Below are positions 1 through 64,000 of a DNA stretch of 64,000 bases, piece after piece; position 1 is the first letter of the stretch, and the number at the start of each line of letters is the position of its first letter. A program made the position numbers and the translations under genes. The notes below the pieces were generated by a model. The model was not told the origin of the DNA. It searched no databases and saw only the letters and a program-made list of their open reading frames with translations. Source of the DNA: Asaia bogorensis NBRC 16594 (lineage in GTDB: Bacteria > Pseudomonadota > Alphaproteobacteria > Acetobacterales > Acetobacteraceae). The stretch lies in the NCBI RefSeq assembly GCF_001547995.1, contig NZ_AP014690.1:2291001-2355000 (forward strand), in the 5' to 3' direction.

Positions 1-1458
1 TCAGCCTCCCACATCATCATACCAGTGGCGATCATCATCCTGATTGCCCTGTTCAGCGCGCAAGCACTCGGCACTGGCAAGATCGGTCGTGCCTTTGGCC
101 CGATCATGATGATCTGGTTTCTGACGCTGGCCGTCATGGGTATCCATTCCATTGCCCAGACGCCGCATATCCTGATGGCGCTTTCGCCTTATTACGCCGC
201 GCAGTTCGTGCTCTATCATGGATGGCTGGCCTTCATCGCCCTGGGCTCTGTCGTTCTTTCCGTGACAGGCGCCGAGGCGCTTTATGCCGATATGGGGCAT
301 TTCGGTCGGACGCCCATCCGCTATGCGTGGCTGTTTTTCGTTCTGCCGTCCCTGACGCTGAATTATCTGGGTCAGGGTGCCCTTCTTCTCCGCAACCCGG
401 CAGCGTTGCAAAATCCGTTTTACCATCTGGCCCCCGGCTGGGCCCAGATTCCGCTTCTGCTGCTTGCCACCATGGCAACCGTGATTGCCAGCCAGGCCGG
501 CATTTCGGGTGGCTTCTCGCTCTGCCGTCAGCTTATCCAGCTGGGCTATCTGCCCCGTATGCGCATCACCCATACCAATGCGGAGGAAGAGGCACAGATC
601 TATCTTCCCGTGTTCAACTGGGTGCTTGCCCTGGGTTCGATCCTGCTCGTTCTCTCCTTCCGCTCCTCCTCGGCTCTGGCAGCGGCTTACGGCATTGCCG
701 TGACAGGCACCTTCATGTGCACGGCCGTTCTGGCCATGGTGGTGTTCCGTCGCGTGTTCAACTGGAGCGCTCCTCTGGCAGGTCTCGTCTTCGGGTTCTT
801 CCTGCTCAGCGATGGAACCTTCTTTGCAGCGAATGTGCTTAAGATCCCCGATGGCGGCTGGGTGCCTCTGGCGATCGGTGTTTCTGCCACCATTCTCATG
901 ACCACGTGGGCGCGCGGTCGCAGCCTGATCCGCACCCGCCAGATGGCAGATTCACTGCCCATGGCGTCCTTTCTGGCGCGTCTGCCGCAATCACGCACCG
1001 TCAGGGTGCCCGGCATGGCCGTGTTCCTGACGGCCAATCCCGATACCGTCCCCACCTGTCTCCTGCACAATCTCAAGCATAACAAGGTGCTGCACGACCA
1101 CGTTCTGTTCGTGACGGTGCAGAACCTCGATCAGCCCGAGGCAGAGCGCGGCCATCGTGCGATGGTGCAGGAGCTGGCGCCGAATATTCACCGTGTGATT
1201 GTTCGCTACGGCTTCATGGAAATGCCCAATCTGCCCAAGGCCCTAGAGGAACTGAATGCGACCGGGGTTGAGTTCGATGCCATCCAGGCCTCGTATTTCG
1301 TCTCACGTGAGCTCGTCGTGCGCTCCACCCTGCCCAAGCTTTCAATCTGGCGCATGTGGCTGTTCCTGCTCATGGTACGCAATGCTGTCCCCAGCACCGA
1401 ATTCTTCCGTATCCCGCCTGATCGTGTGGTCGAGCTTGGTGTGAGGATCGCAATCTGA
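1..1458 (+). CDS. kup: Kup-family potassium uptake protein (5' end outside window)
   Basis: The reading frame is open from the first base, so the N-terminus lies upstream of the window. 485 residues are visible, against about 620-640 for the family, so roughly the first 140 are missing. The visible part has the Kup/HAK layout: several hydrophobic segments (for example [16 protein letters not shown] followed by a membrane helix, the [13 protein letters not shown] loop and the [11 protein letters not shown] segment) and a soluble C-terminal domain from about residue 320. [13 protein letters not shown] is a characteristic Kup segment. The protein is expected to import K+ with protons across the inner membrane. 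Its TGA stop (1456-1458) overlaps the likely CTG start of the downstream hemW gene, so the two are probably co-translated. Confidence 0.93.
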
Positions 1459-2612
1459 GCGTAGCACCGCCGCTCTCGCTCTATGTGCACTGGCCCTTCT
1501 GTCTGGCCAAATGCCCCTATTGCGACTTCAACTCGCATGTGCGCGACGTCATCCCGCATGAGCGCTTCACAGCGGCGCTGCGTCAGGAGCTCGCCCATGA
1601 TGCTGCCCGCACGGGGCGGCGCAGCCTGCGCTCGATCTTTTTCGGTGGCGGCACACCGTCGCTCATGCGCCCTGAAACCGTCGCCCTGATCATTCAGGAT
1701 GCCCTGCACCATTTCGACGCCGCGCCTGATCTAGAAATCACACTCGAAGCCAATCCAACCAGTGTGGAGCGCGAGAAACTTGCCGGTTTTGCTCAGGCGG
1801 GGGTCAATCGGATATCGCTCGGCATCCAGAGCCTGAACGAGGATTCCCTGCGGTTTCTGGGCCGCGAACATTCGGCCGGACAGGCCGTGCAGGCTTTGGA
1901 GACAGCGCGCACCCTCTTCCCGCGGCTTTCTTTCGACCTGATTTATGCCCGCCCCGGCCAGAGTCTGAGCGCCTGGGAGACAGAGCTGCGCGAGGCGCTT
2001 GCCCTCGCCTCCGATCACCTGTCCCTCTATCAGCTCACCATCGAACAGGGCACGAAGTTCGAGGCGCTCTATCGACAGGGGCGGTTCACCCTGCCTGAGG
2101 GAGATGAGGCCGCTCGCCTGTATGAAAAGACTGCCGAAATCGCAGGCCTTTTCGGAATGCGGGATTACGAAATCTCGAATTATGCCCGCCCCGGTGCCGA
2201 GAGCCGTCACAACCTCACCTACTGGCGCTATCAGGATTATATCGGCATCGGGCCGGGAGCGCATGGCAGGCTGACGCTGGACGACACACTTCTGGCCACA
2301 CGGCGGCATCGTGCTCCGGAAATCTGGGCAGACCGTGTCGAACAGCGAGGAAGCGGGTCGACCGAGGAAACGCCTCTGTCGTCCGAAGAACGCGGGCGTG
2401 AGGCGCTCCTGATGGGGTTACGCCTGCGCGAAGGGATTGATCTGGACTGGTTCGCAACACGTACAGGACGCCAACTGGCCGAGTGTGTGGACCCGACGAT
2501 TTTCGAGGCGGCGCAGGAAGAGAATTATCTCAGCCTTCAGGACAACCGGCTCATTGCCACGGACGAAGGTCGTGTGAGGCTCGAAGCCCTGCTGGGTGCT
2601 CTGGTCCTCTGA
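1455..2612 (+). CDS. hemW: HemW-like radical SAM protein, probable CTG start
   Basis: This is a member of the HemW (coproporphyrinogen III oxidase-like) branch of radical SAM enzymes, now regarded as a heme chaperone in bacteria. The [11 protein letters not shown] motif carries the CX3CX2C cluster ligands, and FFGGGTPSL and the HemN-type C-terminal domain follow. The first standard start is GTG at 1485, but starting there drops the conserved PPLSLYV strand that precedes the cysteine motif. The frame has no ATG, GTG or TTG between an upstream TGA at 1419 and 1485. A CTG at 1455 sits 7 nt behind AGGA (1444-1447), overlaps the kup stop as CTGA, and gives the expected N-terminus [15 protein letters not shown]. 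The start is therefore inferred as CTG; the function assignment is by family. Confidence 0.87.
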
Positions 2613-2771
2613 TCAACCGCGAATCACCGCCCTTCAGCCTTGTGATTATTCAGATTGCATGAACACCCGGCACGCCACGAGATGACGTTCATCACCCCTT
2701 CCCTTAAGACTTTATTGCTCACAGTATGAGACATAGGGAACCGTCCCGCTTTTCCGGAGTCAAACCAGCTT

Positions 2772-3857
2772 ATGCGTTGTTTCCTTGCCAGTCTGGCGCT
2801 TGCCGCCCTCACCATCGGCACAGCCTCCGCCGAAACCCGGAACGGTCCGGAGCTTGTGATTGCCGATAATGACTATCTGGGGCCGGGCGGCTCGAACATC
2901 CAATCCGTCATCCCCCTGCTGAACAACCCGAAACTGAAAGTTCTCGGCCTGACGGTCGTGGCTGGCGATGACTGGGAAAATGCCGAAAGCGCACGTATCC
3001 GTCGCTTTCTGGAAATTTCGGGGCATCGTGATGTGCCGGTTTATGACGGGGCAACCCAACCCCTGATCAACACAGTGGCGCTCACGCGCCTGCGCGAGCA
3101 GCAATATGGCAGCCTGCCCTGGAAAGGGGCGTGGGGTGGCATGGGGTCTATGGACAAGACCCCTGACACGCAGCCCGCTGTTGCCCCGACCCCCGATGGC
3201 AAGCCCGAGCTTCAGCCTCAGGGCATCCCTGCGGCGCTGTTCATGATCCAGCAGGTCCATGCTCACCCGCATGAGGTGACGATCATCGAAGCTGGCCCCA
3301 TGACCAATCTGGCTTTGGCCATTCGTCTGGACCCGAGCTTTGCGAGCACGGCGAAACAGCTTGTCTTTATGGGCGGCTATCTTGACCTGGCGATGATGTC
3401 TGTCACCGGCAATGCGGATAACGGATCGGATTTCAATCTGATTTTCGATCCCGAGGCCGCCCATATTACCCTGACCGCACCCTGGGCCCATATCACCTCT
3501 GTCGCCAATGTCTCCAATGACGTGGTACTCAGCAAGGCTGAGGTCGAGGCCATTGCGAGAGATCATCGCTCGGCCGCCACCGATTATCTCGTGCGCTACT
3601 ATGTCCCGCTGGCCATGTGGGATGAAGTCACGAGCGCCATCGTGGCCGATCCCTCCCTGGTTACCAAGAAACAGGACGCCTATATGGATGTCGAGATCGG
3701 AAAGGGCATTGGCTATGGCCACGCCTATGTCTGGCCGGATGCCCTGGCACCCAAGGCAATGGGCGTTCGGAAGGTCAGCATCGTGCAGGCCATCGATGTC
3801 GATCGCTTCAAGAAGCTCTATGCTGGCTGGGCGCAGGGCTTCATGGGAAAGCACTGA
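2772..3857 (+). CDS. Secreted nucleoside hydrolase-family protein with degenerate metal site
   Basis: The fold is that of inosine-uridine preferring nucleoside hydrolases: an N-terminal Asp motif, LGLTVVAGDDWENA, DVPVYDGA and SDFNLIFDPEAAH all match the family in order. An N-terminal signal peptide (about residues 1-20, ending TASA) sends it to the periplasm, which is unusual for the family. The calcium-binding motif DxDxGxDD is replaced by DNDYLGPGG: the first two aspartates remain but the last two are Pro/Gly, and the Asn normally found after VAG is Asp. So classical ribohydrolase activity is uncertain. An insertion rich in Pro/Gln lies near residues 120-160. The start ATG directly precedes the signal peptide. 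Three bases separate it from the next gene. Confidence 0.8.
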   Translation: MRCFLASLALAALTIGTASAETRNGPELVIADNDYLGPGGSNIQSVIPLLNNPKLKVLGLTVVAGDDWENAESARIRRFLEISGHRDVPVYDGATQPLINTVALTRLREQQYGSLPWKGAWGGMGSMDKTPDTQPAVAPTPDGKPELQPQGIPAALFMIQQVHAHPHEVTIIEAGPMTNLALAIRLDPSFASTAKQLVFMGGYLDLAMMSVTGNADNGSDFNLIFDPEAAHITLTAPWAHITSVANVSNDVVLSKAEVEAIARDHRSAATDYLVRYYVPLAMWDEVTSAIVADPSLVTKKQDAYMDVEIGKGIGYGHAYVWPDALAPKAMGVRKVSIVQAIDVDRFKKLYAGWAQGFMGKH

Positions 3858-3860
3858 TCC

Positions 3861-4283
3861 TTGTTGCACATGATCAAACTGGTCGTCGGTTGCACGACCC
3901 TCGATGAACTCGCCGCCTGGATGCAGCGCGGCGAGCGTGTCGAGGGGTACGGCGTCATACGCACACGCACAATGCCCAAACAGGCCGATGAGATCAGTGG
4001 GCAGGGCTCGCTTTTTCGGGTGATGGGCGGGCTGGTGCTCTGCCGTCAGCCAATTATAGGGTTCCGACCCTTTACCCGCCCTGATGGCCAGCTAGGCACC
4101 CATATCCTCGTTACCGACGAGATCATCCCGGTTCAGCCGCGCGCCATGCGGCCTTTTCAGGGCTGGCGCTATCTGAAGCCCGAGGATGCGCCCATCGATC
4201 TGGGCTCGTCACCCGCAGCGACGGGGATCGAGAACCTCCCCCCAGCGCTCAGACGCAGCCTGTCCGAACTCTGCCTGATCTGA
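3861..4283 (+). CDS. DUF1489 family protein
   Basis: A 140-residue soluble protein matching the alphaproteobacterial DUF1489 family: N-terminus MLHMIKLVVGC, a central R-T-R-T-MPKQADE segment and the C-terminal FQGWRYLKPEDAP motif, which is the family hallmark. No function is established for this family. TTG at 3861 is preferred because it gives the usual M-L-H-x-IKL start and has GGAAAG about 11 nt upstream; ATG at 3870 is the alternative. It follows the nucleoside-hydrolase homologue by 3 nt and is likely co-transcribed with it, and its end faces the convergent FUSC gene 40 nt away. Confidence 0.82.
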   Translation: MLHMIKLVVGCTTLDELAAWMQRGERVEGYGVIRTRTMPKQADEISGQGSLFRVMGGLVLCRQPIIGFRPFTRPDGQLGTHILVTDEIIPVQPRAMRPFQGWRYLKPEDAPIDLGSSPAATGIENLPPALRRSLSELCLI

Positions 4284-4322
4284 TTTCTCGCTGCTCTGAT
4301 TTCCGGGCAAGTGGGGACGGCC

Positions 4323-6365
4323 TCAAGTCACGGCATCTCCTGCCGCCCTGCTCTGAAGCCCGGCCTTCTGCCCCAGCCGCATCAAAGCCGTCTCGTCATT
4401 GAGCCAGGTGAGTACTTCCTGCATGGCGGGAGGGCCCGGCCTTTCGGCATCTTGCGGCACGATCTTCACACCACGGGACTTTCCCTCAGACGCGATCGCC
4501 TGCGCCCACCGCTCGAAGCGTTCCGCCTCCTGCAGGTCAGGGCTTCGCAGCCCGTTCTGCATATCGAAGCGATAGAGGGTCAGTTCGCCGCTCAGGCGAC
4601 GCAGCGCCCGCAGGACGGCCTGCACATCCCGTGACTTCCCATCGCGCAGTTGCGTCACCAGCCCGCCGAACAAAGGCAGTCCCCCACGAGAGAACTCTGC
4701 AGCAATCGTTGTCATCCCGGCCTCACGCTGCACCTTGTCGGTCTGGCCCTGATCCGTATCGCCCGAAAGAACAAGGCTGGCATAACGGCAATGGGCCAGT
4801 ATCGCACGCCTGACCAGCGTTTCCCGATCGGAATCGCCGCGCTGGGGCCAGAGCAGCAGGACGCAAAGCAGAGCGATCCCGCTGCCGATCAGATTGTCCA
4901 GCACACGCGCCCACACGATGCCGCCCCCCGGCATCAGCGCCTCGGCAATAACGACCACCAGTCCGGTCAGGAAGAACACCAGCATGGTGTAATTGACGGC
5001 CCGGGTCGCAATCGCAGCGAGAGAGAGAAAAACCGCTGCGATCAGGAGGGGGATTTTACCCGGCAGTACCAGAGCGCAAAGCGCCGCGAGCAGACTGCCC
5101 CCGATACTGCCCACAACGCGCTCAATGCTGCGCACGATGGTCAGGTTGCCAGCTGGTTGCATGACCAGCAGTGCCGCGATCAGCGCCCAGTAGGAAAACC
5201 CTTCGCCGCCATACAGACAGACGATCTGGGTCAGGGTAAGCGCCAGAGAGAGACGCAGTGCATGGCGCCATATCAACGGGGTCAGGGCGCGCCCGGGCCC
5301 GGATTGCCCCTCGCCTTCCTCACGATGGCGGCGCGAAAACGCGGCGATCATCTGCTGGAAAGCCGCGGCGCAGGCGATGACAGGCATGGCGTTGACCACA
5401 CCACCGATGCGTGACTCCCTGTCGAGGCGCTGTGCAAGTTGCCCAAGAATACGAAAATCGGGCTCAGGCCGCGCGACCTGTCGCATGCACTCGTGGCAGG
5501 CCATGCCGAGCCGCCCGAGGAGGACGCGCAGCTCAGGCGATAAAGGCCCATTGTGCGAAAGATGCTCCAGCGCCAGCAAAGCGGTAAAGACGCGCTCGGC
5601 TGCCATGAGTGTCGCTTCCATACGCCGACGCAGGCGCATATTGCCATGACGCGCATCGAGCATCAGCAGCAAGGTTCGGGCACGTTCGATTGCGTTTCGC
5701 GCCGCCTGACGATGCACGGCCTCACGCAAGCGGCCGGCTGACAACTCGCGCGCCATCAGATCGAGAATATAGAACGTTGCCGAGAGGCTACGGCGCGCCG
5801 GGGCGTAAGGCTGCTGCCGCCAAAGCACCAGACAGAACAGCGTCGCCAGGGCACCCCCAGCGAAGAACAGGCCCGCAATCTCAGCCGCCTGACGCGGAGG
5901 TGATGGAAAACCGGTGGCGGCAACGGCGGCACAACCAGCCAGAGCCCAAAGCTGCATGACTGCCGGAGAAAACACCCGCGCCAGACCGCAACCCAGCCCG
6001 ATAAGTGCCACGAGCGGCACGGTGGCCCAGGGACCGAACAGGCTCAGGCTGGAAACCCCGAACACAAGAAGGGTACCGGCCAGAGTGAACCCGCCCAGGA
6101 CCTGAAAGCGCTCGCGATTGGGGCCACCCGGATCAATCAGACAGGCCCAGAAACAGGCGAAGGCAATCCAGGCGAGAACGGGTTGGTCGAAGAAGAGCGA
6201 GGGGGTCAGGGCGAGCGCCGTGACGAGGCCTGCTCGCGCGCCTTCGTACAGGCTCAGCTGCTCGGGCGTGAGCGTGATCGCGTAACGCGCGAGATGGTTT
6301 GTGGAGGTCGTTAGAAAGGCAGCCAGAGGGCGAGAGGCAGAAAGCCGGGTCTTGCCCTTCATCAT
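4323..6365 (-). CDS. FUSC-family inner membrane transporter
   Basis: A protein of about 680 residues with the duplicated FUSC architecture (fusaric acid resistance/YccS/AaeB-like): an N-terminal block of about five or six membrane helices (residues about 30-180), a long cytoplasmic helical region (about 190-370, rich in Arg/Glu/Ala), a second membrane block beginning WRHALRLSLALTLTQIVCLY (split here for length: residues about 370-510), and a C-terminal soluble tail. The family exports aromatic acids or other organic compounds, but the substrate here is unknown. ATG at 6365 is chosen because GGAGG lies about 11 nt upstream; the GTG at 6377 overlaps that site. The start is 32 nt behind the upstream flavoprotein gene on the same strand, so the two may share a transcript. 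Confidence 0.85.
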   Translation of the reverse strand: MMKGKTRLSASRPLAAFLTTSTNHLARYAITLTPEQLSLYEGARAGLVTALALTPSLFFDQPVLAWIAFACFWACLIDPGGPNRERFQVLGGFTLAGTLLVFGVSSLSLFGPWATVPLVALIGLGCGLARVFSPAVMQLWALAGCAAVAATGFPSPPRQAAEIAGLFFAGGALATLFCLVLWRQQPYAPARRSLSATFYILDLMARELSAGRLREAVHRQAARNAIERARTLLLMLDARHGNMRLRRRMEATLMAAERVFTALLALEHLSHNGPLSPELRVLLGRLGMACHECMRQVARPEPDFRILGQLAQRLDRESRIGGVVNAMPVIACAAAFQQMIAAFSRRHREEGEGQSGPGRALTPLIWRHALRLSLALTLTQIVCLYGGEGFSYWALIAALLVMQPAGNLTIVRSIERVVGSIGGSLLAALCALVLPGKIPLLIAAVFLSLAAIATRAVNYTMLVFFLTGLVVVIAEALMPGGGIVWARVLDNLIGSGIALLCVLLLWPQRGDSDRETLVRRAILAHCRYASLVLSGDTDQGQTDKVQREAGMTTIAAEFSRGGLPLFGGLVTQLRDGKSRDVQAVLRALRRLSGELTLYRFDMQNGLRSPDLQEAERFERWAQAIASEGKSRGVKIVPQDAERPGPPAMQEVLTWLNDETALMRLGQKAGLQSRAAGDAVT

Positions 6366-6396
6366 GCCGTTTCGCACCTCCGCTGTTTGAGCGCGT

Positions 6397-7827
6397 TCAG
6401 CGCCCCGTCATGATCTGTTCAACAAGCTGACCGACTGTCGGCGTGAAGCCATCAGCATAGAACGGATCGGAACCGAAACGCCATGCGTTCGTCCCACCAA
6501 ACATCAGGTTATGATCAACCAGCTGGTCGGCAGCCTCGATCCCCATGCTGTCATCGGCATGCGCAATGTCCTGCAGGCTCTTCTGGATGCAGAAGGAACG
6601 CGGATCGGACTTGGCCCCGTTGGTATAGTTCGGGCCGCGCTGGCTCCAGTTGGAGAAGCGACATTCCGAAAGACAGCCCATGCAGGCCACCTGATCGGCC
6701 ACAATCACGCGGCTTTCCTCAGGCGTAACGAAAACGAGCGTCGAATCCGGCGTGCGCATGGCCTCGGTATAGCCCGCAGCCTCCCACGCCAGAACATGCT
6801 CACGATCCGTCGCGGTCATCCAGACCTCGCGCTTGCGCGCGCCGATCCCATGAGCCGTATCATGCTCGCCCACAGGTTCGCTGCTATAGGCCACCTGACG
6901 CTCGGAACGCCCGCGCAGGTTCTGCATGAAGCTGTTGTTCACAGCCGATGAATAGAAGCCGGTGGGCGAGAAGCGATTAAGATACACATCGCCTTCATGC
7001 AGTCGGCGCAGGCGGCGCTTCCATGCATCAGGGATAGGGCTCTCCTGAGTCAGCAACGGGCGTGTGCCGAACTGGAACACGATCGGGCCGATCTCGGGAT
7101 TATTTAACCAGTGCGCCCATTCCTCGAGCCACCAGACACCGCCAGCCATGATGATCGGTACGGTCTCGAGACCGAACTGGTTCATGGACTTGCGCAGCGC
7201 GGCAACGCGGGGATAGGGGTCTTCCGGCTTGAGCGGGTTCTCGGTGTTCGACAGCCCGTTATGGCCGCCCGCCCGCCAGGGATCCTCATAAACCACGCCG
7301 CCCAGCAATTCGGATGTCTTGCTGTACGAACGCTTCCACAGCGCGTTGAAAGCGCGCGCCGAGGAGACGATCGGATAATAATGCACCTTATGACGTGCGG
7401 CGATTTCCGACAGACGATACGGCATGCCTGCGCCGCAGGTCAGCCCGTCGATCATCCCGGGGGCACCCTCGAGGATACCTTCGATCACCTGCTCGGCACC
7501 GCCCATCTCCCACAGGAGATTGGCGTTGATCATGCCCTTGCTGCCTGCAATTTCGCGGGCAATGCGAACCTGGGTGATACCGCCCTCGATCGCGTAGCGG
7601 ATCAGTTCCTCATGACGCTCACGGCGCGTACGGCCCGAATAGATCTGGGGGATACGGTTGCCATCTGCATCATAGCTGTCGGCATTGACGGCAGAGACAG
7701 TGCCCACGCCACCAGCAGCAGCCCAGTGGCCTGCTGATATACCGGTCGAAACCGAGACGCCCTTGCCACCCTCAACGAGGGGGAGAACTTCCCGGCCAGC
7801 CATGCGGACGGTATCAATCGACATCAT
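6397..7827 (-). CDS. Nitronate monooxygenase-like flavin-dependent oxidoreductase with C-terminal Cys cluster
   Basis: The protein has the FMN-binding TIM barrel of the 2-nitropropane dioxygenase/nitronate monooxygenase group: STGISAGHWAAAGGVGTVSA near the N-terminus, DGLTCGAGMP near residue 125, a GGHNG glycine loop and PIIMAGGVWW, all in the expected order. It is longer (476 residues) than simple family members and carries a C-terminal extension with cysteines at about 382, 385, 389 and 413 (CMGCLSEC, then SFC), a spacing that could hold a metal or Fe-S centre. The real substrate is unknown. The gene follows pnp after a 60-nt gap that contains a stem-loop, in the same direction. It starts ATGATG at 7827; GGAG upstream is too far (about 14 nt) to be a convincing ribosome site. 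Confidence 0.78.
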   Translation of the reverse strand: MMSIDTVRMAGREVLPLVEGGKGVSVSTGISAGHWAAAGGVGTVSAVNADSYDADGNRIPQIYSGRTRRERHEELIRYAIEGGITQVRIAREIAGSKGMINANLLWEMGGAEQVIEGILEGAPGMIDGLTCGAGMPYRLSEIAARHKVHYYPIVSSARAFNALWKRSYSKTSELLGGVVYEDPWRAGGHNGLSNTENPLKPEDPYPRVAALRKSMNQFGLETVPIIMAGGVWWLEEWAHWLNNPEIGPIVFQFGTRPLLTQESPIPDAWKRRLRRLHEGDVYLNRFSPTGFYSSAVNNSFMQNLRGRSERQVAYSSEPVGEHDTAHGIGARKREVWMTATDREHVLAWEAAGYTEAMRTPDSTLVFVTPEESRVIVADQVACMGCLSECRFSNWSQRGPNYTNGAKSDPRSFCIQKSLQDIAHADDSMGIEAADQLVDHNLMFGGTNAWRFGSDPFYADGFTPTVGQLVEQIMTGR

Positions 7828-7845
7828 AATCTGTGTTGTACTCCG

Positions 7846-7878
7846 AGGGAGGAGGCCCTTTCATGGCCCTCCTCCTGA
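7846..7878 (-). other. Stem-loop between pnp and the flavoprotein gene
   Basis: GGAGGAGG (7848-7855) and CCTCCTCC (7868-7875) form a perfect 8-bp stem with a 12-nt loop, directly after the pnp stop. There is no T-run on the downstream side, so it is more likely an mRNA end-protecting or processing hairpin than an intrinsic terminator. Confidence 0.5.
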
Positions 7879-7887
7879 AACGGGAGA

Positions 7888-10044
7888 TCAGTCAGCGTCA
7901 CGCTGCCTGGTCGGACGAGCGGCCTTTGCACCGACGCTCTCCGAGATATCGGCGCCGGTCTGCTGATCGACAACGCGCATCGACAGCTTGACCTTGCCGC
8001 GGTCGTCGAAACCGACAACCTTCACCTTCACAGCGTCGCCCTGCTTCACGACATCGGTGGTCTTGGCAACGCGACCATCGGTCAGCTCGGAAATATGCAC
8101 CAGACCGTCGCGCGGCCCGAGGAAGTTCACGAACGCACCGAAATCGGCGGTCTTGACAACCTTGCCATCGTAGATACGGCCGATTTCCGGCTCAGCCACG
8201 ATGCCTTCGATGCGCGAGATGGCCTTCTGGGCCTGCTCGTCATTCGATGCAGCGATAGTGATGACACCTTCGTCGTTGATATCAACCTTAGCGCCCGAGA
8301 ACTCGACGATCTCGCGAATGACCTTGCCACCCGAGCCGATCACATCGCGGATCTTCTCCTTGGCGATGTTCATGGTGGTGATCTTCGGCGCATTGCGCGA
8401 GACCCCCTCACGACCTTCATCGATCGCCTTGGCCATCTCGCCGAGGATGTGGATACGACCGTCACGGGCCTGCTCGAGCGCCACCTTCATGATTTCCGGC
8501 GTGATCGAGGTGATCTTGATATCCATCTGCAGCGCAGTGATACCGGATTCGGTACCGGCCACCTTGAAGTCCATGTCACCAAGATGATCTTCGTCACCCA
8601 GGATGTCAGACAGCACGGCGTAGCCACGATCTTCCTTGATCAGACCCATGGCGATACCGGCGACGGGGCGCGGCAGCGGCACGCCGGCATCCATCAGCGC
8701 CAGCGAGGAGCCGCAAACGGTGGCCATCGAGGACGACCCGTTGCTCTCGGTGATCTCGGAAACGATACGCACCGTGTAGGGGAAGCGGTCCTTGCCCGGC
8801 AGCAGCGGATGCAGGGCACGCCATGCCAGCTTGCCATGGCCGATCTCGCGACGGCCCGGGCTTCCCATGCGGCCGCACTCACCAACCGAATAGGGTGGGA
8901 AGTTGTAATGCAGCATGAAGTTCGAGCGGTACTCGCCTTCAAGGGCGTCGATGATCTGCTCGTCCTGGGTGGTGCCCAGCGTGGCAACAACCAGAGCCTG
9001 CGTCTCACCACGCGTAAAGAGCGAGGAGCCATGGGCGCGCGGCAGGATGCCGACTTCGGACACGATCGGGCGCACCGTCTTGGTGTCGCGACCGTCGATA
9101 CGGATGCCGGTCTTCAGGATGGCGCCGCGAACGACCTGGGCCTCAAGCTCCTTGAGCATCGGCTTGGCCATGTCGACGTCCAGACCTTCCTCGGTCAGGC
9201 CTTCGATAATGCGCGCCTTGGCGGTCGCGATCTTCTCGTAGCGTGCCTGCTTGGCCTTTTCCTTATAGGCGTCGGCCATCAGCTTGGTGCCAATCTTCTC
9301 CACGCGCTTGCGCAGGGCGATCTGCTCCTTGGTGGGGCCTTCGAGGTCCCAGGGCTGCTTGGCGGCGTGCTCGGCCAGATCGATGATCGCATCGATCACG
9401 GGCTGGAAGGCTGCATGGCCAGCGGTCACGGCTTCGAGCATGATCTCTTCCGAAAGCTCGGAAGCTTCGGATTCAACCATCAGCACGCCTTCGCTCGTCC
9501 CGGCGACGACGAGATCGAGCGCGCTCTCCTTCATCTCCGCAATGGTCGGGTTGATGACGAGCTGGTCATTGATGCGGGCTACGCGCGCCACGCCAACCGG
9601 ACCATAGAAGGGAATACCCGAAAGGGTGAGCGCGGCTGAGCAGCCGATCAGCGCAACCAGTGCGGGGTCGTTTTCCATGTCATGGCTGAGAACGGTCGCC
9701 GTGACCTGCACTTCATTGCGGAAGTTCTCAGGGAAGAGCGGGCGGATCGGACGGTCGATCAGACGCGAGATCAGGGTCTCGCTCTCGGACGGACGGCCCT
9801 CACGCTTGAAGAAGCCACCAGGAATACGGCCAGCTGCATAGGCCTTTTCCTGATAGTTGACGGTCATCGGGAAGAAGTCCTGGCCCGGCTTGACCGACTT
9901 GGCGCCAACGGCGGTGCAGAGCACGACCGTATCGCCATAGGTGGCGACAACCGCACCATCAGCCTGACGGGCAATCTTGCCGGTTTCCAGAACGAGCGGG
10001 CGTCCGGCCCAGTCGATTTCCTTGCGGAAGTAGTTGAACATCAT
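7888..10044 (-). CDS. pnp: Polyribonucleotide nucleotidyltransferase (PNPase)
   Basis: A 718-residue 3'-to-5' phosphorolytic exoribonuclease, a core RNA-decay enzyme. Domains in order: first RNase PH-like domain (from [16 protein letters not shown]), all-alpha linker, second RNase PH domain ([15 protein letters not shown], then RGETQALVV and [16 protein letters not shown]), KH domain ([16 protein letters not shown]), and C-terminal S1 domain ([20 protein letters not shown]). Length and order are standard. The ATGATG at 10044 is chosen over the upstream in-frame TTG/GTG extension because CAGGACAG lies just upstream and the family begins [11 protein letters not shown]. It is the last gene of the rimP-to-pnp operon, downstream of rpsO by 244 nt. 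Confidence 0.97.
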
Positions 10045-10232
10045 TCTGTCCTGATTAGGGGGCTTTGACACCGGTTACGGTGATCTGAAGGGAACGGGCC
10101 CTGACTGGCTGGCAGCGTTTCGGACGGCATGGCAAGAAAGGCCGGGATCGGACCGGCATGTCACCATGTGGCCTGAAACGCCGAAGGCCGGTTCTGTCTC
10201 CAGCTTCAACGTTCAGTGACGAAGCCTGGTAT

Positions 10233-10282
10233 CCCGTCGCCAGAATGACGACGGGAGGCGGCGGAGGCATGACCCTCCGCCG
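10233..10282 (-). promoter_or_regulatory. Tandem hairpins in the rpsO-pnp intergenic region
   Basis: Just after rpsO there is a perfect 9-bp stem (CGGCGGAGG 10259-10267 / CCTCCGCCG 10274-10282), then a second 7-bp stem (CCCGTCG 10233-10239 / CGACGGG 10249-10255). Neither is followed by a T-run in the transcribed direction. In E. coli the rpsO-pnp leader has an RNase III-cleaved stem used in PNPase autoregulation. A similar role here is inferred from position only. Confidence 0.5.
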
Positions 10283-10288
10283 AGCATG

Positions 10289-10558
10289 TTAGCGGCGCAG
10301 GCCGAGACGCTCGATAAGGGTCTGGTAACGGCCCTGATCCTTGCGCTTGAGATAGTCAAGCAGGCCACGACGCTGGCCAACGAGCATCAGGAGACCACGA
10401 CGTGAGTGGAAGTCCTTCTTGTGCGTCTGCAGATGGCCCGTCAGGTTGACGATACGCTCGCTCAGCAGTGCAACCTGCACTTCCGGCGACCCGGTGTCGG
10501 TCGGGTTGGTCTTGAATTCTTCAATCAGCGCCGTGCGGCGTTCAGCTGTAATCGACAT
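10289..10558 (-). CDS. rpsO: 30S ribosomal protein S15
   Basis: An 89-residue ribosomal protein S15 with the family core: [36 protein letters not shown] and the end LLDYLKRKD...[10 protein letters not shown]15 binds 16S rRNA helices and nucleates assembly of the 30S platform. Start ATG at 10558 has GGAGAC about 8 nt upstream. The start region lies inside the 3' end of truB: the two overlap by 17 nt, so rpsO translation probably depends on ribosomes finishing truB. Order truB-rpsO-pnp is the classical bacterial arrangement. Confidence 0.98.
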
Positions 10559-11495
10559 CTCTGTCTCCGTATTTAAACGACTCGAATATTCGTATCGGCT
10601 TGAGACGGCCCTCCTGGACGCGGCACAAACCGACAAGACACCCCCCCTCCTGGGCCTGCAGGACGTCACCCTCCTGCGGTGTCAGCATCAGAGCGGCGCA
10701 ATCGGCCAGAGATAGGCTCTGTCCAAAGCGCAAGGCCTGTGCTTCTGCGTCGGTCATGGCCAGAGCCGGGATGTCGGCCAGCGCGGTCGAGACCGGGCGC
10801 AGAAGCGCTGAAAGTGCATCGGCCTTGTCGTCATTTTGAACCAGCTTGTCCAGTGTTATCGCATGGGTCTCGTCAAACGGGCCGCATTTGGTCCTGCGCA
10901 ATACGGCAATATGCCCGACTGTCCCGCAGGCCAGGGCGATATCACGGGCAAGGCTGCGCATATACACGCCCTTGCCCGACTGAACCTCGAACACGGCATG
11001 GTCACGATCAGGACGGTCCACAAGCGTGATGGAGTCAACGCGCGCAGGCCGGGGGGGCAGATCGGGCGGCCGTCCGGCCCGCGCGAGGTCATAGGATCGC
11101 TCGCCATCCACCTTGAGCGCCGAATAGACCGGCGGCACCTGCATGATATCACCGATGAGCGCGGGAAGAGCCGCGCGCAATTCAGCATCACTGGGGCGAT
11201 GCTCGCTTGTCAGCACGACCTCACCTTCACGGTCATCGGTTGTGCGCGACTCACCAAGGAACAGCGTGAAGCGATAACGCTTGGTGGCATCCATGATATA
11301 GGGGATCGTCTTGGTGGCCTGACCAAAAGCAACCGGCAGAATGCCCGTCGCCAAGGGGTCCAGCGTGCCGCCATGTCCAGCCTTTTTGGCATCGAACAGG
11401 CGGCGTGCCTTGTTCACCACATCGGTCGAACCGACTTTCAGGCTCTTGTCGACGACCAGCCAGCCGTCGATATCCTGCCCTTTTTTGCGTCCCAT
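10542..11495 (-). CDS. truB: tRNA pseudouridine(55) synthase
   Basis: A 317-residue TruB that makes pseudouridine 55 in the T-loop of tRNAs. The motif [15 protein letters not shown] contains the catalytic Asp, and [12 protein letters not shown] and [14 protein letters not shown] match the RNA-binding core of the family. A short C-terminal PUA-like domain follows. ATG at 11495 is preferred to GTG at 11510 because GGAG sits about 11 nt upstream of it and the family starts [23 protein letters not shown]. It begins 15 nt after rbfA, and its last 17 nt overlap the beginning of rpsO. Confidence 0.96.
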
Positions 11496-11510
11496 GACGG
11501 GTCGCTCCAC

Positions 11511-11936
11511 TCAGTCTTCGGAATCAAGATCGCGACGGACTTCCGGTGTGCGCATCAGCGCATCCATTTCCATCGCATGTTCGAGCGCGGTATCGGGCTG
11601 GAAATGAATTTCCGGCACGATGCGCGAACGCAGGGTCTTGGAAAGTCCTGTACGCAGGAACGGCGCCACGCGCTTGAGCGCAGGCAGCACTTCCTCGATA
11701 TCGCTACGTCCCAGACGGCTGACAAAAGCCGTGGCGTGGCGAAAATCGGGGGAGATACGCACTTCAGTGACCGTCACATGCACGCCCGAAAGTTCCGGAT
11801 CACGGAACTCGGTGCGAGCGAAGAGATCTGAAAGAACACGACGGACCTCCTCGGACATTCTCAGCTGACGCTGTGAAGGGCCACGGGCGTCGCCGGGCCC
11901 TGAAAAGCCCGGCACCTTGGAACGCGAACCCCTCAT
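11511..11936 (-). CDS. rbfA: Ribosome-binding factor A
   Basis: A 141-residue RbfA, a KH-like protein that helps late maturation of the 30S subunit (16S 5' end). Recognised by [43 protein letters not shown] and the C-terminal [14 protein letters not shown]. The ATG at 11936 overlaps the TGA of infB as ATGA, so translation is coupled; the first 25 residues before the conserved start are basic and variable. Part of the nusA-infB operon. Confidence 0.95.
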
Positions 11937-14740
11937 GCAGGGATCACTTCCATCTCGTAGCACTCAACCATGTCGCCTTCGCGCAGGTCGTTATAGCCAG
12001 CGAAGGAGAGACCGCACTCATAGTTGCGAGCCACTTCCTTGACGTCATCCTTGAAGCGCTTGAGCTGGCTCAGCTCGCCTTCATGGATCACCACGTTGTC
12101 ACGCAGCAGACGCACGCCACAGCCACGCTTGACCACGCCCTCGGTGACATAGCAACCCGCGACCTTGCCGACCTTCGTGATGTTGAAGACCTGACGGATC
12201 TCGGCGTAACCGAGGAACTTCTCGCGATGCTTGGGCGCAACCTTGCCCTTGACCAGCTGCTCCACATCGTCGGTCACCTGATAGATGATCGAGTAATAGC
12301 GGATATCCACATCCTCACGCTGGGCCATTTCACGAGCCTGCGTGGTGGCGCGAACATTGAATGCCACGATGATGGCGTTCGATGCCTTGGCCAGCTGGAT
12401 GTCGCTCTCAGTAATCTGACCAACAGAGGCATTCAGTACGCGGATACGAACTTCCTCATGCTCGAGCTTGAGCACCGAAGCCTCAATGGCCTCGGCAGAG
12501 CCCTGCACGTCTGCCTTGATGAGCAGAGCCACTTCCTTCTGCTCACCCGCCTGGATACGGGCCAGCATCTGGTCGAGCGTACCGCGGGCTGCGGCACGAC
12601 CGGCTGCCATCTTGTCCTTCTGCTTGCGCTGACGGAACTCGCAGATCTCGCGGGCACGGTTCTCGTTCTCGACGACCACGAAAGGTTCGCCGGCACCGGG
12701 AACACCCGTGATACCCAGAAGCTCGACGGGCATGGACGGCCCAGCATCCTTGAGCTGGCGTCCCTTGTCATCCAGCATGGCGCGAACGCGACCCCACTCG
12801 GCACCAGCCACGACGATGTCGGAGCGGTTGAGTGTGCCCTTCTGCACCAGAACCGTTGCCACCGGACCGCGACCGCGATCCAGACGGCTTTCGATGACCG
12901 AGCCTTCAGCCACGCGGTTCGGATTCGCCTTCAGGTCGAGCACTTCTGCCTGCAGCAGAATGGCCTCTTCCAGCTTGTCCAGACCCGTACGCTTGAGCGC
13001 CGAAACCTCGACATCCTGAACGTCACCGCCAAGGGCTTCCACCACGATTTCGTGGCTCAGCAGGGCCTGACGCACGCGGTCGGGGTTTGCACCCGGCTTG
13101 TCGATCTTGTTGATGGCCACAATGATCGGGGCATCAGCAGCCTTGGCATGCTTGATGGCCTCAATCGTCTGCGGCATCACGCCGTCATCGGCTGCCACAA
13201 CCAGCACAACCACGTCAGTGACCGAAGCACCGCGGGCACGCATCGAAGTGAACGCTTCGTGGCCAGGCGTATCGACGAAGGTGATCTTCGCGCCACTAGG
13301 CACCGTCACCTGATAGGCGCCGATATGCTGGGTGATGCCACCGGCTTCGCCAGCCGCCACATCAGTTGTGCGCAGTGCATCGAGCAGCGAGGTCTTGCCG
13401 TGGTCGACATGGCCCATGACTGTCACGACCGGAGCACGTGTTACGAGGTCTTCCTCGCGATCTTCCACACCCTCGATGCCCAGTTCCACGTCGCTCTCGG
13501 CAACGCGACGGACGCGATGGCCGAATTCGCTGATGACCAGTTCGGCCGTATCGGCGTCGATCAGCTGCGTGGCTGTGGCCATCACACCCATCTTCATGAG
13601 TGCCTTGACGACTTCAGCCTGACGCAGCGCCATACGGTTGGCCAGCTCGGCCACCGTGATGGATTCCGGCAGGATCACGTCACGCACCACGCGGACCTGA
13701 TCGGCGCGGAGACGCTCAAGCTCGGCCTGACGGCGCTCGCGGTCGCGCTGGCGACGAACCGAAGCGAGCGAACGCGTCTTGTCGTCATCACCTTCGATGG
13801 CGGCGCGGACGTCGATACGGCCCGAACGACGCGAATCACCGCTCTTCTTGGGCGCAGCTGGCGCACCACGGCGCGGCGGCGCGGCCGGGGCACGGCGCGG
13901 ACCAGCGCGACGATCGTCCTCGGTTTCGCCACCAGCGCCACCGCGACGCAGATGCAGGGTTTCATTGCGAGGCGCTGCAGCCGATGCACCGGCCGCGGCA
14001 GGCGCAGGCTTGGGCGTGACGGGACGCGGCGCCATGACGGCACGTTCGGCCAGCGGACGCAGACGTTCCATCGGGGCAGCAAGCTGCACGCCACCGGTAC
14101 GACGGGCCGACTCAGTCGCCTCGAGCGGCGCACGACGTGCAGCTTCCTCGCGCTCGCGCTCAGCGGCACGCGCCTTGCGCTGCTCCTCGAGAGCTTCCTG
14201 CTTCGCCTGATCTTCAGCCGCGGCAGCCATCTGGCGGTCATGCTCTTCAGCTTCACGCTGGGCCTCAACCTCGCGGGCTGCTGCCTCGGCACGTGCCTCT
14301 TCCTCACGCTTGGCCTCTTCGGCTGCGGAGAGGATACGGATCTTTTCTTCTTCGAGACGCGCAGCCTCGCGAGCCGCTTCCTTGCGCTGCTCTTCAAGCA
14401 CGCGCTGGCGGATGGCGAGTTCCGCAGGGGTCAGCGCACGTCCTGCACCGGCGCGGCCACCACGGCCGCCGGCAGCACCGCGGCCGTCCTTGCGCTCATT
14501 CGTCTCGCGCTTCTTGCGCACTTCGACCTGCACCACCTTGGAGCGGCCGTGGCTGAAGCTCTGTCGGACAGAGCCCGCATCTACCGTGCGCCCGAGTTCC
14601 ATGCGCCCGCCCGGACGCAGGGACAGACGTCCCTTACCCTGGTCACCCTGAGCCTGGGCGCCCTGATCCTGGACATTCTGGCCATCTGTCTGACCGCCCT
14701 GAGCCTGAGTGCCCTGGTTCCGTTCGTTGCCTTCGCTCAT
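11933..14740 (-). CDS. infB: Translation initiation factor IF-2
   Basis: A 935-residue IF-2, the GTPase that places initiator tRNA on the 30S subunit. The first 440 residues or so form a low-complexity N-terminal region rich in Gln/Gly, then Ala/Arg/Glu with long coiled-coil-like stretches. The IF2 N-domain follows, then the G domain with G1 [16 protein letters not shown]3 [15 protein letters not shown] and G4 NKIDKP, and the C-terminal domains ending [14 protein letters not shown]. The ATG at 14740 overlaps the stop of the upstream ylxR gene (ATGA). The high Ala/Arg codon bias makes a 998-codon antisense frame appear open; it is a shadow. Confidence 0.98.
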
Positions 14741-15471
14741 ATACCTGCCTGTTCCCGTCCGAGCCGCTCATTGCGCGGCTCAGGAACCAACCCATCGGTC
14801 AGCCCCAAAAATCGTTCATGCTCAGCCATCAGACGCTGCGCGAGCGCACCGGGCGCTATCACAACATAGACCGCATGTTCCCGCCCAAATGCCGTCGCGA
14901 GCATCTGGGCCGGTAACGTCCGCACCGGAACCTTGTTGTTTCCCGATATCAGACGCCGCAACTCATCCGGGCTTCCGCCCGATCCCTGGATCACCAAGCC
15001 GGCCTTTCCGGCAGCAATCCATTCGCGACACTTAACAAACCCACAGAGAGCCTGCCCGGCCCGACGCGCGAGCCCAAGGCCCTGCACCAGCCGCGCTTCT
15101 ATTCCTGAAACCAGCACCTGCGCAATATCCTCAGGCACCTTTACCGGCTGACGCGCTGCCCGAGAAAACAGGTGACGCGTCCGCGCGGTTTCTAGCACAT
15201 CCCGCTTGGCACTCAACCAGATTCCCCGCCCTGGCAGCTTAGCCGCCAGATCGGGAACGACCGTACCATCGGGCGCGACGACAAAACGCAGCATGACTTC
15301 AGGGTTCCCGCTCTCGCGAGAGACGATGCAGCGCCGCTGCGGCCCCTTCTCATCATCGAGTTCGATCAGGTCAAGCTCGATATCGGAGTCGGGACTCGGT
15401 GTCTGTGTTTGGTGGATCTCAGACGTCGGAAGCCTCCCCTTCCTCGGGGGCTGCTTCTGCCTGCTCACCAT
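14737..15471 (-). CDS. ylxR: YlxR (DUF448) RNA-binding protein with L7Ae-like domain
   Basis: Two domains are visible. The first is a YlxR/DUF448 module (GPQRRCIVSRE...MLRFVVAPDGTVVPDLAAKLPGRG, split in the protein at about residues 40-95). The second is an L7Ae/eL8-like half (LGLARRAGQALCGFVKC...AGLVIQGSGGSPDELRR). This fused form sits between nusA and infB in many alphaproteobacteria. The start is unclear: ATG at 15471 overlaps nusA by 53 nt and has no good ribosome site, GTG at 15468 is similar, and the only other candidate nearer the YlxR core is CTG at 15369. I give the ATG as the default. The end overlaps infB by 4 nt. Confidence 0.85.
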   Translation of the reverse strand: MVSRQKQPPRKGRLPTSEIHQTQTPSPDSDIELDLIELDDEKGPQRRCIVSRESGNPEVMLRFVVAPDGTVVPDLAAKLPGRGIWLSAKRDVLETARTRHLFSRAARQPVKVPEDIAQVLVSGIEARLVQGLGLARRAGQALCGFVKCREWIAAGKAGLVIQGSGGSPDELRRLISGNNKVPVRTLPAQMLATAFGREHAVYVVIAPGALAQRLMAEHERFLGLTDGLVPEPRNERLGREQAGI

Positions 15472-16963
15472 CAAACCAGTGGGCACGGGCTGCCATGATG
15501 ATCTCATTGGCAGCATCTTCATCTATATTGTCACTGCCGAGCATTTCGACAAGCTCGTCACCTGCGAGATCGGCCAGATCATCGAGTGATTTCACACCCT
15601 TCTCACCCAACGTCACCAGCATGGCGTTGGTAAACACGCCCAGCTCGGCAATCGAATCCTCAACGCCAAGGCCCCGACGCTTGTCGTCCAGCTCCTGCTC
15701 CTTCTGCACGAGGAATTCCTCGGCGCGGCGCATCAGCTCCTCGGCTACGCTTTCATCGAAGCCCTCGATCGCATGCAGCTCATCCGGATCGGCGTAAGCC
15801 AGCTCTTCGATGGTGTGGAAGCCTTCGGTCACTAGCAGGCCAGCAATCACGTCATCGACATCGAGCGCATCGACAAAGAGCTGGGTACGCTTGCGGAATT
15901 CTTCCTGACGACGCTCGGATTCTTCGGCCTCGGTCAGAATGTCGATGTCCCAGCGCGTGAGCTGGCTTGCCAGACGCACGTTCTGACCACGGCGACCGAT
16001 GGCAAGCGAAAGCTGCTCGTTCGGCACGACAACTTCCACGCGACCGGCTTCCTCATCCATGACCACCTTGGTCACTTCGGCGGGAGCCAGAGCATTCACC
16101 ACAAAGGTTGCGGCCTGAGGGCTCCAGGGGATGATGTCGATCTTCTCGCCCTGCAACTCAGCTACAACGGCCTGAACGCGTGAGCCGCGCATACCAACGC
16201 AGGCACCAACCGGGTCGATGGATGCATCCTTGGAGACAACGGCCATCTTGGCGCGCGATCCCGGATCACGGGCCACGGCCTTGATCTCGATGATGCCGTC
16301 ATAGATTTCCGGCACTTCCTGCGCAAACAGCTTGGCAAGGAACGCAGGATGGGTGCGGCTCAGGAAGATCTGCGGGCCACGCGTTTCGTCACGCACGTCA
16401 TAGATGTAGGCGCGTACGCGATCGGAGTTGCGGAACGACTCGCGGGGGATCAGTTCGTCACGACGGAGCAGTGCTTCCGTATGACCGATCTCGACCATGA
16501 GATTACCGTATTCCGTGCGCTTGACCGTGCCGTTGACGATCTCGCCCACGCGATCCTTGAACTCGTTATACTGCTTCTTGCGCTCATATTCGCGAACACG
16601 CTGCACGATAACCTGCTTGGCGGTCTGGGCAGCAATACGGCCGAAATCGATGGGCGGCAGCGGGTCGACCAGATGCTCGCCCAGCTTGATCTCAGGCTGG
16701 AACTTCACCGCAATGGCGAGCGGAATCTGCGTGTCCTCGTTTTCCACGGTCTCGACCACTTCGGTCCAGCGTGACAGACGAACCTCACCAGAGCGGCGAT
16801 CGATCGTCGCGCGGATATCCTTTTCGTGGCCATACTTGGCGCGCCCGGCCTTCTGGATGGCCTGCTCCATCGCCTCCAGCACTTCTTCACGATCGATGTT
16901 CTTTTCACGCGAAACAGCGTCTGCCACCAGAAGCAGCTCAGGACGGGTAACGGAGGTGTCCAT
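15419..16963 (-). CDS. nusA: Transcription termination/antitermination protein NusA
   Basis: A 514-residue NusA that binds RNA polymerase and modulates pausing, termination and antitermination. Domains in order: N-terminal RNAP-binding domain (1-130), S1 domain (about GEIVNGTVKRTEYGNLMVEIG), KH1 (DPVGACVGMRGSRVQAVVAEL), KH2 (LSLAIGRRGQNVRLASQL), then two C-terminal helical HhH-like acidic repeats (about 350-500), as in proteobacteria with long NusA. The start ATG at 16963 gives the normal MDTSVTRPELLLVADAVSREK-like N-terminus. It lies 83 nt behind rimP. Confidence 0.97.
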   Translation of the reverse strand: MDTSVTRPELLLVADAVSREKNIDREEVLEAMEQAIQKAGRAKYGHEKDIRATIDRRSGEVRLSRWTEVVETVENEDTQIPLAIAVKFQPEIKLGEHLVDPLPPIDFGRIAAQTAKQVIVQRVREYERKKQYNEFKDRVGEIVNGTVKRTEYGNLMVEIGHTEALLRRDELIPRESFRNSDRVRAYIYDVRDETRGPQIFLSRTHPAFLAKLFAQEVPEIYDGIIEIKAVARDPGSRAKMAVVSKDASIDPVGACVGMRGSRVQAVVAELQGEKIDIIPWSPQAATFVVNALAPAEVTKVVMDEEAGRVEVVVPNEQLSLAIGRRGQNVRLASQLTRWDIDILTEAEESERRQEEFRKRTQLFVDALDVDDVIAGLLVTEGFHTIEELAYADPDELHAIEGFDESVAEELMRRAEEFLVQKEQELDDKRRGLGVEDSIAELGVFTNAMLVTLGEKGVKSLDDLADLAGDELVEMLGSDNIDEDAANEIIMAARAHWFDGEQAEAAPEEGEASDV

Positions 16964-17046
16964 CAGACGAAATCCTCAAATGCGGCGCGCCGGTGCGGCG
17001 CGGACCATCAGAAACGGGAAAGGCGATAAACCCAGTAACGCTAACT

Positions 17047-17673
17047 TCAGTGTGTCTTTCGTCCGGGCCGCGATCCCTTGCCCGGCTTGGCAGGATTGAG
17101 CTTCGGCGTCTTGCGACGCGGCGCTCCCTCTTCTTCTGCCCCTTCATCCTCGGATGCAATGCCCAGCATCGCGGCGCTCGCCTCGATCAGCGCATCGGTC
17201 AGCACAAGGCGAGCCTTGCGGATCGTGTCGATGGGCAGAACGGCTTCCTCGCCGTCATCCAGACGAATCACAGCCGCACCATCACGCGTTCCAGTGATGA
17301 TGCCCGAAAAGCGCTTGCGACCATTGAGCGGCAGATCGAGCTCAGCCTTGACCAGATGACCCGCAAAACGGTCCCAGTCTTTCAGGCGTGTCAGCGGGCG
17401 ATCGATTCCGGCAGAGGAAACCTCAAGCGTCCATGCGCCGGGGATCGGATCATCCACATCCAGCACGGCGCCAACGGCGTGGCTGATCTGCTCACAGTCC
17501 TCGATTCCGATCAGGGACCCATCGGCGCGATCAGCCATGATCTGGATGGTGGGCGTTTCGCGGCCCAGCACGCTCAGGCGCACGAGCTCGTAACCGAGAT
17601 CGGTCAGGGTCGGCTCGATCTGCTGCGCGATACGCGCTTCAAGACCGTTCAGGCTGGGAATTTCATTGGCCAA
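17047..17673 (-). CDS. rimP: Ribosome maturation factor RimP
   Basis: A 208-residue RimP (30S maturation), recognised by the pattern [36 protein letters not shown] and the hallmark [23 protein letters not shown]. The C-terminus has a basic tail ([18 protein letters not shown]). An in-frame TGA lies 18 nt upstream of the only plausible start, TTG at 17673, which has no Shine-Dalgarno sequence and comes 3 nt after the T-run of a terminator-like hairpin. rimP is the first gene of the nusA-infB operon, divergent from the AAA+ module at 17867. Confidence 0.9.
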
Positions 17674-17676
17674 GAC

Positions 17677-17702
17677 AAAAAAGGCGGCCCGTCAAGGCCA
17701 CC
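17677..17702 (-). terminator. Terminator-like hairpin immediately before the rimP start
   Basis: Read on the minus strand: GGTGGCC, loop TTGACG, GGCCGCC, then TTTTTT. The stem is 7 bp with one G-T pair and the T-run is 6 nt (17682-17677). This looks like an intrinsic terminator oriented into rimP, only 3 nt before its TTG start. It is a candidate attenuator of the rimP-nusA operon; the mirror strand has no T-run. Confidence 0.55.
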
Positions 17703-17804
17703 CCCCGATAAGACGAAAGATGAAAGGAATACGGGCTGTCTAGGCCAAGATGGCCGTTGATGCAAGACTCGTGCATGGCAGGAAGCGTGATGCGTAACTT
17801 TTGA

Positions 17805-17821
17805 TTACACTCCCCGTGTAA
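17805..17821. promoter_or_regulatory. Inverted repeat between rimP and the AAA+ module
   Basis: TTACAC-TCCCC-GTGTAA is a perfect 6-bp inverted repeat with a 5-nt spacer, in the 193-bp divergent region between rimP (start 17673) and the gene starting at 17867. The size and placement fit an operator for a dimeric regulator, though no regulator can be named. It could also fold as a short hairpin. Confidence 0.4.
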
Positions 17822-17866
17822 CAGGGCTCTTGCAGTCATGGTTTTTATCCTGCCACAGTCGCAGCG

Positions 17867-18508
17867 ATGAACGATACGCCCGAGCCACAACTCAAGCCGC
17901 TCTCCCATGGGACAGTTGGCAGCGGCCATCACTCCCCTCGCGAGAGCGGCGGGTTGACCTCCAAGCTCGTCCTGGCGTCTGCCGTTGTCATGGCATGCAT
18001 GGGGGGTGCCTACTGGCAAAACACGGCTCATGGCGGCGTGACAGCGGCTCGCGCACCGCAAGCTTCAACCTCTTCGCTAGACCGTGAACCTCAGATCCGG
18101 GCAGATGCCAGACATCTGGGTGCACAGTTTGCCCTGATTGCCCCCGGGCAGGCTCCGTCAGCTCTGGCGCATTCAGGCTTCGATACCCAGCAGAGGGCAA
18201 ACATACTCGCCGCTGTGAAAAATCGCCGCATGCGGTTGGTGCGCATGCCTATCGCTCAGATAGCGGGGCTACCCGGCCAGTCTATTGCCATCACCTCGGG
18301 TGGCTTAACGCAACGACTCACTCTCAAACCCGAATTGCAGGCTGTGGTTCTACCCATCTATCTGGCTGGCGAGGTCACGATATCTCCCCTGACTCAGCCT
18401 CCAGCTGGGGGGCTGGAGACCGGCATACTTACGGCGCTTGGCGCTCAGGTTCTCCCGACCCTAGCCAGCCTTGATCAGCAGATTGTTCTGGACGTGATCG
18501 TACAATGA
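17867..18508 (+). CDS. Membrane-anchored protein of unknown family, first gene of AAA+ module
   Basis: I do not recognise this 213-residue protein. It has a short polar N-terminus (1-31), one transmembrane segment (about 32-51, LVLASAVVMACMGGAYW), a flexible linker, and a domain of about 120 residues that would be on the far side of the membrane. That domain is rich in short beta-strand-like stretches (RLVRMPIAQIAG, SIAITSGGLTQRLTL, AVVLPIYLAGEVTI). No signal peptidase site or lipobox is evident. ATG at 17867 has no strong ribosome site. Its TGA overlaps the ATG of the AAA+ gene (ATGA), which indicates a tight operon and probably a shared complex. Confidence 0.75.
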   Translation: MNDTPEPQLKPLSHGTVGSGHHSPRESGGLTSKLVLASAVVMACMGGAYWQNTAHGGVTAARAPQASTSSLDREPQIRADARHLGAQFALIAPGQAPSALAHSGFDTQQRANILAAVKNRRMRLVRMPIAQIAGLPGQSIAITSGGLTQRLTLKPELQAVVLPIYLAGEVTISPLTQPPAGGLETGILTALGAQVLPTLASLDQQIVLDVIVQ

Positions 18509-19773
18509 AAGCCCTGATGCCCGCCCTCAATCGCCTCATGCCCGTCATGATGGTGATTTTTCTGATCCTTGCGAGCATTCAGGCAGCTGTTTCGCTTCAC
18601 CTTTCGGGGGGAATGCTGCTTCATTTCCTCTCCTGGGCAAGGGACGCCTATCCTCCCATTGCCGGTCTCGCCGCCCTGCTCTCGATATCCGGCCTCCTCT
18701 ATGAGGTGCGCTCCACAAAACTGGCCCGCAAGGGGCTTCGCCGTCGCAAAGGTTTCGTTATGGATATTCTCGCCCGCCTGACAAACCGCGTTGCGCTCGA
18801 AGAGCTACTTGCCCAAGAGCAGAAGGAAGTCGCGATCAATGCCGAAGAATTGGCCGCCGGACTGCGCGCCAAGGTCGTCGGTCAGGATCAGGTTTGCGAG
18901 GATATTGCCCAGCAGTTGAGACGCCGTCTCGCTCTTACTATGCGTAACAAGCCGGTCGGAATCTTTCTCCTCGCCGGCCCTCCGGGCACGGGAAAAACCT
19001 ATCTGGCAAAGCAGATCGCCCGGCAGATGGACCGGCCCCTGCTTCATTTCGACATGACCCAGATGTCCAGCCCTCACGCTGCAACCATGCTCTTCGGCTC
19101 GCCAAAGGGATATGTAGGATCCGATAGTTTCGGCAAGCTCACGGGCGGCCTTCAGGAGAAGCCGGATGCGATTGTGTTGCTGGATGAGATCGAGAAAGCG
19201 CATCCAGACGTTTTCAAAAAATTCCTGACAGCATGGAATGACGGTCACGTGACCGAGGCCTCAACTGGCGCTCAGGTATCTACAACGCGCGCCATCTTCA
19301 TGCTCACCTCCAATATCGCCACAGAAGCACTGACCGAAATTGCCGATCGTCTTCATGACGACGCAGACAGGATGCGTGCGGAGTCGACGGAAGCCCTGCG
19401 CAAGGCCGGTTTTGCACCCGAAGTCCTGAACCGTCTGGATCGTATCTTTGTCTTCCGTCAGCTGCGCGACCTCGATCTTGCGCGGGTAGCGGCGCTGGAA
19501 ATCGAGGCAATGATCAAGGGTTATGGGCTTAATGTCGAAGCTGGCGGTATCGATGCCTACCTGCTCTTCCAACTCATGCAGCGTCAGCAGAAGTTGGGTG
19601 CCGGGGCCTCGGCACGTGATCTGGTTCGCTCGATCGAAGACATGGTCAGTGAAAGCCTGATCCTGGCGCGCCAGAATAATGCGAAGCTCGTTCGTCTCGT
19701 CATGAGCAACGACGGTGTCAAAGCCGAAATAGCTGACGACTCGGTCTCGCTCAATGCGCGACTGACACCCTGA
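18505..19773 (+). CDS. Membrane-anchored single-ring Clp/Hsp100-type AAA+ ATPase
   Basis: 422 residues. Two transmembrane segments (about 11-33 and 48-66) are followed by one AAA+ module of the ClpA/ClpB D2 type. Walker A GPPGTGKT is at 158-165, the pore loop KGYVG at 201-205, Walker B LLDEIEKAHPDV with D227/E228, sensor 1 LTSN at 267-270 and an arginine-finger-like NRLDRIFVF with R310. The Clp C-terminal small domain (about 325-395, with GAGASARDLVRSIED) follows. The pore loop suggests it threads protein substrates. There is no N-terminal Clp repeat domain, no D1 ring and no ClpP-docking loop that I can see, so it is neither ClpA, ClpB nor the type VI ClpV. Coupled to the first gene by a 4-nt overlap; the third gene starts 21 nt later. 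Confidence 0.88.
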   Translation: MKALMPALNRLMPVMMVIFLILASIQAAVSLHLSGGMLLHFLSWARDAYPPIAGLAALLSISGLLYEVRSTKLARKGLRRRKGFVMDILARLTNRVALEELLAQEQKEVAINAEELAAGLRAKVVGQDQVCEDIAQQLRRRLALTMRNKPVGIFLLAGPPGTGKTYLAKQIARQMDRPLLHFDMTQMSSPHAATMLFGSPKGYVGSDSFGKLTGGLQEKPDAIVLLDEIEKAHPDVFKKFLTAWNDGHVTEASTGAQVSTTRAIFMLTSNIATEALTEIADRLHDDADRMRAESTEALRKAGFAPEVLNRLDRIFVFRQLRDLDLARVAALEIEAMIKGYGLNVEAGGIDAYLLFQLMQRQQKLGAGASARDLVRSIEDMVSESLILARQNNAKLVRLVMSNDGVKAEIADDSVSLNARLTP

Positions 19774-19794
19774 ACCCCGCCGGAACGATAGTCA

Positions 19795-20751
19795 GTGTCA
19801 GCTTTCACCCGCTTGTGGCGCCGTGCCCCTGCATGGCGCCTCATGATCTATATCATGATCTTTTTCACGATCATGAGCCTCTTCTTCCCCTTGCCCTGGA
19901 TGCTTGCCCATGCGCCGTGGCTTCAGCGGCTGCCCGGCATGCAACCCCCGAATGGCGCTGCCACCGCATCCACTGCGAGGGATCAGGCCGTCAATAACGG
20001 GCAAGGCTCTCAGGCACAAGCAGGCGCGCCGGACGAGACCAATCGCCTGATGACACCCGATATCACTGCGTCACTTACAGGAACGATACCGTTCGGTGGG
20101 CATACATTGCCCCTGCCGGCCGGAGTCTGGCATCCGGTGCTCACCGGGCAATTCGGTCCGGGCGGCCTTATGCTGATCAATATTCTAGTGCGCACCGATC
20201 GTGGTGTTGTCACAGGCGTCATGATTGCACGGACAGCCACGGAGCAATTACCTCTCGATGTCGTTCAGTCAGCGGCCTCGCACTGTCACGACGATCGTAA
20301 TTATAGCGCCCATATCTATGCCGATCGGCCCGATGGTCGCAATGAATGCGCTTTTATCGCCAATGCCGTCATGGGGCCGAATGGTGCCATTTCGTCTGAT
20401 GAGCTGATTCAGCTTGCGTTCAAAAGACTAAGCGCTCTGGGCTTTCCCATGCCCTCCCTTTTTGTGGTCGCCAACTGGATTCTAAGCAGTGGTGCTACCG
20501 ATGCGACCAAGGGCAGCTCAGGCATCACCTATCTTCTTGCCCCCACCAAGACCGGCACGGTCCAGTTGCTGGCCCCCCTTCCCTATTGGGACAAAACGAC
20601 GTTGTCGCAGGTTCCTACAGCCGACGAATTCATACGAAAGACCGATCGCTGGTTCTCTCGCTGGGTGCCGCTCCTCCGGCAGGCCATGACGCATGATGCG
20701 GGTAGCCCGACATTTTCGCCGGACCTTGCCCACGACCCATCGGCTCCCTGA
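19795..20751 (+). CDS. Membrane-anchored protein of unknown family, third gene of AAA+ module
   Basis: I do not recognise this 318-residue protein. It has a basic N-terminus, one long hydrophobic segment (about 16-38, LMIYIMIFFTIMSLFF), a Gln/Ala/Gly-rich linker (about 45-85), and a globular extracytoplasmic domain of about 230 residues. The domain contains two cysteines (SHCHDD and NECAF, about 40 residues apart) that could form a disulfide. Start GTG at 19795 has GGAA about 11 nt upstream. It follows the AAA+ gene by 21 nt, on the same strand, so it is probably part of the same membrane complex. A GC-rich hairpin follows it. Confidence 0.72.
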   Translation: MSAFTRLWRRAPAWRLMIYIMIFFTIMSLFFPLPWMLAHAPWLQRLPGMQPPNGAATASTARDQAVNNGQGSQAQAGAPDETNRLMTPDITASLTGTIPFGGHTLPLPAGVWHPVLTGQFGPGGLMLINILVRTDRGVVTGVMIARTATEQLPLDVVQSAASHCHDDRNYSAHIYADRPDGRNECAFIANAVMGPNGAISSDELIQLAFKRLSALGFPMPSLFVVANWILSSGATDATKGSSGITYLLAPTKTGTVQLLAPLPYWDKTTLSQVPTADEFIRKTDRWFSRWVPLLRQAMTHDAGSPTFSPDLAHDPSAP

Positions 20752-20759
20752 GTCGTGCA

Positions 20760-20787
20760 GGCGGCGTGCCTTAAGAAGGACGCCGCC
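20760..20787 (+). terminator. Hairpin after the AAA+ module
   Basis: GGCGGCGT (20760-20767) pairs perfectly with ACGCCGCC (20780-20787) around a 12-nt loop, 9 nt after the stop of the third gene. No T-run follows, so termination strength is uncertain, but it marks the likely end of the operon. Confidence 0.45.
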
Positions 20788-21049
20788 TAAAGCGCGTCAA
20801 AGCCATCTGAGCATTGCCTGATCGAAACTGCTTTGGATTGAAGAGCGGGAAGGCAGGCGTTCGCATCTCGGCAGTGCCACATCATTTTTCGCTTCATATT
20901 GTCGCTGCGATCGCCACATTGATCCGCGAATACGCTTCTTAATCAGCACGCACACCAACATATCGCTCTCATATCGATCATATTTAGAAAATTTATTAAA
21001 GCTCAGGGCATTAGTGCGATACAAGTACAATCTATATTTGCATAACTAG
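20788..21049. other. AT-rich intergenic stretch, no gene seen
   Basis: About 260 bp of lower GC content than the surroundings, between the AAA+ module and the broken membrane-protein gene. A minus-strand frame (20797-21030) is open but has no recognisable family and biased, implausible composition, so I do not call it. No repeat or tRNA was seen. Confidence 0.5.
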
Positions 21050-21616
21050 TCCAAAGACTCACTCAACACCTTGCGCGAATCCTACCTGGCGCAATGCTTG
21101 TCGGCCATGCCGCTCGGCGGCCTCATCTCCTAGTCATCATTGGCACTGGCGGGCGTCTGGATGGGTGACAAGCTACCGCTCTTCCCCGTTTTCATGGCTG
21201 CGGCCATTCCGTTTCCCTTGGCTCTATTAATCGACAAACTGCGAGGTCAGGTTGGATTGAGAGTGGCGAACCGGCACGATCCGATCACTCAACTTTTCAT
21301 GCGTTTCATCACCGTCACCGGTGTTTTGGTTCCCTTTGCCATCATTGCAGCGCGCACGGCTCACGACCCGGCTATACTGTTTCTGGGAATCACCATTTTT
21401 TCTGGTATTGTCTGGGGACCTCACGGGTGGGGTGCAAATGATCCTGCTGGCTTCAGACATTTTTTACTGCGTAGCGTTCTAGCCTATCTCGCCTATCTGC
21501 TCGCGCGCGCCGCCGTGCGTGACGCGGCCATCGCAGGCGCCGCCGCTCTCAGCTATCTTTACGCAATCGCCGCCATGCGGAGACCCTATGAGGCGAACAC
21601 TCGGGCCGAGATCTGA
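21050..21616 (+). pseudogene. Broken membrane-protein gene (possibly DUF7010-like) with in-frame TAG
   Basis: The continuous reading frame from 21050 encodes a short helical N-terminus (LRESYLAQCLSAMPLGGLIS), then a TAG at 21131-21133, then four or five membrane helices running to 21616. The segments on both sides of the TAG look like one protein: a polar amphipathic start followed by LALAGVWMGDKLPLF, FPLALLIDKLRG and WGPHGWGA. From memory this resembles the DUF7010-type membrane family, which I could not verify. The upstream part also lacks an ATG (TTG at 21071 is the only candidate). A shorter product from TTG 21140 (158 residues) is possible but would lack the N-terminal helix. The likely reading is a recent nonsense mutation. 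Confidence 0.55.
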
Positions 21617-21750
21617 TCGCATTGCGCCCACTCGCAACCGCCATGAAGGGAAGGAATGCGTCAGCTGGACAAGAACCCCGCTCTGCACAATCTTGCGGCG
21701 AACGACGCACTTACCTGTGCATCGGACTCAGAAGTTTTGTAACAGAGTTT

Positions 21751-23322
21751 TCAGTGGTGCCCCGAGCGTGTCAGGCTCTGCCCCAGTCGGCGTTCCACAT
21801 GGCGGGCAAAACGGACAAAAGGCAGACCGAGCAGCAGATAGGCCGCACCGATCAGAAGCCCGGTACCGATATAGTCATAATAGGTCGATGAAAGCCGGAT
21901 ATAGGTCTTTGTCAGCTCGGTCAGCGTGATCACACTCACCAGCGAAGAATCCTTGAGCAGGGCAATGAAGTCGTTGGTCATGACCGGCAGGACCGTGCGG
22001 AAAGCCTGCGGTACGATTACCAGCCGAACAGCCTTGGCGCGCGTCATGTTGAGCGCAATTGCCGCCTCCATTTGCCCGCGCGGCACAGAGGAGAGGCCAG
22101 CCCGGTAATTTTCGGCTTCATAGGCCGCATAATTGAGGCCCAAGGCCAGCACGCCCGCGAAGAAAGGCGACAGTTTGATGCCTATGCCCGGCAGACCATA
22201 GAAGATGAAGAGAACCTGGATAAGCAGGGGCGTACCACGCACAACCTCAATGTAGAGACCGCTCAGCCATTGCAGGGGGCGTACGCCGTAGTGGCGGCAC
22301 AAGGCAAGCACGAGCCCCAGACTGACGGCAAGGATCATGGAAAGGGCCGACACCACAAGGGTCAGCACCGCCGCCTTGCCGATGATGGGCAGAAATCCGA
22401 GATAACGGTGGAACAGCCCCACCCAGCCGAGCTGACTGCGCATGGCGTCACGATAGCGCAGCCACGCGACAGGAGGCACCTCACGCACCGTGTGGTCGCC
22501 CGTCATAGCTGCCATCTCGGGTGTCCAGAGATTCCAGCGCCGCAGAATGGTCTGGAGCGTCCCATCGCTCATCATGTCACCTAACACACGATCCACGGAA
22601 TCATGAAGCGCGACATTGCCCGGCTTGAAGGCAATGCCATAGCGGGTCTGCCCTACCGGCTCGCCAACAATCACCAGATCATCGGTCACTCCGGCATAGA
22701 AAAGCGCGATGGGCCCGTCGAGCAGGAGCGCATCCAGACGCCCGTTGCGCAGGTCCGAAAAGGCATAGGTCTCCTCTTCGTAAGAACGCGTGGTAATGCT
22801 CGGCTCGTTCTGCAACAGCCGCTCGGCCAGCGTCTCCTTGATCGTTCCGACCACATGCCCCTTGAGAGCCGCGAAACTGGCAAGGTCCTGACGGTCGCGA
22901 CGCACCACAATGCGATCGCCGGTCACATAGTAGGGCCGTGAGAAGAGCGCTGCCTTCACATGGTCGGGCGTCATCTCGATGCCGTCCACCACCATGTCAT
23001 ACATGCCGCGCTGGAGGCCGGGGATCAGACCGTCCCAATCATTCTGCACGAAATGCGGTGTACGCTTCAGGCGCCGGGCAATCTCCTGCACCATGTCGAA
23101 CTCGAATCCCTCAAGACGATTCGTGTCCGCCGGGTCGTGAAAGACATAGGGTACATTGGCCTCACCATCCGAGGCCCAGTTCAGAACCGACGATGAGGCC
23201 ACCTCGCCTATTGCTGGTGGGGGTGAAGATGTCTGGGCATGGGCAGAATGGCCACCGATCAGAAGCATCACCCCCATCAGGGCGCCGGCGAGGACCCGCC
23301 TTGGCACGGTGCAGACGTTCAC
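21751..23322 (-). CDS. Fused amino-acid ABC transporter: binding protein plus permease
   Basis: A 523-residue protein that joins a periplasmic solute-binding domain to an inner membrane permease. A signal peptide (residues about 1-29, ending AHA) is followed by an SBP_bac_3 domain (about 45-270; GFEFDMVQEIARRL, YDMVVDGIEMTPDH, GTIKETLAERLL). A His/Glu-Met/Gln-type permease domain (about 310-515) comes next, with the EAA loop in NYAAYEAENYRAGLSSVPRGQMEAA (split over two lines of the helix). Such fusions are typical for polar amino-acid uptake (glutamine type in Gram-positives), but the exact substrate is unknown. Its ATG at 23322 overlaps the end of the ATPase gene by 4 nt. Confidence 0.9.
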   Translation of the reverse strand: MNVCTVPRRVLAGALMGVMLLIGGHSAHAQTSSPPPAIGEVASSSVLNWASDGEANVPYVFHDPADTNRLEGFEFDMVQEIARRLKRTPHFVQNDWDGLIPGLQRGMYDMVVDGIEMTPDHVKAALFSRPYYVTGDRIVVRRDRQDLASFAALKGHVVGTIKETLAERLLQNEPSITTRSYEEETYAFSDLRNGRLDALLLDGPIALFYAGVTDDLVIVGEPVGQTRYGIAFKPGNVALHDSVDRVLGDMMSDGTLQTILRRWNLWTPEMAAMTGDHTVREVPPVAWLRYRDAMRSQLGWVGLFHRYLGFLPIIGKAAVLTLVVSALSMILAVSLGLVLALCRHYGVRPLQWLSGLYIEVVRGTPLLIQVLFIFYGLPGIGIKLSPFFAGVLALGLNYAAYEAENYRAGLSSVPRGQMEAAIALNMTRAKAVRLVIVPQAFRTVLPVMTNDFIALLKDSSLVSVITLTELTKTYIRLSSTYYDYIGTGLLIGAAYLLLGLPFVRFARHVERRLGQSLTRSGHH

Positions 23323-24089
23323 AGCAGTGACCTCAGGAAGCGGCGCGTTCTGGCATCTTCGGGAGCCGCAAACACTTCTTCAGGGTCGCCGCTTTCGATG
23401 ATATGCCCACCCTCGACGTACAGCACGCGGTTCGAGGCCGCACGGGCAAAGCGCATATCGTGCGTCACGACGATCTGGGTCATGCCCTCCTCATCCAGTC
23501 TGCGCATGACCTGCAAAACTTCTTCAGCCAGTTCGGGGTCCAGCGCAGAGGTCGGCTCGTCATAGAGCATGATGGCCGGTTTCATGGCCAGGGCGCGGGC
23601 AATGGCCGCACGCTGCTGCTGACCGCCAGACAGTGTCGAGGGATAACGGTCAGCCAGACCATCGAGCCCGACCTTCGCCAGCAGACCACGCGCCAGCGGC
23701 GCGATATCGCCAGTTGCCATGCCTTTAACCGCCCGTGGCGCCAGCATGACATTGTCCAGAACAGTGCGATGGGGAAACAGGTTGAACGACTGGAAAACCA
23801 TGCCGACATGGGCACGCAGCTTATGGGCACGACGCTCCTGGGCGCGGTTCCAGCCCTGACCGGCGACCGTGTCGATTTCGATATCCCGTATCCGGATCGT
23901 TCCGGAATCAGGTATCTCAAGAAAATTGAGACAGCGAAGAAAAGTCGATTTCCCGCAGCCCGAAGGCCCGATGATGGAAATCAGGTCACCACGCCTAACG
24001 CGAAGCGACATGTCGTGCAGCACGACATGTCGCCCAAAGCTCTTGGTGATATTTCTGGCGTCGAGAACGGTCTCGGCGTGATCAGTCAG
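23319..24089 (-). CDS. Polar amino-acid ABC transporter ATPase, probable CTG start
   Basis: The nucleotide-binding subunit of the fused transporter downstream. Walker A GPSGCGKST, Q-loop MVFQSFNLFPH, signature LSGGQQQRAAIARAL, Walker B IMLYDEPTSALDPEL and the H-loop VVTHDM are all present, as in GlnQ-type proteins. The standard start (GTG at 24023) would delete the first beta strand and A-loop. The frame continues upstream as DARNITKSFGRHVV, giving a normal N-terminus only from CTG at 24089-24087, which overlaps the acnA stop. No ATG/GTG/TTG exists between an in-frame TGA and 24023. The order acnA-ATPase-permease on one strand with overlaps suggests co-transcription. Confidence 0.88.
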   Translation of the reverse strand: MTDHAETVLDARNITKSFGRHVVLHDMSLRVRRGDLISIIGPSGCGKSTFLRCLNFLEIPDSGTIRIRDIEIDTVAGQGWNRAQERRAHKLRAHVGMVFQSFNLFPHRTVLDNVMLAPRAVKGMATGDIAPLARGLLAKVGLDGLADRYPSTLSGGQQQRAAIARALAMKPAIMLYDEPTSALDPELAEEVLQVMRRLDEEGMTQIVVTHDMRFARAASNRVLYVEGGHIIESGDPEEVFAAPEDARTRRFLRSLL

Positions 24090-26775
24090 TTTCGGTCATC
24101 CCGCGCAGGACATAAGGGAGAATCCCTCCATGCCTGTAATAGGCGACTTCATCAAGCGTATCGATGCGGCAAAGAAGTTCGACTTGCTCGGTCTCGCCGC
24201 TGGCGCGGGTGATGGTCATGGGTACGGTCATACGCGGGGTAATGGACTCGAGCCCACCCAGTGAGATCGTCTCGGTGCCATCCAGCCCCAGCGTCTTGCG
24301 CGTCGTGCCCTCACGGAACGTCAGAGGCAGAACGCCCATGCCCACGAGATTGGAACGATGGATACGCTCGAAGCTCTCTGCAATCACGGCCTTGATGCCT
24401 AGCAGATTCGTGCCCTTGGCGGCCCAGTCACGCGAGGAGCCCATGCCGTATTCACGCCCGCCAATCACGACCAGAGGCGTGCCATCCTGCTGATAGCGAT
24501 GCGCCACGTCATAGATCGACGCCACCGTGCCATCAGGCAGGTATTTCGACATGCCGCCCTCGACGCCCGGAAGCATCTCGTTGCGGATACGGATATTGGC
24601 AAAGGTGCCACGCACCATCACGCGGTCATTGCCACGGCGCGACCCGTAGGAGTTGTAATCCGCAACCGCCACCTGATGCTCGCTCAGGAACTTGCCCGCC
24701 GGAGAGGACGGCTTGATGGCCCCTGCCGGTGAGATGTGGTCAGTCGTGATGTTGTCGCCCAGCAGTGCGAGAATGCGTGCATTCTCGATGTCATGCGTCT
24801 CGCCCGGCTCCTTGGTCAGCCCCTCGAAATAGGGCGGCTTCTGGATATAGGTCGAGTTGTCCGACCACGCGAAGGTCCGCGCATCGCTGGCTACGGCCAG
24901 AGCCTGCCATTGCTTCGTGCCCTTCGAGATGCTGCCATAACGCTCGACAAAGCTCTCACGCGTGACGGAGGACTTGATGAGCGCTGCGATCTCTTCATTG
25001 CTTGGCCAGATATCGCGCAGGAAGATTTCCTTGCCATCCTTCGAGATGCCGAGGGGCTCTTTCGTGATGTCCTTGCGCAGGGTGCCAAGCAGGGCATAGG
25101 CCACCACCAGCGGCGGGCTGGCGAGGTAGTTGGCGCGCACGTTGGGCGAGATGCGCCCTTCAAAGTTACGGTTACCCGAAAGCACCGACGTCGCCACCAG
25201 ACCATTGCCTTCGATCGCATTCACGATCGGCTGGGCGATGGGACCCGAATTGCCGATACAGGTCGTGCAGCCATAACCGACCGTCTCGAAGCCAAGCGCA
25301 TCGAGATCCGCGCTGAGACCCGCCTTGTCGAGATAATCCGTCACCACCTGCGAGCCGGGGGCAAGCGACGTCTTGACCCAGGGCTTGGGCTTCAGGCCGA
25401 GCGCACGGGCCTTGCGCGCCACCAGACCAGCCGCCACCAGAACCGCCGGGTTGGAGGTGTTGGTGCACGAGGTAATGGCCGCAATCACCACATCACCATG
25501 ACCGATGTCGTAATCCGACCCGGCCACGATGGCGCGCTTGCGCACGTCGTCGGGCTTCACGCCCAGCGTGGTCGTCAACACTTCCTCGAAAGCCGCCGTC
25601 GCATTGGTCAGGGCCACGCGATCCTGCGGACGCTTGGGACCAGCCAGTGAGGGGATGATGGTCGAGAGATCGAGCGACAGCACCTTCGAGAACACGGGCT
25701 CAGGCGTATCGGCATCGCGGAACATGCCTTGGGCGCGCAGATAAGCCTCGGTGAGACGGATGCGATGCTCGTCGCGGCCTGTCTGGTGCAGATAATCCAG
25801 CGTCAGCGCATCGACCGGGAAGAACCCGCAGGTTGCACCATATTCCGGCGCCATATTGGCGATGGTCGAACGATCGGCCACGGGCAGATGATCGAGGGCG
25901 GGGCCGAAAAATTCCACGAATTTGCCAACCACGCCTTCGGCGCGCAGCATTTCGGTAATGGTCAGCACGAGATCGGTCGCGGTCGCGCCTTCAGGCAGAA
26001 CACCCTCGAGACGCACGCCGATCACATCCGGGATCAGCATGGCAATAGGCTGGCCGAGCATGGCAGCCTCGGCCTCAATGCCGCCTACACCCCAGCCCAG
26101 AACGCCCATTCCGTTCACCATAGTGGTGTGGCTGTCCGTGCCATAAAGCGTATCGGGATAGGCGTAGTCCTTGCCATCGACCTTGCCGGTCCAGACGGCC
26201 TGCGCCAGATATTCGAGATTGACCTGATGGCAGATGCCTGCACCCGGCGGCACGACGCGGAAGTTCTCGAATGCGCCTTGGCCCCAGCGCAGGAAGGCGT
26301 AACGCTCGCCATTGCGCTCGAACTCGATCTCGACATTGCGTTCCAGCGCATCGGCGCTGCCCGCGACATCCACCATGACCGAGTGATCGATCACGAGATC
26401 GACCGGCACCAGCGGGTTCACCTTCTCCGGATCGCCATCAAGGGCAATGATGCCGTCGCGCATGGCAGCGAGATCGACCACGGCCGGAACGCCGGTGAAA
26501 TCCTGCATGAGGATACGCGCCGGTTTGAAGGGCACTTCCTGATCCGAATGGCCCTTCGCTGTCCAGTCGACAATGGCCTGCGCATCTTCGGTGCGATAGC
26601 TCAGCCCGTCCTCGAAACGCAGAACGTTCTCAAGAAGAACCTTGAGGCTGACTGGCAGGCGGGACAGATTGCCCAGCTTGGCCGCCGCCTCTGGCAGGGA
26701 GAAGATGTGGTACTTTCGGCCATCAACCTCCAGATCCCGCATCACGCCCAGGGAATCCCGTCCAACGGTTCTCAT
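24082..26775 (-). CDS. acnA: Aconitate hydratase A
   Basis: An 897-residue aconitase (citrate to isocitrate, TCA cycle). Fe-S cluster ligands are seen in AAITSCTNTSNP and GYGCTTCIGNSGP; the swivel domain follows (YGSRRGNDRVMVRGTFANIR, VIGGREYGMGSSRDWAAKGT). Length and order match AcnA/IRP1-type enzymes. ATG at 26775 gives the family N-terminus MRTVGRDSLGVMRDLEVDGR-like. Its stop lies within the presumed start of the ABC ATPase gene. Divergent from ccmA. Confidence 0.96.
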   Translation of the reverse strand: MRTVGRDSLGVMRDLEVDGRKYHIFSLPEAAAKLGNLSRLPVSLKVLLENVLRFEDGLSYRTEDAQAIVDWTAKGHSDQEVPFKPARILMQDFTGVPAVVDLAAMRDGIIALDGDPEKVNPLVPVDLVIDHSVMVDVAGSADALERNVEIEFERNGERYAFLRWGQGAFENFRVVPPGAGICHQVNLEYLAQAVWTGKVDGKDYAYPDTLYGTDSHTTMVNGMGVLGWGVGGIEAEAAMLGQPIAMLIPDVIGVRLEGVLPEGATATDLVLTITEMLRAEGVVGKFVEFFGPALDHLPVADRSTIANMAPEYGATCGFFPVDALTLDYLHQTGRDEHRIRLTEAYLRAQGMFRDADTPEPVFSKVLSLDLSTIIPSLAGPKRPQDRVALTNATAAFEEVLTTTLGVKPDDVRKRAIVAGSDYDIGHGDVVIAAITSCTNTSNPAVLVAAGLVARKARALGLKPKPWVKTSLAPGSQVVTDYLDKAGLSADLDALGFETVGYGCTTCIGNSGPIAQPIVNAIEGNGLVATSVLSGNRNFEGRISPNVRANYLASPPLVVAYALLGTLRKDITKEPLGISKDGKEIFLRDIWPSNEEIAALIKSSVTRESFVERYGSISKGTKQWQALAVASDARTFAWSDNSTYIQKPPYFEGLTKEPGETHDIENARILALLGDNITTDHISPAGAIKPSSPAGKFLSEHQVAVADYNSYGSRRGNDRVMVRGTFANIRIRNEMLPGVEGGMSKYLPDGTVASIYDVAHRYQQDGTPLVVIGGREYGMGSSRDWAAKGTNLLGIKAVIAESFERIHRSNLVGMGVLPLTFREGTTRKTLGLDGTETISLGGLESITPRMTVPMTITRASGETEQVELLCRIDTLDEVAYYRHGGILPYVLRGMTETD

Positions 26776-26891
26776 GGCTTGTCCTCCTGCCTTGTCAACT
26801 GGCCCTCAAGGGCTGAGCCTTCTATACAGTCTCGACCCTTATTCGCACAGAGTCGAATAAAACTCTCTCAGGAAGATGTTATTTCCGCACA

Positions 26892-27581
26892 ATGTCAGGT
26901 TTTCCCTCGCCTCCAGCGCCCTGGCTCAGTTTGCATGACGTAACCGTGATACGCGGTGATCGTCTGGTGCTGGATGGACTCAGCCTGTCGCTCGCGCCCG
27001 GCGAGGCCATCCTGCTCACGGGTCCGAATGGTGCGGGCAAATCAACCCTGCTCCGTTTTCTGGCCGGGCTCTGCCCCGCACAGGGTGGTCAGGTCACCTG
27101 GAATGGCGAGGCAAGGTCAGCCGACAGGCCCGATCCGGAACAGGCTCTGGATATCGCGTATCTTGGCCATCAGGATGCACTCAAGCCTGCTCTTACCCTG
27201 CGTCAGAACCTGGGCCTTGAGGCCGGGTTATTTGGGGCACGAACACCAAAAGGGGACGAGAGTGCAGCGCTGGATCAGGCTCTCGACCTCCTTGGCCTGA
27301 TAACACTGGCTGATCTGCCGACGCGGCTTCTTTCGGCAGGCCAGAAAAGACGCGGCGCTTTCGCCCGCCTCCTTCTGCGCCACGCGCCCCTCTGGTTGCT
27401 GGATGAACCGAGCCTCGGGCTGGATGCGCACGCCATCGAAACACTCGGGCATGTAATGGCCCGGCATCGTGCCCAGGGTGGCATGATCATCGCCACAACC
27501 CATGTTCCCCTGCCCCTGACCGATGCCATGACCCTCGCTCTCACTCCCACGGCTTTTCAGGGGCGTGACCCATGCTGGTGA
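26892..27581 (+). CDS. ccmA: Cytochrome c biogenesis heme exporter ATPase CcmA
   Basis: A 229-residue ABC ATPase with the CcmA pattern: Walker A GPNGAGKST, RFLAGLCPAQGGQVTWNG, YLGHQDALKPALTLRQNL, signature LSAGQKRRGAFARLLL and Walker B LWLLDEPSLGLD. The SAGQKRR signature and GHQDALK segment are CcmA hallmarks. It powers the CcmABCD complex that releases heme-loaded CcmE. The gene overlaps ccmB by 10 nt. The usual partner ccmC does not follow here. Confidence 0.92.
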   Translation: MSGFPSPPAPWLSLHDVTVIRGDRLVLDGLSLSLAPGEAILLTGPNGAGKSTLLRFLAGLCPAQGGQVTWNGEARSADRPDPEQALDIAYLGHQDALKPALTLRQNLGLEAGLFGARTPKGDESAALDQALDLLGLITLADLPTRLLSAGQKRRGAFARLLLRHAPLWLLDEPSLGLDAHAIETLGHVMARHRAQGGMIIATTHVPLPLTDAMTLALTPTAFQGRDPCW

Positions 27582-28243
27582 GCGCTTTCCTCTCCCTCAT
27601 CCGGCGCGACCTGTCTCTTGCCGTGCGCTTTGGGGCCGACACGCTCGCGGCTGTTCTTTTCTTCGTGCTCTGTGCCAGCCTCTTTCCGCTGGCGCTTGGA
27701 CCATCGCCGGTTCTGCTTCACCGCATGGCCCCAGGCATTATCTGGGTCTGCGCGCTGCTGGCCAGCCTGTTGCCGCTCGACCGGCTTTTTGGTGCCGAAC
27801 TTGATGATGGCGGCCTCGATCACCTCCTGCTTCTCGGCCTGCCCCCTTCGCTGGTGGCGCTTGCCAAGATCATCGCGCACTGGCTGACAACCGGCGTGCC
27901 CCTGCTCGTTGCGGCCGGCCCTCTTACACTCATGCTGGGGGGCACGCCGGGCGATATCCTGCCACTGCTGGCCGGGCTCGTGCCGGGCACGGCGCTGCTT
28001 TCGCTTCTGGGGGGAATGGCGGCGGGGCTCGTGCTGGGCGCGCGACGTGGCAGCATCCTGCTGCCGCTTCTGACTCTGCCCCTCTCCTCACCTGTGCTGA
28101 TCTTTGGCGCAGCAGCCGCCGATGCGACGGCCAATGGTCAAAGCAACAGGGTGGAGCTGAGCATACTCGGCGCCTTTCTGGCGCTGGCACTGCCTCTGTG
28201 CCCCCTGGCCGCCGGAAGCGGATTACGCGCCGCTACCAGCTAA
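27572..28243 (+). CDS. ccmB: Heme exporter membrane protein CcmB
   Basis: A 223-residue protein with about six membrane helices and the CcmB pattern: RRDLSLAVRFGADTLAAVLFF, WVCALLASLLPLDRLF...DGGLDHLLLLGLP, and LPLLTLPLSSPVLIFGAAA near residue 170. It forms the transmembrane part of the CcmAB complex for cytochrome c maturation. Its ATG lies 10 nt inside the ccmA 3' end, so translation is coupled. No terminator was seen after it; the next gene (28416) starts 172 nt later in the same direction. Confidence 0.92.
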   Translation: MLVSAFLSLIRRDLSLAVRFGADTLAAVLFFVLCASLFPLALGPSPVLLHRMAPGIIWVCALLASLLPLDRLFGAELDDGGLDHLLLLGLPPSLVALAKIIAHWLTTGVPLLVAAGPLTLMLGGTPGDILPLLAGLVPGTALLSLLGGMAAGLVLGARRGSILLPLLTLPLSSPVLIFGAAAADATANGQSNRVELSILGAFLALALPLCPLAAGSGLRAATS

Positions 28244-28415
28244 GGCCCCTCCCAATGCCGTTTCCTGCGCCGTACCGTCCCTTCTCAGCACCCGAATACA
28301 GGCCATGAGGCTTGCGTTTGAGGACACTTCACAGTTTCTATTTGCAACCCCGTCGAGGTGAGGCTTCCGCGCCACTCTCCCGCATCACAGAATTTCGTTG
28401 CTCCAGAAGGTGTTC

Positions 28416-31400
28416 ATGCGTCTCTCCTCCCTTCTCGCCAGTACCGCTATTGCCAGCCTGACCCTGCTTGGCCTTGCCTCGCCTCCTGCCCAGGCTGCGC
28501 CCGGCTATCTGCGTGATCCCGCCCTGTCAGGCACGACCCTTGTTTTTGATGACGAGCAATCGGTGTGGAGCGCCCCCTTGCAGGGCGGCAACGCAACGCG
28601 CCTGACCGCACCAATCGGCCCGGATCCGCATCCCATTCTCTCACCGGATGGCAAGCAGGTCGCCTTTCTGGCCAATTATGACGGCCCGCAGGAAATCTAT
28701 GTCATGCCGATCGAAGGGGGGACGGCCAGGCGCGTTACCTTCGAGAACCAGAATGTCATGCCCATTGGCTGGGACAGAAAGGCAGGCATTATCTACAGTT
28801 CTGCTCCCGCGACGGGCCCGGGACTGAGCCGCGTAGTAAGCGCGATCCTTCCCGTAAGCGGCACGAAGCGCACCTACCCTCTGGCCGATGCCAATGACGC
28901 TGCCCTGAGCGCTGACGGACAATGGCTCTATTTCGTCCGTTTCGGCACAGCTGTCTCCCATGATCACCTCAGGCTGTATCGCGGCGGGGCCGTGGCGCAA
29001 CTCTGGCGCTATCGCCTCAAGGGCGGTGGTGAAGCTGAACGTCTGGGGCCGCAAAACGTCAATCTGCGCCGCCCGATGCTCTGGAAAGACCGGCTGATCG
29101 TCATCAGCGACCAGAGCGGCCGCGACAATCTCTGGAGCTATGCGCTGGATGGCACGGATGGCCATCCGCTCACGCAACATGATGATTTCGGCGTCAGACA
29201 GGCCAGCCTGAGCGGCCACGATGTGGTTTATCAGCGCGGGGCCGACCTCTATCACTTCGACCTCGATACCGGCGCCGAGACGCTCATTCCCGTTGATGTT
29301 GTCAGTGACAATGCGGCGCGGCGCCCTCAGTGGCTTGATAATCCTTTCCCCTATCTGACCGATATCGATCTCGCGCCCAACGGCAAGCAGGTCGCCCTGA
29401 CCCTGCGTGGTCACGTGGCGCTCGCCAGCGCGGGGCCGCAAAGACGCATCACGCTGGCAACCGCAGCGAGCACACGGTTGCGTCATGCCAGCCTCTCCCC
29501 TGACGGCAAGACGCTTTATGCATTCAGCGACAAGGGCGGGGAATCCGAGCTCTGGGCTTTTCCGGCCACGGGAGGCGCCGAAGGCACGGCCCTGACCCAT
29601 GCCAGCAAGAGCGAGCCTACCGGGCTCTGGGTGTCGCCCGATGGCACCCATATCGCTCATACCGATCTTGCCGGGCATCTGTATATTCTGGACGTTGCGA
29701 CACGCACCGACAAACTCATCGACGATGCTCGTCTCGACGGGCAGAGCGATTATGAGTCGGTGGTCTGGTCCCATGATGGCCGGGCGCTGGCCTTTACACG
29801 GGCGCGGGGGGATAATGTCCGGCGCCAGATCGCACTTTATCCTCTTGAAACAGGGGCCACGCTTTGGGCCACGACGCCGGACTACGATTCCTACGCGCCG
29901 CGCTTCAGCCCGGATGGTCACTTCCTGTGGTTCCTGTCCGACAGGCTTTTCAAGCTGAGCAATGGCAGCCCCTGGGGGGACCGCAACCCCGCACCCGTGT
30001 TCGGGCCTCGTACGGGAATTTTCGCGCTGGCCCTGCACAAGAGCGCGCGTTTCCCCTTTGCGCCGCATAATGAGCTCGAACCGGCAGCTCCGGCCAAGCC
30101 CCCCGAGAAGCCAGCCGCGCCCTCGAACGCCAAGACCCCGGTTTTCGACCCCGACGGTCTGGCCGCACGCCTGTATCAACTGCCCGTCCCGGCGGCGGAT
30201 TACAGCCAGATCGAGATCGCGCCTGACTATCTCTATCTGCTGGCAAAAAAGCCGGACGACCTGACAGCCAAAAACGACGGGATGACGCTGTATTCCGTCA
30301 AGGTGACCCGTGACGAGATCAAGCCCAAGGTCTTTGCAGCAGATCTCAGGGATTTCAGCCTGACACCGGATGGCAAGACACTCATGCTGGTCTCCGGCAA
30401 GGAAAAGCAGCGACCCAAGATTCAGCTTGTCCCGGCAGGCGCGACGCTGGGTGATGCTGGAGGGCCGGAGTCACAGGTCAGTCTCGACGGCCTGCGACTG
30501 CGCATCGACCCCGGTGCGGAATGGCAGGACATGTTCACCGATGCGTGGCGTCTGCATCGAGACCATTTTTATGACCCTGCACTGCATGGCGTGGACTGGA
30601 ACAGTGTTCGCGAACGCTACCGGCCGCTTCTGGCCCGCATAGGTGACCGCTCGGATCTGGATGATCTGCTCGGCCAGATGATGGGTGAACTCAATGCCCT
30701 TCACTCGCAGCTTCGCCCTGCCGAAACCACAACCCGCGACAATGAAACCCTGATTGCCGGCCTTGGTGCCCATCTGACACGCCAGCCGGGCGGCTTTCTG
30801 ATTGATCGCATTCACACAGGCAACCCGGATCTCCCGCAGGATCGTGCACCGCTGGCAGCACCTGATGTCGATGCGCAGCCGGGTGATCTGATTGTCTCCC
30901 TCAACGGGCAAAGCCTGGCCGATTTGCCAGACCTCTCTTCGCTGCTTGCCAATCAGGCAGGCAAGCAGGTGCTGCTGACCCTCAAACGCAAGGACAGGCA
31001 GTTCCAGACCATCGTCACGCCTGTGTCCGCCAAGCAGGAGGCGAGTCTGCGTCTGCGTGCCTGGGAAAGCGAGCGCGCCGCGCGTGTCGAAAAGGACAGC
31101 CACGGACGGATAGGCTACCTGCACCTGCGCGCTATGGGCCCGGATGATATTGCAGCGTTCACGCGCGACTTCTATGCCCAGACCGATAAGGACGGGCTGA
31201 TTATCGATGTTCGTCGCAATCTGGGTGGCAATATCGATTCCTGGGTGCTTTCGCAGCTGTTACGCAAGGTCTGGATGTTCTGGTCCGACCACGGCAAGGC
31301 TTCGCAAGGCAATATGCAACAGGCCTTCAGGGGGCATATCGTTGTTCTGTGCGATGAATTCACCTACTCGGATGGCGAGACCTTCTCGCAAGGCGTGAAG

Positions 31401-31721
31401 GCGCTCGGCATCGGGCCGTTAATTGGCATGCGTACAGCTGGAGCGGGCGTATGGCTCTCAGACTCCGACCGTCTGGCCGATAACGGCCTGCCCCGGACTG
31501 CACAGCATCCCTATTTCGACATGAAGGGCCATTGGCTTGTCGAAAACCACGGTGTGGAGCCCGACATTGCTGTCGAAAACATGCCGGTCGCGACGTTTAA
31601 TGGTCAGGACCAGCAACTCGACAAGGCGTTGGAAACGCTGAATGGGCTGCTGCAAAAGCAGCCCATCACCCCGATGGCAGCTGAAGGCTTTTCGGGCGCC
31701 GCGGAGGCTTTGCCTCACTGA
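28416..31721 (+). CDS. Tricorn-like S41 family protease with beta-propeller, exported
   Basis: 1101 residues from ATG 28416, which has AGAAGG 6 nt upstream. A signal peptide (about 1-28, ending AQA) leads into TolB/WD40-like propeller repeats with recurring SPDGK motifs (about 30-560). A Pro-rich linker and Tricorn core C1 region follow, then a PDZ-like domain (about 740-860) and an S41 peptidase domain (about 860-1080). The catalytic Ser is probably S985 in YSDGE, with the GIGPLIGMRTAGAG oxyanion region after it. Tricorn proteins degrade peptides; this exported form probably works on peptides or misfolded proteins in the periplasm. The substrate is not known. Confidence 0.9.
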   Translation: MRLSSLLASTAIASLTLLGLASPPAQAAPGYLRDPALSGTTLVFDDEQSVWSAPLQGGNATRLTAPIGPDPHPILSPDGKQVAFLANYDGPQEIYVMPIEGGTARRVTFENQNVMPIGWDRKAGIIYSSAPATGPGLSRVVSAILPVSGTKRTYPLADANDAALSADGQWLYFVRFGTAVSHDHLRLYRGGAVAQLWRYRLKGGGEAERLGPQNVNLRRPMLWKDRLIVISDQSGRDNLWSYALDGTDGHPLTQHDDFGVRQASLSGHDVVYQRGADLYHFDLDTGAETLIPVDVVSDNAARRPQWLDNPFPYLTDIDLAPNGKQVALTLRGHVALASAGPQRRITLATAASTRLRHASLSPDGKTLYAFSDKGGESELWAFPATGGAEGTALTHASKSEPTGLWVSPDGTHIAHTDLAGHLYILDVATRTDKLIDDARLDGQSDYESVVWSHDGRALAFTRARGDNVRRQIALYPLETGATLWATTPDYDSYAPRFSPDGHFLWFLSDRLFKLSNGSPWGDRNPAPVFGPRTGIFALALHKSARFPFAPHNELEPAAPAKPPEKPAAPSNAKTPVFDPDGLAARLYQLPVPAADYSQIEIAPDYLYLLAKKPDDLTAKNDGMTLYSVKVTRDEIKPKVFAADLRDFSLTPDGKTLMLVSGKEKQRPKIQLVPAGATLGDAGGPESQVSLDGLRLRIDPGAEWQDMFTDAWRLHRDHFYDPALHGVDWNSVRERYRPLLARIGDRSDLDDLLGQMMGELNALHSQLRPAETTTRDNETLIAGLGAHLTRQPGGFLIDRIHTGNPDLPQDRAPLAAPDVDAQPGDLIVSLNGQSLADLPDLSSLLANQAGKQVLLTLKRKDRQFQTIVTPVSAKQEASLRLRAWESERAARVEKDSHGRIGYLHLRAMGPDDIAAFTRDFYAQTDKDGLIIDVRRNLGGNIDSWVLSQLLRKVWMFWSDHGKASQGNMQQAFRGHIVVLCDEFTYSDGETFSQGVKALGIGPLIGMRTAGAGVWLSDSDRLADNGLPRTAQHPYFDMKGHWLVENHGVEPDIAVENMPVATFNGQDQQLDKALETLNGLLQKQPITPMAAEGFSGAAEALPH

Positions 31722-32070
31722 CATGATCCTTGTCTCCCTCTTTCGGTCGGAGGACAGGATACTGGCCTGTTGACGCTGGTCATGCAGACAGCCTGACCCC
31801 GGGGGCTGGCGGTATGTCTCCGCACAGCGATATCGCCCCCGGTGCACGAGGAGACCGAACAAGCCGGATCGAAGGAAGGGGCGCATTTGACCGACACCCA
31901 GTCTGTGCCCCTGGCACGTATGCTCCGATTCGAGAGGTTTGCTGGCGCAACAATCTGGCCACTCAGCCGAACGGACCCGTCACCATTGGTCTGTGCCCGG
32001 GATAGGACGACATTCCTGCCCGAGCTTCGGTCATCCGATGCGCAGGGCGCGAAGCCCGACAGCGTTGCCT
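31722..32070. other. Intergenic region with no recognised gene
   Basis: About 350 bp between two converging transcription units (Tricorn-like gene and the acc operon). Several overlapping short frames are open on both strands, but none has a recognisable domain or start context. No strong terminator hairpin was identified. Confidence 0.5.
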
Positions 32071-32640
32071 TTAACGGCTGGGCGAGAAAGCCACTGGCGT
32101 CAGGATACTGCTTTGCATGGTACCCAGTAGGGGCAGGATATTTTTGGGCGGCCACACACCACTTTCCACCGCCAGCTTCCGCTTGGCAGCACGGTCAGCG
32201 AGATCGGCATAGGGCCAGATGTGAAGGAGGCGTGATGCGCCCTGGGAGGCGGTCATAACGGCGTAGGCGGGGGAGATCTCGGCCCGCGCGGGGGTCGAGG
32301 CCTCCATCAGACCGACGACCTGTGCCTCGCACCCGTCCAGAATATCATAGAGACGCCATTCATAGGCACCGCCATGGAGGCCGGGCTGCGGGGACGTTCC
32401 AGCGTGGAGCGTCCATTCCTGCTGCACAATGCCCTGCACGCCGTGATCAGAACCGGGCCACACGATGTCGTCCGGCAGCTTCTCGATCATGACGACAACC
32501 TGATTCAGGATGCCCAGTTCAGTTGTCCAGCATCCTAGGAAGCCGGCACGCCCCACAAGTGGCGCCTCAAGCGCGGCAACAACCTGAGGAACGCTGCCCG
32601 AGCGGCAGGTGAGAACAAAGGTTTCAACACATACCGACAT
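32071..32640 (-). CDS. NIPSNAP-family protein
   Basis: A 189-residue soluble protein made of two dimeric alpha/beta-barrel (NIPSNAP-like) halves: VCVETFVLTCRSGSVPQVVAALEA with FLGCWTTELGILNQVVVMIEKL, then AYEWRLYDILDGC with SRLLHIWPYADLADRAAKR. The family's biochemical role is undefined. ATG at 32640 has AAGGAAAGG upstream. It lies 21 nt after accC, so it is probably co-transcribed with the acetyl-CoA carboxylase genes; why is unclear. Confidence 0.72.
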   Translation of the reverse strand: MSVCVETFVLTCRSGSVPQVVAALEAPLVGRAGFLGCWTTELGILNQVVVMIEKLPDDIVWPGSDHGVQGIVQQEWTLHAGTSPQPGLHGGAYEWRLYDILDGCEAQVVGLMEASTPARAEISPAYAVMTASQGASRLLHIWPYADLADRAAKRKLAVESGVWPPKNILPLLGTMQSSILTPVAFSPSR

Positions 32641-32661
32641 CGGGGCCTTTCCTTGCGCTTC

Positions 32662-34008
32662 TTACTTCTTGAGTGAGTCGACGAATTTTTCCAGCCAGTG
32701 AATCGTGTAGTCACCCTTCTGGAACTGGGGATCCGCCAGAATCTTGCGATGCAGCGGAATGACAGTTTTCACGCCATCGACCACACATTCATCCAGCGCA
32801 CGCATCATGCGGGCAATGGCTTCCGCACGGGTCGGCGCATGGACAATCAGCTTGGCGATCATGCTGTCGTAGTAAGGGGGCACGCGGTAACCCGCATAGA
32901 TGGCGCTATCGATGCGCACACCCAGCCCGCCTGGTGCATGGAACACTTTGATCGTGCCCGGGTTAGGCATGAACGTCTCGGGATCTTCAGCGTTGATGCG
33001 GCACTCGATGGCATGACCGCTGAACGTGATGTCCGACTGCTCATATCCAAGGGCTTCACCAGCCGCGACACGGATCTGCTCACGCACCAGATCGACATCG
33101 CACACCATCTCGGTCACCGGATGCTCGACCTGAAGGCGCGTGTTCATCTCGATGAAGCAGAACTGGCCGTCCTGATACAGGAATTCGAGCGTACCTGCAT
33201 TGCGATAGCCCATCTTCTTCAACGCTGACGTTGCGGTGGCGCCAATCGCGTCACGCTCTTCGGCGGTCAGAACGGGTGAGCCAGCCTCTTCCAGGAGCTT
33301 CTGGTGGCGACGCTGCAGCGAGCAGTCACGCTCGCCGAAATGCACGACATTGCCATGCGTGTCGGCCATGATCTGCAGCTCGATATGACGCGGCTTGTCG
33401 AGATATTTCTCGAGATAGACCTCGTCATTACCAAATGCTGCCCGTGCCTCGGTACGAGCGACCGACCAGGCTTCCTCGATCTCATCCTCGGTCTGAGCGA
33501 CCTTCATGCCGCGACCACCGCCACCGGCGGCGGCCTTGATCAGCACAGGATAACCAACCTTGGCGGCAACTTCGCGCGCTGCTGCCAGATCGCGCAAGGC
33601 ACCATCAGAGCCCGGCACAAGCGGCACACCAAGCTCACGCATGGTGGTCTTGGCCATGATCTTGTCACCCATCGTACGGATATGATGGGCGGTCGGGCCA
33701 ATGAACACGAAGCCGTGCTCCTCGACCGTCTCGGCAAAATCTGCATTCTCGGACAGGAAGCCATAACCCGGATGAATGGCTTCTGCCCCGGTGATGGTCG
33801 CTGCGGAGAGGATGGCCGCCACGTTCAGATAGGATTCGCGCGACGAAGGCGGGCCGATGCAGACCGCCTCATCCGCCAGTCGGACATGCATAGCATCGGC
33901 ATCGGCCGTGGAATGCACGGCAACCGTTGCAATGCCCAGTTCACGGCAGGCGCGCAGGATGCGAAGCGCGATTTCGCCGCGATTGGCGATCAGGATCTTG
34001 GAAAACAT
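32662..34008 (-). CDS. accC: Acetyl-CoA carboxylase biotin carboxylase subunit
   Basis: A 448-residue biotin carboxylase that carboxylates the biotin on AccB with bicarbonate and ATP in the first step of fatty-acid synthesis. Motifs in order: [20 protein letters not shown]-like N-terminus, [16 protein letters not shown]-grasp loop [37 protein letters not shown] and [16 protein letters not shown] with the catalytic residues. The ATG at 34008 follows accB by 26 nt. Standard length and context. Confidence 0.98.
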
Positions 34009-34034
34009 CAGGCCCCAGACTCAGTCAGTAATGC

Positions 34035-34490
34035 TTATTCTATGATGGCGAGCGCTTCGCCGAATTCAACCGGGTCACCGCTGGAAACCAGGATACGCTT
34101 CAATGTGCCGCCACGCGGCGCCTTGATCTGATTGAAGGTCTTCATGGCCTCGATCAGCATCAGGGTCTGACCGGCTGCAACGGCCTGACCTTCCTGCACG
34201 AAAGGCGGTGCCGACGGGTCGGGCGCCAGATAGGCAATGCCGACCATCGGGCTGTTGACAGCGCCAGGGTGGCTTGCTGCATCGACCGGCGCAGCAGCCG
34301 GAGCAGGCGCTGCAACCGGCGCTGCAGCGACAGGGGCAGCGCCCACGGCGTGCACAACCTGACCACCGGCATTGCGTGCCACACGAATGCGGCTGTCCTT
34401 TTCCGCGACCTCGATTTCGGTCAGTCCGGTTTCGGTCAGAATATCAGCCAATGCCCGGATGGCATCCGCGTCCACGAGCATACGGCTCAT
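34035..34490 (-). CDS. accB: Biotin carboxyl carrier protein of acetyl-CoA carboxylase
   Basis: A 151-residue BCCP. The N-terminal part (1-55) is helical, an Ala/Pro-rich linker (about 55-75) follows, and the C-terminal biotinyl domain has the biotinylation site LIEAMKTFNQI, where Lys carries biotin. The thumb region SAPPFVQEGQAV is also present. Its ATG overlaps the end of aroQ by 4 nt, and accC follows 26 nt later, giving the classical aroQ-accB-accC order. Confidence 0.97.
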   Translation of the reverse strand: MSRMLVDADAIRALADILTETGLTEIEVAEKDSRIRVARNAGGQVVHAVGAAPVAAAPVAAPAPAAAPVDAASHPGAVNSPMVGIAYLAPDPSAPPFVQEGQAVAAGQTLMLIEAMKTFNQIKAPRGGTLKRILVSSGDPVEFGEALAIIE

Positions 34491-34942
34491 CGTTCGTCCT
34501 CGTCTTCAATCATGTCATAGAGTGCACGCAATGCCATGGCATAGCCACGCACACCAAACCCGCAGATTACGCCAATTGCGGCCTGGGAGGTATAGGTATG
34601 ATGGCGAAAGGTATCGCGGCGATGGATATTGGAGATATGAACCTCCACCGTCGGCAGACCGGTGGCCAGCAACGCATCGAGCAAAGCGATGGAGGTGTGG
34701 CCATAGGCCGCCGGATTGATCACGATGCCACGCGCCCTCCCCCGGCATTCCTGGATCCAGGAAACCAGTTCGCCCTCGATATTCGTCTGACGAAAATCGA
34801 TGGCAACATCGAGCTGCTCGGCAGCCTGGATGCAGACCTGTTCGAGGTCATCCAGGGTCGCATGGCCATATATTTCTGGCTGCCGCATTCCGAGCATGTT
34901 GAGGTTGGGGCCGTTAAGCACGGCAATCATCGGGCGAATCAT
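34487..34942 (-). CDS. aroQ: 3-dehydroquinate dehydratase, type II
   Basis: A 151-residue type II enzyme of the shikimate pathway. GPNLNMLGMRQPEIYG at the N-terminus supplies the flexible active-site loop, NIEGELVSWIQ is a conserved helix, INPAAYGHTSIAL holds the substrate, and EVHISNIHRRDTFRHHTYTS carries the catalytic His. ATG at 34942 (or 34930) is chosen; the open frame extends further upstream, but that part is unlike the family. It overlaps accB by 4 nt. Confidence 0.96.
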   Translation of the reverse strand: MIRPMIAVLNGPNLNMLGMRQPEIYGHATLDDLEQVCIQAAEQLDVAIDFRQTNIEGELVSWIQECRGRARGIVINPAAYGHTSIALLDALLATGLPTVEVHISNIHRRDTFRHHTYTSQAAIGVICGFGVRGYAMALRALYDMIEDEDER

Positions 34943-35223
34943 GAGAGGAGCCCGTAGCACTTTCACAACTTGCGTAAAAGCCTCCCTGCGCCGCACCGCA
35001 GGATTACGCCTCATTCCTGCCCTGTTTATAGGCTCACTTGCCACACAGGAGACAGACAGGTGCCTGTTTCACGGTGATGATGCGGTGCAAAAAACCTCGC
35101 CCCGCCTCAGGATTTCGTGATCAGGCCGGTCTGTGATACACACGTCGTTCGCCGCCCTGGCTTGTCGGGGCAATCGTTCGTTCGGAGTAACTGGGCAAAA
35201 GGCTGCACGCTGTCGTGACATCT

Positions 35224-35928
35224 ATGAAAAGCAGAAAACGCGCATACAGTTCCACGGAACGCTGCAAGAAGCGTCTCCGCGCTCGAATCGGTGGCATCGC
35301 TCTGCTTTGCACAGTGCTCGCGCCAAAGCACGGCGCACATGCCGCGACGACCTCCCAGCCGGACCATCTGGTCGAAGCCCCCGCCGATCATGCGCCCTGG
35401 GCTTCTTCAGTGCGGCTTGCCCTCGCCAAGCGGGCCCATCGCATTGCTCTTGCGAGCCATAATGTCCTCGCCTGGTCGGAACATGGCGTCGCCAGCTGGT
35501 ACGGTCGTCGCCTTGCCGGCCATCGCACAAGCAGCGGTGAGCGCCTAGACAGCCATGCCCTAACCGCAGCTCATCCGACCCTGCCCATGGGATCCAAGGT
35601 TCTCGTCCAGAACGAGGACACGGGACGCTCTGTTATCGTCACGGTGAATGATCGCGGACCGTTCAACAGCCGCATCATCGATCTCTCCCATGCAGCCGCC
35701 GCAGAGATCGGCATGTTGGGTAGCGGTACAGCCCATGTGAAGATTGCTCCAATCCCGGCCGGCGCGCCGATCAAGGAAGACGAGCCGATCGAAGTGGCCG
35801 AGGCCGAGGCCGACGACACGAATGCCCAGGCGATGGACGCTGTGACCCCGGTCATGACACCGCATGAGGCTAAAACGGCCACAGCCTCGCACGCGCCGGT
35901 TCATCACGCCCGCCATCACCATAAGTAA
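35224..35928 (+). CDS. rlpA: RlpA-like septal ring lytic transglycosylase
   Basis: 234 residues from ATG 35224 (a GTG at 35215 is also in frame). A basic N-terminus leads to a signal peptide (about residues 20-40, ending AHA). The double-psi beta-barrel follows (about 85-180) with the RlpA hallmarks GVASWYGRRLAGHRTSSGE, LTAAHPTLPMGSKVLVQN and VTVNDRGPF. The C-terminus is an acidic then His-rich tail with no SPOR domain. Known RlpA proteins cleave denuded glycan strands at the septum. No lipobox is seen, so it is probably soluble in the periplasm. Followed by a strong terminator. Confidence 0.9.
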   Translation: MKSRKRAYSSTERCKKRLRARIGGIALLCTVLAPKHGAHAATTSQPDHLVEAPADHAPWASSVRLALAKRAHRIALASHNVLAWSEHGVASWYGRRLAGHRTSSGERLDSHALTAAHPTLPMGSKVLVQNEDTGRSVIVTVNDRGPFNSRIIDLSHAAAAEIGMLGSGTAHVKIAPIPAGAPIKEDEPIEVAEAEADDTNAQAMDAVTPVMTPHEAKTATASHAPVHHARHHHK

Positions 35929-35998
35929 GAGGCCGCGGGGCCACTGATCTGCCTGATGCGCCTCTGAGCAGAAAGTCATTGGCTTACGATTTCAATAG

Positions 35999-36029
35999 AA
36001 AAAGGCACCGGTATGATCCGGTGCCTTTT
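35999..36029. terminator. Bidirectional intrinsic terminator after rlpA
   Basis: GGCACCGG (36004-36011), loop TATGAT, CCGGTGCC (36018-36025), then TTTT; an A-run precedes the left arm, so it can end transcription from rlpA (+) and from the brkB-like gene (-) that converge here. Confidence 0.85.
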
Positions 36030-36064
36030 CTGTTTTCAGGCCCTCGCGCGCCTACGCCCGCTCT

Positions 36065-37258
36065 CTAATCCCCGCTGTGTACCGCCGCAGGCTCAGATTC
36101 CTCCTGCACACGGGTCATACCGGGCATCTTGGGGTTAAAGCCTCGCATCCGGTCCTCGAGCCCGGCATTCAGCTCCGCACCGAAAAGCACGACATAGGTG
36201 CCAACGAAGAACCACATCATGATGGCAGCGACGGCGCCCAGGGGACCGTAGGTTGAGCCGTAGCTCGCGAAGTGGCTCACATAATAGGAGAAGGCGAGCG
36301 AGGTCAGAACCCAGAGGAGCGTTGCGACCAGCGAGCCTGGCACGATCCAGCGCCAGTCCGGTTTGTCGCGGCAGGGGCCATAGCGGAACAGCAACGTCAC
36401 CGCCATGAACACAAAAAGCAGCATGAGAGCCGGCGCACCGAAATGGACGATGTAGCGCGTGCTGTAGCTCATGAGGTAATCCGTGAGATACAGGATTTCC
36501 GGCGGCAGGTTGCGCAGACCGAACCTGTTGAGCAGGTCCGGCAGGTAATCGATCAGCGCCGGAAACGCCACCATCAGGGCCAGCGTAAGGCAGGCGCCCA
36601 CGACCGCGCCGAACGTCACCCCCAGAGCGAGAAACTGAAACCGGAAGAAACCGCGTGTTTCCAGAACGTCATAAGCGAGGTTGAGCGCAGACAGCACCGA
36701 TTTCGTGCTTGCAGACGCGGACCACAAAGCGATCACGGTGGAGAAAATCAGGCCGACAGTCAGTGACGCATGAGGCTGGGCGATCAGCGTATGGATCTGT
36801 GAGGCAATCAGTTCGAACGCAGTCGGCGGAAGCAGATTACGCAGCACATTGAGCTGAGGCTCGACCGTCTGCAGATCGAAAATCAGCCCATAGACTGAAA
36901 TCAAAGAGGATATGGCCGGGAAAAGCGAAAGCGTGGCGTAGAAGGCGCAGCCGGCAGCCGAGAGACTGGTCTGGCTCGACCCCAGATTGCTGAATGTCTG
37001 GCGCATGACCAGTTTCCAGCCACCCAGCGGCATGTGGATGGGGCTTCGTGCTCCCGTGCCGGGTGCTTCGCGACCCAAGGCCTCCTCCGGGATATCGACT
37101 TCCCCTACTGAGACGTCCTCCTCCCGCTTGTCCGGGGTCGCGTTGCGCGTTGCAGTCGTATCAATCTCGATCGGTCGCGCCTCCCCAAGGGCACCGCCCG
37201 ATTCTGCAGCAGCTCGCGACAACTGAGTTTTCTGGGTCGGTGACTCGTCCACAAACAC
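36065..37258 (-). CDS. YihY/BrkB-family inner membrane protein
   Basis: A 397-residue integral membrane protein of the YihY/virulence factor BrkB family (formerly mis-called RNase BN). The N-terminal 75 residues are polar and acidic. A pre-helix (GWKLVMRQTFSNL) and about six membrane helices follow, with family motifs LSAAGCAFYATLSLFPAISSLI-like, WSASASTKSVLSALNLAYDV and YGSTYGPLGAVAAIMMWFFV. The molecular role of the family is not settled. It converges with rlpA at the terminator and is divergent from the ornithine decarboxylase leader. Confidence 0.9.
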   Translation of the reverse strand: MFVDESPTQKTQLSRAAAESGGALGEARPIEIDTTATRNATPDKREEDVSVGEVDIPEEALGREAPGTGARSPIHMPLGGWKLVMRQTFSNLGSSQTSLSAAGCAFYATLSLFPAISSLISVYGLIFDLQTVEPQLNVLRNLLPPTAFELIASQIHTLIAQPHASLTVGLIFSTVIALWSASASTKSVLSALNLAYDVLETRGFFRFQFLALGVTFGAVVGACLTLALMVAFPALIDYLPDLLNRFGLRNLPPEILYLTDYLMSYSTRYIVHFGAPALMLLFVFMAVTLLFRYGPCRDKPDWRWIVPGSLVATLLWVLTSLAFSYYVSHFASYGSTYGPLGAVAAIMMWFFVGTYVVLFGAELNAGLEDRMRGFNPKMPGMTRVQEESEPAAVHSGD

Positions 37259-37463
37259 TTCCTTCTACCCAAGCAGCCCCGTTCCGCCTGATGGACACAG
37301 TATATGTCACCCGGCGCGCGGCACAGATTTACTGTCGGAATGACGCCCCGGCACGAGAAACGTTGCAGGCCCACCGACGTTGAAACGCGACAACTGCGGC
37401 CCCCATGTGAAAAATACAAGTCCGACCCATTTTTTAGTTGCAACAGGGGGGCTTTGGTCCCAT
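37259..37463. promoter_or_regulatory. Divergent promoter region before the decarboxylase leader
   Basis: A 205-bp stretch between the brkB-like gene and the leader ORF. A possible -35 TTGCAA (37438-37443) lies 17 bp before CATATG, but the -10 matches poorly, so I do not assign a definite promoter. No gene seen. Confidence 0.35.
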
Positions 37464-37652
37464 ATGCGCCGCACGCAGCAACGCACGTGCCACTGGCCCT
37501 CTGTAGGTTACGCAACGACGTCAAGCGTTCTGGCAATCGGGCTGATCCTGCTCACTTTCACGAGCACTCAGCCTCGTCCTGATCGCCGGTCCGTTCGACC
37601 GTTTCGCAACAATTCCGCCCGTGCAGTTCCGGGCGGATTTCGGGAGGAGTGA
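37464..37652 (+). CDS. Candidate leader ORF upstream of ornithine decarboxylase
   Basis: A 62-codon frame begins ATG CGC CGC at 37464 and ends TGA at 37650-37652, just 3 nt before the ATG of the decarboxylase. Its stop lies within the decarboxylase ribosome-binding region (GGGAGGAG). The peptide is Arg-rich at both ends (MRRTQQRTCHW... and RPDRRSVRPFRNN) with a hydrophobic middle (SVLAIGLILLTF). It has no family I recognise. Coupling of its translation to the downstream gene, as in polyamine- or ornithine-sensing leaders, is a hypothesis from position. Confidence 0.35.
   Translation: MRRTQQRTCHWPSVGYATTSSVLAIGLILLTFTSTQPRPDRRSVRPFRNNSARAVPGGFREE
37587..37640 (+). promoter_or_regulatory. Leader hairpins before ornithine decarboxylase (speF-like candidate)
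   Basis: A perfect 8-bp stem, TCCGCCCG (37614-37621) / CGGGCGGA (37630-37637) with an 8-nt loop, ends 6 nt before the ribosome-binding sequence GGGAGGAG. A smaller stem CGGTC/GACCG (37587-37591/37597-37601) precedes it. Alphaproteobacterial ornithine decarboxylase genes are known to carry the structured speF leader; whether this is one needs a covariance search. Confidence 0.45.
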
Positions 37653-37655
37653 CTC

Positions 37656-38789
37656 ATGACTCCGAAAATCGTCCGCTATCTTGCCGAGCAGCAGCCGGCA
37701 ACTCCCTGCCTCGTGGTCGATGTCGATCATGTCGAGGCACGCTATCACGCCCTGCGTGATGCTCTGCCGCTTGCGCAGATCTATTACGCCGTCAAAGCCA
37801 ACCCGGCTGCCCCGATCCTTGAGCGCCTCGTGCGTCTGGGCTCGTCTTTCGACGCGGCCTCCATTGGTGAAATCCACCAGTGCCTTACCGCTGGCGCACA
37901 GCCCAGCCAGATTTCGTTTGGCAACACTGTCAAGAAGGTCTCGTCCATTCGCGAGGCGTTCGGTCTTGGCGTCGACCTGTTCGTTTTCGACAGCGAGGAA
38001 GAGCTGGCGAAGCTGGCTGAACACGCCCCTGGCTCGCGCGTTTTCTGCCGCCTTGCCGTCGAGAATGAAGGCGCTGACTGGCCGCTGTCGCGCAAGTTCG
38101 GCACCACCGTCAACCACGCTAGGGATCTGCTGCTGAAGTCGGTCGAGCTTGGCCTCGAGCCCTATGGCCTGTCCTTCCACGTGGGCAGCCAGCAGACCAG
38201 CACGGCTGCCTATGAGGCGGCTATTGCCAAGGTTGCCATGCTTTTCACCGATCTCTCGGCGGCTGGCATCGACCTCAAGATGGTCAATCTCGGTGGCGGC
38301 TTCCCCGTGCGTTACCGCGACGACATTCCCGAGATCGAACAGTTCGGTCTGGCCATTGGTCGCGCCATGACCGAGCATTTCGGCAACGCCCTGCCGCAGA
38401 TGCTAATCGAGCCGGGCCGCTTCATGGTGGCTGAAGCCGGGGTTGTCTCGACCGAGGTCGTGCTTGTCAGCCGCCGTGGTGGCAAGGAAAGCGATCCGCG
38501 CTGGGTATATCTCGATATCGGTCGTTTCGGCGGTCTGGCGGAGACCGAAGGCGAGGCCATTCGCTATCGTTTCCGCACCCCGCATGACGGTCTGCCCACG
38601 GGTGAGACGGTCGTTGCCGGCCCGAGCTGCGATGGCGTCGATATCATGTATGAGAAGAACCGCGTTCAGCTGCCACACGCCCTGAACTCGGGGGACCGTA
38701 TCGAGCTGCTGACCACCGGCGCTTATGTCACCACCTACTGCTCCACCGGCTTCAACGGCTTTGCCCCGCTGAGCGAGCATTACATCTGA
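37656..38789 (+). CDS. Ornithine decarboxylase (PLP fold type III)
   Basis: A 377-residue PLP enzyme that converts ornithine (perhaps also lysine) to putrescine (or cadaverine). YYAVKANP holds the PLP lysine, FDAASIGEI is the following active-site loop, HVGSQ and NLGGGFPVRY bind the phosphate, and GPSCDGVDIMYE carries the Cys-Asp pair typical of ornithine rather than diaminopimelate decarboxylases. Length fits the short bacterial/eukaryotic type. Strong ribosome site GGGAGGAG 6 nt before ATG 37656. Preceded by a structured leader with a small ORF; followed by a terminator. Confidence 0.92.
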   Translation: MTPKIVRYLAEQQPATPCLVVDVDHVEARYHALRDALPLAQIYYAVKANPAAPILERLVRLGSSFDAASIGEIHQCLTAGAQPSQISFGNTVKKVSSIREAFGLGVDLFVFDSEEELAKLAEHAPGSRVFCRLAVENEGADWPLSRKFGTTVNHARDLLLKSVELGLEPYGLSFHVGSQQTSTAAYEAAIAKVAMLFTDLSAAGIDLKMVNLGGGFPVRYRDDIPEIEQFGLAIGRAMTEHFGNALPQMLIEPGRFMVAEAGVVSTEVVLVSRRGGKESDPRWVYLDIGRFGGLAETEGEAIRYRFRTPHDGLPTGETVVAGPSCDGVDIMYEKNRVQLPHALNSGDRIELLTTGAYVTTYCSTGFNGFAPLSEHYI

Positions 38790-38886
38790 GCGCTTAATCA
38801 GGCCTTGGCTGGCGGCGGTCATGAACGCTGACCACCACCAGCTTCCTGCCTGAAGCCTTCAGGACCCGATCTGTTGCGAAACGGAG

Positions 38887-38928
38887 AAAGCGCCTCTTGA
38901 TCCCGAACGGGACCGAAGGCGCTTTTTT
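38887..38928 (+). terminator. Intrinsic terminator after ornithine decarboxylase
   Basis: AAAGCGCCT (38887-38895) pairs with AGGCGCTTT (38917-38925), with a nested TCCCG-AA-CGGGA hairpin between them, followed by TTTTTT. A clear rho-independent terminator for the decarboxylase transcript. Confidence 0.85.
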
Positions 38929-39082
38929 CTTTTGGGCTGGATCATTCTCACCCGGAAGCCGCACTGCCTTGTGGCGCTGACTGGCTCACTCTGGGCCAAC
39001 ATGGGTCTTTCATTGCTCGATTGCGCATAATCGCTCTAGTTTGGCCCGCCCGAACCAGCATATGCCCAAAGGACCCCCCGCC

Positions 39083-40189
39083 ATGAAACGCCGTGCTTTC
39101 TGCCTCGCCAGCCTGGCAGCGACAGCGCTCGCGAGCACACGCAAGACCCGTGCCGCGTCACACGGCCATGTGGGGCAATCCAACACACTCGCCGATGTCG
39201 CGGGCCTCAAAATCGGGCAGGCGCAGGACAGCGTGCGCCGCACTGGTGTGACCGTCATTCTGCCGGACCAGCCCGTACCCTGTGCTGTCGATGTGCGCGG
39301 CGGCGGTCCCGGCACGCGTGAAACCGACGCGCTGAATGGCTGGAATCTCGTCCATCGCATCGATGCCCTCACCCTCTCGGGCGGATCGGTTTACGGCCTG
39401 GCCGCAGCCGATGGAGTGGCCGCATGGCTTGGCGCGCAGGGGCGTGGCTTTGCCATGCGCCGTGTTGCGGGTGTGCCCGTCTCGCCCATCGTTCCAGCCG
39501 CCATCCTGTATGACCTCGATAATGGCGGAGACAAGAACTGGGGCGAAACCCCACCCTATCGAGCCCTCGGTATGCAAGCCGTGCGCGATGCGCAGCGCAG
39601 CCTCGAACTTGGCACAATTGGCGCGGGATACGGCGCGACATCGGGCCGCCTCAAGGGCGGCATCGGTTCAGCCTCCTGGGTCACGGAGGATGGGATCACT
39701 GTCGCGGCCCTTGTCGCCGTCAACAGCCTTGGTGCTGTGACACCACCGCACCAACGTCAGTTCTGGGCCGCCCCTTTCGAGCAGGGGCAGGAGTTTGGCG
39801 GCCTTGGAATCTCCTCCGCCACTGTCGCCCCCGATGACTGGACCGGTACGAAACTCGATCCCGCCCCACGTGCCAACACGACCCTGGCCTGCATCGCCAC
39901 GGATGCGACCCTCGACCAGGACGACCTCAAGCGCATTGCGATGATGGCACAGGATGGGCTCGCCCGGGCCATTCACCCCGTCCACTCGCCTTTCGATGGC
40001 GATACGATCTTCGCACTCTCAACGCAGCGCCGCATAATTAAAGACGAAGGACGGGCTCTGATTGTAGCCCGTCTGGGCAGTATCGCCGCCGATGTGCTGG
40101 CCCGCGCCGTCGCGAGAGGGGTTTACACCGCAACGCGCCCACCGGGCATGAACATCGACCTGTGGTCGGACATACCTGCGCACCAGTAA
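39083..40189 (+). CDS. P1 family peptidase (DmpA/L-aminopeptidase-D-esterase type), exported
   Basis: 368 residues from ATG 39083. The N-terminus MKRRAFCLASLAATALAS with a twin-arginine pair looks like a Tat or Sec signal, so the mature enzyme is likely periplasmic. The peptidase family S58/P1 pattern follows: LADVAGLKIGQ, GVTVILPD, DVRGGGPGTRETDAL, LSGGSVYGLAAADGV, and the autocleavage site VAALVAVNSLGAV, where cleavage before Ser (N-S) would generate the active nucleophile. The family includes beta-peptidyl aminopeptidases and D-esterases; the substrate cannot be told. The upstream in-frame ATG at 39062 would add a Pro-rich stretch and is less likely. Confidence 0.88.
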   Translation: MKRRAFCLASLAATALASTRKTRAASHGHVGQSNTLADVAGLKIGQAQDSVRRTGVTVILPDQPVPCAVDVRGGGPGTRETDALNGWNLVHRIDALTLSGGSVYGLAAADGVAAWLGAQGRGFAMRRVAGVPVSPIVPAAILYDLDNGGDKNWGETPPYRALGMQAVRDAQRSLELGTIGAGYGATSGRLKGGIGSASWVTEDGITVAALVAVNSLGAVTPPHQRQFWAAPFEQGQEFGGLGISSATVAPDDWTGTKLDPAPRANTTLACIATDATLDQDDLKRIAMMAQDGLARAIHPVHSPFDGDTIFALSTQRRIIKDEGRALIVARLGSIAADVLARAVARGVYTATRPPGMNIDLWSDIPAHQ

Positions 40190-40395
40190 TCACGCACCTG
40201 TAATTCCGCCCCGGCGCGACAGCCACCCCATTGGGCCGACAACACAGAAGGCGGGGCAGGAAAATAATGCCGGGATAATAACGCTGCGATCACGTTAGCT
40301 CTATCAGGGCTCGCCACATGACTCAGCATATGTTTTTCTTCCTGCCCGCGATTTCTGGCGAAACCGCCCCGACCATTTTTTCCGGAGACAAGCCC

Positions 40396-42048
40396 ATGAC
40401 CAGAACGCTGTCTGTTGCGCTCTCGGGGCAGGATCTGCTCAACCATCCCTTCCTTAACAAGGGCCTCGCCTTTTCCAGCGAGGAGCGTGACGCTTTCGAG
40501 CTGCATGGCCTTCTGCCCAAGGCCGTCCAGACACTGGACCAGCAGGTTGAGGCAGCGCTGAAATTCCTCGACGCCCTGCCCTCACCTTTTGCACGCCATG
40601 TGCATCTGCGCGAACTGCAGGATACGAACGAAACGCTGTTCTATGCGCTGCTGACCCGCAAGATCGATGCCATGCTGCCGCTGGTCTATACCCCGACCGT
40701 GGGTGAAGCCTGTCAGCGTTTCTCCGAGATCTGGCGTCGTCCGCGTGGCCTGTTCCTGAGCTACCCCGAGCGCGAGTCGATGGAAGATATCCTCGACAAT
40801 CCGGCCTATGACGATGTGCGTGTGATTGTCGTAACAGACGGCGAGCGTATCCTTGGGCTCGGCGATCAGGGCGCAGGCGGCATGGGCATCCCCATTGGCA
40901 AGCTGTCGCTCTACACCACCTGCGCGGGGATCTCGCCTGACCAGACCCTCCCGATCGTGCTCGATACCGGCACCAATAATCAGGATCTGCTGCAAAACCC
41001 GGCCTATATTGGCTGGCGTCACGAGCGCGTACGCGGCGCAGAATATGACGCCTTCATCGAGCGTTTCGTGACCGCCGTGCAGACACGCTGGCCCCATGTG
41101 GCCCTGCACTGGGAAGATTTCAGCGGCGCCAATGCGGCCCCCATTCTTGAGCGCTATCGCGACCGGCTCTGCACCTTCAATGATGATATCCAAGGCACGG
41201 CGGCCGTCACCACTGCTGCCATTCTGAGCGCCAATGCGGCCCATGACGGCAAGCTGAAAGACGAGACTATCGTCATGCTGGGCGCGGGCTCTGCGGGTGT
41301 GGGCATTGCCAAGCTGCTGCTTCAGGTCATGCTCGACGAGGGCGCAAGCGAGGAAGACGCGCTGGCCCGCTTCTACATGCTCGATCAGGACGGGCTGTTG
41401 CTGGACGGGCGCGAAGGGCTGACCGACGGTCAGGCGCTTTTTGCCCGCAAGGACTGGAAAGACCGCCCCACCGATTTCGAAAGCGTCATGCGCGAGTGCA
41501 AGGCCAGCATCCTGATTGGCGTGTCCGGCGTGAAGGGGCTGTTTACCGAAACCATCGTGCGCGAGATGAGCAAGACCTGCAAACGCCCTATCATCTTCCC
41601 CCTCTCCAACCCGACCTCCCATTCCGAAGCCACCCCAGAGGACATCATGGCCTGGTCGGATGAGCGCGCACTGGTCAGCACGGGCAGCCCCTTCCCGCCG
41701 CTCGACCTGCATGGCCGCACCCATCGCGTGGACCAGACCAACAACGCCTATATCTTCCCCGGTCTCGGGCTCTGCCTGCTGGCCACCGGCGCGACCCGCG
41801 TGACAGATTCCATGTTCATGGCCGCAGCCCGCGGGCTCGCCTCGCTTTCACCGCTGCGCAGCAACCCTGATGGCAATCTGCTTCCGCCCGTCACGCAGCT
41901 GCGCAAGGTGGCTCTGGCCGTGGCCGAAGCCGCCGCTCGTCAGGCGCGTGAAGATGGCGTTTGCCCCTCTTTCAGCGATGACGAATTGCTTGAACGCATC
42001 CAGTCTCTGGTCTGGACGCCCGAATATTGTGCTTATGAGAAGATCTGA
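40396..42048 (+). CDS. maeA: NAD-dependent malic enzyme
   Basis: 550 residues from ATG 40396, which has GGAGA 10 nt upstream (an earlier ATG at 40318 would add a hydrophobic tail without family support). The enzyme oxidatively decarboxylates malate to pyruvate. Motifs: malic signature [16 protein letters not shown], Tyr in [31 protein letters not shown], and the NAD-binding [14 protein letters not shown]-terminal [16 protein letters not shown]. Length fits the SfcA/MaeA class. Its TGA is one base before the fumC ATG (TGACATG), which makes an operon that turns fumarate into malate then pyruvate. Confidence 0.94.
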
Positions 42049-42049
42049 C

Positions 42050-43453
42050 ATGACCGACACACGCATCGAAAGCGACGGCCTCGGCGAAATCGAAATTCAG
42101 GCCGACAAGCTCTGGGGCGCGCAAACGCAGCGCTCGCTTCATTATTTCAGTATAGGCCGCGAGCTGATGCCACGCGAGATGATCGAGGCCTATGCCATCG
42201 TCAAGCGCGCCTGTGCGAGCGCCAATCATCAGAGCGGCCGTCTGGGCGAGACGCAATACAAGCTGATCACCACAGTCTGCGATGAAATCCTGGCCGGGCA
42301 GCACGCCGACATGTTCCCCCTTCATGTCTGGATGACCGGCTCAGGCACCCAGTTCAACATGAACATCAACGAGGTCATCTCGAACCGCGCCTGCCAGCTT
42401 TCCGGCGAGGCTCTGGGCAGCAAGCGCCCGGTTCATCCCAATGATCACGTCAACATGTCGCAATCTTCCAACGACAATTTCCCCACCGCCATGCATGTGG
42501 CCGTCGTGCTAGGCAGCCGTCGCAGGTTGATCCCTGCCCTGACCCGTCTGGCGGAATCCATCGAGGCCAAGGCCGAAGAGTGGAAGGACATCGTTAAGAT
42601 TGGCCGCACCCATATGCAGGATGCCGTGCCGGTCACGCTGGGTCAGGAATTCCACGGCTATGCCGGAATGCTGCGCGAGAACATCGCTCGTATTCAGGAA
42701 GCCGAAAAGGGTCTTTACCCCCTCGCCCTTGGCGGCACAGCACTTGGCACCGGCATCAATACCGATGCCCCCTTTGCCGGTCGCGCCTGCGCCGAAATTG
42801 CCCGCCTGAGCGATGCCGCCTTCATCAGCGGTGAAAACAAGTTCGCCCTGCAGGGCGCGCATGATGCGCTCGTGCATTTCTCTGGCGCGCTGCGCACCGT
42901 GGCAGGCGCGCTTTACAAGATCGCGAACGATATCCGCCTGCTCTCCTGCGGCCCGCGCGCCGGTTTTGCCGAGCTGCATCTGCCCGAAAACGAGCCCGGC
43001 TCGTCCATCATGCCCGGCAAGGTCAACCCGACCCAGGCCGAAGCGCTGGCCATGCTGGCCGTGCAGGTGATGGCCAATGACGTGGCGGTGGGTTTTGGCG
43101 GCGCCGGTGGCCTGCTGGAAATGAACGTCTACAAGCCGCTCATCATCCAGAACATCATGCAGAGCATCACCCTGCTGCATGACGGCAGCGAGAATTTCCG
43201 CACCTTCCTGATTGAAGGCACCACACCGAACCTCGCCCGCATCGAGCGCTATGTGGCGGAATCCGTCATGCTGGTGACGGCCCTCGCCCCCACCATAGGC
43301 TACGACACAGCCTCAAAAGTCGCGCATTACGCCATGGACCATGACTGCACACTGAAAGAGGCCGCCCTGGCCCTGAACGCGGTCAGCGAAGCCGATTTCG
43401 ACCGACTGGTCGACCCGCGCACCATGCTGGCACCGAATTTGAAGGGAAAGTAA
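42050..43453 (+). CDS. fumC: Fumarate hydratase, class II
   Basis: 467 residues. Signature [16 protein letters not shown] (SS loop), [36 protein letters not shown] and [16 protein letters not shown] are all in the expected places for iron-independent FumC. The ATG at 42050 is one base after the malic enzyme stop, so the two are translationally linked. Reaction: fumarate to malate, a direct supply for the upstream enzyme. Followed by two stem-loops. Confidence 0.96.
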
Positions 43454-43458
43454 GGGAA

Positions 43459-43503
43459 AGCGGGGCTCCGCCCCGCTCCCCGGAAAGGGGCGAAAGCCCC
43501 TTT
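43459..43503 (+). terminator. Two stem-loops after fumC
   Basis: First stem AGCGGGGC / GCCCCGCT (43459-43466 / 43470-43477). Second stem AAAGGGGC, GAAA tetraloop, GCCCCTTT (43484-43491 / 43496-43503). The second ends in TTT and probably works as a terminator. Confidence 0.7.
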
Positions 43504-43543
43504 CATCCCATCTGGTGAGCAAAGACGCACGGTCTCAGTCGCT

Positions 43544-43649
43544 TTAGTAAAATAAACAATATAGATCATTACGAACATTGACCTTACCAAATAAACATTT
43601 GATCATATCGTTTACCAAAATAAACCTATAAATATATAATTATCAGGAG
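43544..43649 (+). promoter_or_regulatory. AT-rich promoter with three related repeats before the AbiJ-like gene
   Basis: Three copies of a motif close to TTAnCAAAATAAAC occur in the AT-rich upstream region: TTTAGTAAAATAAAC (ends 43557), TTACCAAATAAAC (ends 43596) and TTTACCAAAATAAAC (43611-43625). TATAAA and TATAAT boxes follow (43627-43640), then the ribosome site AGGAG (43645-43649). The last copy sits where a -35 or operator would be. The role is inferred. Confidence 0.45.
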
Positions 43650-43656
43650 ATATCTG

Positions 43657-44592
43657 TTGGGTATTTTCAAAACCTACTGGCAACGACAGAGGGAGGCGAG
43701 AGGAGATGTCCCGGACGTATACTCTTATGACAGTTTTCCAAATTCTCTACGCGAACAGATTGTGCAGATTGCCTCGGATGGGTTTGACGCATACGCTAGC
43801 AATAGGATGGAGTACGGTACACCTCAATCAAGATTCCGCAATATCTGCGAAAGTATTGTAAAGATTTTGCGGCGTGAGTTTGGGGAGCATCGACTGCCAC
43901 CCAAATTAGGTTTTGATGATCCCCCAAATGAATTATTCAATTTCATAAAATTTGAGAAAAATATTGATAAAATTCTGAGCGCTATCGAAATAGTTTGTCG
44001 GATTTTGGAAGAAAAAAAAGCAACACAACCTGGATCTGAGACCGAGACTCACATTGAGAACGCAATCGAGGAAATCAACGCTCGAATGAAAATGGCCGGG
44101 CTAGGATACGAGTATAATGGTGAGATAATACGGATTGAATCCGAGCTGATACATGCTGAAGCTGTCAAACCTGCGCTGGCGCTTCTGCGGGAAAAACGAT
44201 ACGCGGGCCCTGAGCAAGAATTTAGAACTGCTTATGACCATTATCGTAGGGGAAAACACAAGGAAGCAATTACCGAAGCCGCAAAAGCATTCGAGAGCAC
44301 GATGAAAGTCATCCTTGACAAGCGGGGGTGGAACCACAACCCAAACGACACTGCAAGCAAACTTATTTCTGCTTTATACAACTATAAATTAATTCCGGAA
44401 TACTGGCAAAACAACTTGACAGGTCTTCGTACATTGCTGGAAAGCGCCATTCCGACGCCACGCAACAAAAGCAGTGCTCACGGACAAGGCGTCAACCTGA
44501 CCATTGTACCGGATCATATCGCTGGCTACGTCTTACACATGACAGCTTCGACCATTGTATTTCTGGTGAAAGCAGAGCGCGCTCTGCCTTAA
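43657..44592 (+). CDS. AbiJ-like protein with HEPN-type C-terminus (putative phage defence)
   Basis: 311 residues, AT-rich and unlike its neighbours, so probably acquired. The N-terminus (KTYWQRQREARGDVPDVYSYDSFPN-like, residues 1-30) and following helices resemble the AbiJ N-terminal domain 4 found in the STM4504/CBY_0614 group of abortive-infection proteins. The C-terminal helical region ends with RNKSSAH (R269 to H275), an R-X5-H arrangement like the HEPN RNase motif, and would cut RNA if active. Start TTG at 43657 is supported by AGGAG 7 nt upstream. No antitoxin or partner gene lies next to it. Function is inferred from family memory, without a search. Confidence 0.72.
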   Translation: MGIFKTYWQRQREARGDVPDVYSYDSFPNSLREQIVQIASDGFDAYASNRMEYGTPQSRFRNICESIVKILRREFGEHRLPPKLGFDDPPNELFNFIKFEKNIDKILSAIEIVCRILEEKKATQPGSETETHIENAIEEINARMKMAGLGYEYNGEIIRIESELIHAEAVKPALALLREKRYAGPEQEFRTAYDHYRRGKHKEAITEAAKAFESTMKVILDKRGWNHNPNDTASKLISALYNYKLIPEYWQNNLTGLRTLLESAIPTPRNKSSAHGQGVNLTIVPDHIAGYVLHMTASTIVFLVKAERALP

Positions 44593-44858
44593 AGGAAGCC
44601 TGTGTCGATTCCTCCCTTTCCTGGGAATGCGGATCTATACGTTCCTCGACGTTGAGCAATATTTTTGTCACCCACTCTTTGACGATAGTCACCTCTGGGG
44701 AGCTAAAACAAAGATAAATCCTCGCAATGCTAAGTCGCCATTTAAGAATTTCCAAATGCGAAGGCTTTTTGGCAGGTTTCAGGAGAGCGGCCTGAGCCCC
44801 CACACATTGCACCCCCTTCCGAGATTGTTATACTGTTCCAAACTCGAAAGGACTTTGC
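44593..44858. promoter_or_regulatory. Promoter of the S10 peptidase gene
   Basis: 266 bp without a gene. Within it a sigma-70-like promoter can be read: -35 TTGCAC (44807-44812), 16-bp spacer, -10 TATACT (44829-44834). The ribosome site AAAGGA follows, 7 nt before ATG 44859. Confidence 0.6.
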
Positions 44859-46358
44859 ATGTCGCGCAAGACTCTTGTTGCGGCGTTGCTGGCTTCGGCC
44901 TGCTTCGCCCTGCCCCTTCTTCCCGCCGCCCACGCGGCTGAGCCCGCCAAGAGCGAGGCGCCGAAGGAGGGATTGGCGGCGCTGCTGCCTGCGGATTCCA
45001 TCACCAAGCACCATCTGACCGCAGGCGGGCAGAGCATTGCCTATACCGCCCATGCGGGCACGGTCACGCTGCGTGACAAGGAGGGCAAGCCCTCCGCCAA
45101 GGTCTTCTACGTGGCCTATACGAAGGATGGGGCGAACGCCCAGACGCGCCCGGTCTCGTTCTTTTTCAATGGCGGCCCCGGCGCAGGCACGGCCTATCTG
45201 AATCTCGGTGCGGCAGGCCCACGTGTACTGCAATTCCCGGCGGATCACCCGGAAGATGGCGCGCGCGCCCATCTGGCCGACAACCCGGATAGCTGGCTGC
45301 CCGCCACCGACATGGTGTTCATCGATGCCGTGGGCACGGGGTATTCACAGCCGACCGACCCGAAAAAGGCGGCCGAACAGTTCTATAGCGTCACCAAGGA
45401 TGGCGAAGCTTTCGCCAAAGCCATTGCGCTCTGGGTGGGTGAAAACGGACGTCAGGGCTCGCCGCATTATCTGGTGGGTGAGAGCTATGGCGGCATCCGC
45501 TCGGCACAGGTGGCCGATGCGTTGCAGCAGCAGCAGAACCTCATCGTCAATGGCATCGTGATGATCTCACCTGCCATCCAGATGCAATTTCTGGACAACA
45601 CGAACAACCCGATGGCCTCGGCCATGGCGCTGCCCACCTTCATCGCCTCGCATCTGTCCCAAACCGGCAAGCTGACACCGCAGGCGGTGGATGAGGCTTA
45701 TCACTATGCGCTCGGGCCGTATCTGACCACCATCGCCAATGCCCCGCCGAAGGGGGATGACGCGAAGAAATTCTATACCGATCTCGCCGCCCGCACCGGC
45801 CTGCCGGTGGATGTCATCACCAAGGAAATGGGCGAGCCCAACCCGTTTGCACATGACGTGCGCAGCCGCAATGGACGCCTGTACGGCATTTACGACTTCA
45901 CCCAGTCGATCCCTGACCCGTACGCCGATGGCATCGAGAACGGTCAGAGCCCGGAAATAACGCTGTCCGGCTTCGGTCGTGCCTATGGCAATGCCTATAG
46001 CGGCTATCTGGCCAATGAACTCGGCTACAAGACCGACCTCACCTATGATCTGCTGAGCATGGAGGTTAACGGCGCCTGGAAATTCACCAGCTCCGGCTCA
46101 CAGCTGACCGATCAGGTCGGCATCCTGCGCAAGATGCTGGCACTCGACCCCAGCCTGCATATCTTCATCGCCAATGGCTATTTCGACATGGCCTGCCCGT
46201 TCGGCACCACGCGCTGGACCAAGGACCATATCCCGGTCGGCGCCGATCGTATCGCGCTGCATCTCTATGAAGGCGGGCATATGCTCTACACCCGCCCTGC
46301 CAGCCGCGCCGCGCTCACGCGTGACGTCTCGGCATTTTATAACGACACGTCGAAGTAA
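44859..46358 (+). CDS. S10 family serine carboxypeptidase, exported
   Basis: 499 residues. Signal peptide (about 1-26, ending AHA), then the alpha/beta-hydrolase core of peptidase family S10: FFFNGGPGAGTAYLNLG (oxyanion), the nucleophile in GESYGGIRSA, the catalytic Asp probably in ANGYFDMACPF and the catalytic His in YEGGHMLY near the end. Bacterial S10 enzymes act as periplasmic serine carboxypeptidases. Start ATG 44859 has AAAGGA upstream and a good promoter. Converges with the LysR gene at a shared terminator. Confidence 0.9.
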   Translation: MSRKTLVAALLASACFALPLLPAAHAAEPAKSEAPKEGLAALLPADSITKHHLTAGGQSIAYTAHAGTVTLRDKEGKPSAKVFYVAYTKDGANAQTRPVSFFFNGGPGAGTAYLNLGAAGPRVLQFPADHPEDGARAHLADNPDSWLPATDMVFIDAVGTGYSQPTDPKKAAEQFYSVTKDGEAFAKAIALWVGENGRQGSPHYLVGESYGGIRSAQVADALQQQQNLIVNGIVMISPAIQMQFLDNTNNPMASAMALPTFIASHLSQTGKLTPQAVDEAYHYALGPYLTTIANAPPKGDDAKKFYTDLAARTGLPVDVITKEMGEPNPFAHDVRSRNGRLYGIYDFTQSIPDPYADGIENGQSPEITLSGFGRAYGNAYSGYLANELGYKTDLTYDLLSMEVNGAWKFTSSGSQLTDQVGILRKMLALDPSLHIFIANGYFDMACPFGTTRWTKDHIPVGADRIALHLYEGGHMLYTRPASRAALTRDVSAFYNDTSK

Positions 46359-46391
46359 AGAACCCAAGCATAGCTGGCTACTGGCTCGTGC

Positions 46392-46432
46392 GAACATGGC
46401 TTTTTCGACAATCGCAAAAGCCATGTTCTTTT
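46392..46432. terminator. Bidirectional terminator between S10 peptidase and LysR genes
   Basis: A perfect 13-bp stem, GAACATGGCTTTT (46392-46404) / AAAAGCCATGTTC (46416-46428), with T-runs on both strands (TTTT at 46429-46432). It overlaps the stop of the LysR gene. Confidence 0.85.
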
Positions 46433-47381
46433 ATGCGACTGGCATCTCTGTGCCTCCCATTTGCTTGAACACGGAGATAGCCTCCTCGACATATGTTTTT
46501 TGCGGAAAAGCACCCAGCCAGGCGAGGCCACTTTCCAGCCTCATTTCCTCCATCGTTTCATAGTCACTCACACTTATGAACCCTATATGGTCGGCTGCGC
46601 TTGAGAGCGCGTAAGTCGGAATAATACCCCACCCCCCGCTTGCAAGAAGAAGTTCTTTCACACCCGAAGCGGAATTATATTCGATAAGATTCGGCGGTGG
46701 ATCTAGATCGCGTGAATAGAGTACAGCATCGAATCTATCGCGTATCGCCATACCCTTAAATGGCAGGATCCATAGATCATTTTGATAGGAAGGCCACTCC
46801 TCAACGATTTCTCTTACACTTCGCGCACCATGTTGCGATACTGCAATGCAGCCTGCCTGAAGCATGGCAAAGAAAGAAATGTGACTCTGCTTCTCCACCT
46901 GGAATGAATCGATGAAAATCATATCCAGTTCACGCCTATTTAGCATGTCAACAAGATGACTTCGTTCTCGATGAATTACGCGAATAACGCGTTGAGGGTC
47001 ATTCCGCTTGAGGGCCGATATACCCTCCATAACCCTTGCCTCCAGCCCCATAGCCTGTAAGCCGATTGTAAGGGGCCCCACCTCAATACCCTTGTATTCG
47101 TTTACCGTTCTTACGAGCCTATCCAGTTCGTGGCCGATAGAGCGACTTGATTCGACAATACGCAGGCAGATCTCAGTTGGCTCCATACCATGGTGAGAAC
47201 GTATAAAAAGCTGCACACCGAGAATACGCTCGATCTCCAGACATGCTTTGGAGAGTGCCGCAGGTGTTACATTCAGCCTTGCCGCAGCCCCCACAAGTGA
47301 CTGCATTTCGCAAATAACATCGATGAAATGCAGATATCTGAGCTTGATCTTCCTTATGATCTGCTCATTCAGACTTTTCAC
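46431..47381 (-). CDS. LysR-type transcriptional regulator
   Basis: 316 residues from GTG 47381, chosen because AGGAAG lies 6-7 nt upstream and the N-terminus (VKSLNEQIIRKIKLRYLHFID) then starts the winged helix normally; the frame continues upstream without support. The HTH is in LVGAAARLNVTPAALSKACLEIERILGVQLF (about residues 24-54). The effector domain occupies residues about 95-300 (GPLTIGLQAMGLEARV onward). It is divergent from the Hint-domain gene 680 bp away, which it might control. Effector unknown. Confidence 0.85.
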   Translation of the reverse strand: MKSLNEQIIRKIKLRYLHFIDVICEMQSLVGAAARLNVTPAALSKACLEIERILGVQLFIRSHHGMEPTEICLRIVESSRSIGHELDRLVRTVNEYKGIEVGPLTIGLQAMGLEARVMEGISALKRNDPQRVIRVIHRERSHLVDMLNRRELDMIFIDSFQVEKQSHISFFAMLQAGCIAVSQHGARSVREIVEEWPSYQNDLWILPFKGMAIRDRFDAVLYSRDLDPPPNLIEYNSASGVKELLLASGGWGIIPTYALSSAADHIGFISVSDYETMEEMRLESGLAWLGAFPQKTYVEEAISVFKQMGGTEMPVA

Positions 47382-48059
47382 ACCAAACTTCCTTAATTTT
47401 GCATCCTTGATGCATCGACCAAAACCAAGAGCGTGAAGGCCAATAGCCGTTCTTCGTCCCGCCAATGTGTTGCGAACCTTCTGACAGGTCGTTGACTCGT
47501 TTCGCGAAACCACACCTGCTCGTGCGTCACGATGCCTCATCCGGAAAGTGACATCGCCCAGTGCATTCCAGACATGCCGTTAACGCAGATCACGTGCCCG
47601 TGACTGCATTACAAACTAGGCTTTCTTCGCTTGGCCGCTGCTCCAGCCAGTCGGAAACACAACTGGCAAAACTTGCGGTCTTCGACATCAAGCGACTGGA
47701 CAAACCACGATAAATATTCCCCAAATCTCGGGGCATTTCGTGCATTTTATCAATAAGCACCTCGGTCTCGGAAACATAAGGTCAATACTCAACACAGATC
47801 GCTCAAGAGGTAATGGCATCTTTTTTGTCAATGATTTTGCAACCTCATTAACCTGCGTTTTATTGCACAGTATTTCTACAACCAGCGCAATATACGGGGG
47901 TCAACTTTCAGTTTATGCCCTTGAACAAGATTTCGGTTTCTTGCGCCAATATTTTTAGTCAGATGAAAGATATTGAGTTAACGTCATGCAAACGAGGGAT
48001 GACGAAAGCTCTTTCATGAAGAATAAAACTCGTACCATCGCAGCAAGTCAGAAATATAG
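47382..48059. other. Divergent intergenic region (LysR / Hint gene)
   Basis: About 680 bp, AT-richer than average. A small palindrome TCACG-TGCC-CGTGA (47590-47603) is the only regular element I noticed. Open frames within it (for example 47740-47958) have no recognisable content. Likely holds promoters and operators for the two divergent genes. Confidence 0.45.
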
Positions 48060-50129
48060 ATGAAGTACTACGCGACGCCTCGAAGCTATGCACTGACGAT
48101 GCAGTGCGGCCGGTATGCACCTTCTATATTAAACGATCCACGCGTTGTGCCCGGGTTTCTGGAGACGCAAGATATCATGCAGACCGATACAGTTCAGAAG
48201 TCGACCGCCGAGGCAGCGAGCACAGACGCAACGACCAACAATATCGGCATCTGGGAGGGCTACCTCTCAACAGGTCCCGCAGACCTCGCGAGCAGCGGTA
48301 CGACCTCCGGCGGTCTTTCTGGCAGTGACAAGGGTAAGTTGGCTGTCAATTACAACGATAAGAGCTTCACCTACGAGGCTGCCGATGGCACCCTCATGAA
48401 AGGCACGATCGATAAAACCTTTTCTCTCGTGGGGGCAGAAAACACTTCGCTCGGTGGTGGGACACTTGCCTTTACCGATAGCAATGGAAAACTTTGGATC
48501 CTGTCCCAGAATACTCCCCTCACAAATTCCCGGTGGACTTATTACGCTGCCGGTGACGGCACTCTCCTTGTCGTAACACCTAGCGCAGCTGGAAAGCCCA
48601 CTCAGATGGCTGGAACTGCGTCATCCTACCTCTGGTACGTTGAGCAAAAATACGCCTTACAGCCGCCCCCGGTTCGTATCATGAAATGGTCGGTCTATCT
48701 CAGTGGCGGCCCCACACAGCTATCGGGCTCGCGTCAAACTGGTTCGCTCAGTAATGGCCCACAAGGTACGCTCTATATCGATTATCTAAATCGAAGCTTT
48801 ACCTATATTGTCGAGGGGAGTGACCCCGTAACCGGAAAGATCGTCAGGACATTCCCGATACAAGGAGGGTCAGGAATGTCGATTGGTGCAGGCACTTTGG
48901 CGTTCACCGACGAGAAGGGGGAGCTTTGGATTTTCACGCAGAACCAGCCGATAGGTAGCGGACATTGGACTTATATACCGGGCGCAAGCACCGATGCACT
49001 CAATCTAGTCACACAGGGTGCAAGCAGCACAACTAACTTACAAGCCGCCGGTTCCGGATCTGCCGACCTATGGCGCGAAGAACTCAAATACGGCACCCCC
49101 GTGCCGGAAGTCTGTTACCTACCCGGTACGCTTATCGCCACACCGCAGGGAGATAAACCTGTCGAAATTCTTAAGCCAGGCGATGAGGTGCTCGTCTTGC
49201 GCGCGGGGGTAGTCGTTGCTGAAAAAATCATTTGGACGGGGTCCGGTTTCTGTTCGACGCGCAGTACACGCCACAAAGATCTGGCCGGGCACCCGGTACG
49301 CATTCATGCTGGCGCGCTGGGCGATAATTTGCCTTCAAAAGACCTAGTCGTCACCTCCGAACATTGCCTCTACCTCGATGGAGCACTGATCCCTGCACGT
49401 ATGCTGGTTAACGACTACTCTATTACCTATGAAGATACGCTTTCATTCTACGAATACCACCATTTCGAGCTGGAAACGCATGGACTGATCTTCGCCAATA
49501 ATACGTTGAGCGAGAGTTATCTGGATACAGGCAATCGGGTAATTTTCGGACTTCAGGCTTGGGCATCAGACACACCCGCCTCGCGGCACAAGATGCGCTC
49601 GTGGGCAAAGGACGCTGCCGCCCCCTTGCAGACAAGCCGTGAATTTGTTGAGCCTATCTGGCTCAGGCTGGCATTGCATGCAGATCAGATCTCTGCTCCC
49701 AACACACAGCCCCAGCCAGAAGAAGATATCTTCCTCGAAATGCAGGGTGGGCGGAAGGTGCGGTATCTTCGCAAGAATGCAGAGGGCTATGTTTTCATGG
49801 TCGAGCCGAAAGGCCAGGACATCTTCCTCCGCATAAACACACATAGGCCCTGTGACAGGATCGGCCCTTTTGTGGATGACCGACGTGAACTCGGATTACT
49901 AGTTGGAGGGATCAAGGTGTTCACTTCAAAAACATGCATCGACATCGATCCCAACAGCATTACCGGAGTCCAAAATGGCTGGCATAGTATTGAGTCTCCA
50001 ACGCAGCGCTGGACAAGGGACAAGGCGCTCATTCCACTCAGCAAAGCAGATAGTGGCGAGCCACTCGTTATCTTCGTCTCGGCAGCTCCCAATGAGGCTA
50101 GGCAGAATTTCTCGTCATATATGCATTGA
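48060..50129 (+). CDS. Large Hint-domain protein with two N-terminal repeats
   Basis: 689 residues from ATG 48060, or about 650 from ATG 48177 (neither has an ideal ribosome site). Two tandem copies of a beta-rich unit of about 125-130 residues come first (about 62-205 and 210-350); both contain a GxGTLAFTDxxGxLWI core and end near SxDLWxxExKY. A Hint_2-type domain follows: the catalytic Cys is C352 (CYLPGTLIATPQG), block B is TSEHCLYLDGALIPAR, and the end is ANNTLSESYLDTGNRV, where the usual final His-Asn is not kept. A unique C-terminal region of about 190 residues follows. The domain family suggests self-cleavage, but the target of the reaction is unknown. No signal peptide is obvious. Confidence 0.8.
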   Translation: MKYYATPRSYALTMQCGRYAPSILNDPRVVPGFLETQDIMQTDTVQKSTAEAASTDATTNNIGIWEGYLSTGPADLASSGTTSGGLSGSDKGKLAVNYNDKSFTYEAADGTLMKGTIDKTFSLVGAENTSLGGGTLAFTDSNGKLWILSQNTPLTNSRWTYYAAGDGTLLVVTPSAAGKPTQMAGTASSYLWYVEQKYALQPPPVRIMKWSVYLSGGPTQLSGSRQTGSLSNGPQGTLYIDYLNRSFTYIVEGSDPVTGKIVRTFPIQGGSGMSIGAGTLAFTDEKGELWIFTQNQPIGSGHWTYIPGASTDALNLVTQGASSTTNLQAAGSGSADLWREELKYGTPVPEVCYLPGTLIATPQGDKPVEILKPGDEVLVLRAGVVVAEKIIWTGSGFCSTRSTRHKDLAGHPVRIHAGALGDNLPSKDLVVTSEHCLYLDGALIPARMLVNDYSITYEDTLSFYEYHHFELETHGLIFANNTLSESYLDTGNRVIFGLQAWASDTPASRHKMRSWAKDAAAPLQTSREFVEPIWLRLALHADQISAPNTQPQPEEDIFLEMQGGRKVRYLRKNAEGYVFMVEPKGQDIFLRINTHRPCDRIGPFVDDRRELGLLVGGIKVFTSKTCIDIDPNSITGVQNGWHSIESPTQRWTRDKALIPLSKADSGEPLVIFVSAAPNEARQNFSSYMH

Positions 50130-50173
50130 ATGAGAACGTCGGCCCGTTTCTTTCAATTTCCTAAGCACTTGCT

Positions 50174-50206
50174 CCAGAAAGGTGCCCCGACAAGGCGCCT
50201 TTCTGG
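50174..50206. terminator. Bidirectional terminator between Hint and aldehyde dehydrogenase genes
   Basis: CCAGAAAGGTGCC (50174-50186), loop CCGACAA, GGCGCCTTTCTGG (50194-50206): a 13-bp stem with one G-T pair. It sits between convergent genes; the T-rich flank (TTGTT) is on the plus side. Confidence 0.7.
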
Positions 50207-50238
50207 TTGTTAAGACTATCGCTGCATGACGACGATCC

Positions 50239-51744
50239 TCAAAAGAAACCGAGTTTCGTCTCGCTATAGCTGACCAGCAGGTTCTTGGTTTGCTGGTAGT
50301 GGTCGAGCAGCATCTTGTGCGTTTCGCGACCAATACCGGATTTCTTGTAACCACCGAAGGCCGCGTGAGCGGGATAGGCGTGGTAGCAATTCACCCATAC
50401 GCGCCCGGCCTGTAGCCCACGCCCCATACGGTAGCAGGTATTCGCCTCACGGCTCCATACGCCCGCACCCAGACCGAACTCGGTGTCATTGGCAATGGCC
50501 AGGGCTTCTTCCTCGGTCTTGAAGGTCGTCACCGCCAAAACGGGGCCGAAAATCTCCTCCTGGAAAATACGCATCTTGTTATTGCCACGGAACACAGTCG
50601 GCTCGATGTAAAAGCCGTCATCCAGCGTTCCGCCAAGTTTTGCCGCCTTGCCGCCCGTCAGAAGCTCAGCCCCTTCTTCCTTGCCGATAGCGATATAGGA
50701 CAGGATCTTGTCCTGCTGCATCTGCGAGTTCTGGGCCCCCATCATGGTGGCGGGATCGAGCGGGTCGCCCTGTTTGATGGCCCGCACGCGCGGCAGCACT
50801 TTCTCCATAAAGCGCTCATAAATGGATTCATGCACCAGCGCACGGCTCGGGCAGGAGCAGATCTGCCCCTGATTGAGCGCGAACATGGCAAACCCCTCAA
50901 TGGCCTTGTCGAGATAGGAATCATCACGATCCATCACATCGGCAAAGAAGATATTGGGGGATTTTCCACCCAGTTCGAGCGTCGCAGGAATGAGATTTTC
51001 CGCGGCGGCATGAGCGATGGTCTTGCCCACACCGGTCGAACCCGTGAAGGCCACTTTGGCGATGCGTGGGCTTTTCGCAAGGTAATCCCCTACATCGCGC
51101 CCGCTGCCATTGACGATATTGAGCACGCCCGGCGGAAACAGATCACCAATGATATCCATTACCACCAGAATACTGGCGGGCGTCGTCTGAGCGGGCTTCA
51201 TGACCACACAATTACCAGCGGCAAGCGCAGGCGCCAGCTTCCATGCGGCCATCAGGATCGGGAAATTCCAGGGAATGATCTGCGCGACAACACCCAGCGG
51301 CTCATGAAAATGATAAGCCACGGTGGTGTCGTTGATTTCGCCCAGACTGCCTTCCTGCGCCCGGATGCACCCGGCAAAATAGCGGAAATGGTCAATCGCC
51401 AACGGAATATCGGCGTTGAGCGTCTCACGCACCGGTTTGCCGTTATCCCAGGTTTCGGCACGGGCAATGAGGTCGAGACTGGCCTCCATACGGTCCGCTG
51501 CCTTGAGCAGAAGAAGCGCCCGGTCAGCCACCGAGGTCCGGCCCCAGGACTCACGCGCCTGCTCGGCGGCATCGAGCGCCATATCGATATCAGCAGGGGT
51601 GGAATGGGGAACCTGGCACAGCACGCGACCATCAACTGGCGAGTGATTATCGACATACTGGCCAGAAACTGGCTCACGCCACTGTCCGCCGATGAAATTG
51701 CCATAGCGTTCGCGAAATGGAGGGGCTGCCTTGTTTCCCGACAT
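50239..51744 (-). CDS. Aldehyde dehydrogenase (AldB/ExaC-like)
   Basis: 501 residues of the NAD(P)-dependent aldehyde dehydrogenase superfamily. [20 protein letters not shown] is the cofactor-binding start, FTGSTGVGK the Rossmann loop, [15 protein letters not shown] carries the general base Glu, and [14 protein letters not shown] carries the nucleophile Cys. The CSCPSR context and the C-terminal [26 protein letters not shown] segment match the acetaldehyde dehydrogenase AldB/ExaC group. ATG 51744 has the family's usual N-terminus. The stop faces the Hint gene terminator. Confidence 0.92.
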
Positions 51745-51992
51745 TTTATCTACCTTTTCAGCAGGCGGTAGGGCGACACCTTCGGGGGATGTCTGGGCCT
51801 AACCGCCCGAACTCAGTATAGCCGTTATCAGCAACAGAATTACTGTGCCGTTTAACGTTATTCATGAGATAAACATGAAAAAGCCGGTCGGGTTTACTCA
51901 AGCTCGCGAGAGGTCACCGCTTCGTGAGAGCGCAAGAAGGGCAGCACTGTCGCCAGAAAGAGGCGACCACGCCCTGCATCCTCGCTGCACTC

Positions 51993-52784
51993 TCAAAGAT
52001 CGTCGCGCAGAACAGGCGCAGCGAAACGCCGGTTTTCGAGCACAGGCAATATGCGCCTGACCTCCTGCACATGGCTCCAATCGAGCGTCACCATGATCAG
52101 CCCCGGCCGGACGCCCTGCGCGGCCACCACCACGCCAAGCGGGTCGATCACCATACTGTTGCCGATATTCTGCGGACCGCACTCGCCCGCCCCCAGCACA
52201 TAACAGGTGTTTTCGAGCGCTCTGGCCGCCAGCATGATTTCCCAGTGCCGCTCCTTGCCGGGCCCGCGTAACCAGGCAGCAGGCACAACAATCGCCTCCG
52301 CACCCGAGAGCGCCAGATGACGCGCGATTTCCGGAAAGCGCACATCGTAACAGGTCATGAACCCGATCCGCACGCCACCGATATCGAGAACAGGTGGCAG
52401 GTCATGGCCGGGGGCAATCAGGCGTGATTCCTGCATGGCAAAGGCATCGTAAAGATGCAGCTTTCTGTAGCAGGTCAGGATAGCACCATCGCGCATGACA
52501 ACGAGCGTATTATGAAACCGCCCTGCCCCATCAGGCACGTTCACGCAAAACGCGACCGTGATATCCTGTGTGACCGCCAGCAACCCGGTCACAAACGGCC
52601 CATCCAGCTTCTGCGCCGTGCGCAGTACATGATCCGGGTCTGCCGGATCGCGCGCCAATATCCCCTCCGGCAGAACAAGCAGCTTCGCGCCACCCGCTCG
52701 GGCCTGCGCGATCATCCCGCTCGCTATGGCAAGGTTTTCTTCCCATTGGGCCGAAACGATGAATTGTCCAAGCGCGACGCGCAT
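51993..52784 (-). CDS. Nitrilase-superfamily amidase (carbon-nitrogen hydrolase)
   Basis: 263 residues from ATG 52784, which has GGAG 8 nt upstream. The catalytic triad is E40 (LLVLPEG), K108 (CYRKLHLYD) and C145 (GFMTCYDVRFPE), with the family's DPLGVVVA and final beta segments. The nearest well-known relatives are omega-amidase / deaminated-glutathione amidase types; the exact amide is unknown. It lies 248 bp from the aldehyde dehydrogenase on the same strand. No partner gene identified. Confidence 0.88.
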   Translation of the reverse strand: MRVALGQFIVSAQWEENLAIASGMIAQARAGGAKLLVLPEGILARDPADPDHVLRTAQKLDGPFVTGLLAVTQDITVAFCVNVPDGAGRFHNTLVVMRDGAILTCYRKLHLYDAFAMQESRLIAPGHDLPPVLDIGGVRIGFMTCYDVRFPEIARHLALSGAEAIVVPAAWLRGPGKERHWEIMLAARALENTCYVLGAGECGPQNIGNSMVIDPLGVVVAAQGVRPGLIMVTLDWSHVQEVRRILPVLENRRFAAPVLRDDL

Positions 52785-52896
52785 CGCAAGCTCCATTCCG
52801 GTGCGTGATCTCGCCACCCTAGACCGGCGAGGCACGCCTTGCCATCACGTCGTCATCGTTGTTACGCGATAGAGGCTGCGAGAGCGCCGAAGCGCC

Positions 52897-53850
52897 CTAG
52901 CTGATCCCGGCAGCCTCCAGAGCCTCACCCAGTCGCGCGACAAAGGCGCTGTCCGTAACCCAGCCCGCCAGCTGAGCCGCAACGAGCACGGCTCCCCCGA
53001 TGGGGGGCAGACCCGGCGCGACAGGCGCACCGCATTGCTGCGTGATACGCTCGCGCAGAACAGGGCTGCGCATGGTGCCCCCGGCATAGCTCCATGCCAG
53101 ATGCGGCGCGTCGAGCCTGTGACGCAGGGCATGGACATGCCGCGCAAGGTGCTCTGCCGCCTGCGCAAACAGGTCATGCGAGACGATACACCCCTGCTCT
53201 GCCAGTCGTCCCAGCCCTGCGGTAAGGGCTGCCACAGCCGGTCTGGCCTCGTGCAGCCCTGCATACCATTCCTGAAGAGCGCTCGTGCACCCGGTAATTT
53301 CCTCCGGCCAGCCCTGCATCCTTGCAAAACGCGCCTGAAAGCCGGTCTCGTCAGGGAGGCGCCCATCCAGAACCTGCGCCAGATGCGCAAGGGCCAGACG
53401 CCCGATCCAGTAGGCACTTCCCTCATCGCCAAAGAGACTGCCCCAGCCACCTACACGGGCTGTCCGCCCCTGCTCATCCTGCCCCCAGGCCATCGACCCT
53501 GTGCCGGAAAGCAGCAGCACGCCCGGCCCGTTCAGAAAGGCACCCCGACAGGCCATATCGACATCATTATGGATGACATGAGGCGCGGGACAGGCTGCAC
53601 CAAGTGTCTGCGCCAGTTCGCGGCTGAGACGCCCGCTCTCGCCAAATCCAGCCATGCCGAAAGCAGCCGTACGAATATAGGGCTGCTGTCCCTCCAGCAG
53701 CCCTGTAATCACGCTCCGCCACTCTGGCACGTCAAACGGATTCGACCCACCGGCCTTGCGTATGTCGGCAAGGGAGGCGTCAGGTCTGACGCGCAGAAGA
53801 AGTGTTTTCGTGCCGCCGCCATCAATGGCGACAATATCGTTGTTCCGCAC
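52897..53850 (-). CDS. nagK: N-acetylglucosamine kinase-like (BadF/BadG-type ATPase)
   Basis: 317 residues of the actin-like ATPase fold. DGGGTKTLLLRV is the phosphate-1 loop, GFGESGRLSRE and HNDVDMACRGAF are sugar-side motifs, LLLSGTGSMAWG is phosphate-2 and GGWGSLFGDEGSAYWIG is the typical GlcNAc-kinase segment. It would make GlcNAc-6-phosphate (or GlcN-6-phosphate) for the deaminase encoded nearby. Start codon is GTG at 53850, with a weak GGGAAA upstream. It lies 93 nt from the TonB receptor gene on the same strand. The kinase name rests on family and context. Confidence 0.82.
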   Translation of the reverse strand: MRNNDIVAIDGGGTKTLLLRVRPDASLADIRKAGGSNPFDVPEWRSVITGLLEGQQPYIRTAAFGMAGFGESGRLSRELAQTLGAACPAPHVIHNDVDMACRGAFLNGPGVLLLSGTGSMAWGQDEQGRTARVGGWGSLFGDEGSAYWIGRLALAHLAQVLDGRLPDETGFQARFARMQGWPEEITGCTSALQEWYAGLHEARPAVAALTAGLGRLAEQGCIVSHDLFAQAAEHLARHVHALRHRLDAPHLAWSYAGGTMRSPVLRERITQQCGAPVAPGLPPIGGAVLVAAQLAGWVTDSAFVARLGEALEAAGIS

Positions 53851-53943
53851 GTGTTTCCCGTCTCTAGGCCATTGAAACGCGCCCGGACATTCTCCGGGCG
53901 GGGGCGATGAGTCAAGTCGATCCGGTTATTGATCCACCCCGGA

Positions 53944-56418
53944 TCAGAACCCGGTCGAGAGTGAAACCAGAGCCGCGAAGTTGCCACCAACAAGATAGAT
54001 CGGTGAGCCAGCTTTGGTCTGATTGCCGTAAATCCCTGTGCGGCTCTGGGCGCTGGTGACGAAACTGGCTGGTGCGGAACGATAGATGTTGTTGCCGATA
54101 TTGACCAGATTGAGCTGGATTTTCGGGCCGTTCAAATGCGCGACATGAGGCAGGCGATAACCGAGCGTGATGTCTGACACGACATAGCCCGGCATGCGCT
54201 GGTCATTCATGAACGTGGAATATTGCGAGCTGATATAACGCAGGCTGAAATTCCCGAAAAACTGCCTGTTGTCGTCATAGGCAAGACCGACGGACGCCGT
54301 CACATGCGGTGTGGCCACCATCGTCTTGCCCGCCGTTGGCAGATAATCGATGACAGACTGACCCGCTGCGTTGGTCGCCGAGACAGGCAGATTATTATCC
54401 GTTGTCGCGTGCAGGTACTGGGCCGAGACATAAGGGCTGAAATGATGCCAGGGCTTGAGGCCCAGCTCCCCCTGAATACCGCGGATCGTCTCGCCACCCA
54501 CATTGATCGGCATGGAAACCAGCGTATTGGTGCCAGGAATATAGGAGGTGGAGCTTACCTGATGACTGGTCAGGTTCATGTTGAATGCTGAAACCTGAAA
54601 ATGGATCAGCGTGCCGTTATGACGATAACCGATTTCCTCACCAATACCGTACTCGCCCTTCAGGCTGCCTGGCTGTGATGTGGCCCCAACTGAGTTGGGA
54701 TCGAAAATCTGGCTATAGGCCTGCACCGAAGCCGGCGCACGGAATGAGGTCGTGCCATTGATATAGATCTGGTCCTTGGACGTCAGCGCATAGCTGATGG
54801 CCACCTGTGGCAGAGGTGCGAAGTAATTGCGCACTGTCTTGTAGGGATCGGCTCCGGGTACGTCATTCGTCCCCTGACGTGAGACCATGACCGTACGAAA
54901 GCCCGCGCTCAGTGTCAGCTTGTCATTGAGCAGTTTGAGCGTGTCGGCAATGAACAGCGCGTTGATCTGCTGCATGAAATTGAGGTTGTAGCCGCTCAGC
55001 AGATCACCGCCCGGCACACGGATGCCATAGGCTCCATAGGAATTGGCAGCCTTGCCCGAGAAATCCACGGTCGCAAAGGTCGAGTGCTCCTCATGGGTTG
55101 CATAGGAATACCAGTAACCGCCAGATAGCGTGTTGTGCCCGGAGGTCCAGTCCAGAGACGTATTGATGGCACCGACTTTCTGGTTCCACGGATCGACCGC
55201 AACCGTCGTGATCTTGCCGTTGGTGACGTAAGGCTGGTTCAGATTGCCATAGACCTGCGTCCCGAAAGTACCACCGGATGCCGGAATATTCTCACCACCT
55301 ACAGCGGGGCCGAACTGGTGAACATAATAAGGCGTGACACTCAGCTTGAGCCCGCGTGCCAGCGTGAAATGCATGGGCACCACGACATCCTCCGAGTTCA
55401 GATTGCTCAACTGAAGCTTGTAGTAGCTGGCATCTCCTGGCGTGTAGTGATCGCTATAGGTCAGCCCCTCGCCCCATTGCTTCCACTGGGCCGCCGTTGG
55501 CGACCGAAAAGGCGTCTGCTCCTGTTTGTTGAAGCCGAAAATGGCGCTGATCGAGTTGCCATCACCCCATTCCTTCACGAACTTCGCATCCACATGATAG
55601 CGTTTCAGCCCGCCGGGACCACGCCAGTTATTGTTCGATTGGTGCGAAAACGATACGAAACCACGAATGCCAGTCTGGCCAATATCACCCGTATCCAGAC
55701 GGAGGAATTCCTTGTTGGCGCTCTTGTTGCCTCCCATCAGATTGATGAAGCCACCATATTTGTGCGACGGGTTGAGCGCTGTCGCTGAAATCTGCCCACC
55801 AACCGCGTTGAATGTCGGCGCATTGAGATCGGGCGAGCCTTGTGAAACCGTCACGGAGCCCAGATTTTCCGTATCGACAAGCATCGCCGTGTAAGGCTCG
55901 TAATTGATCGGATCAGCCAGCGGTGCACCTTCAAACAGGTAACCGATCTGGCTCTGGTTCATGCCACGCATGGTGATATTGTCACCCGCCGTCGCAAGCG
56001 GGCTTTGATTAGCATAGACCACGCCCGGCAGATTGGCGATCATCGACGAGATATTGCCCGTGGGCGCCTGCTTGGCAATGAAGTCGCGCGTCACCCCGCT
56101 CTGTGAGCGCGGCGCAGTCTGCTTTGGCATCAACCCGCCGCCCGGCGTGGTATTGGTCGTCCCATCCGCATGACGGCTGGATGATCTGACCGAGATTTCC
56201 TCTGCCTGCGGGTTGGCCCCCAGAACAGACCCCTCAGTCGCACTCCCCGCCCGGCGATGCGCAGCGCCTGCCTTATGCGCCGGAGCGGCAACCGGCGCCT
56301 TGCCGGACTGTCCGCTTCCATCGGGCGTTTCCGCTGCCTGTGCGGCGATTGCGCCAACCACCGAGTTCATTGCGATAGCGGAACAGAAAACAAGGAGATC
56401 ACGTCTTAGATGGCGCAT
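53944..56418 (-). CDS. TonB-dependent receptor (probable chitooligosaccharide/GlcNAc uptake)
   Basis: 824 residues from ATG 56418, with GGAG upstream. Signal peptide (about 1-29, ending AQA), a Pro/Ala-rich stretch, then the plug domain (about 90-190: TRDFIAKQAPTGNISSMIANLPGVVYANQ, with ITMRGMNQSQIGYLFEGAPLADP) and a long beta-barrel of repeated aromatic-rich strands to a C-terminal Phe. The TonB box is not clear. Position inside the GlcNAc cluster, divergent from nagB, suggests it imports GlcNAc-containing oligosaccharides through the outer membrane. The ligand is inferred. Confidence 0.9.
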   Translation of the reverse strand: MRHLRRDLLVFCSAIAMNSVVGAIAAQAAETPDGSGQSGKAPVAAPAHKAGAAHRRAGSATEGSVLGANPQAEEISVRSSSRHADGTTNTTPGGGLMPKQTAPRSQSGVTRDFIAKQAPTGNISSMIANLPGVVYANQSPLATAGDNITMRGMNQSQIGYLFEGAPLADPINYEPYTAMLVDTENLGSVTVSQGSPDLNAPTFNAVGGQISATALNPSHKYGGFINLMGGNKSANKEFLRLDTGDIGQTGIRGFVSFSHQSNNNWRGPGGLKRYHVDAKFVKEWGDGNSISAIFGFNKQEQTPFRSPTAAQWKQWGEGLTYSDHYTPGDASYYKLQLSNLNSEDVVVPMHFTLARGLKLSVTPYYVHQFGPAVGGENIPASGGTFGTQVYGNLNQPYVTNGKITTVAVDPWNQKVGAINTSLDWTSGHNTLSGGYWYSYATHEEHSTFATVDFSGKAANSYGAYGIRVPGGDLLSGYNLNFMQQINALFIADTLKLLNDKLTLSAGFRTVMVSRQGTNDVPGADPYKTVRNYFAPLPQVAISYALTSKDQIYINGTTSFRAPASVQAYSQIFDPNSVGATSQPGSLKGEYGIGEEIGYRHNGTLIHFQVSAFNMNLTSHQVSSTSYIPGTNTLVSMPINVGGETIRGIQGELGLKPWHHFSPYVSAQYLHATTDNNLPVSATNAAGQSVIDYLPTAGKTMVATPHVTASVGLAYDDNRQFFGNFSLRYISSQYSTFMNDQRMPGYVVSDITLGYRLPHVAHLNGPKIQLNLVNIGNNIYRSAPASFVTSAQSRTGIYGNQTKAGSPIYLVGGNFAALVSLSTGF

Positions 56419-56745
56419 GGTCCACTCCCGTCTGCGTGGAGGATTCAAAATAAATCGGCCGCGATGGGAAGAACAGTTTGTTGTCCGTCCAGATCGTTCC
56501 GCGTTCCTGCAAAACGTTAGACGGCTGATTTTCGCCCTGCAATTGTTTATTGGAAAAACTAAGTGATTTGCCAGTTTTCGGCAAAATTAATGCCAGAAAA
56601 CCAGCATTACGTCACGTTTGAGTGTCGATCCCGCGATTTTCACTTAATTTATGTCGATAAACAAAGGGGGAGGTCTTATCAGGAGATGGAATCGGTATTG
56701 CCCCGGATGTATCAGGGGCTTCACAACACAGGATCATGACCGTCC
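56419..56745. promoter_or_regulatory. Divergent regulatory region of the TonB receptor and nagB
   Basis: 327 bp of AT-rich sequence between the divergent genes. AAAATAAAT at 56447-56455 matches a word in the permease promoter (62809-62817), and TTTTCGGCAAAA (about 56567-56578) is a short inverted repeat. These may be ROK repressor sites, but no consensus was tested. Confidence 0.4.
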
Positions 56746-57513
56746 ATGCGCCTTATTATTATGCCAGAGTCCAGCTCCGCCATGCGACTCGCCGCAGCCG
56801 AAATTGCCTCAGTGATGACCTCCTGCGCATCGCCTGTGCTCGGCCTGGCGACAGGGCGGACCATGGAAGGCGTCTATGGGGATCTGGTCCGACTACACCA
56901 GAAACAGGGGCTCGATTTTTCAAGCACGACCAGCTTCAATCTTGATGAGTATGTTGGCCTCTCCGCCGATGACCGCAGGTCCTATCATTACTACATGAAC
57001 GATCTGCTTTTTCGTCATGTCAATATTTCCCAGACAAACGTACACCTTCCAAATGGGGTCGCCGCTGATCTTGCGCAGGAATGTGCGGATTACGAGCAGG
57101 CGATACGCAATGCAGGCGGGATTGACCTGCAATTACTCGGCATCGGCGATACAGGGCATATCGGCTTCAACGAACCGCCCTCGCCATTCGACACGCGCAC
57201 GCGCTGTGTCACGCTCAATGAGCGCACCCGCGAGCAGAACGCCGCCATGTTCGGTGGTGACCCTCAAAAGGTGCCTGATCGGGCCCTGACGATGGGCGTC
57301 GGGACCATTCTCGAAGCGAAACATCTTCTGCTTCTTGCGCTTGGTTCTGCCAAGGCAGATATCGTGGCGTGCGCCCTTGAAGGTGATGTCACGCCGCAGG
57401 TCAGCGCGTCGGCCATTCGGCTTCATGACCATTGCACGGTCATTCTGGACGAGGCCAGCGCCTCTGCCCTGACAGAGCAGACGAGACGCGATGCAGACTT
57501 CCGGCCGCGCTGA
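56746..57513 (+). CDS. nagB: Glucosamine-6-phosphate deaminase
   Basis: 255 residues. Converts glucosamine-6-phosphate to fructose-6-phosphate plus ammonia. LGLATGRTMEGVY binds phosphate, SFNLDEYVGL carries D67/E68, and LGIGDTGHIGFNEP has H138 and E143. The residue before Gly-His is Thr136, where most family members have Asp or Asn. The protein is short, without the allosteric C-terminus of E. coli NagB. Divergent from the TonB receptor. Its transcript ends at a strong terminator shared with the GH20 gene. Confidence 0.93.
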   Translation: MRLIIMPESSSAMRLAAAEIASVMTSCASPVLGLATGRTMEGVYGDLVRLHQKQGLDFSSTTSFNLDEYVGLSADDRRSYHYYMNDLLFRHVNISQTNVHLPNGVAADLAQECADYEQAIRNAGGIDLQLLGIGDTGHIGFNEPPSPFDTRTRCVTLNERTREQNAAMFGGDPQKVPDRALTMGVGTILEAKHLLLLALGSAKADIVACALEGDVTPQVSASAIRLHDHCTVILDEASASALTEQTRRDADFRPR

Positions 57514-57631
57514 AAATCCCGTGTGCTGCGTCGCATTTTTAAGCCTGTTTTACGGGTAGGCGTCGTGGCGCGGCGTATCCTAGGGGCGCTGCCCCTTCCA
57601 TATCAGTGCCCAGGATATTCTCCTGAATGGG

Positions 57632-57670
57632 AAAGGGGCTCCGGAATAATCAACCGGAGCCCCTTTTTTT
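57632..57670. terminator. Bidirectional terminator between nagB and the GH20 gene
   Basis: AAAGGGGCTCCGG (57632-57644), loop AATAATCAA, CCGGAGCCCC (57654-57663), then a 7-T run (57664-57670). The left A-run and the symmetrical arms let it stop both converging transcripts; it reaches the GH20 stop codon. Confidence 0.88.
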
Positions 57671-59862
57671 CAGTCGGTGCTGGCGATCAGCGCCTTTATG
57701 CCAGGCACAATAGCAATCAACAGCCCTCCCGGGGGCTGGTTCGTATGGTTCGAGGCTTCGTGGTCAGCGCTCGCGGCGTAAGCGGCATCCTGCTCGGCAA
57801 GGAGAGCCTCGGCATGCTCATGCCAGTCCTTGCTTTTCCTGCCCGGCTGCATGGCGTCTAGGCCAAGCTGTGACAACGCCGCGATCTGAGCCGAAACGGG
57901 CTTCACCTCATCAATGACTGGCTGCGCGGGTAAAGCCTGAAACGCCTTGTCGTTGCCGATATAGCGTAAAAGATGACTCTGCACCGCAGCGATAACGCTA
58001 CGATCTCCTGCCTTGTAGCGCGCGGCAAGCGCGTTGAATTCGTTCCCCTCAAAGCTGTCCGGTCCCGCAATTGCCGCAGGGGAACTCAGGATTTCATCAC
58101 CCTTGTGGCTCGCAAGCCGGTTGATTGCATAATTGCGCACCGGCACGGTAATCGCGACCAGCTGCGTCAATGGCGTGATATTCTGCGGGGTCAGACGGGC
58201 AATCATCCGGGCCTGATGATCACTCGCCTGCAAGCCGAATGTCTCGAGCATATTCATGACCAGCGGAAGCCGATCTGTAAGGGCCTGCGGGTCTCTTACC
58301 GACTGATCGGACCAGTAACGCTCGGCAAGGGCGGCGGAACGCGGCCAAAGACGCGCATCGACCATTTCATCAGATACGACTTCCGTCCAGAGCGGTGCCT
58401 CACCACCCAGCACCAGTTTCTTCTGAGCCTCGTCCAGCGGTGGCGCATTGGGATCGAGCGTAAAGGCATCGTCAAGCGGACGAGGTTTCTGCCCCGGCAG
58501 ATTGGGTGCGAGACCATCGGCACGCGTATCGAACGGGTCGACGGCATAATGTGTGGTCGAGGGATTGAGCAGATCGAGGTAATATCCCGATGACACGACC
58601 ACCGGGTGACCGACACGCGTGGCGGACCCAATCCATTTGGAGCCGCGCCAGGCCTCGACAACGACGTTTTTGGGTATGGGGGCCTCGCTTACCTCATCCC
58701 AGCCCATCATGATCTTGCCATCGGCAGCGAGGAGCTTCTCGATCTCTGCGGTAAAGGCCGCCTGCATGGCAGGCGCATCCTTGTAGCCGTGCGCCTGCAT
58801 ATAGGCCGTGATCTGCGGGTTGGTTGTCCACTGGCTGGATACCACCTCATCACCCCCGGTATGAAAATAGCGATCCGGGAAAAGCCGTGCCATTTCGGCA
58901 AACAGGATACGGGCGAATTCGAGCACTTTGGGGCTCGTCGGGTCCATTGCCGGCGTGTTGAGGTTAGGGTGCTTCGCGCAATGGGTCGTTGTCTCGCCAT
59001 TACCCGAAGCGACATCGCAATCCTTCACCCAGTCCTTCATCGTCACGACGGGCTGCTGCGCGGCAAGCTCGGGATAGGCCGCCAGAATGGAAAGCGTATG
59101 CCCCGGCACGTCGAATTCCGGCACGATCCGTATGCCCCGGTCGGCAGCATAGGCGATGATCTCGCGTATCTGATCCTGCGTGTAGTAACGGCTATGCCCG
59201 CCGAGTTCCTGAAGGCGTGGCAGGCGCTTGCTCTCCACCCGGAAGCCGGTTCCATCGCTCAGATGCCAGTGCATGACATTGAGTTTGGTCAGTTCCATCG
59301 CATCCAGCTGGCGTTTGATGGTATCGGTGGACTGGAAATGACGCGAAACGTCGAACATGAGACCGCGCCATTTGAAGCGTGGCGCATCGACAATACGCCC
59401 CTGCGCGATCACCGGTGCAGCGCCTCTCGTGTCCAGCATCTGCAGCAGCGTGGCAAAACCATGGATTACACCAGCAGGGCCATCGGCAGTCAGCCTGATA
59501 CCCGTGGCAGAAATATCCAGCTTGTAGGCCTCATGCGCGTCGAGCGTCAGATAGGCAGGGTCTCGCCCTACGTCGATCGTGAACGTGGGCCCATGACCCG
59601 TCGCGGGGCGAACGCCAGCCGCTGCGAGACGTGCGCTGAAGCGCGCAGCAGCCCGTTTCAGCAAGGGGGTGGGCGCGTGTGACCAGTGAATATCCGGCAG
59701 CGCCGTAAGCGCAAGGCTCTGCGCATCCAGTGCAACGCTGGCAGGCTGGGGCATGAAAATCGGGGTCAATGGCGCAGCCAAGGCAGGTCGGATCGCGGCA
59801 CAGCCAGCCAGCAATACACCAAGCGCAACCCCGGAGTGGATTACCCTTTTCGGGAGAAACAT
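57670..59862 (-). CDS. Beta-N-acetylhexosaminidase, GH20, lipoprotein
   Basis: 730 residues from ATG 59862. The N-terminus has a lipobox (LLAGC, Cys at about 21), so it is probably anchored in the outer membrane. Domains: GH20b N-terminal domain (about 40-160), catalytic TIM barrel (about 165-520) and a C-terminal helical domain of about 180 residues. The barrel contains WRGLMFDVSRHF, KLNVMHWHLSDGTGFR, FDVPGHT and the catalytic pair in FHTGGDEV (D338/E339). The enzyme releases terminal GlcNAc from chitobiose-type or glycoprotein oligosaccharides. Located 27 nt after the cutC-like gene on the same strand. Confidence 0.94.
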   Translation of the reverse strand: MFLPKRVIHSGVALGVLLAGCAAIRPALAAPLTPIFMPQPASVALDAQSLALTALPDIHWSHAPTPLLKRAAARFSARLAAAGVRPATGHGPTFTIDVGRDPAYLTLDAHEAYKLDISATGIRLTADGPAGVIHGFATLLQMLDTRGAAPVIAQGRIVDAPRFKWRGLMFDVSRHFQSTDTIKRQLDAMELTKLNVMHWHLSDGTGFRVESKRLPRLQELGGHSRYYTQDQIREIIAYAADRGIRIVPEFDVPGHTLSILAAYPELAAQQPVVTMKDWVKDCDVASGNGETTTHCAKHPNLNTPAMDPTSPKVLEFARILFAEMARLFPDRYFHTGGDEVVSSQWTTNPQITAYMQAHGYKDAPAMQAAFTAEIEKLLAADGKIMMGWDEVSEAPIPKNVVVEAWRGSKWIGSATRVGHPVVVSSGYYLDLLNPSTTHYAVDPFDTRADGLAPNLPGQKPRPLDDAFTLDPNAPPLDEAQKKLVLGGEAPLWTEVVSDEMVDARLWPRSAALAERYWSDQSVRDPQALTDRLPLVMNMLETFGLQASDHQARMIARLTPQNITPLTQLVAITVPVRNYAINRLASHKGDEILSSPAAIAGPDSFEGNEFNALAARYKAGDRSVIAAVQSHLLRYIGNDKAFQALPAQPVIDEVKPVSAQIAALSQLGLDAMQPGRKSKDWHEHAEALLAEQDAAYAASADHEASNHTNQPPGGLLIAIVPGIKALIASTD

Positions 59863-59889
59863 CAGGCCCAATCCTTTTTCAGAAGCAGG

Positions 59890-60693
59890 TCACTCCGGGC
59901 ATGCCGTGCGTATCGCCTCGTGCAGCCGAAGGATCTCCGCAGAAGATGTCACAGCGTGAGACGCTGCGAATCCGAAATGATCCAGTCGCCCATCCTGCAC
60001 TGCTGATTTTATCCGGCAAGAGGCATGGAACGATTTCACACCGCTTGACGCAATCAGGTCGCCCACATTGTCGGGGCGCACAGCACTGCCAGCCATGATG
60101 TCGATACGACCACGCGCGTGATCATTCAGCCTGCGCAAACAGGCCGCACCATCAGGCGCACGAATGGCCTGCCCGGATGTCAGTACGCGCTCGAACCCCA
60201 GATCCATCGCCATATCGAGTGCCGCAATCGGGTCAGGTGTGAGGTCGAAAACACGATGCAATTGCCTGTGCAGACTCCCACAGGCGAGTGACAGCCTCTC
60301 GAGCAGCGCATAATCGAGCGTTCCATCTTCCAGAGAAGCGCCCAACACAACACCATCCATACCCGCCTCCCGTACGAGCGCGATATCGTTCTCCATCTGG
60401 GCAATGTCTGTGGGAGAAAATATGAAATTGCCTGCTCGCGGTCTGATCATCACAAACACCGGCACGCGGGAGCGCCGCGCCTGCGCCAAAAACCCGCCTG
60501 AGGGCGTAAGGCCCCCAAGGTCTAGCGCTGCGCAAAGTTCGATGCGATCGACCTGATCAAGCTGGGCTGCTTCAAGCCCCGCCATATCGTCAATGCAGAT
60601 CTCCAGACTCGTCGTTCCGGTAAGGGTCCGTAACCGGTCGACCTCATGAGATTTGGCGCGCTGCCCTGGCACGACACCCTGTTCACGCTTCAC
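59890..60693 (-). CDS. cutC: CutC-family protein
   Basis: 267 residues. The CutC TIM-barrel pattern is clear: LEICIDDMAGLEAAQLDQVDRIELCAALDLGGLTPSGG (in two parts, about residues 30-67), FVMIRPRAGNFIFS, GVVLGASLEDGTLD, HRVFDLTPD, RVLTSGQA and IMAGSAVRPDN. CutC was named for copper homeostasis in E. coli, but a direct copper role is disputed. Start is a GTG at 60693 with GGAAGCGAG upstream; the first 27 residues are not conserved. It sits in a tight minus-strand row ROK-cutC-GH20, which suggests a sugar-linked role here. Confidence 0.9.
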   Translation of the reverse strand: MKREQGVVPGQRAKSHEVDRLRTLTGTTSLEICIDDMAGLEAAQLDQVDRIELCAALDLGGLTPSGGFLAQARRSRVPVFVMIRPRAGNFIFSPTDIAQMENDIALVREAGMDGVVLGASLEDGTLDYALLERLSLACGSLHRQLHRVFDLTPDPIAALDMAMDLGFERVLTSGQAIRAPDGAACLRRLNDHARGRIDIMAGSAVRPDNVGDLIASSGVKSFHASCRIKSAVQDGRLDHFGFAASHAVTSSAEILRLHEAIRTACPE

Positions 60694-60871
60694 GTGTCAT
60701 CTCGCTTCCCCTTCCGGTCGCCTCGCAGTAGACTGACCCGCCCACCCCGCACGCCTAGAACCCGGCAAGGAGACGTGCAGCCCTCGAAAGACCAAGCACA
60801 GGGAACATGCCCGTCGCAACCCGAAGCCCTCAGGCGAAGCCGCTCACAAACACCCTTGAGGCGCAGCGCGA

Positions 60872-62008
60872 TTAAAGATTGGCGTTGCCGAACAGGAAGT
60901 GCTGAGCCGCCAGACTGGCTGCACCCGTGGCAAAATCCAGTGGCTGAAGCGGCGCCAGGTGCAACTCGGTAAGGTAACTGTCACGACGCAGAACATGAGC
61001 TTCCACCGCCTGACGCAGCGCGCGGGCAAAAACGCTTTCAACCAGATGGGGATCGAGGCGGACAACGATACGGGCAGGATCGACAAACTGGATCACCTGA
61101 GACAGTGCCACGCCCAGCGCCGTACCAGCCCTGTGCAATATCGTCAGGGCTTCGGGATGGCCATCCGTCGCCATCTGGTCGATACCCTCAATATCATCCG
61201 GCAAGCCTACACGGCGCGCTGCTCCCAGAATGGCAGGGAGCGCAGCCAGAGTTTCGAGACACCCCTTGTTCCCGCAGCGGCATGGAAGCGCTTCGCCATC
61301 AATGGCAATCGGGGCATGTGACATCTCACCGGCCCCCCCATGCCGCCCCCTATGAAGCCGCCCATTGACGATATGCGCACCGCCAATGCCCTCGCTGACA
61401 AAAACGAGACTGAAATCCTGCAAATCGCCGGAATTACCGAAAAGCTGTTCCGCTACAATAAGAGCATTCGCATCGTTCTCGACGAAGACCGGCAAACCTG
61501 TCATGGCGGACAGACGCGAACCGATCTCGGCATCGTGCCACCCCAGTGTTTCCGAGGCGAGGCACGTCTGGCTATCGGACGAAACAATCCCCGCAATGAC
61601 GACGCCGACACCTGCAACCTTGCCGATATCCGGCGGGGCCATGCCGAGTACCGTTCCAACGGCCTCGGCCATGGCAGCAAGACAGGGCTCGACATCGAAC
61701 AGAAGCGGAAAAGTCAGCTGGGCATGAATGCGCCCATGAGGGTCTGTCAGCACCACGTGGGCAGGGTCACTCTGCAGCGATATCCCGATAAAACTCGCCG
61801 CATCCTGCCTGAGTCCGAGCATGACCGACGGACGACCAAAACCGAAGACCCGTTCTCTCTCATCCAGAATGTTACGCTCTATCAATTCACGTACCAGAGC
61901 GGTCACACTCGCCTTGCTCAGATTGAGGACACGCGCGAGGTCAGTGCGACTTTGCGGCCCGGAACGGCTGAGCACACTCAGGATACGATGATGGCCTGTC
62001 GAGAACAT
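60872..62008 (-). CDS. ROK-family transcriptional repressor
   Basis: 378 residues. The N-terminal winged helix (RILSVLSRSGPQSRTDLARVLNLSKASV, about 8-40) is followed by a ROK sugar-kinase-like domain. It has the ENDANALIVAEQLFG ATP/sugar motif and the zinc cluster in EALPCRCGNKGCLE. This is the NagC/XylR repressor type. In this GlcNAc cluster it is probably a GlcNAc- or GlcNAc-6-phosphate-responsive repressor. ATG at 62008 precedes a near-palindrome TTATTT...AAAGTAA (62012-62032), a candidate autoregulatory site. The regulated genes are inferred. Confidence 0.88.
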   Translation of the reverse strand: MFSTGHHRILSVLSRSGPQSRTDLARVLNLSKASVTALVRELIERNILDERERVFGFGRPSVMLGLRQDAASFIGISLQSDPAHVVLTDPHGRIHAQLTFPLLFDVEPCLAAMAEAVGTVLGMAPPDIGKVAGVGVVIAGIVSSDSQTCLASETLGWHDAEIGSRLSAMTGLPVFVENDANALIVAEQLFGNSGDLQDFSLVFVSEGIGGAHIVNGRLHRGRHGGAGEMSHAPIAIDGEALPCRCGNKGCLETLAALPAILGAARRVGLPDDIEGIDQMATDGHPEALTILHRAGTALGVALSQVIQFVDPARIVVRLDPHLVESVFARALRQAVEAHVLRRDSYLTELHLAPLQPLDFATGAASLAAQHFLFGNANL

Positions 62009-62784
62009 CTCTTATTTCATCTGCTAAAGTAATTGTTGGTCTTCTATCTTCCATATTCCGGGACGCCGAAGCATTTCCCCTGAAGAAGGCGTGATACAAT
62101 CCGAACCAGAAGTCAAATTTGAATCTACCTAAATAGTCACACCCCTGTCCAGAACCATCAGCTAAAACCTAACTATAACCCATCGGCCAAGGACATACTT
62201 ATCCTTTGATTCGCCGTGATTATACAAGGCCTAATTTTTTTTACAGTTATTATTGTTTATATACCGCTCGTTTGTTCAAGCATTGTTTTATGTAGGAAAT
62301 TATATCAGGTGAGATTCAAACCTTGTCTGACGAGCGCCTCCATGCGTACCCGGATATTCCACCCACCCCGACCTTCATGTTGAGACGCGCCGGGCGGCAT
62401 ATCGGTACGATGTGGTGGTGTCGCACAGCGTGCAGCCATGCGTCCCACTGCCATTCATGAATATGGTGAGCAAAATCGCGATGACCAGCCCGGATCGCCC
62501 TGTTTCGCCGACCCGATCACCCATGTCGTCCTGGTTATCGCACGCAGGCAATACGGCTCCCGAGTGAGACCTCGTGACGACGTCCGGATCGCAACGCCTT
62601 GGACCTGCCTGGCGCGTCATCCTCAAGTCTGAATTTCCTCAGCCCCACCGACGCAGAGCCAGCTCCGTTCTCCTGCCCGTGGGCGCCCAACAGGAGGGGC
62701 GAGAGATTCAGCGCCTTCGCGCACTTCCGATTATTGTGAAACCGAAACTTGCAAATGATGCTGGCCAGATTGGCGCATCTTACC
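62009..62784. other. Long intergenic region with no recognised gene
   Basis: About 775 bp between the ROK repressor and the sugar permease. Both strands have short open frames (62375-62626 and 62438-62632), but their products match nothing I know and have odd composition. The first 280 bp are AT-rich. It may contain decayed sequence, but no insertion-sequence ends or repeats were found by eye. Confidence 0.5.
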
Positions 62785-62817
62785 TATAATCCGCATAGTT
62801 CATTTTGTAAAATAAAT
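62785..62817 (+). promoter_or_regulatory. Promoter and operator-like palindrome before the sugar permease
   Basis: TATAAT at 62785-62790 is a strong -10 box, with no clear -35. ATTTTGTAAAAT (62802-62813), a 12-bp palindrome, lies just past the expected start of transcription and would suit a repressor roadblock; AAAATAAAT (62809-62817) overlaps it. Confidence 0.45.
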
Positions 62818-62850
62818 AGTTTCTCGTTCAAGTTGAGGATCTACCGAAAA

Positions 62851-64000
62851 ATGTCCCAACTCACTTCACATGATAACCGGCTGGTTGGCCCTTATGGCTA
62901 CAGCGCCCTGGCTATCGCTGCGCTGATTTTCTTCGCCATGGGATTCGTGACCTGGCTTAACGGTCCGCTCATCTCGTTTGTACGCGTGGCCTTCTCGCTA
63001 AGCGAATTCAGCAGCTTTTTCATTCCGCTAGCGTTTTATTTCTCCTTTTTCCTGTTCTCCATTCCAACGTCTTTGATTGCTCAACGCCTCGGCCTCAAGA
63101 CAGGGCTCACCCTTTCGGTGCTCGTCTCGGCTCTTGGCGTCGCGGTTTTCGGACAATTTGTCGCGTGGCGTATCTATCCGGGGGCTCTGACCGGCCTCTT
63201 GATCCTCGGGGCGGGTATTTCGCTCATGCAGGTGGTGATCAACCCGCTGGTCAGCCTGCTGGGACCAGCCGATCGCGCGGCACAACGCATCTCGATCATG
63301 GGAATTTGCAACAAGACTGCAGGGATATTAGCGCCTCTGGTGCTTGGCCTCCTGGTCATGCGCAATATCGGTGCCGTCGCAGAGAAAGCCCAATCTGCTA
63401 CCGACCCTGTTGTCCGTGAAGCCTTGCTCAACAATTTCGTGCAGGCGCTTTATCTGCCCTATCTGGGTATGGCCGGCATTCTGGTGATTATCGCCGCCAT
63501 CGTGGCCTTCGCCCCCCTCCCCAATCTTGAAGCCCCCCCAATCCAGACAGGCGACGGCGCAAGCCCGAGCTTCTTCAAGCCGCATCTGGTGTTCGGTTTC
63601 ATTGCGATGTTCCTTTATGTCGGCATCGAAGTGATGGCGGGCGATGCGATTGGCACCTATGGGCAAAGCTTTGGCCTGCCTCTGGATGAGACCAAATTCT
63701 TCACGGCCCTGACGCTGACGGGGATGCTGGTCGGCTATATCATGGGCTTCATCATCGTACCGCGGTTCATACGGCAGGAAGTCTATGTACAGCTGTCCTG
63801 CCTTGTCGGCTGTGTGCTGACCGTTCTGGCGGTACTGACCCATGGCTATACCTCCGTTTTCTGCGTCGCACTGCTGGGTGTGACCAATGCCATGATCATG
63901 CCCACCCTTTTCCCGATTGCCATACGCGGCGCCGGTCATCTCACGGCCATGGCCTCGGCCATCATGGTCATGTCGTATAGCGGCGGTGCGGTCGTGCCCC
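62851..64000 (+). CDS. nagP: FucP/NagP-type sugar MFS transporter (3' end outside window)
   Basis: The frame begins ATG 62851 and is open to the last base, so the C-terminus is cut off. 383 residues are visible, against about 410-430 for the family. About eleven membrane helices can be read. The pattern matches FHS-type (FucP) sugar/proton symporters: FFAMGFVTWLNGPLI at the first helix, LGAGISLMQVVINPLVSLLGP and KTAGILAPLVLGLL in helices 4-5, and FIAMFLYVGIEVMAGDAIGTYG in helix 7. NagP of other proteobacteria is of this type, so GlcNAc is the likely substrate by context. Divergent from the ROK repressor. Confidence 0.88.
   Translation, partial: MSQLTSHDNRLVGPYGYSALAIAALIFFAMGFVTWLNGPLISFVRVAFSLSEFSSFFIPLAFYFSFFLFSIPTSLIAQRLGLKTGLTLSVLVSALGVAVFGQFVAWRIYPGALTGLLILGAGISLMQVVINPLVSLLGPADRAAQRISIMGICNKTAGILAPLVLGLLVMRNIGAVAEKAQSATDPVVREALLNNFVQALYLPYLGMAGILVIIAAIVAFAPLPNLEAPPIQTGDGASPSFFKPHLVFGFIAMFLYVGIEVMAGDAIGTYGQSFGLPLDETKFFTALTLTGMLVGYIMGFIIVPRFIRQEVYVQLSCLVGCVLTVLAVLTHGYTSVFCVALLGVTNAMIMPTLFPIAIRGAGHLTAMASAIMVMSYSGGAVVP

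Follow-up and report, generated by a model that had tools for sequence, protein, structure and literature searches.

A conserved three-gene locus of acetic acid bacteria encodes a predicted membrane-anchored, single-ring Clp-type ATPase and two putative envelope partners

Three adjacent genes of Asaia bogorensis NBRC 16594 stay together across the acetic acid bacteria, and we judge it an even call that they form one functional unit of this group: a membrane-anchored, single-ring Clp-type motor and two partners whose predicted place is on the periplasmic side. The trio is probably a small machine that handles membrane or exported proteins. It lies in a window (the whole stretch analysed, 64,000 nucleotides) that covers positions 2,291,001–2,355,000 of the complete 3,198,265-bp chromosome, the size also published for this strain (PMC4596401). 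In window coordinates, the genes are as follows:

17867–18508, plus strand: gene 1, 213 aa, an open reading frame
18505–19773, plus strand: gene 2, 422 aa, two transmembrane (TM) helices and one AAA+ unit like the second ring (D2) of ClpB, from profile matches, motifs and hydropathy
19795–20751, plus strand: gene 3, 318 aa, a cytosolic tail, one TM segment, a disordered linker and an outer domain

Gene 3 starts with GTG. The 4-nt overlap between genes 1 and 2 and the 21-nt gap before gene 3, both reported in an earlier sequence-only reading, are exact by coordinates. Across 12 pairs, dN/dS was 0.00–0.13 for gene 2, 0.01–0.12 for gene 3 and 0.04–0.56 for gene 1, where the pair at 0.56 probably includes an over-long ORF start. 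Given these low values, all three genes are really coding, and selection on them in these pairs is purifying, not diversifying. Promoter and terminator patterns at the unit were at the level of shuffled sequence, and a search for flanking repeats gave nothing notable.

Gene 2 carries the following features, the last six under the motif names that we take them to bear:

18535–18591, plus strand: TM helix 1, aa 11–29, mean hydropathy 2.39
18652–18708, plus strand: TM helix 2, aa 50–68, mean hydropathy 1.43, followed by a stretch of net charge +7
18976–18999, plus strand: Walker A motif, GPPGTGKT, aa 158–165
19105–19122, plus strand: pore-loop motif, KGYVGS, aa 201–206
19174–19188, plus strand: Walker B motif, VLLDE, aa 224–228
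19303–19314, plus strand: sensor 1 motif, LTSN, aa 267–270
19429–19443, plus strand: motif of the arginine-finger region, NRLDR, aa 309–313
19609–19629, plus strand: motif of the sensor 2 region, SARDLVR, aa 369–375

The two helices and the ClpB-D2-like unit that had been proposed are borne out by the hydrophobic segments and by second-ring profiles of ClpB and ClpA, and Walker A, Walker B, the pore loop, sensor 1 and the arginine finger are all present, as had been stated. Hydropathy of the second helix exceeds 1.43 in 24 of 26 other aligned sequences. The loop between the helices is short, at 20 residues, and the positive stretch after the second helix implies that the ATPase domain should be cytoplasmic. 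Among profiles, the top matches cover the second ring of ClpB and ClpA (NCBIfam ClpB, 8e-50, 170 bits, profile positions 533–849 only; Pfam AAA_2, 3e-36, 125 bits), and the Walker A, Walker B, GYVG pore loop and sensors place gene 2 in the Clp/Hsp100 AAA+ superfamily. Going by these motifs, it should work like an unfoldase. A profile search of viral contigs gave 15 matches, all generic AAA.

By profile and motif tests, gene 2 is not ClpB, ClpA, ClpV or FtsH. ClpB/Hsp104 and ClpA/ClpC share its Walker motifs, GYVG pore loop and sensors, and ClpB is the closest profile, but gene 2 matches their second-ring part only, has two TM helices in front and lacks a VGF-type loop; as a ClpB equivalog, its 170 bits over part of the profile compare with an NCBIfam cut-off of 1232. 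The ATPase of a ClpAP- or ClpCP-type protease was rejected because the VGF stretch of ClpE, which we take to be the ClpP-docking loop, has no counterpart by eye in one printed alignment of gene 2 with ClpE, in keeping with the absence of such a loop noted earlier. FtsH also has two N-terminal TM helices followed by a cytoplasmic AAA+ ring; its profile, however, scores 21 bits against a cut-off of 600 (E 1e-4, residues 150–178 only), the zinc protease family is absent from the best 25 Pfam matches listed for gene 2, and gene 2 differs in having no detected protease domain, a short inter-helix loop and its outer domains on separate proteins. ClpV (TssH), the Clp-family ATPase of an envelope machine, is a double ring, whereas gene 2 has a single AAA+ unit and reaches 144 bits against a TssH cut-off of 885, far too few. 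Torsin is a single-ring Clp-family ATPase with membrane partners, but it is lumenal; gene 2 just passes the Pfam Torsin cut-off (27.9 bits against 27), yet does far better on AAA_2, is predicted to be cytoplasmic and has the GYVG pore loop.

A membrane-bound Clp-type ring that has partners in the envelope could also be a motor for secretion or export, driving an exported polymer by push or pull in the role that ClpV has in type VI secretion. ClpV is indeed among the gene 2 profile matches (5e-42), but it ranks under ClpB and ClpA, and reading of the flanks by eye recognised neither type VI nor other secretion genes beside the unit; we regard such a motor as very improbable. The flanking proteins, said earlier to resemble nothing recognisable, can be identified by eye as what we presume to be rimP, nusA, infB, pnp, aconitase and an amino-acid ABC transporter.

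Conservation of the trio is the main ground for treating it as a unit. The genes lie on the same strand in the same order, by profile matches, in 79 of the best 80 of 135 loci from acetic acid bacteria (Asaia, Swaminathania, Acidomonas, Brytella, Gluconacetobacter, Acetobacter, Gluconobacter, Neokomagataea, Ameyamaea, Novacetimonas and Komagataeibacter). In the sole exception (L076) gene 3 runs off the contig end, and the 79 include two damaged drafts, with gene 3 as two ORFs (L041) or a short gene 2 (L049). Wherever the sequence of a locus includes rimP, this gene lies upstream in divergent orientation (79 of 79 loci). In four further loci (L118–L121) the trio is not beside rimP, and its neighbourhood there is unlike that in the window and also varies among the four. 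Of 150 family genomes sampled, 34 have gene 2 (E ≤1e-45); all 34 have gene 3 (in pieces in G126) and 31 have gene 1, which is partial in G101, while a 32nd gene 1 match is marginal. Six gene 3 matches fall beyond the 34: four distant relatives, one at a contig edge (G049) and one adjacent to a degenerate gene 2 (G070). Three complete small-genome family members (G040, G122 and G066) have no match for the unit.

Beyond the family, searches of 385 class-level genomes (E 1e-68) and 378 phylum-level genomes (E 1e-62) with the gene 2 profile returned G000 and G056 alone, which themselves belong to the family; these strict cut-offs could miss degenerate forms. The gene 1 profile matched 3 of 367 class-level genomes, one marginally (8.9e-4). 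A plasmid search with gene 2 matched 1871 records, and among the best 40 there is one close relative, from Microvirga, at 49% identity; its neighbours are mostly hypothetical, and the gene 3 profile matches a short downstream ORF with the gene 3 tail (by eye). The matches that follow among those 40 are at ≤36% identity, and three that were inspected are 960–968 aa proteins beside Hsp20 or HdeD-type genes. A tblastn search of plasmids with gene 3 gave no match.

Neither frequent separation of the genes in relatives nor a known family for gene 1 or 3, which the sequence-only reading had said would mark an accidental or already known neighbourhood, appeared, since the trio is linked and no named sequence family claims either gene. 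At the thresholds applied, searches of both genes against Pfam, NCBIfam, PADLOC and PHROG models gave no match; 60 gene 1 and 50 gene 3 orthologues gave scattered weak Pfam matches only (best E 0.026 and 0.019, respectively). The two profiles do not match each other, and PDB sequence-profile searches returned nothing meaningful. Titles and abstract openings in the literature yielded no description of the trio. GOX hypothetical proteins unique to Acetobacteraceae have been listed, in a form not mapped to genes 1 and 3 (PMC2241609).

Gene 1 consists of an N-terminus, a weak hydrophobic segment (aa 30–48), a linker and a beta-rich outer domain (aa 81–213), with a conserved Q at its C-terminus. 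It had been described as one TM helix plus an outer domain; the hydrophobic segment is there (hydropathy 1.61), but the anchor is the weakest call, as AlphaFold predicts no helix before residue 93. From the predicted fold search no clear family emerged, which does not make the fold new. A link to conjugation or secretion was rejected, with one TrbI match (E 0.053) in 1 of 60 members.

Gene 3 offers more to work with:

19795–19839, plus strand: N-terminal tail, aa 1–15, from an alignment of 50 sequences
20074–20703, plus strand: outer domain, aa 94–303, predicted fold possibly Mog1/PsbP-like

Tail residues L7, W8, R10, A11, W14 and R15 are invariant in 50 of 50 sequences, and the outer domain, whose structure is predicted with confidence, has two invariant cysteines (C164 and C185). 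Its predicted fold may resemble that of Mog1, PsbP, CyanoP, TplEi, Tsi3 and SciW, which are at just 4–13% identity in the fold matches listed; it has no sequence match to these proteins and differs from them in its TM anchor and conserved cytosolic tail. The gene 3 profile also finds distant outer-domain relatives in four genomes of the family sample (G011, G063, G076 and G081), and the outer domain is an unnamed domain occurring in several alphaproteobacterial families. One protein (L154:5671-7053) combines a gene 3-like outer domain with a segment that is weakly related to ClpP (NCBIfam E 7e-4; 19.7 bits, cut-off 120), and others carry the unnamed domain in tandem copies (L157:6729-9169, L152:6177-8301 and L163:2261-4719).

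A PsbP-like fold of gene 3, if real, bears on the possibility that the trio is an assembly factor for one envelope complex, such as a membrane dehydrogenase or oxidase, with a MoxR- or Bcs1-like ring and gene 3 as a PsbP-like assembly subunit. Acetobacteraceae are known for their membrane dehydrogenases, and the near-complete restriction of the unit to this family, the high conservation of gene 2 beside diverging genes 1 and 3 and the absence of a protease would all fit. However, no client gene was recognised by eye in the flanks of L118–L121, and the family match of gene 2 is to Clp D2, not MoxR. We consider an assembly factor unlikely, if worth keeping in mind.

Which parts of the trio depend on each other can be approached through natural losses. 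Motifs of gene 2 were scored in 121 loci, which were not deduplicated and include some genomes twice. In 116 Acetobacteraceae loci, Walker A, Walker B and the pore loop are intact, with Phe replacing Tyr in the pore loop of L027, and gene 1 is matched in 116 of 116. In four loci (L115, L116, L117 and L165) the pore loop is lost, and both Walker B and the last part of Walker A are altered; there, gene 1 is matched in 0 of 4, and gene 3 is kept in 4 of 4. With rimP only 200–280 bp upstream of gene 2, these four loci have no room for gene 1, and whole-genome searches (E 1e-4) gave no gene 1 match anywhere else in their genomes. By nusA, L115 groups as sister of L122, whose motifs are intact, and a single change suffices in 0% of 200 bootstrap trees, which implies at least two decay events; the long nusA branch of L116 is probably caused by a split nusA. 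There are two counter-cases: in G101 (L167) the gene 2 motifs are intact and gene 1 is no more than partial, and the Microvirga relative of gene 2 is intact with gene 1 missing.

Judging from the coupled loss, gene 1 probably goes with the motor. As gene 3 is retained beside an inactive-looking gene 2, it seems to depend on the gene 2 scaffold, whereas gene 1 seems linked to ATP turnover; our reading is that gene 1 matters while the motor runs and gene 3 matters to the scaffold. The earlier proposal that genes 1 and 3 may form the outer part of one complex is supported in part, by the linkage of the trio and by the coupled loss, with the modification that the two partners would go with different aspects of gene 2.

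The unit has also changed as a block within Asaia:

17772–21685, no strand: block replaced relative to A. bogorensis GD-01 (L040 and L193–L196), from a drop in nucleotide identity

Flanks up to 17771 and from 21686 are at 95–97% identity to GD-01, while the block is at about 45–79%; dS is 0.14–0.19 for nusA, rimP and the transporter, 1.7 for gene 1, 1.9 for gene 3; for gene 2 it could not be computed. Nine Asaia/Swaminathania loci fall into two types, a division that is recovered in 100% of 200 bootstrap trees for each of the three genes but in 0% for nusA, so the block was replaced as a whole at least once. Physical linkage alone could account for this. Moreover, 37 of the 128 500-bp bins in the window fail to reach 450 aligned bases at 90% identity to GD-01, nine of them in the module, and the other divergent stretches weaken the uniqueness of its exchange.

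Those stretches include 35000–37500, 56000–58000 and 60000–63500, at 68–88% identity amid surroundings of about 96%. At 46360–50237, about 3.9 kb stands in place of 65 bp in GD-01, between the same neighbours, and contains a 689-aa ORF (48060–50129, plus strand), possibly a surface protein given its Ser/Gly/Thr-rich start. The exchanged block itself includes a 158-aa membrane protein (21140–21616), weakly DUF7010-like (24.8 bits, below the cut-off of 27), which is matched in few Asaia loci only and is not conserved with the trio.

Block exchange might indicate an anti-phage or conflict system, a membrane-bound AAA+ device pressed to change alleles. The Dodola (DolB) and PDC-M37 defence candidates have a ClpB-like AAA+ core (PMC11514479), and so does gene 2. 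In PADLOC, PDC-M37B (8e-24) and DolB (5e-23) match the gene 2 core, and the fold matches of gene 3 include two immunity proteins, TplEi and Tsi3. Yet these defence models score below ClpB, genes 1 and 3 match neither PADLOC nor PHROG models, and the fixed site beside rimP, the purifying selection and the further divergent blocks in the same 64 kb all speak against it, leaving a conflict system improbable. An accidental neighbourhood of three unrelated genes would be consistent with block inheritance, which likely follows from linkage alone, and with a mirror-tree test hardly above its control; the recurrence of the trio in five different contexts and the coupled loss make it highly improbable.

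Returning to the three-protein motor, we envisage a gene 2 hexamer under the membrane, with gene 3 adjoining its TM hairpin through the invariant LWxRAxxWR tail and the TM segment and perhaps acting as an envelope-side receptor or scaffold. Gene 1 would be needed only during ATP turnover, as a coupling factor or a client. Threading through the pore loops may pull membrane or exported proteins, so as to extract, unfold or assemble them, by a motor that appears to have no built-in protease; the direction of pulling and the clients are part of this conjecture. More tentatively, the trio may represent an undescribed three-protein envelope machine, in which an inner-membrane single-ring Clp motor uses two dedicated outer partners to act on proteins of the membrane or periplasm, gene 1 coupled to ATP turnover and gene 3 to the scaffold, and which decayed at least twice into a retained, motor-less scaffold. 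The periplasm contains no ATP, and how work on envelope proteins is powered is consequently a standing question. A conserved membrane-fixed Clp-type ring with outer partners of its own, together with natural relatives that lost the motor motifs and gene 1 jointly, would provide a genetic system that separates motor from scaffold function in culturable bacteria.
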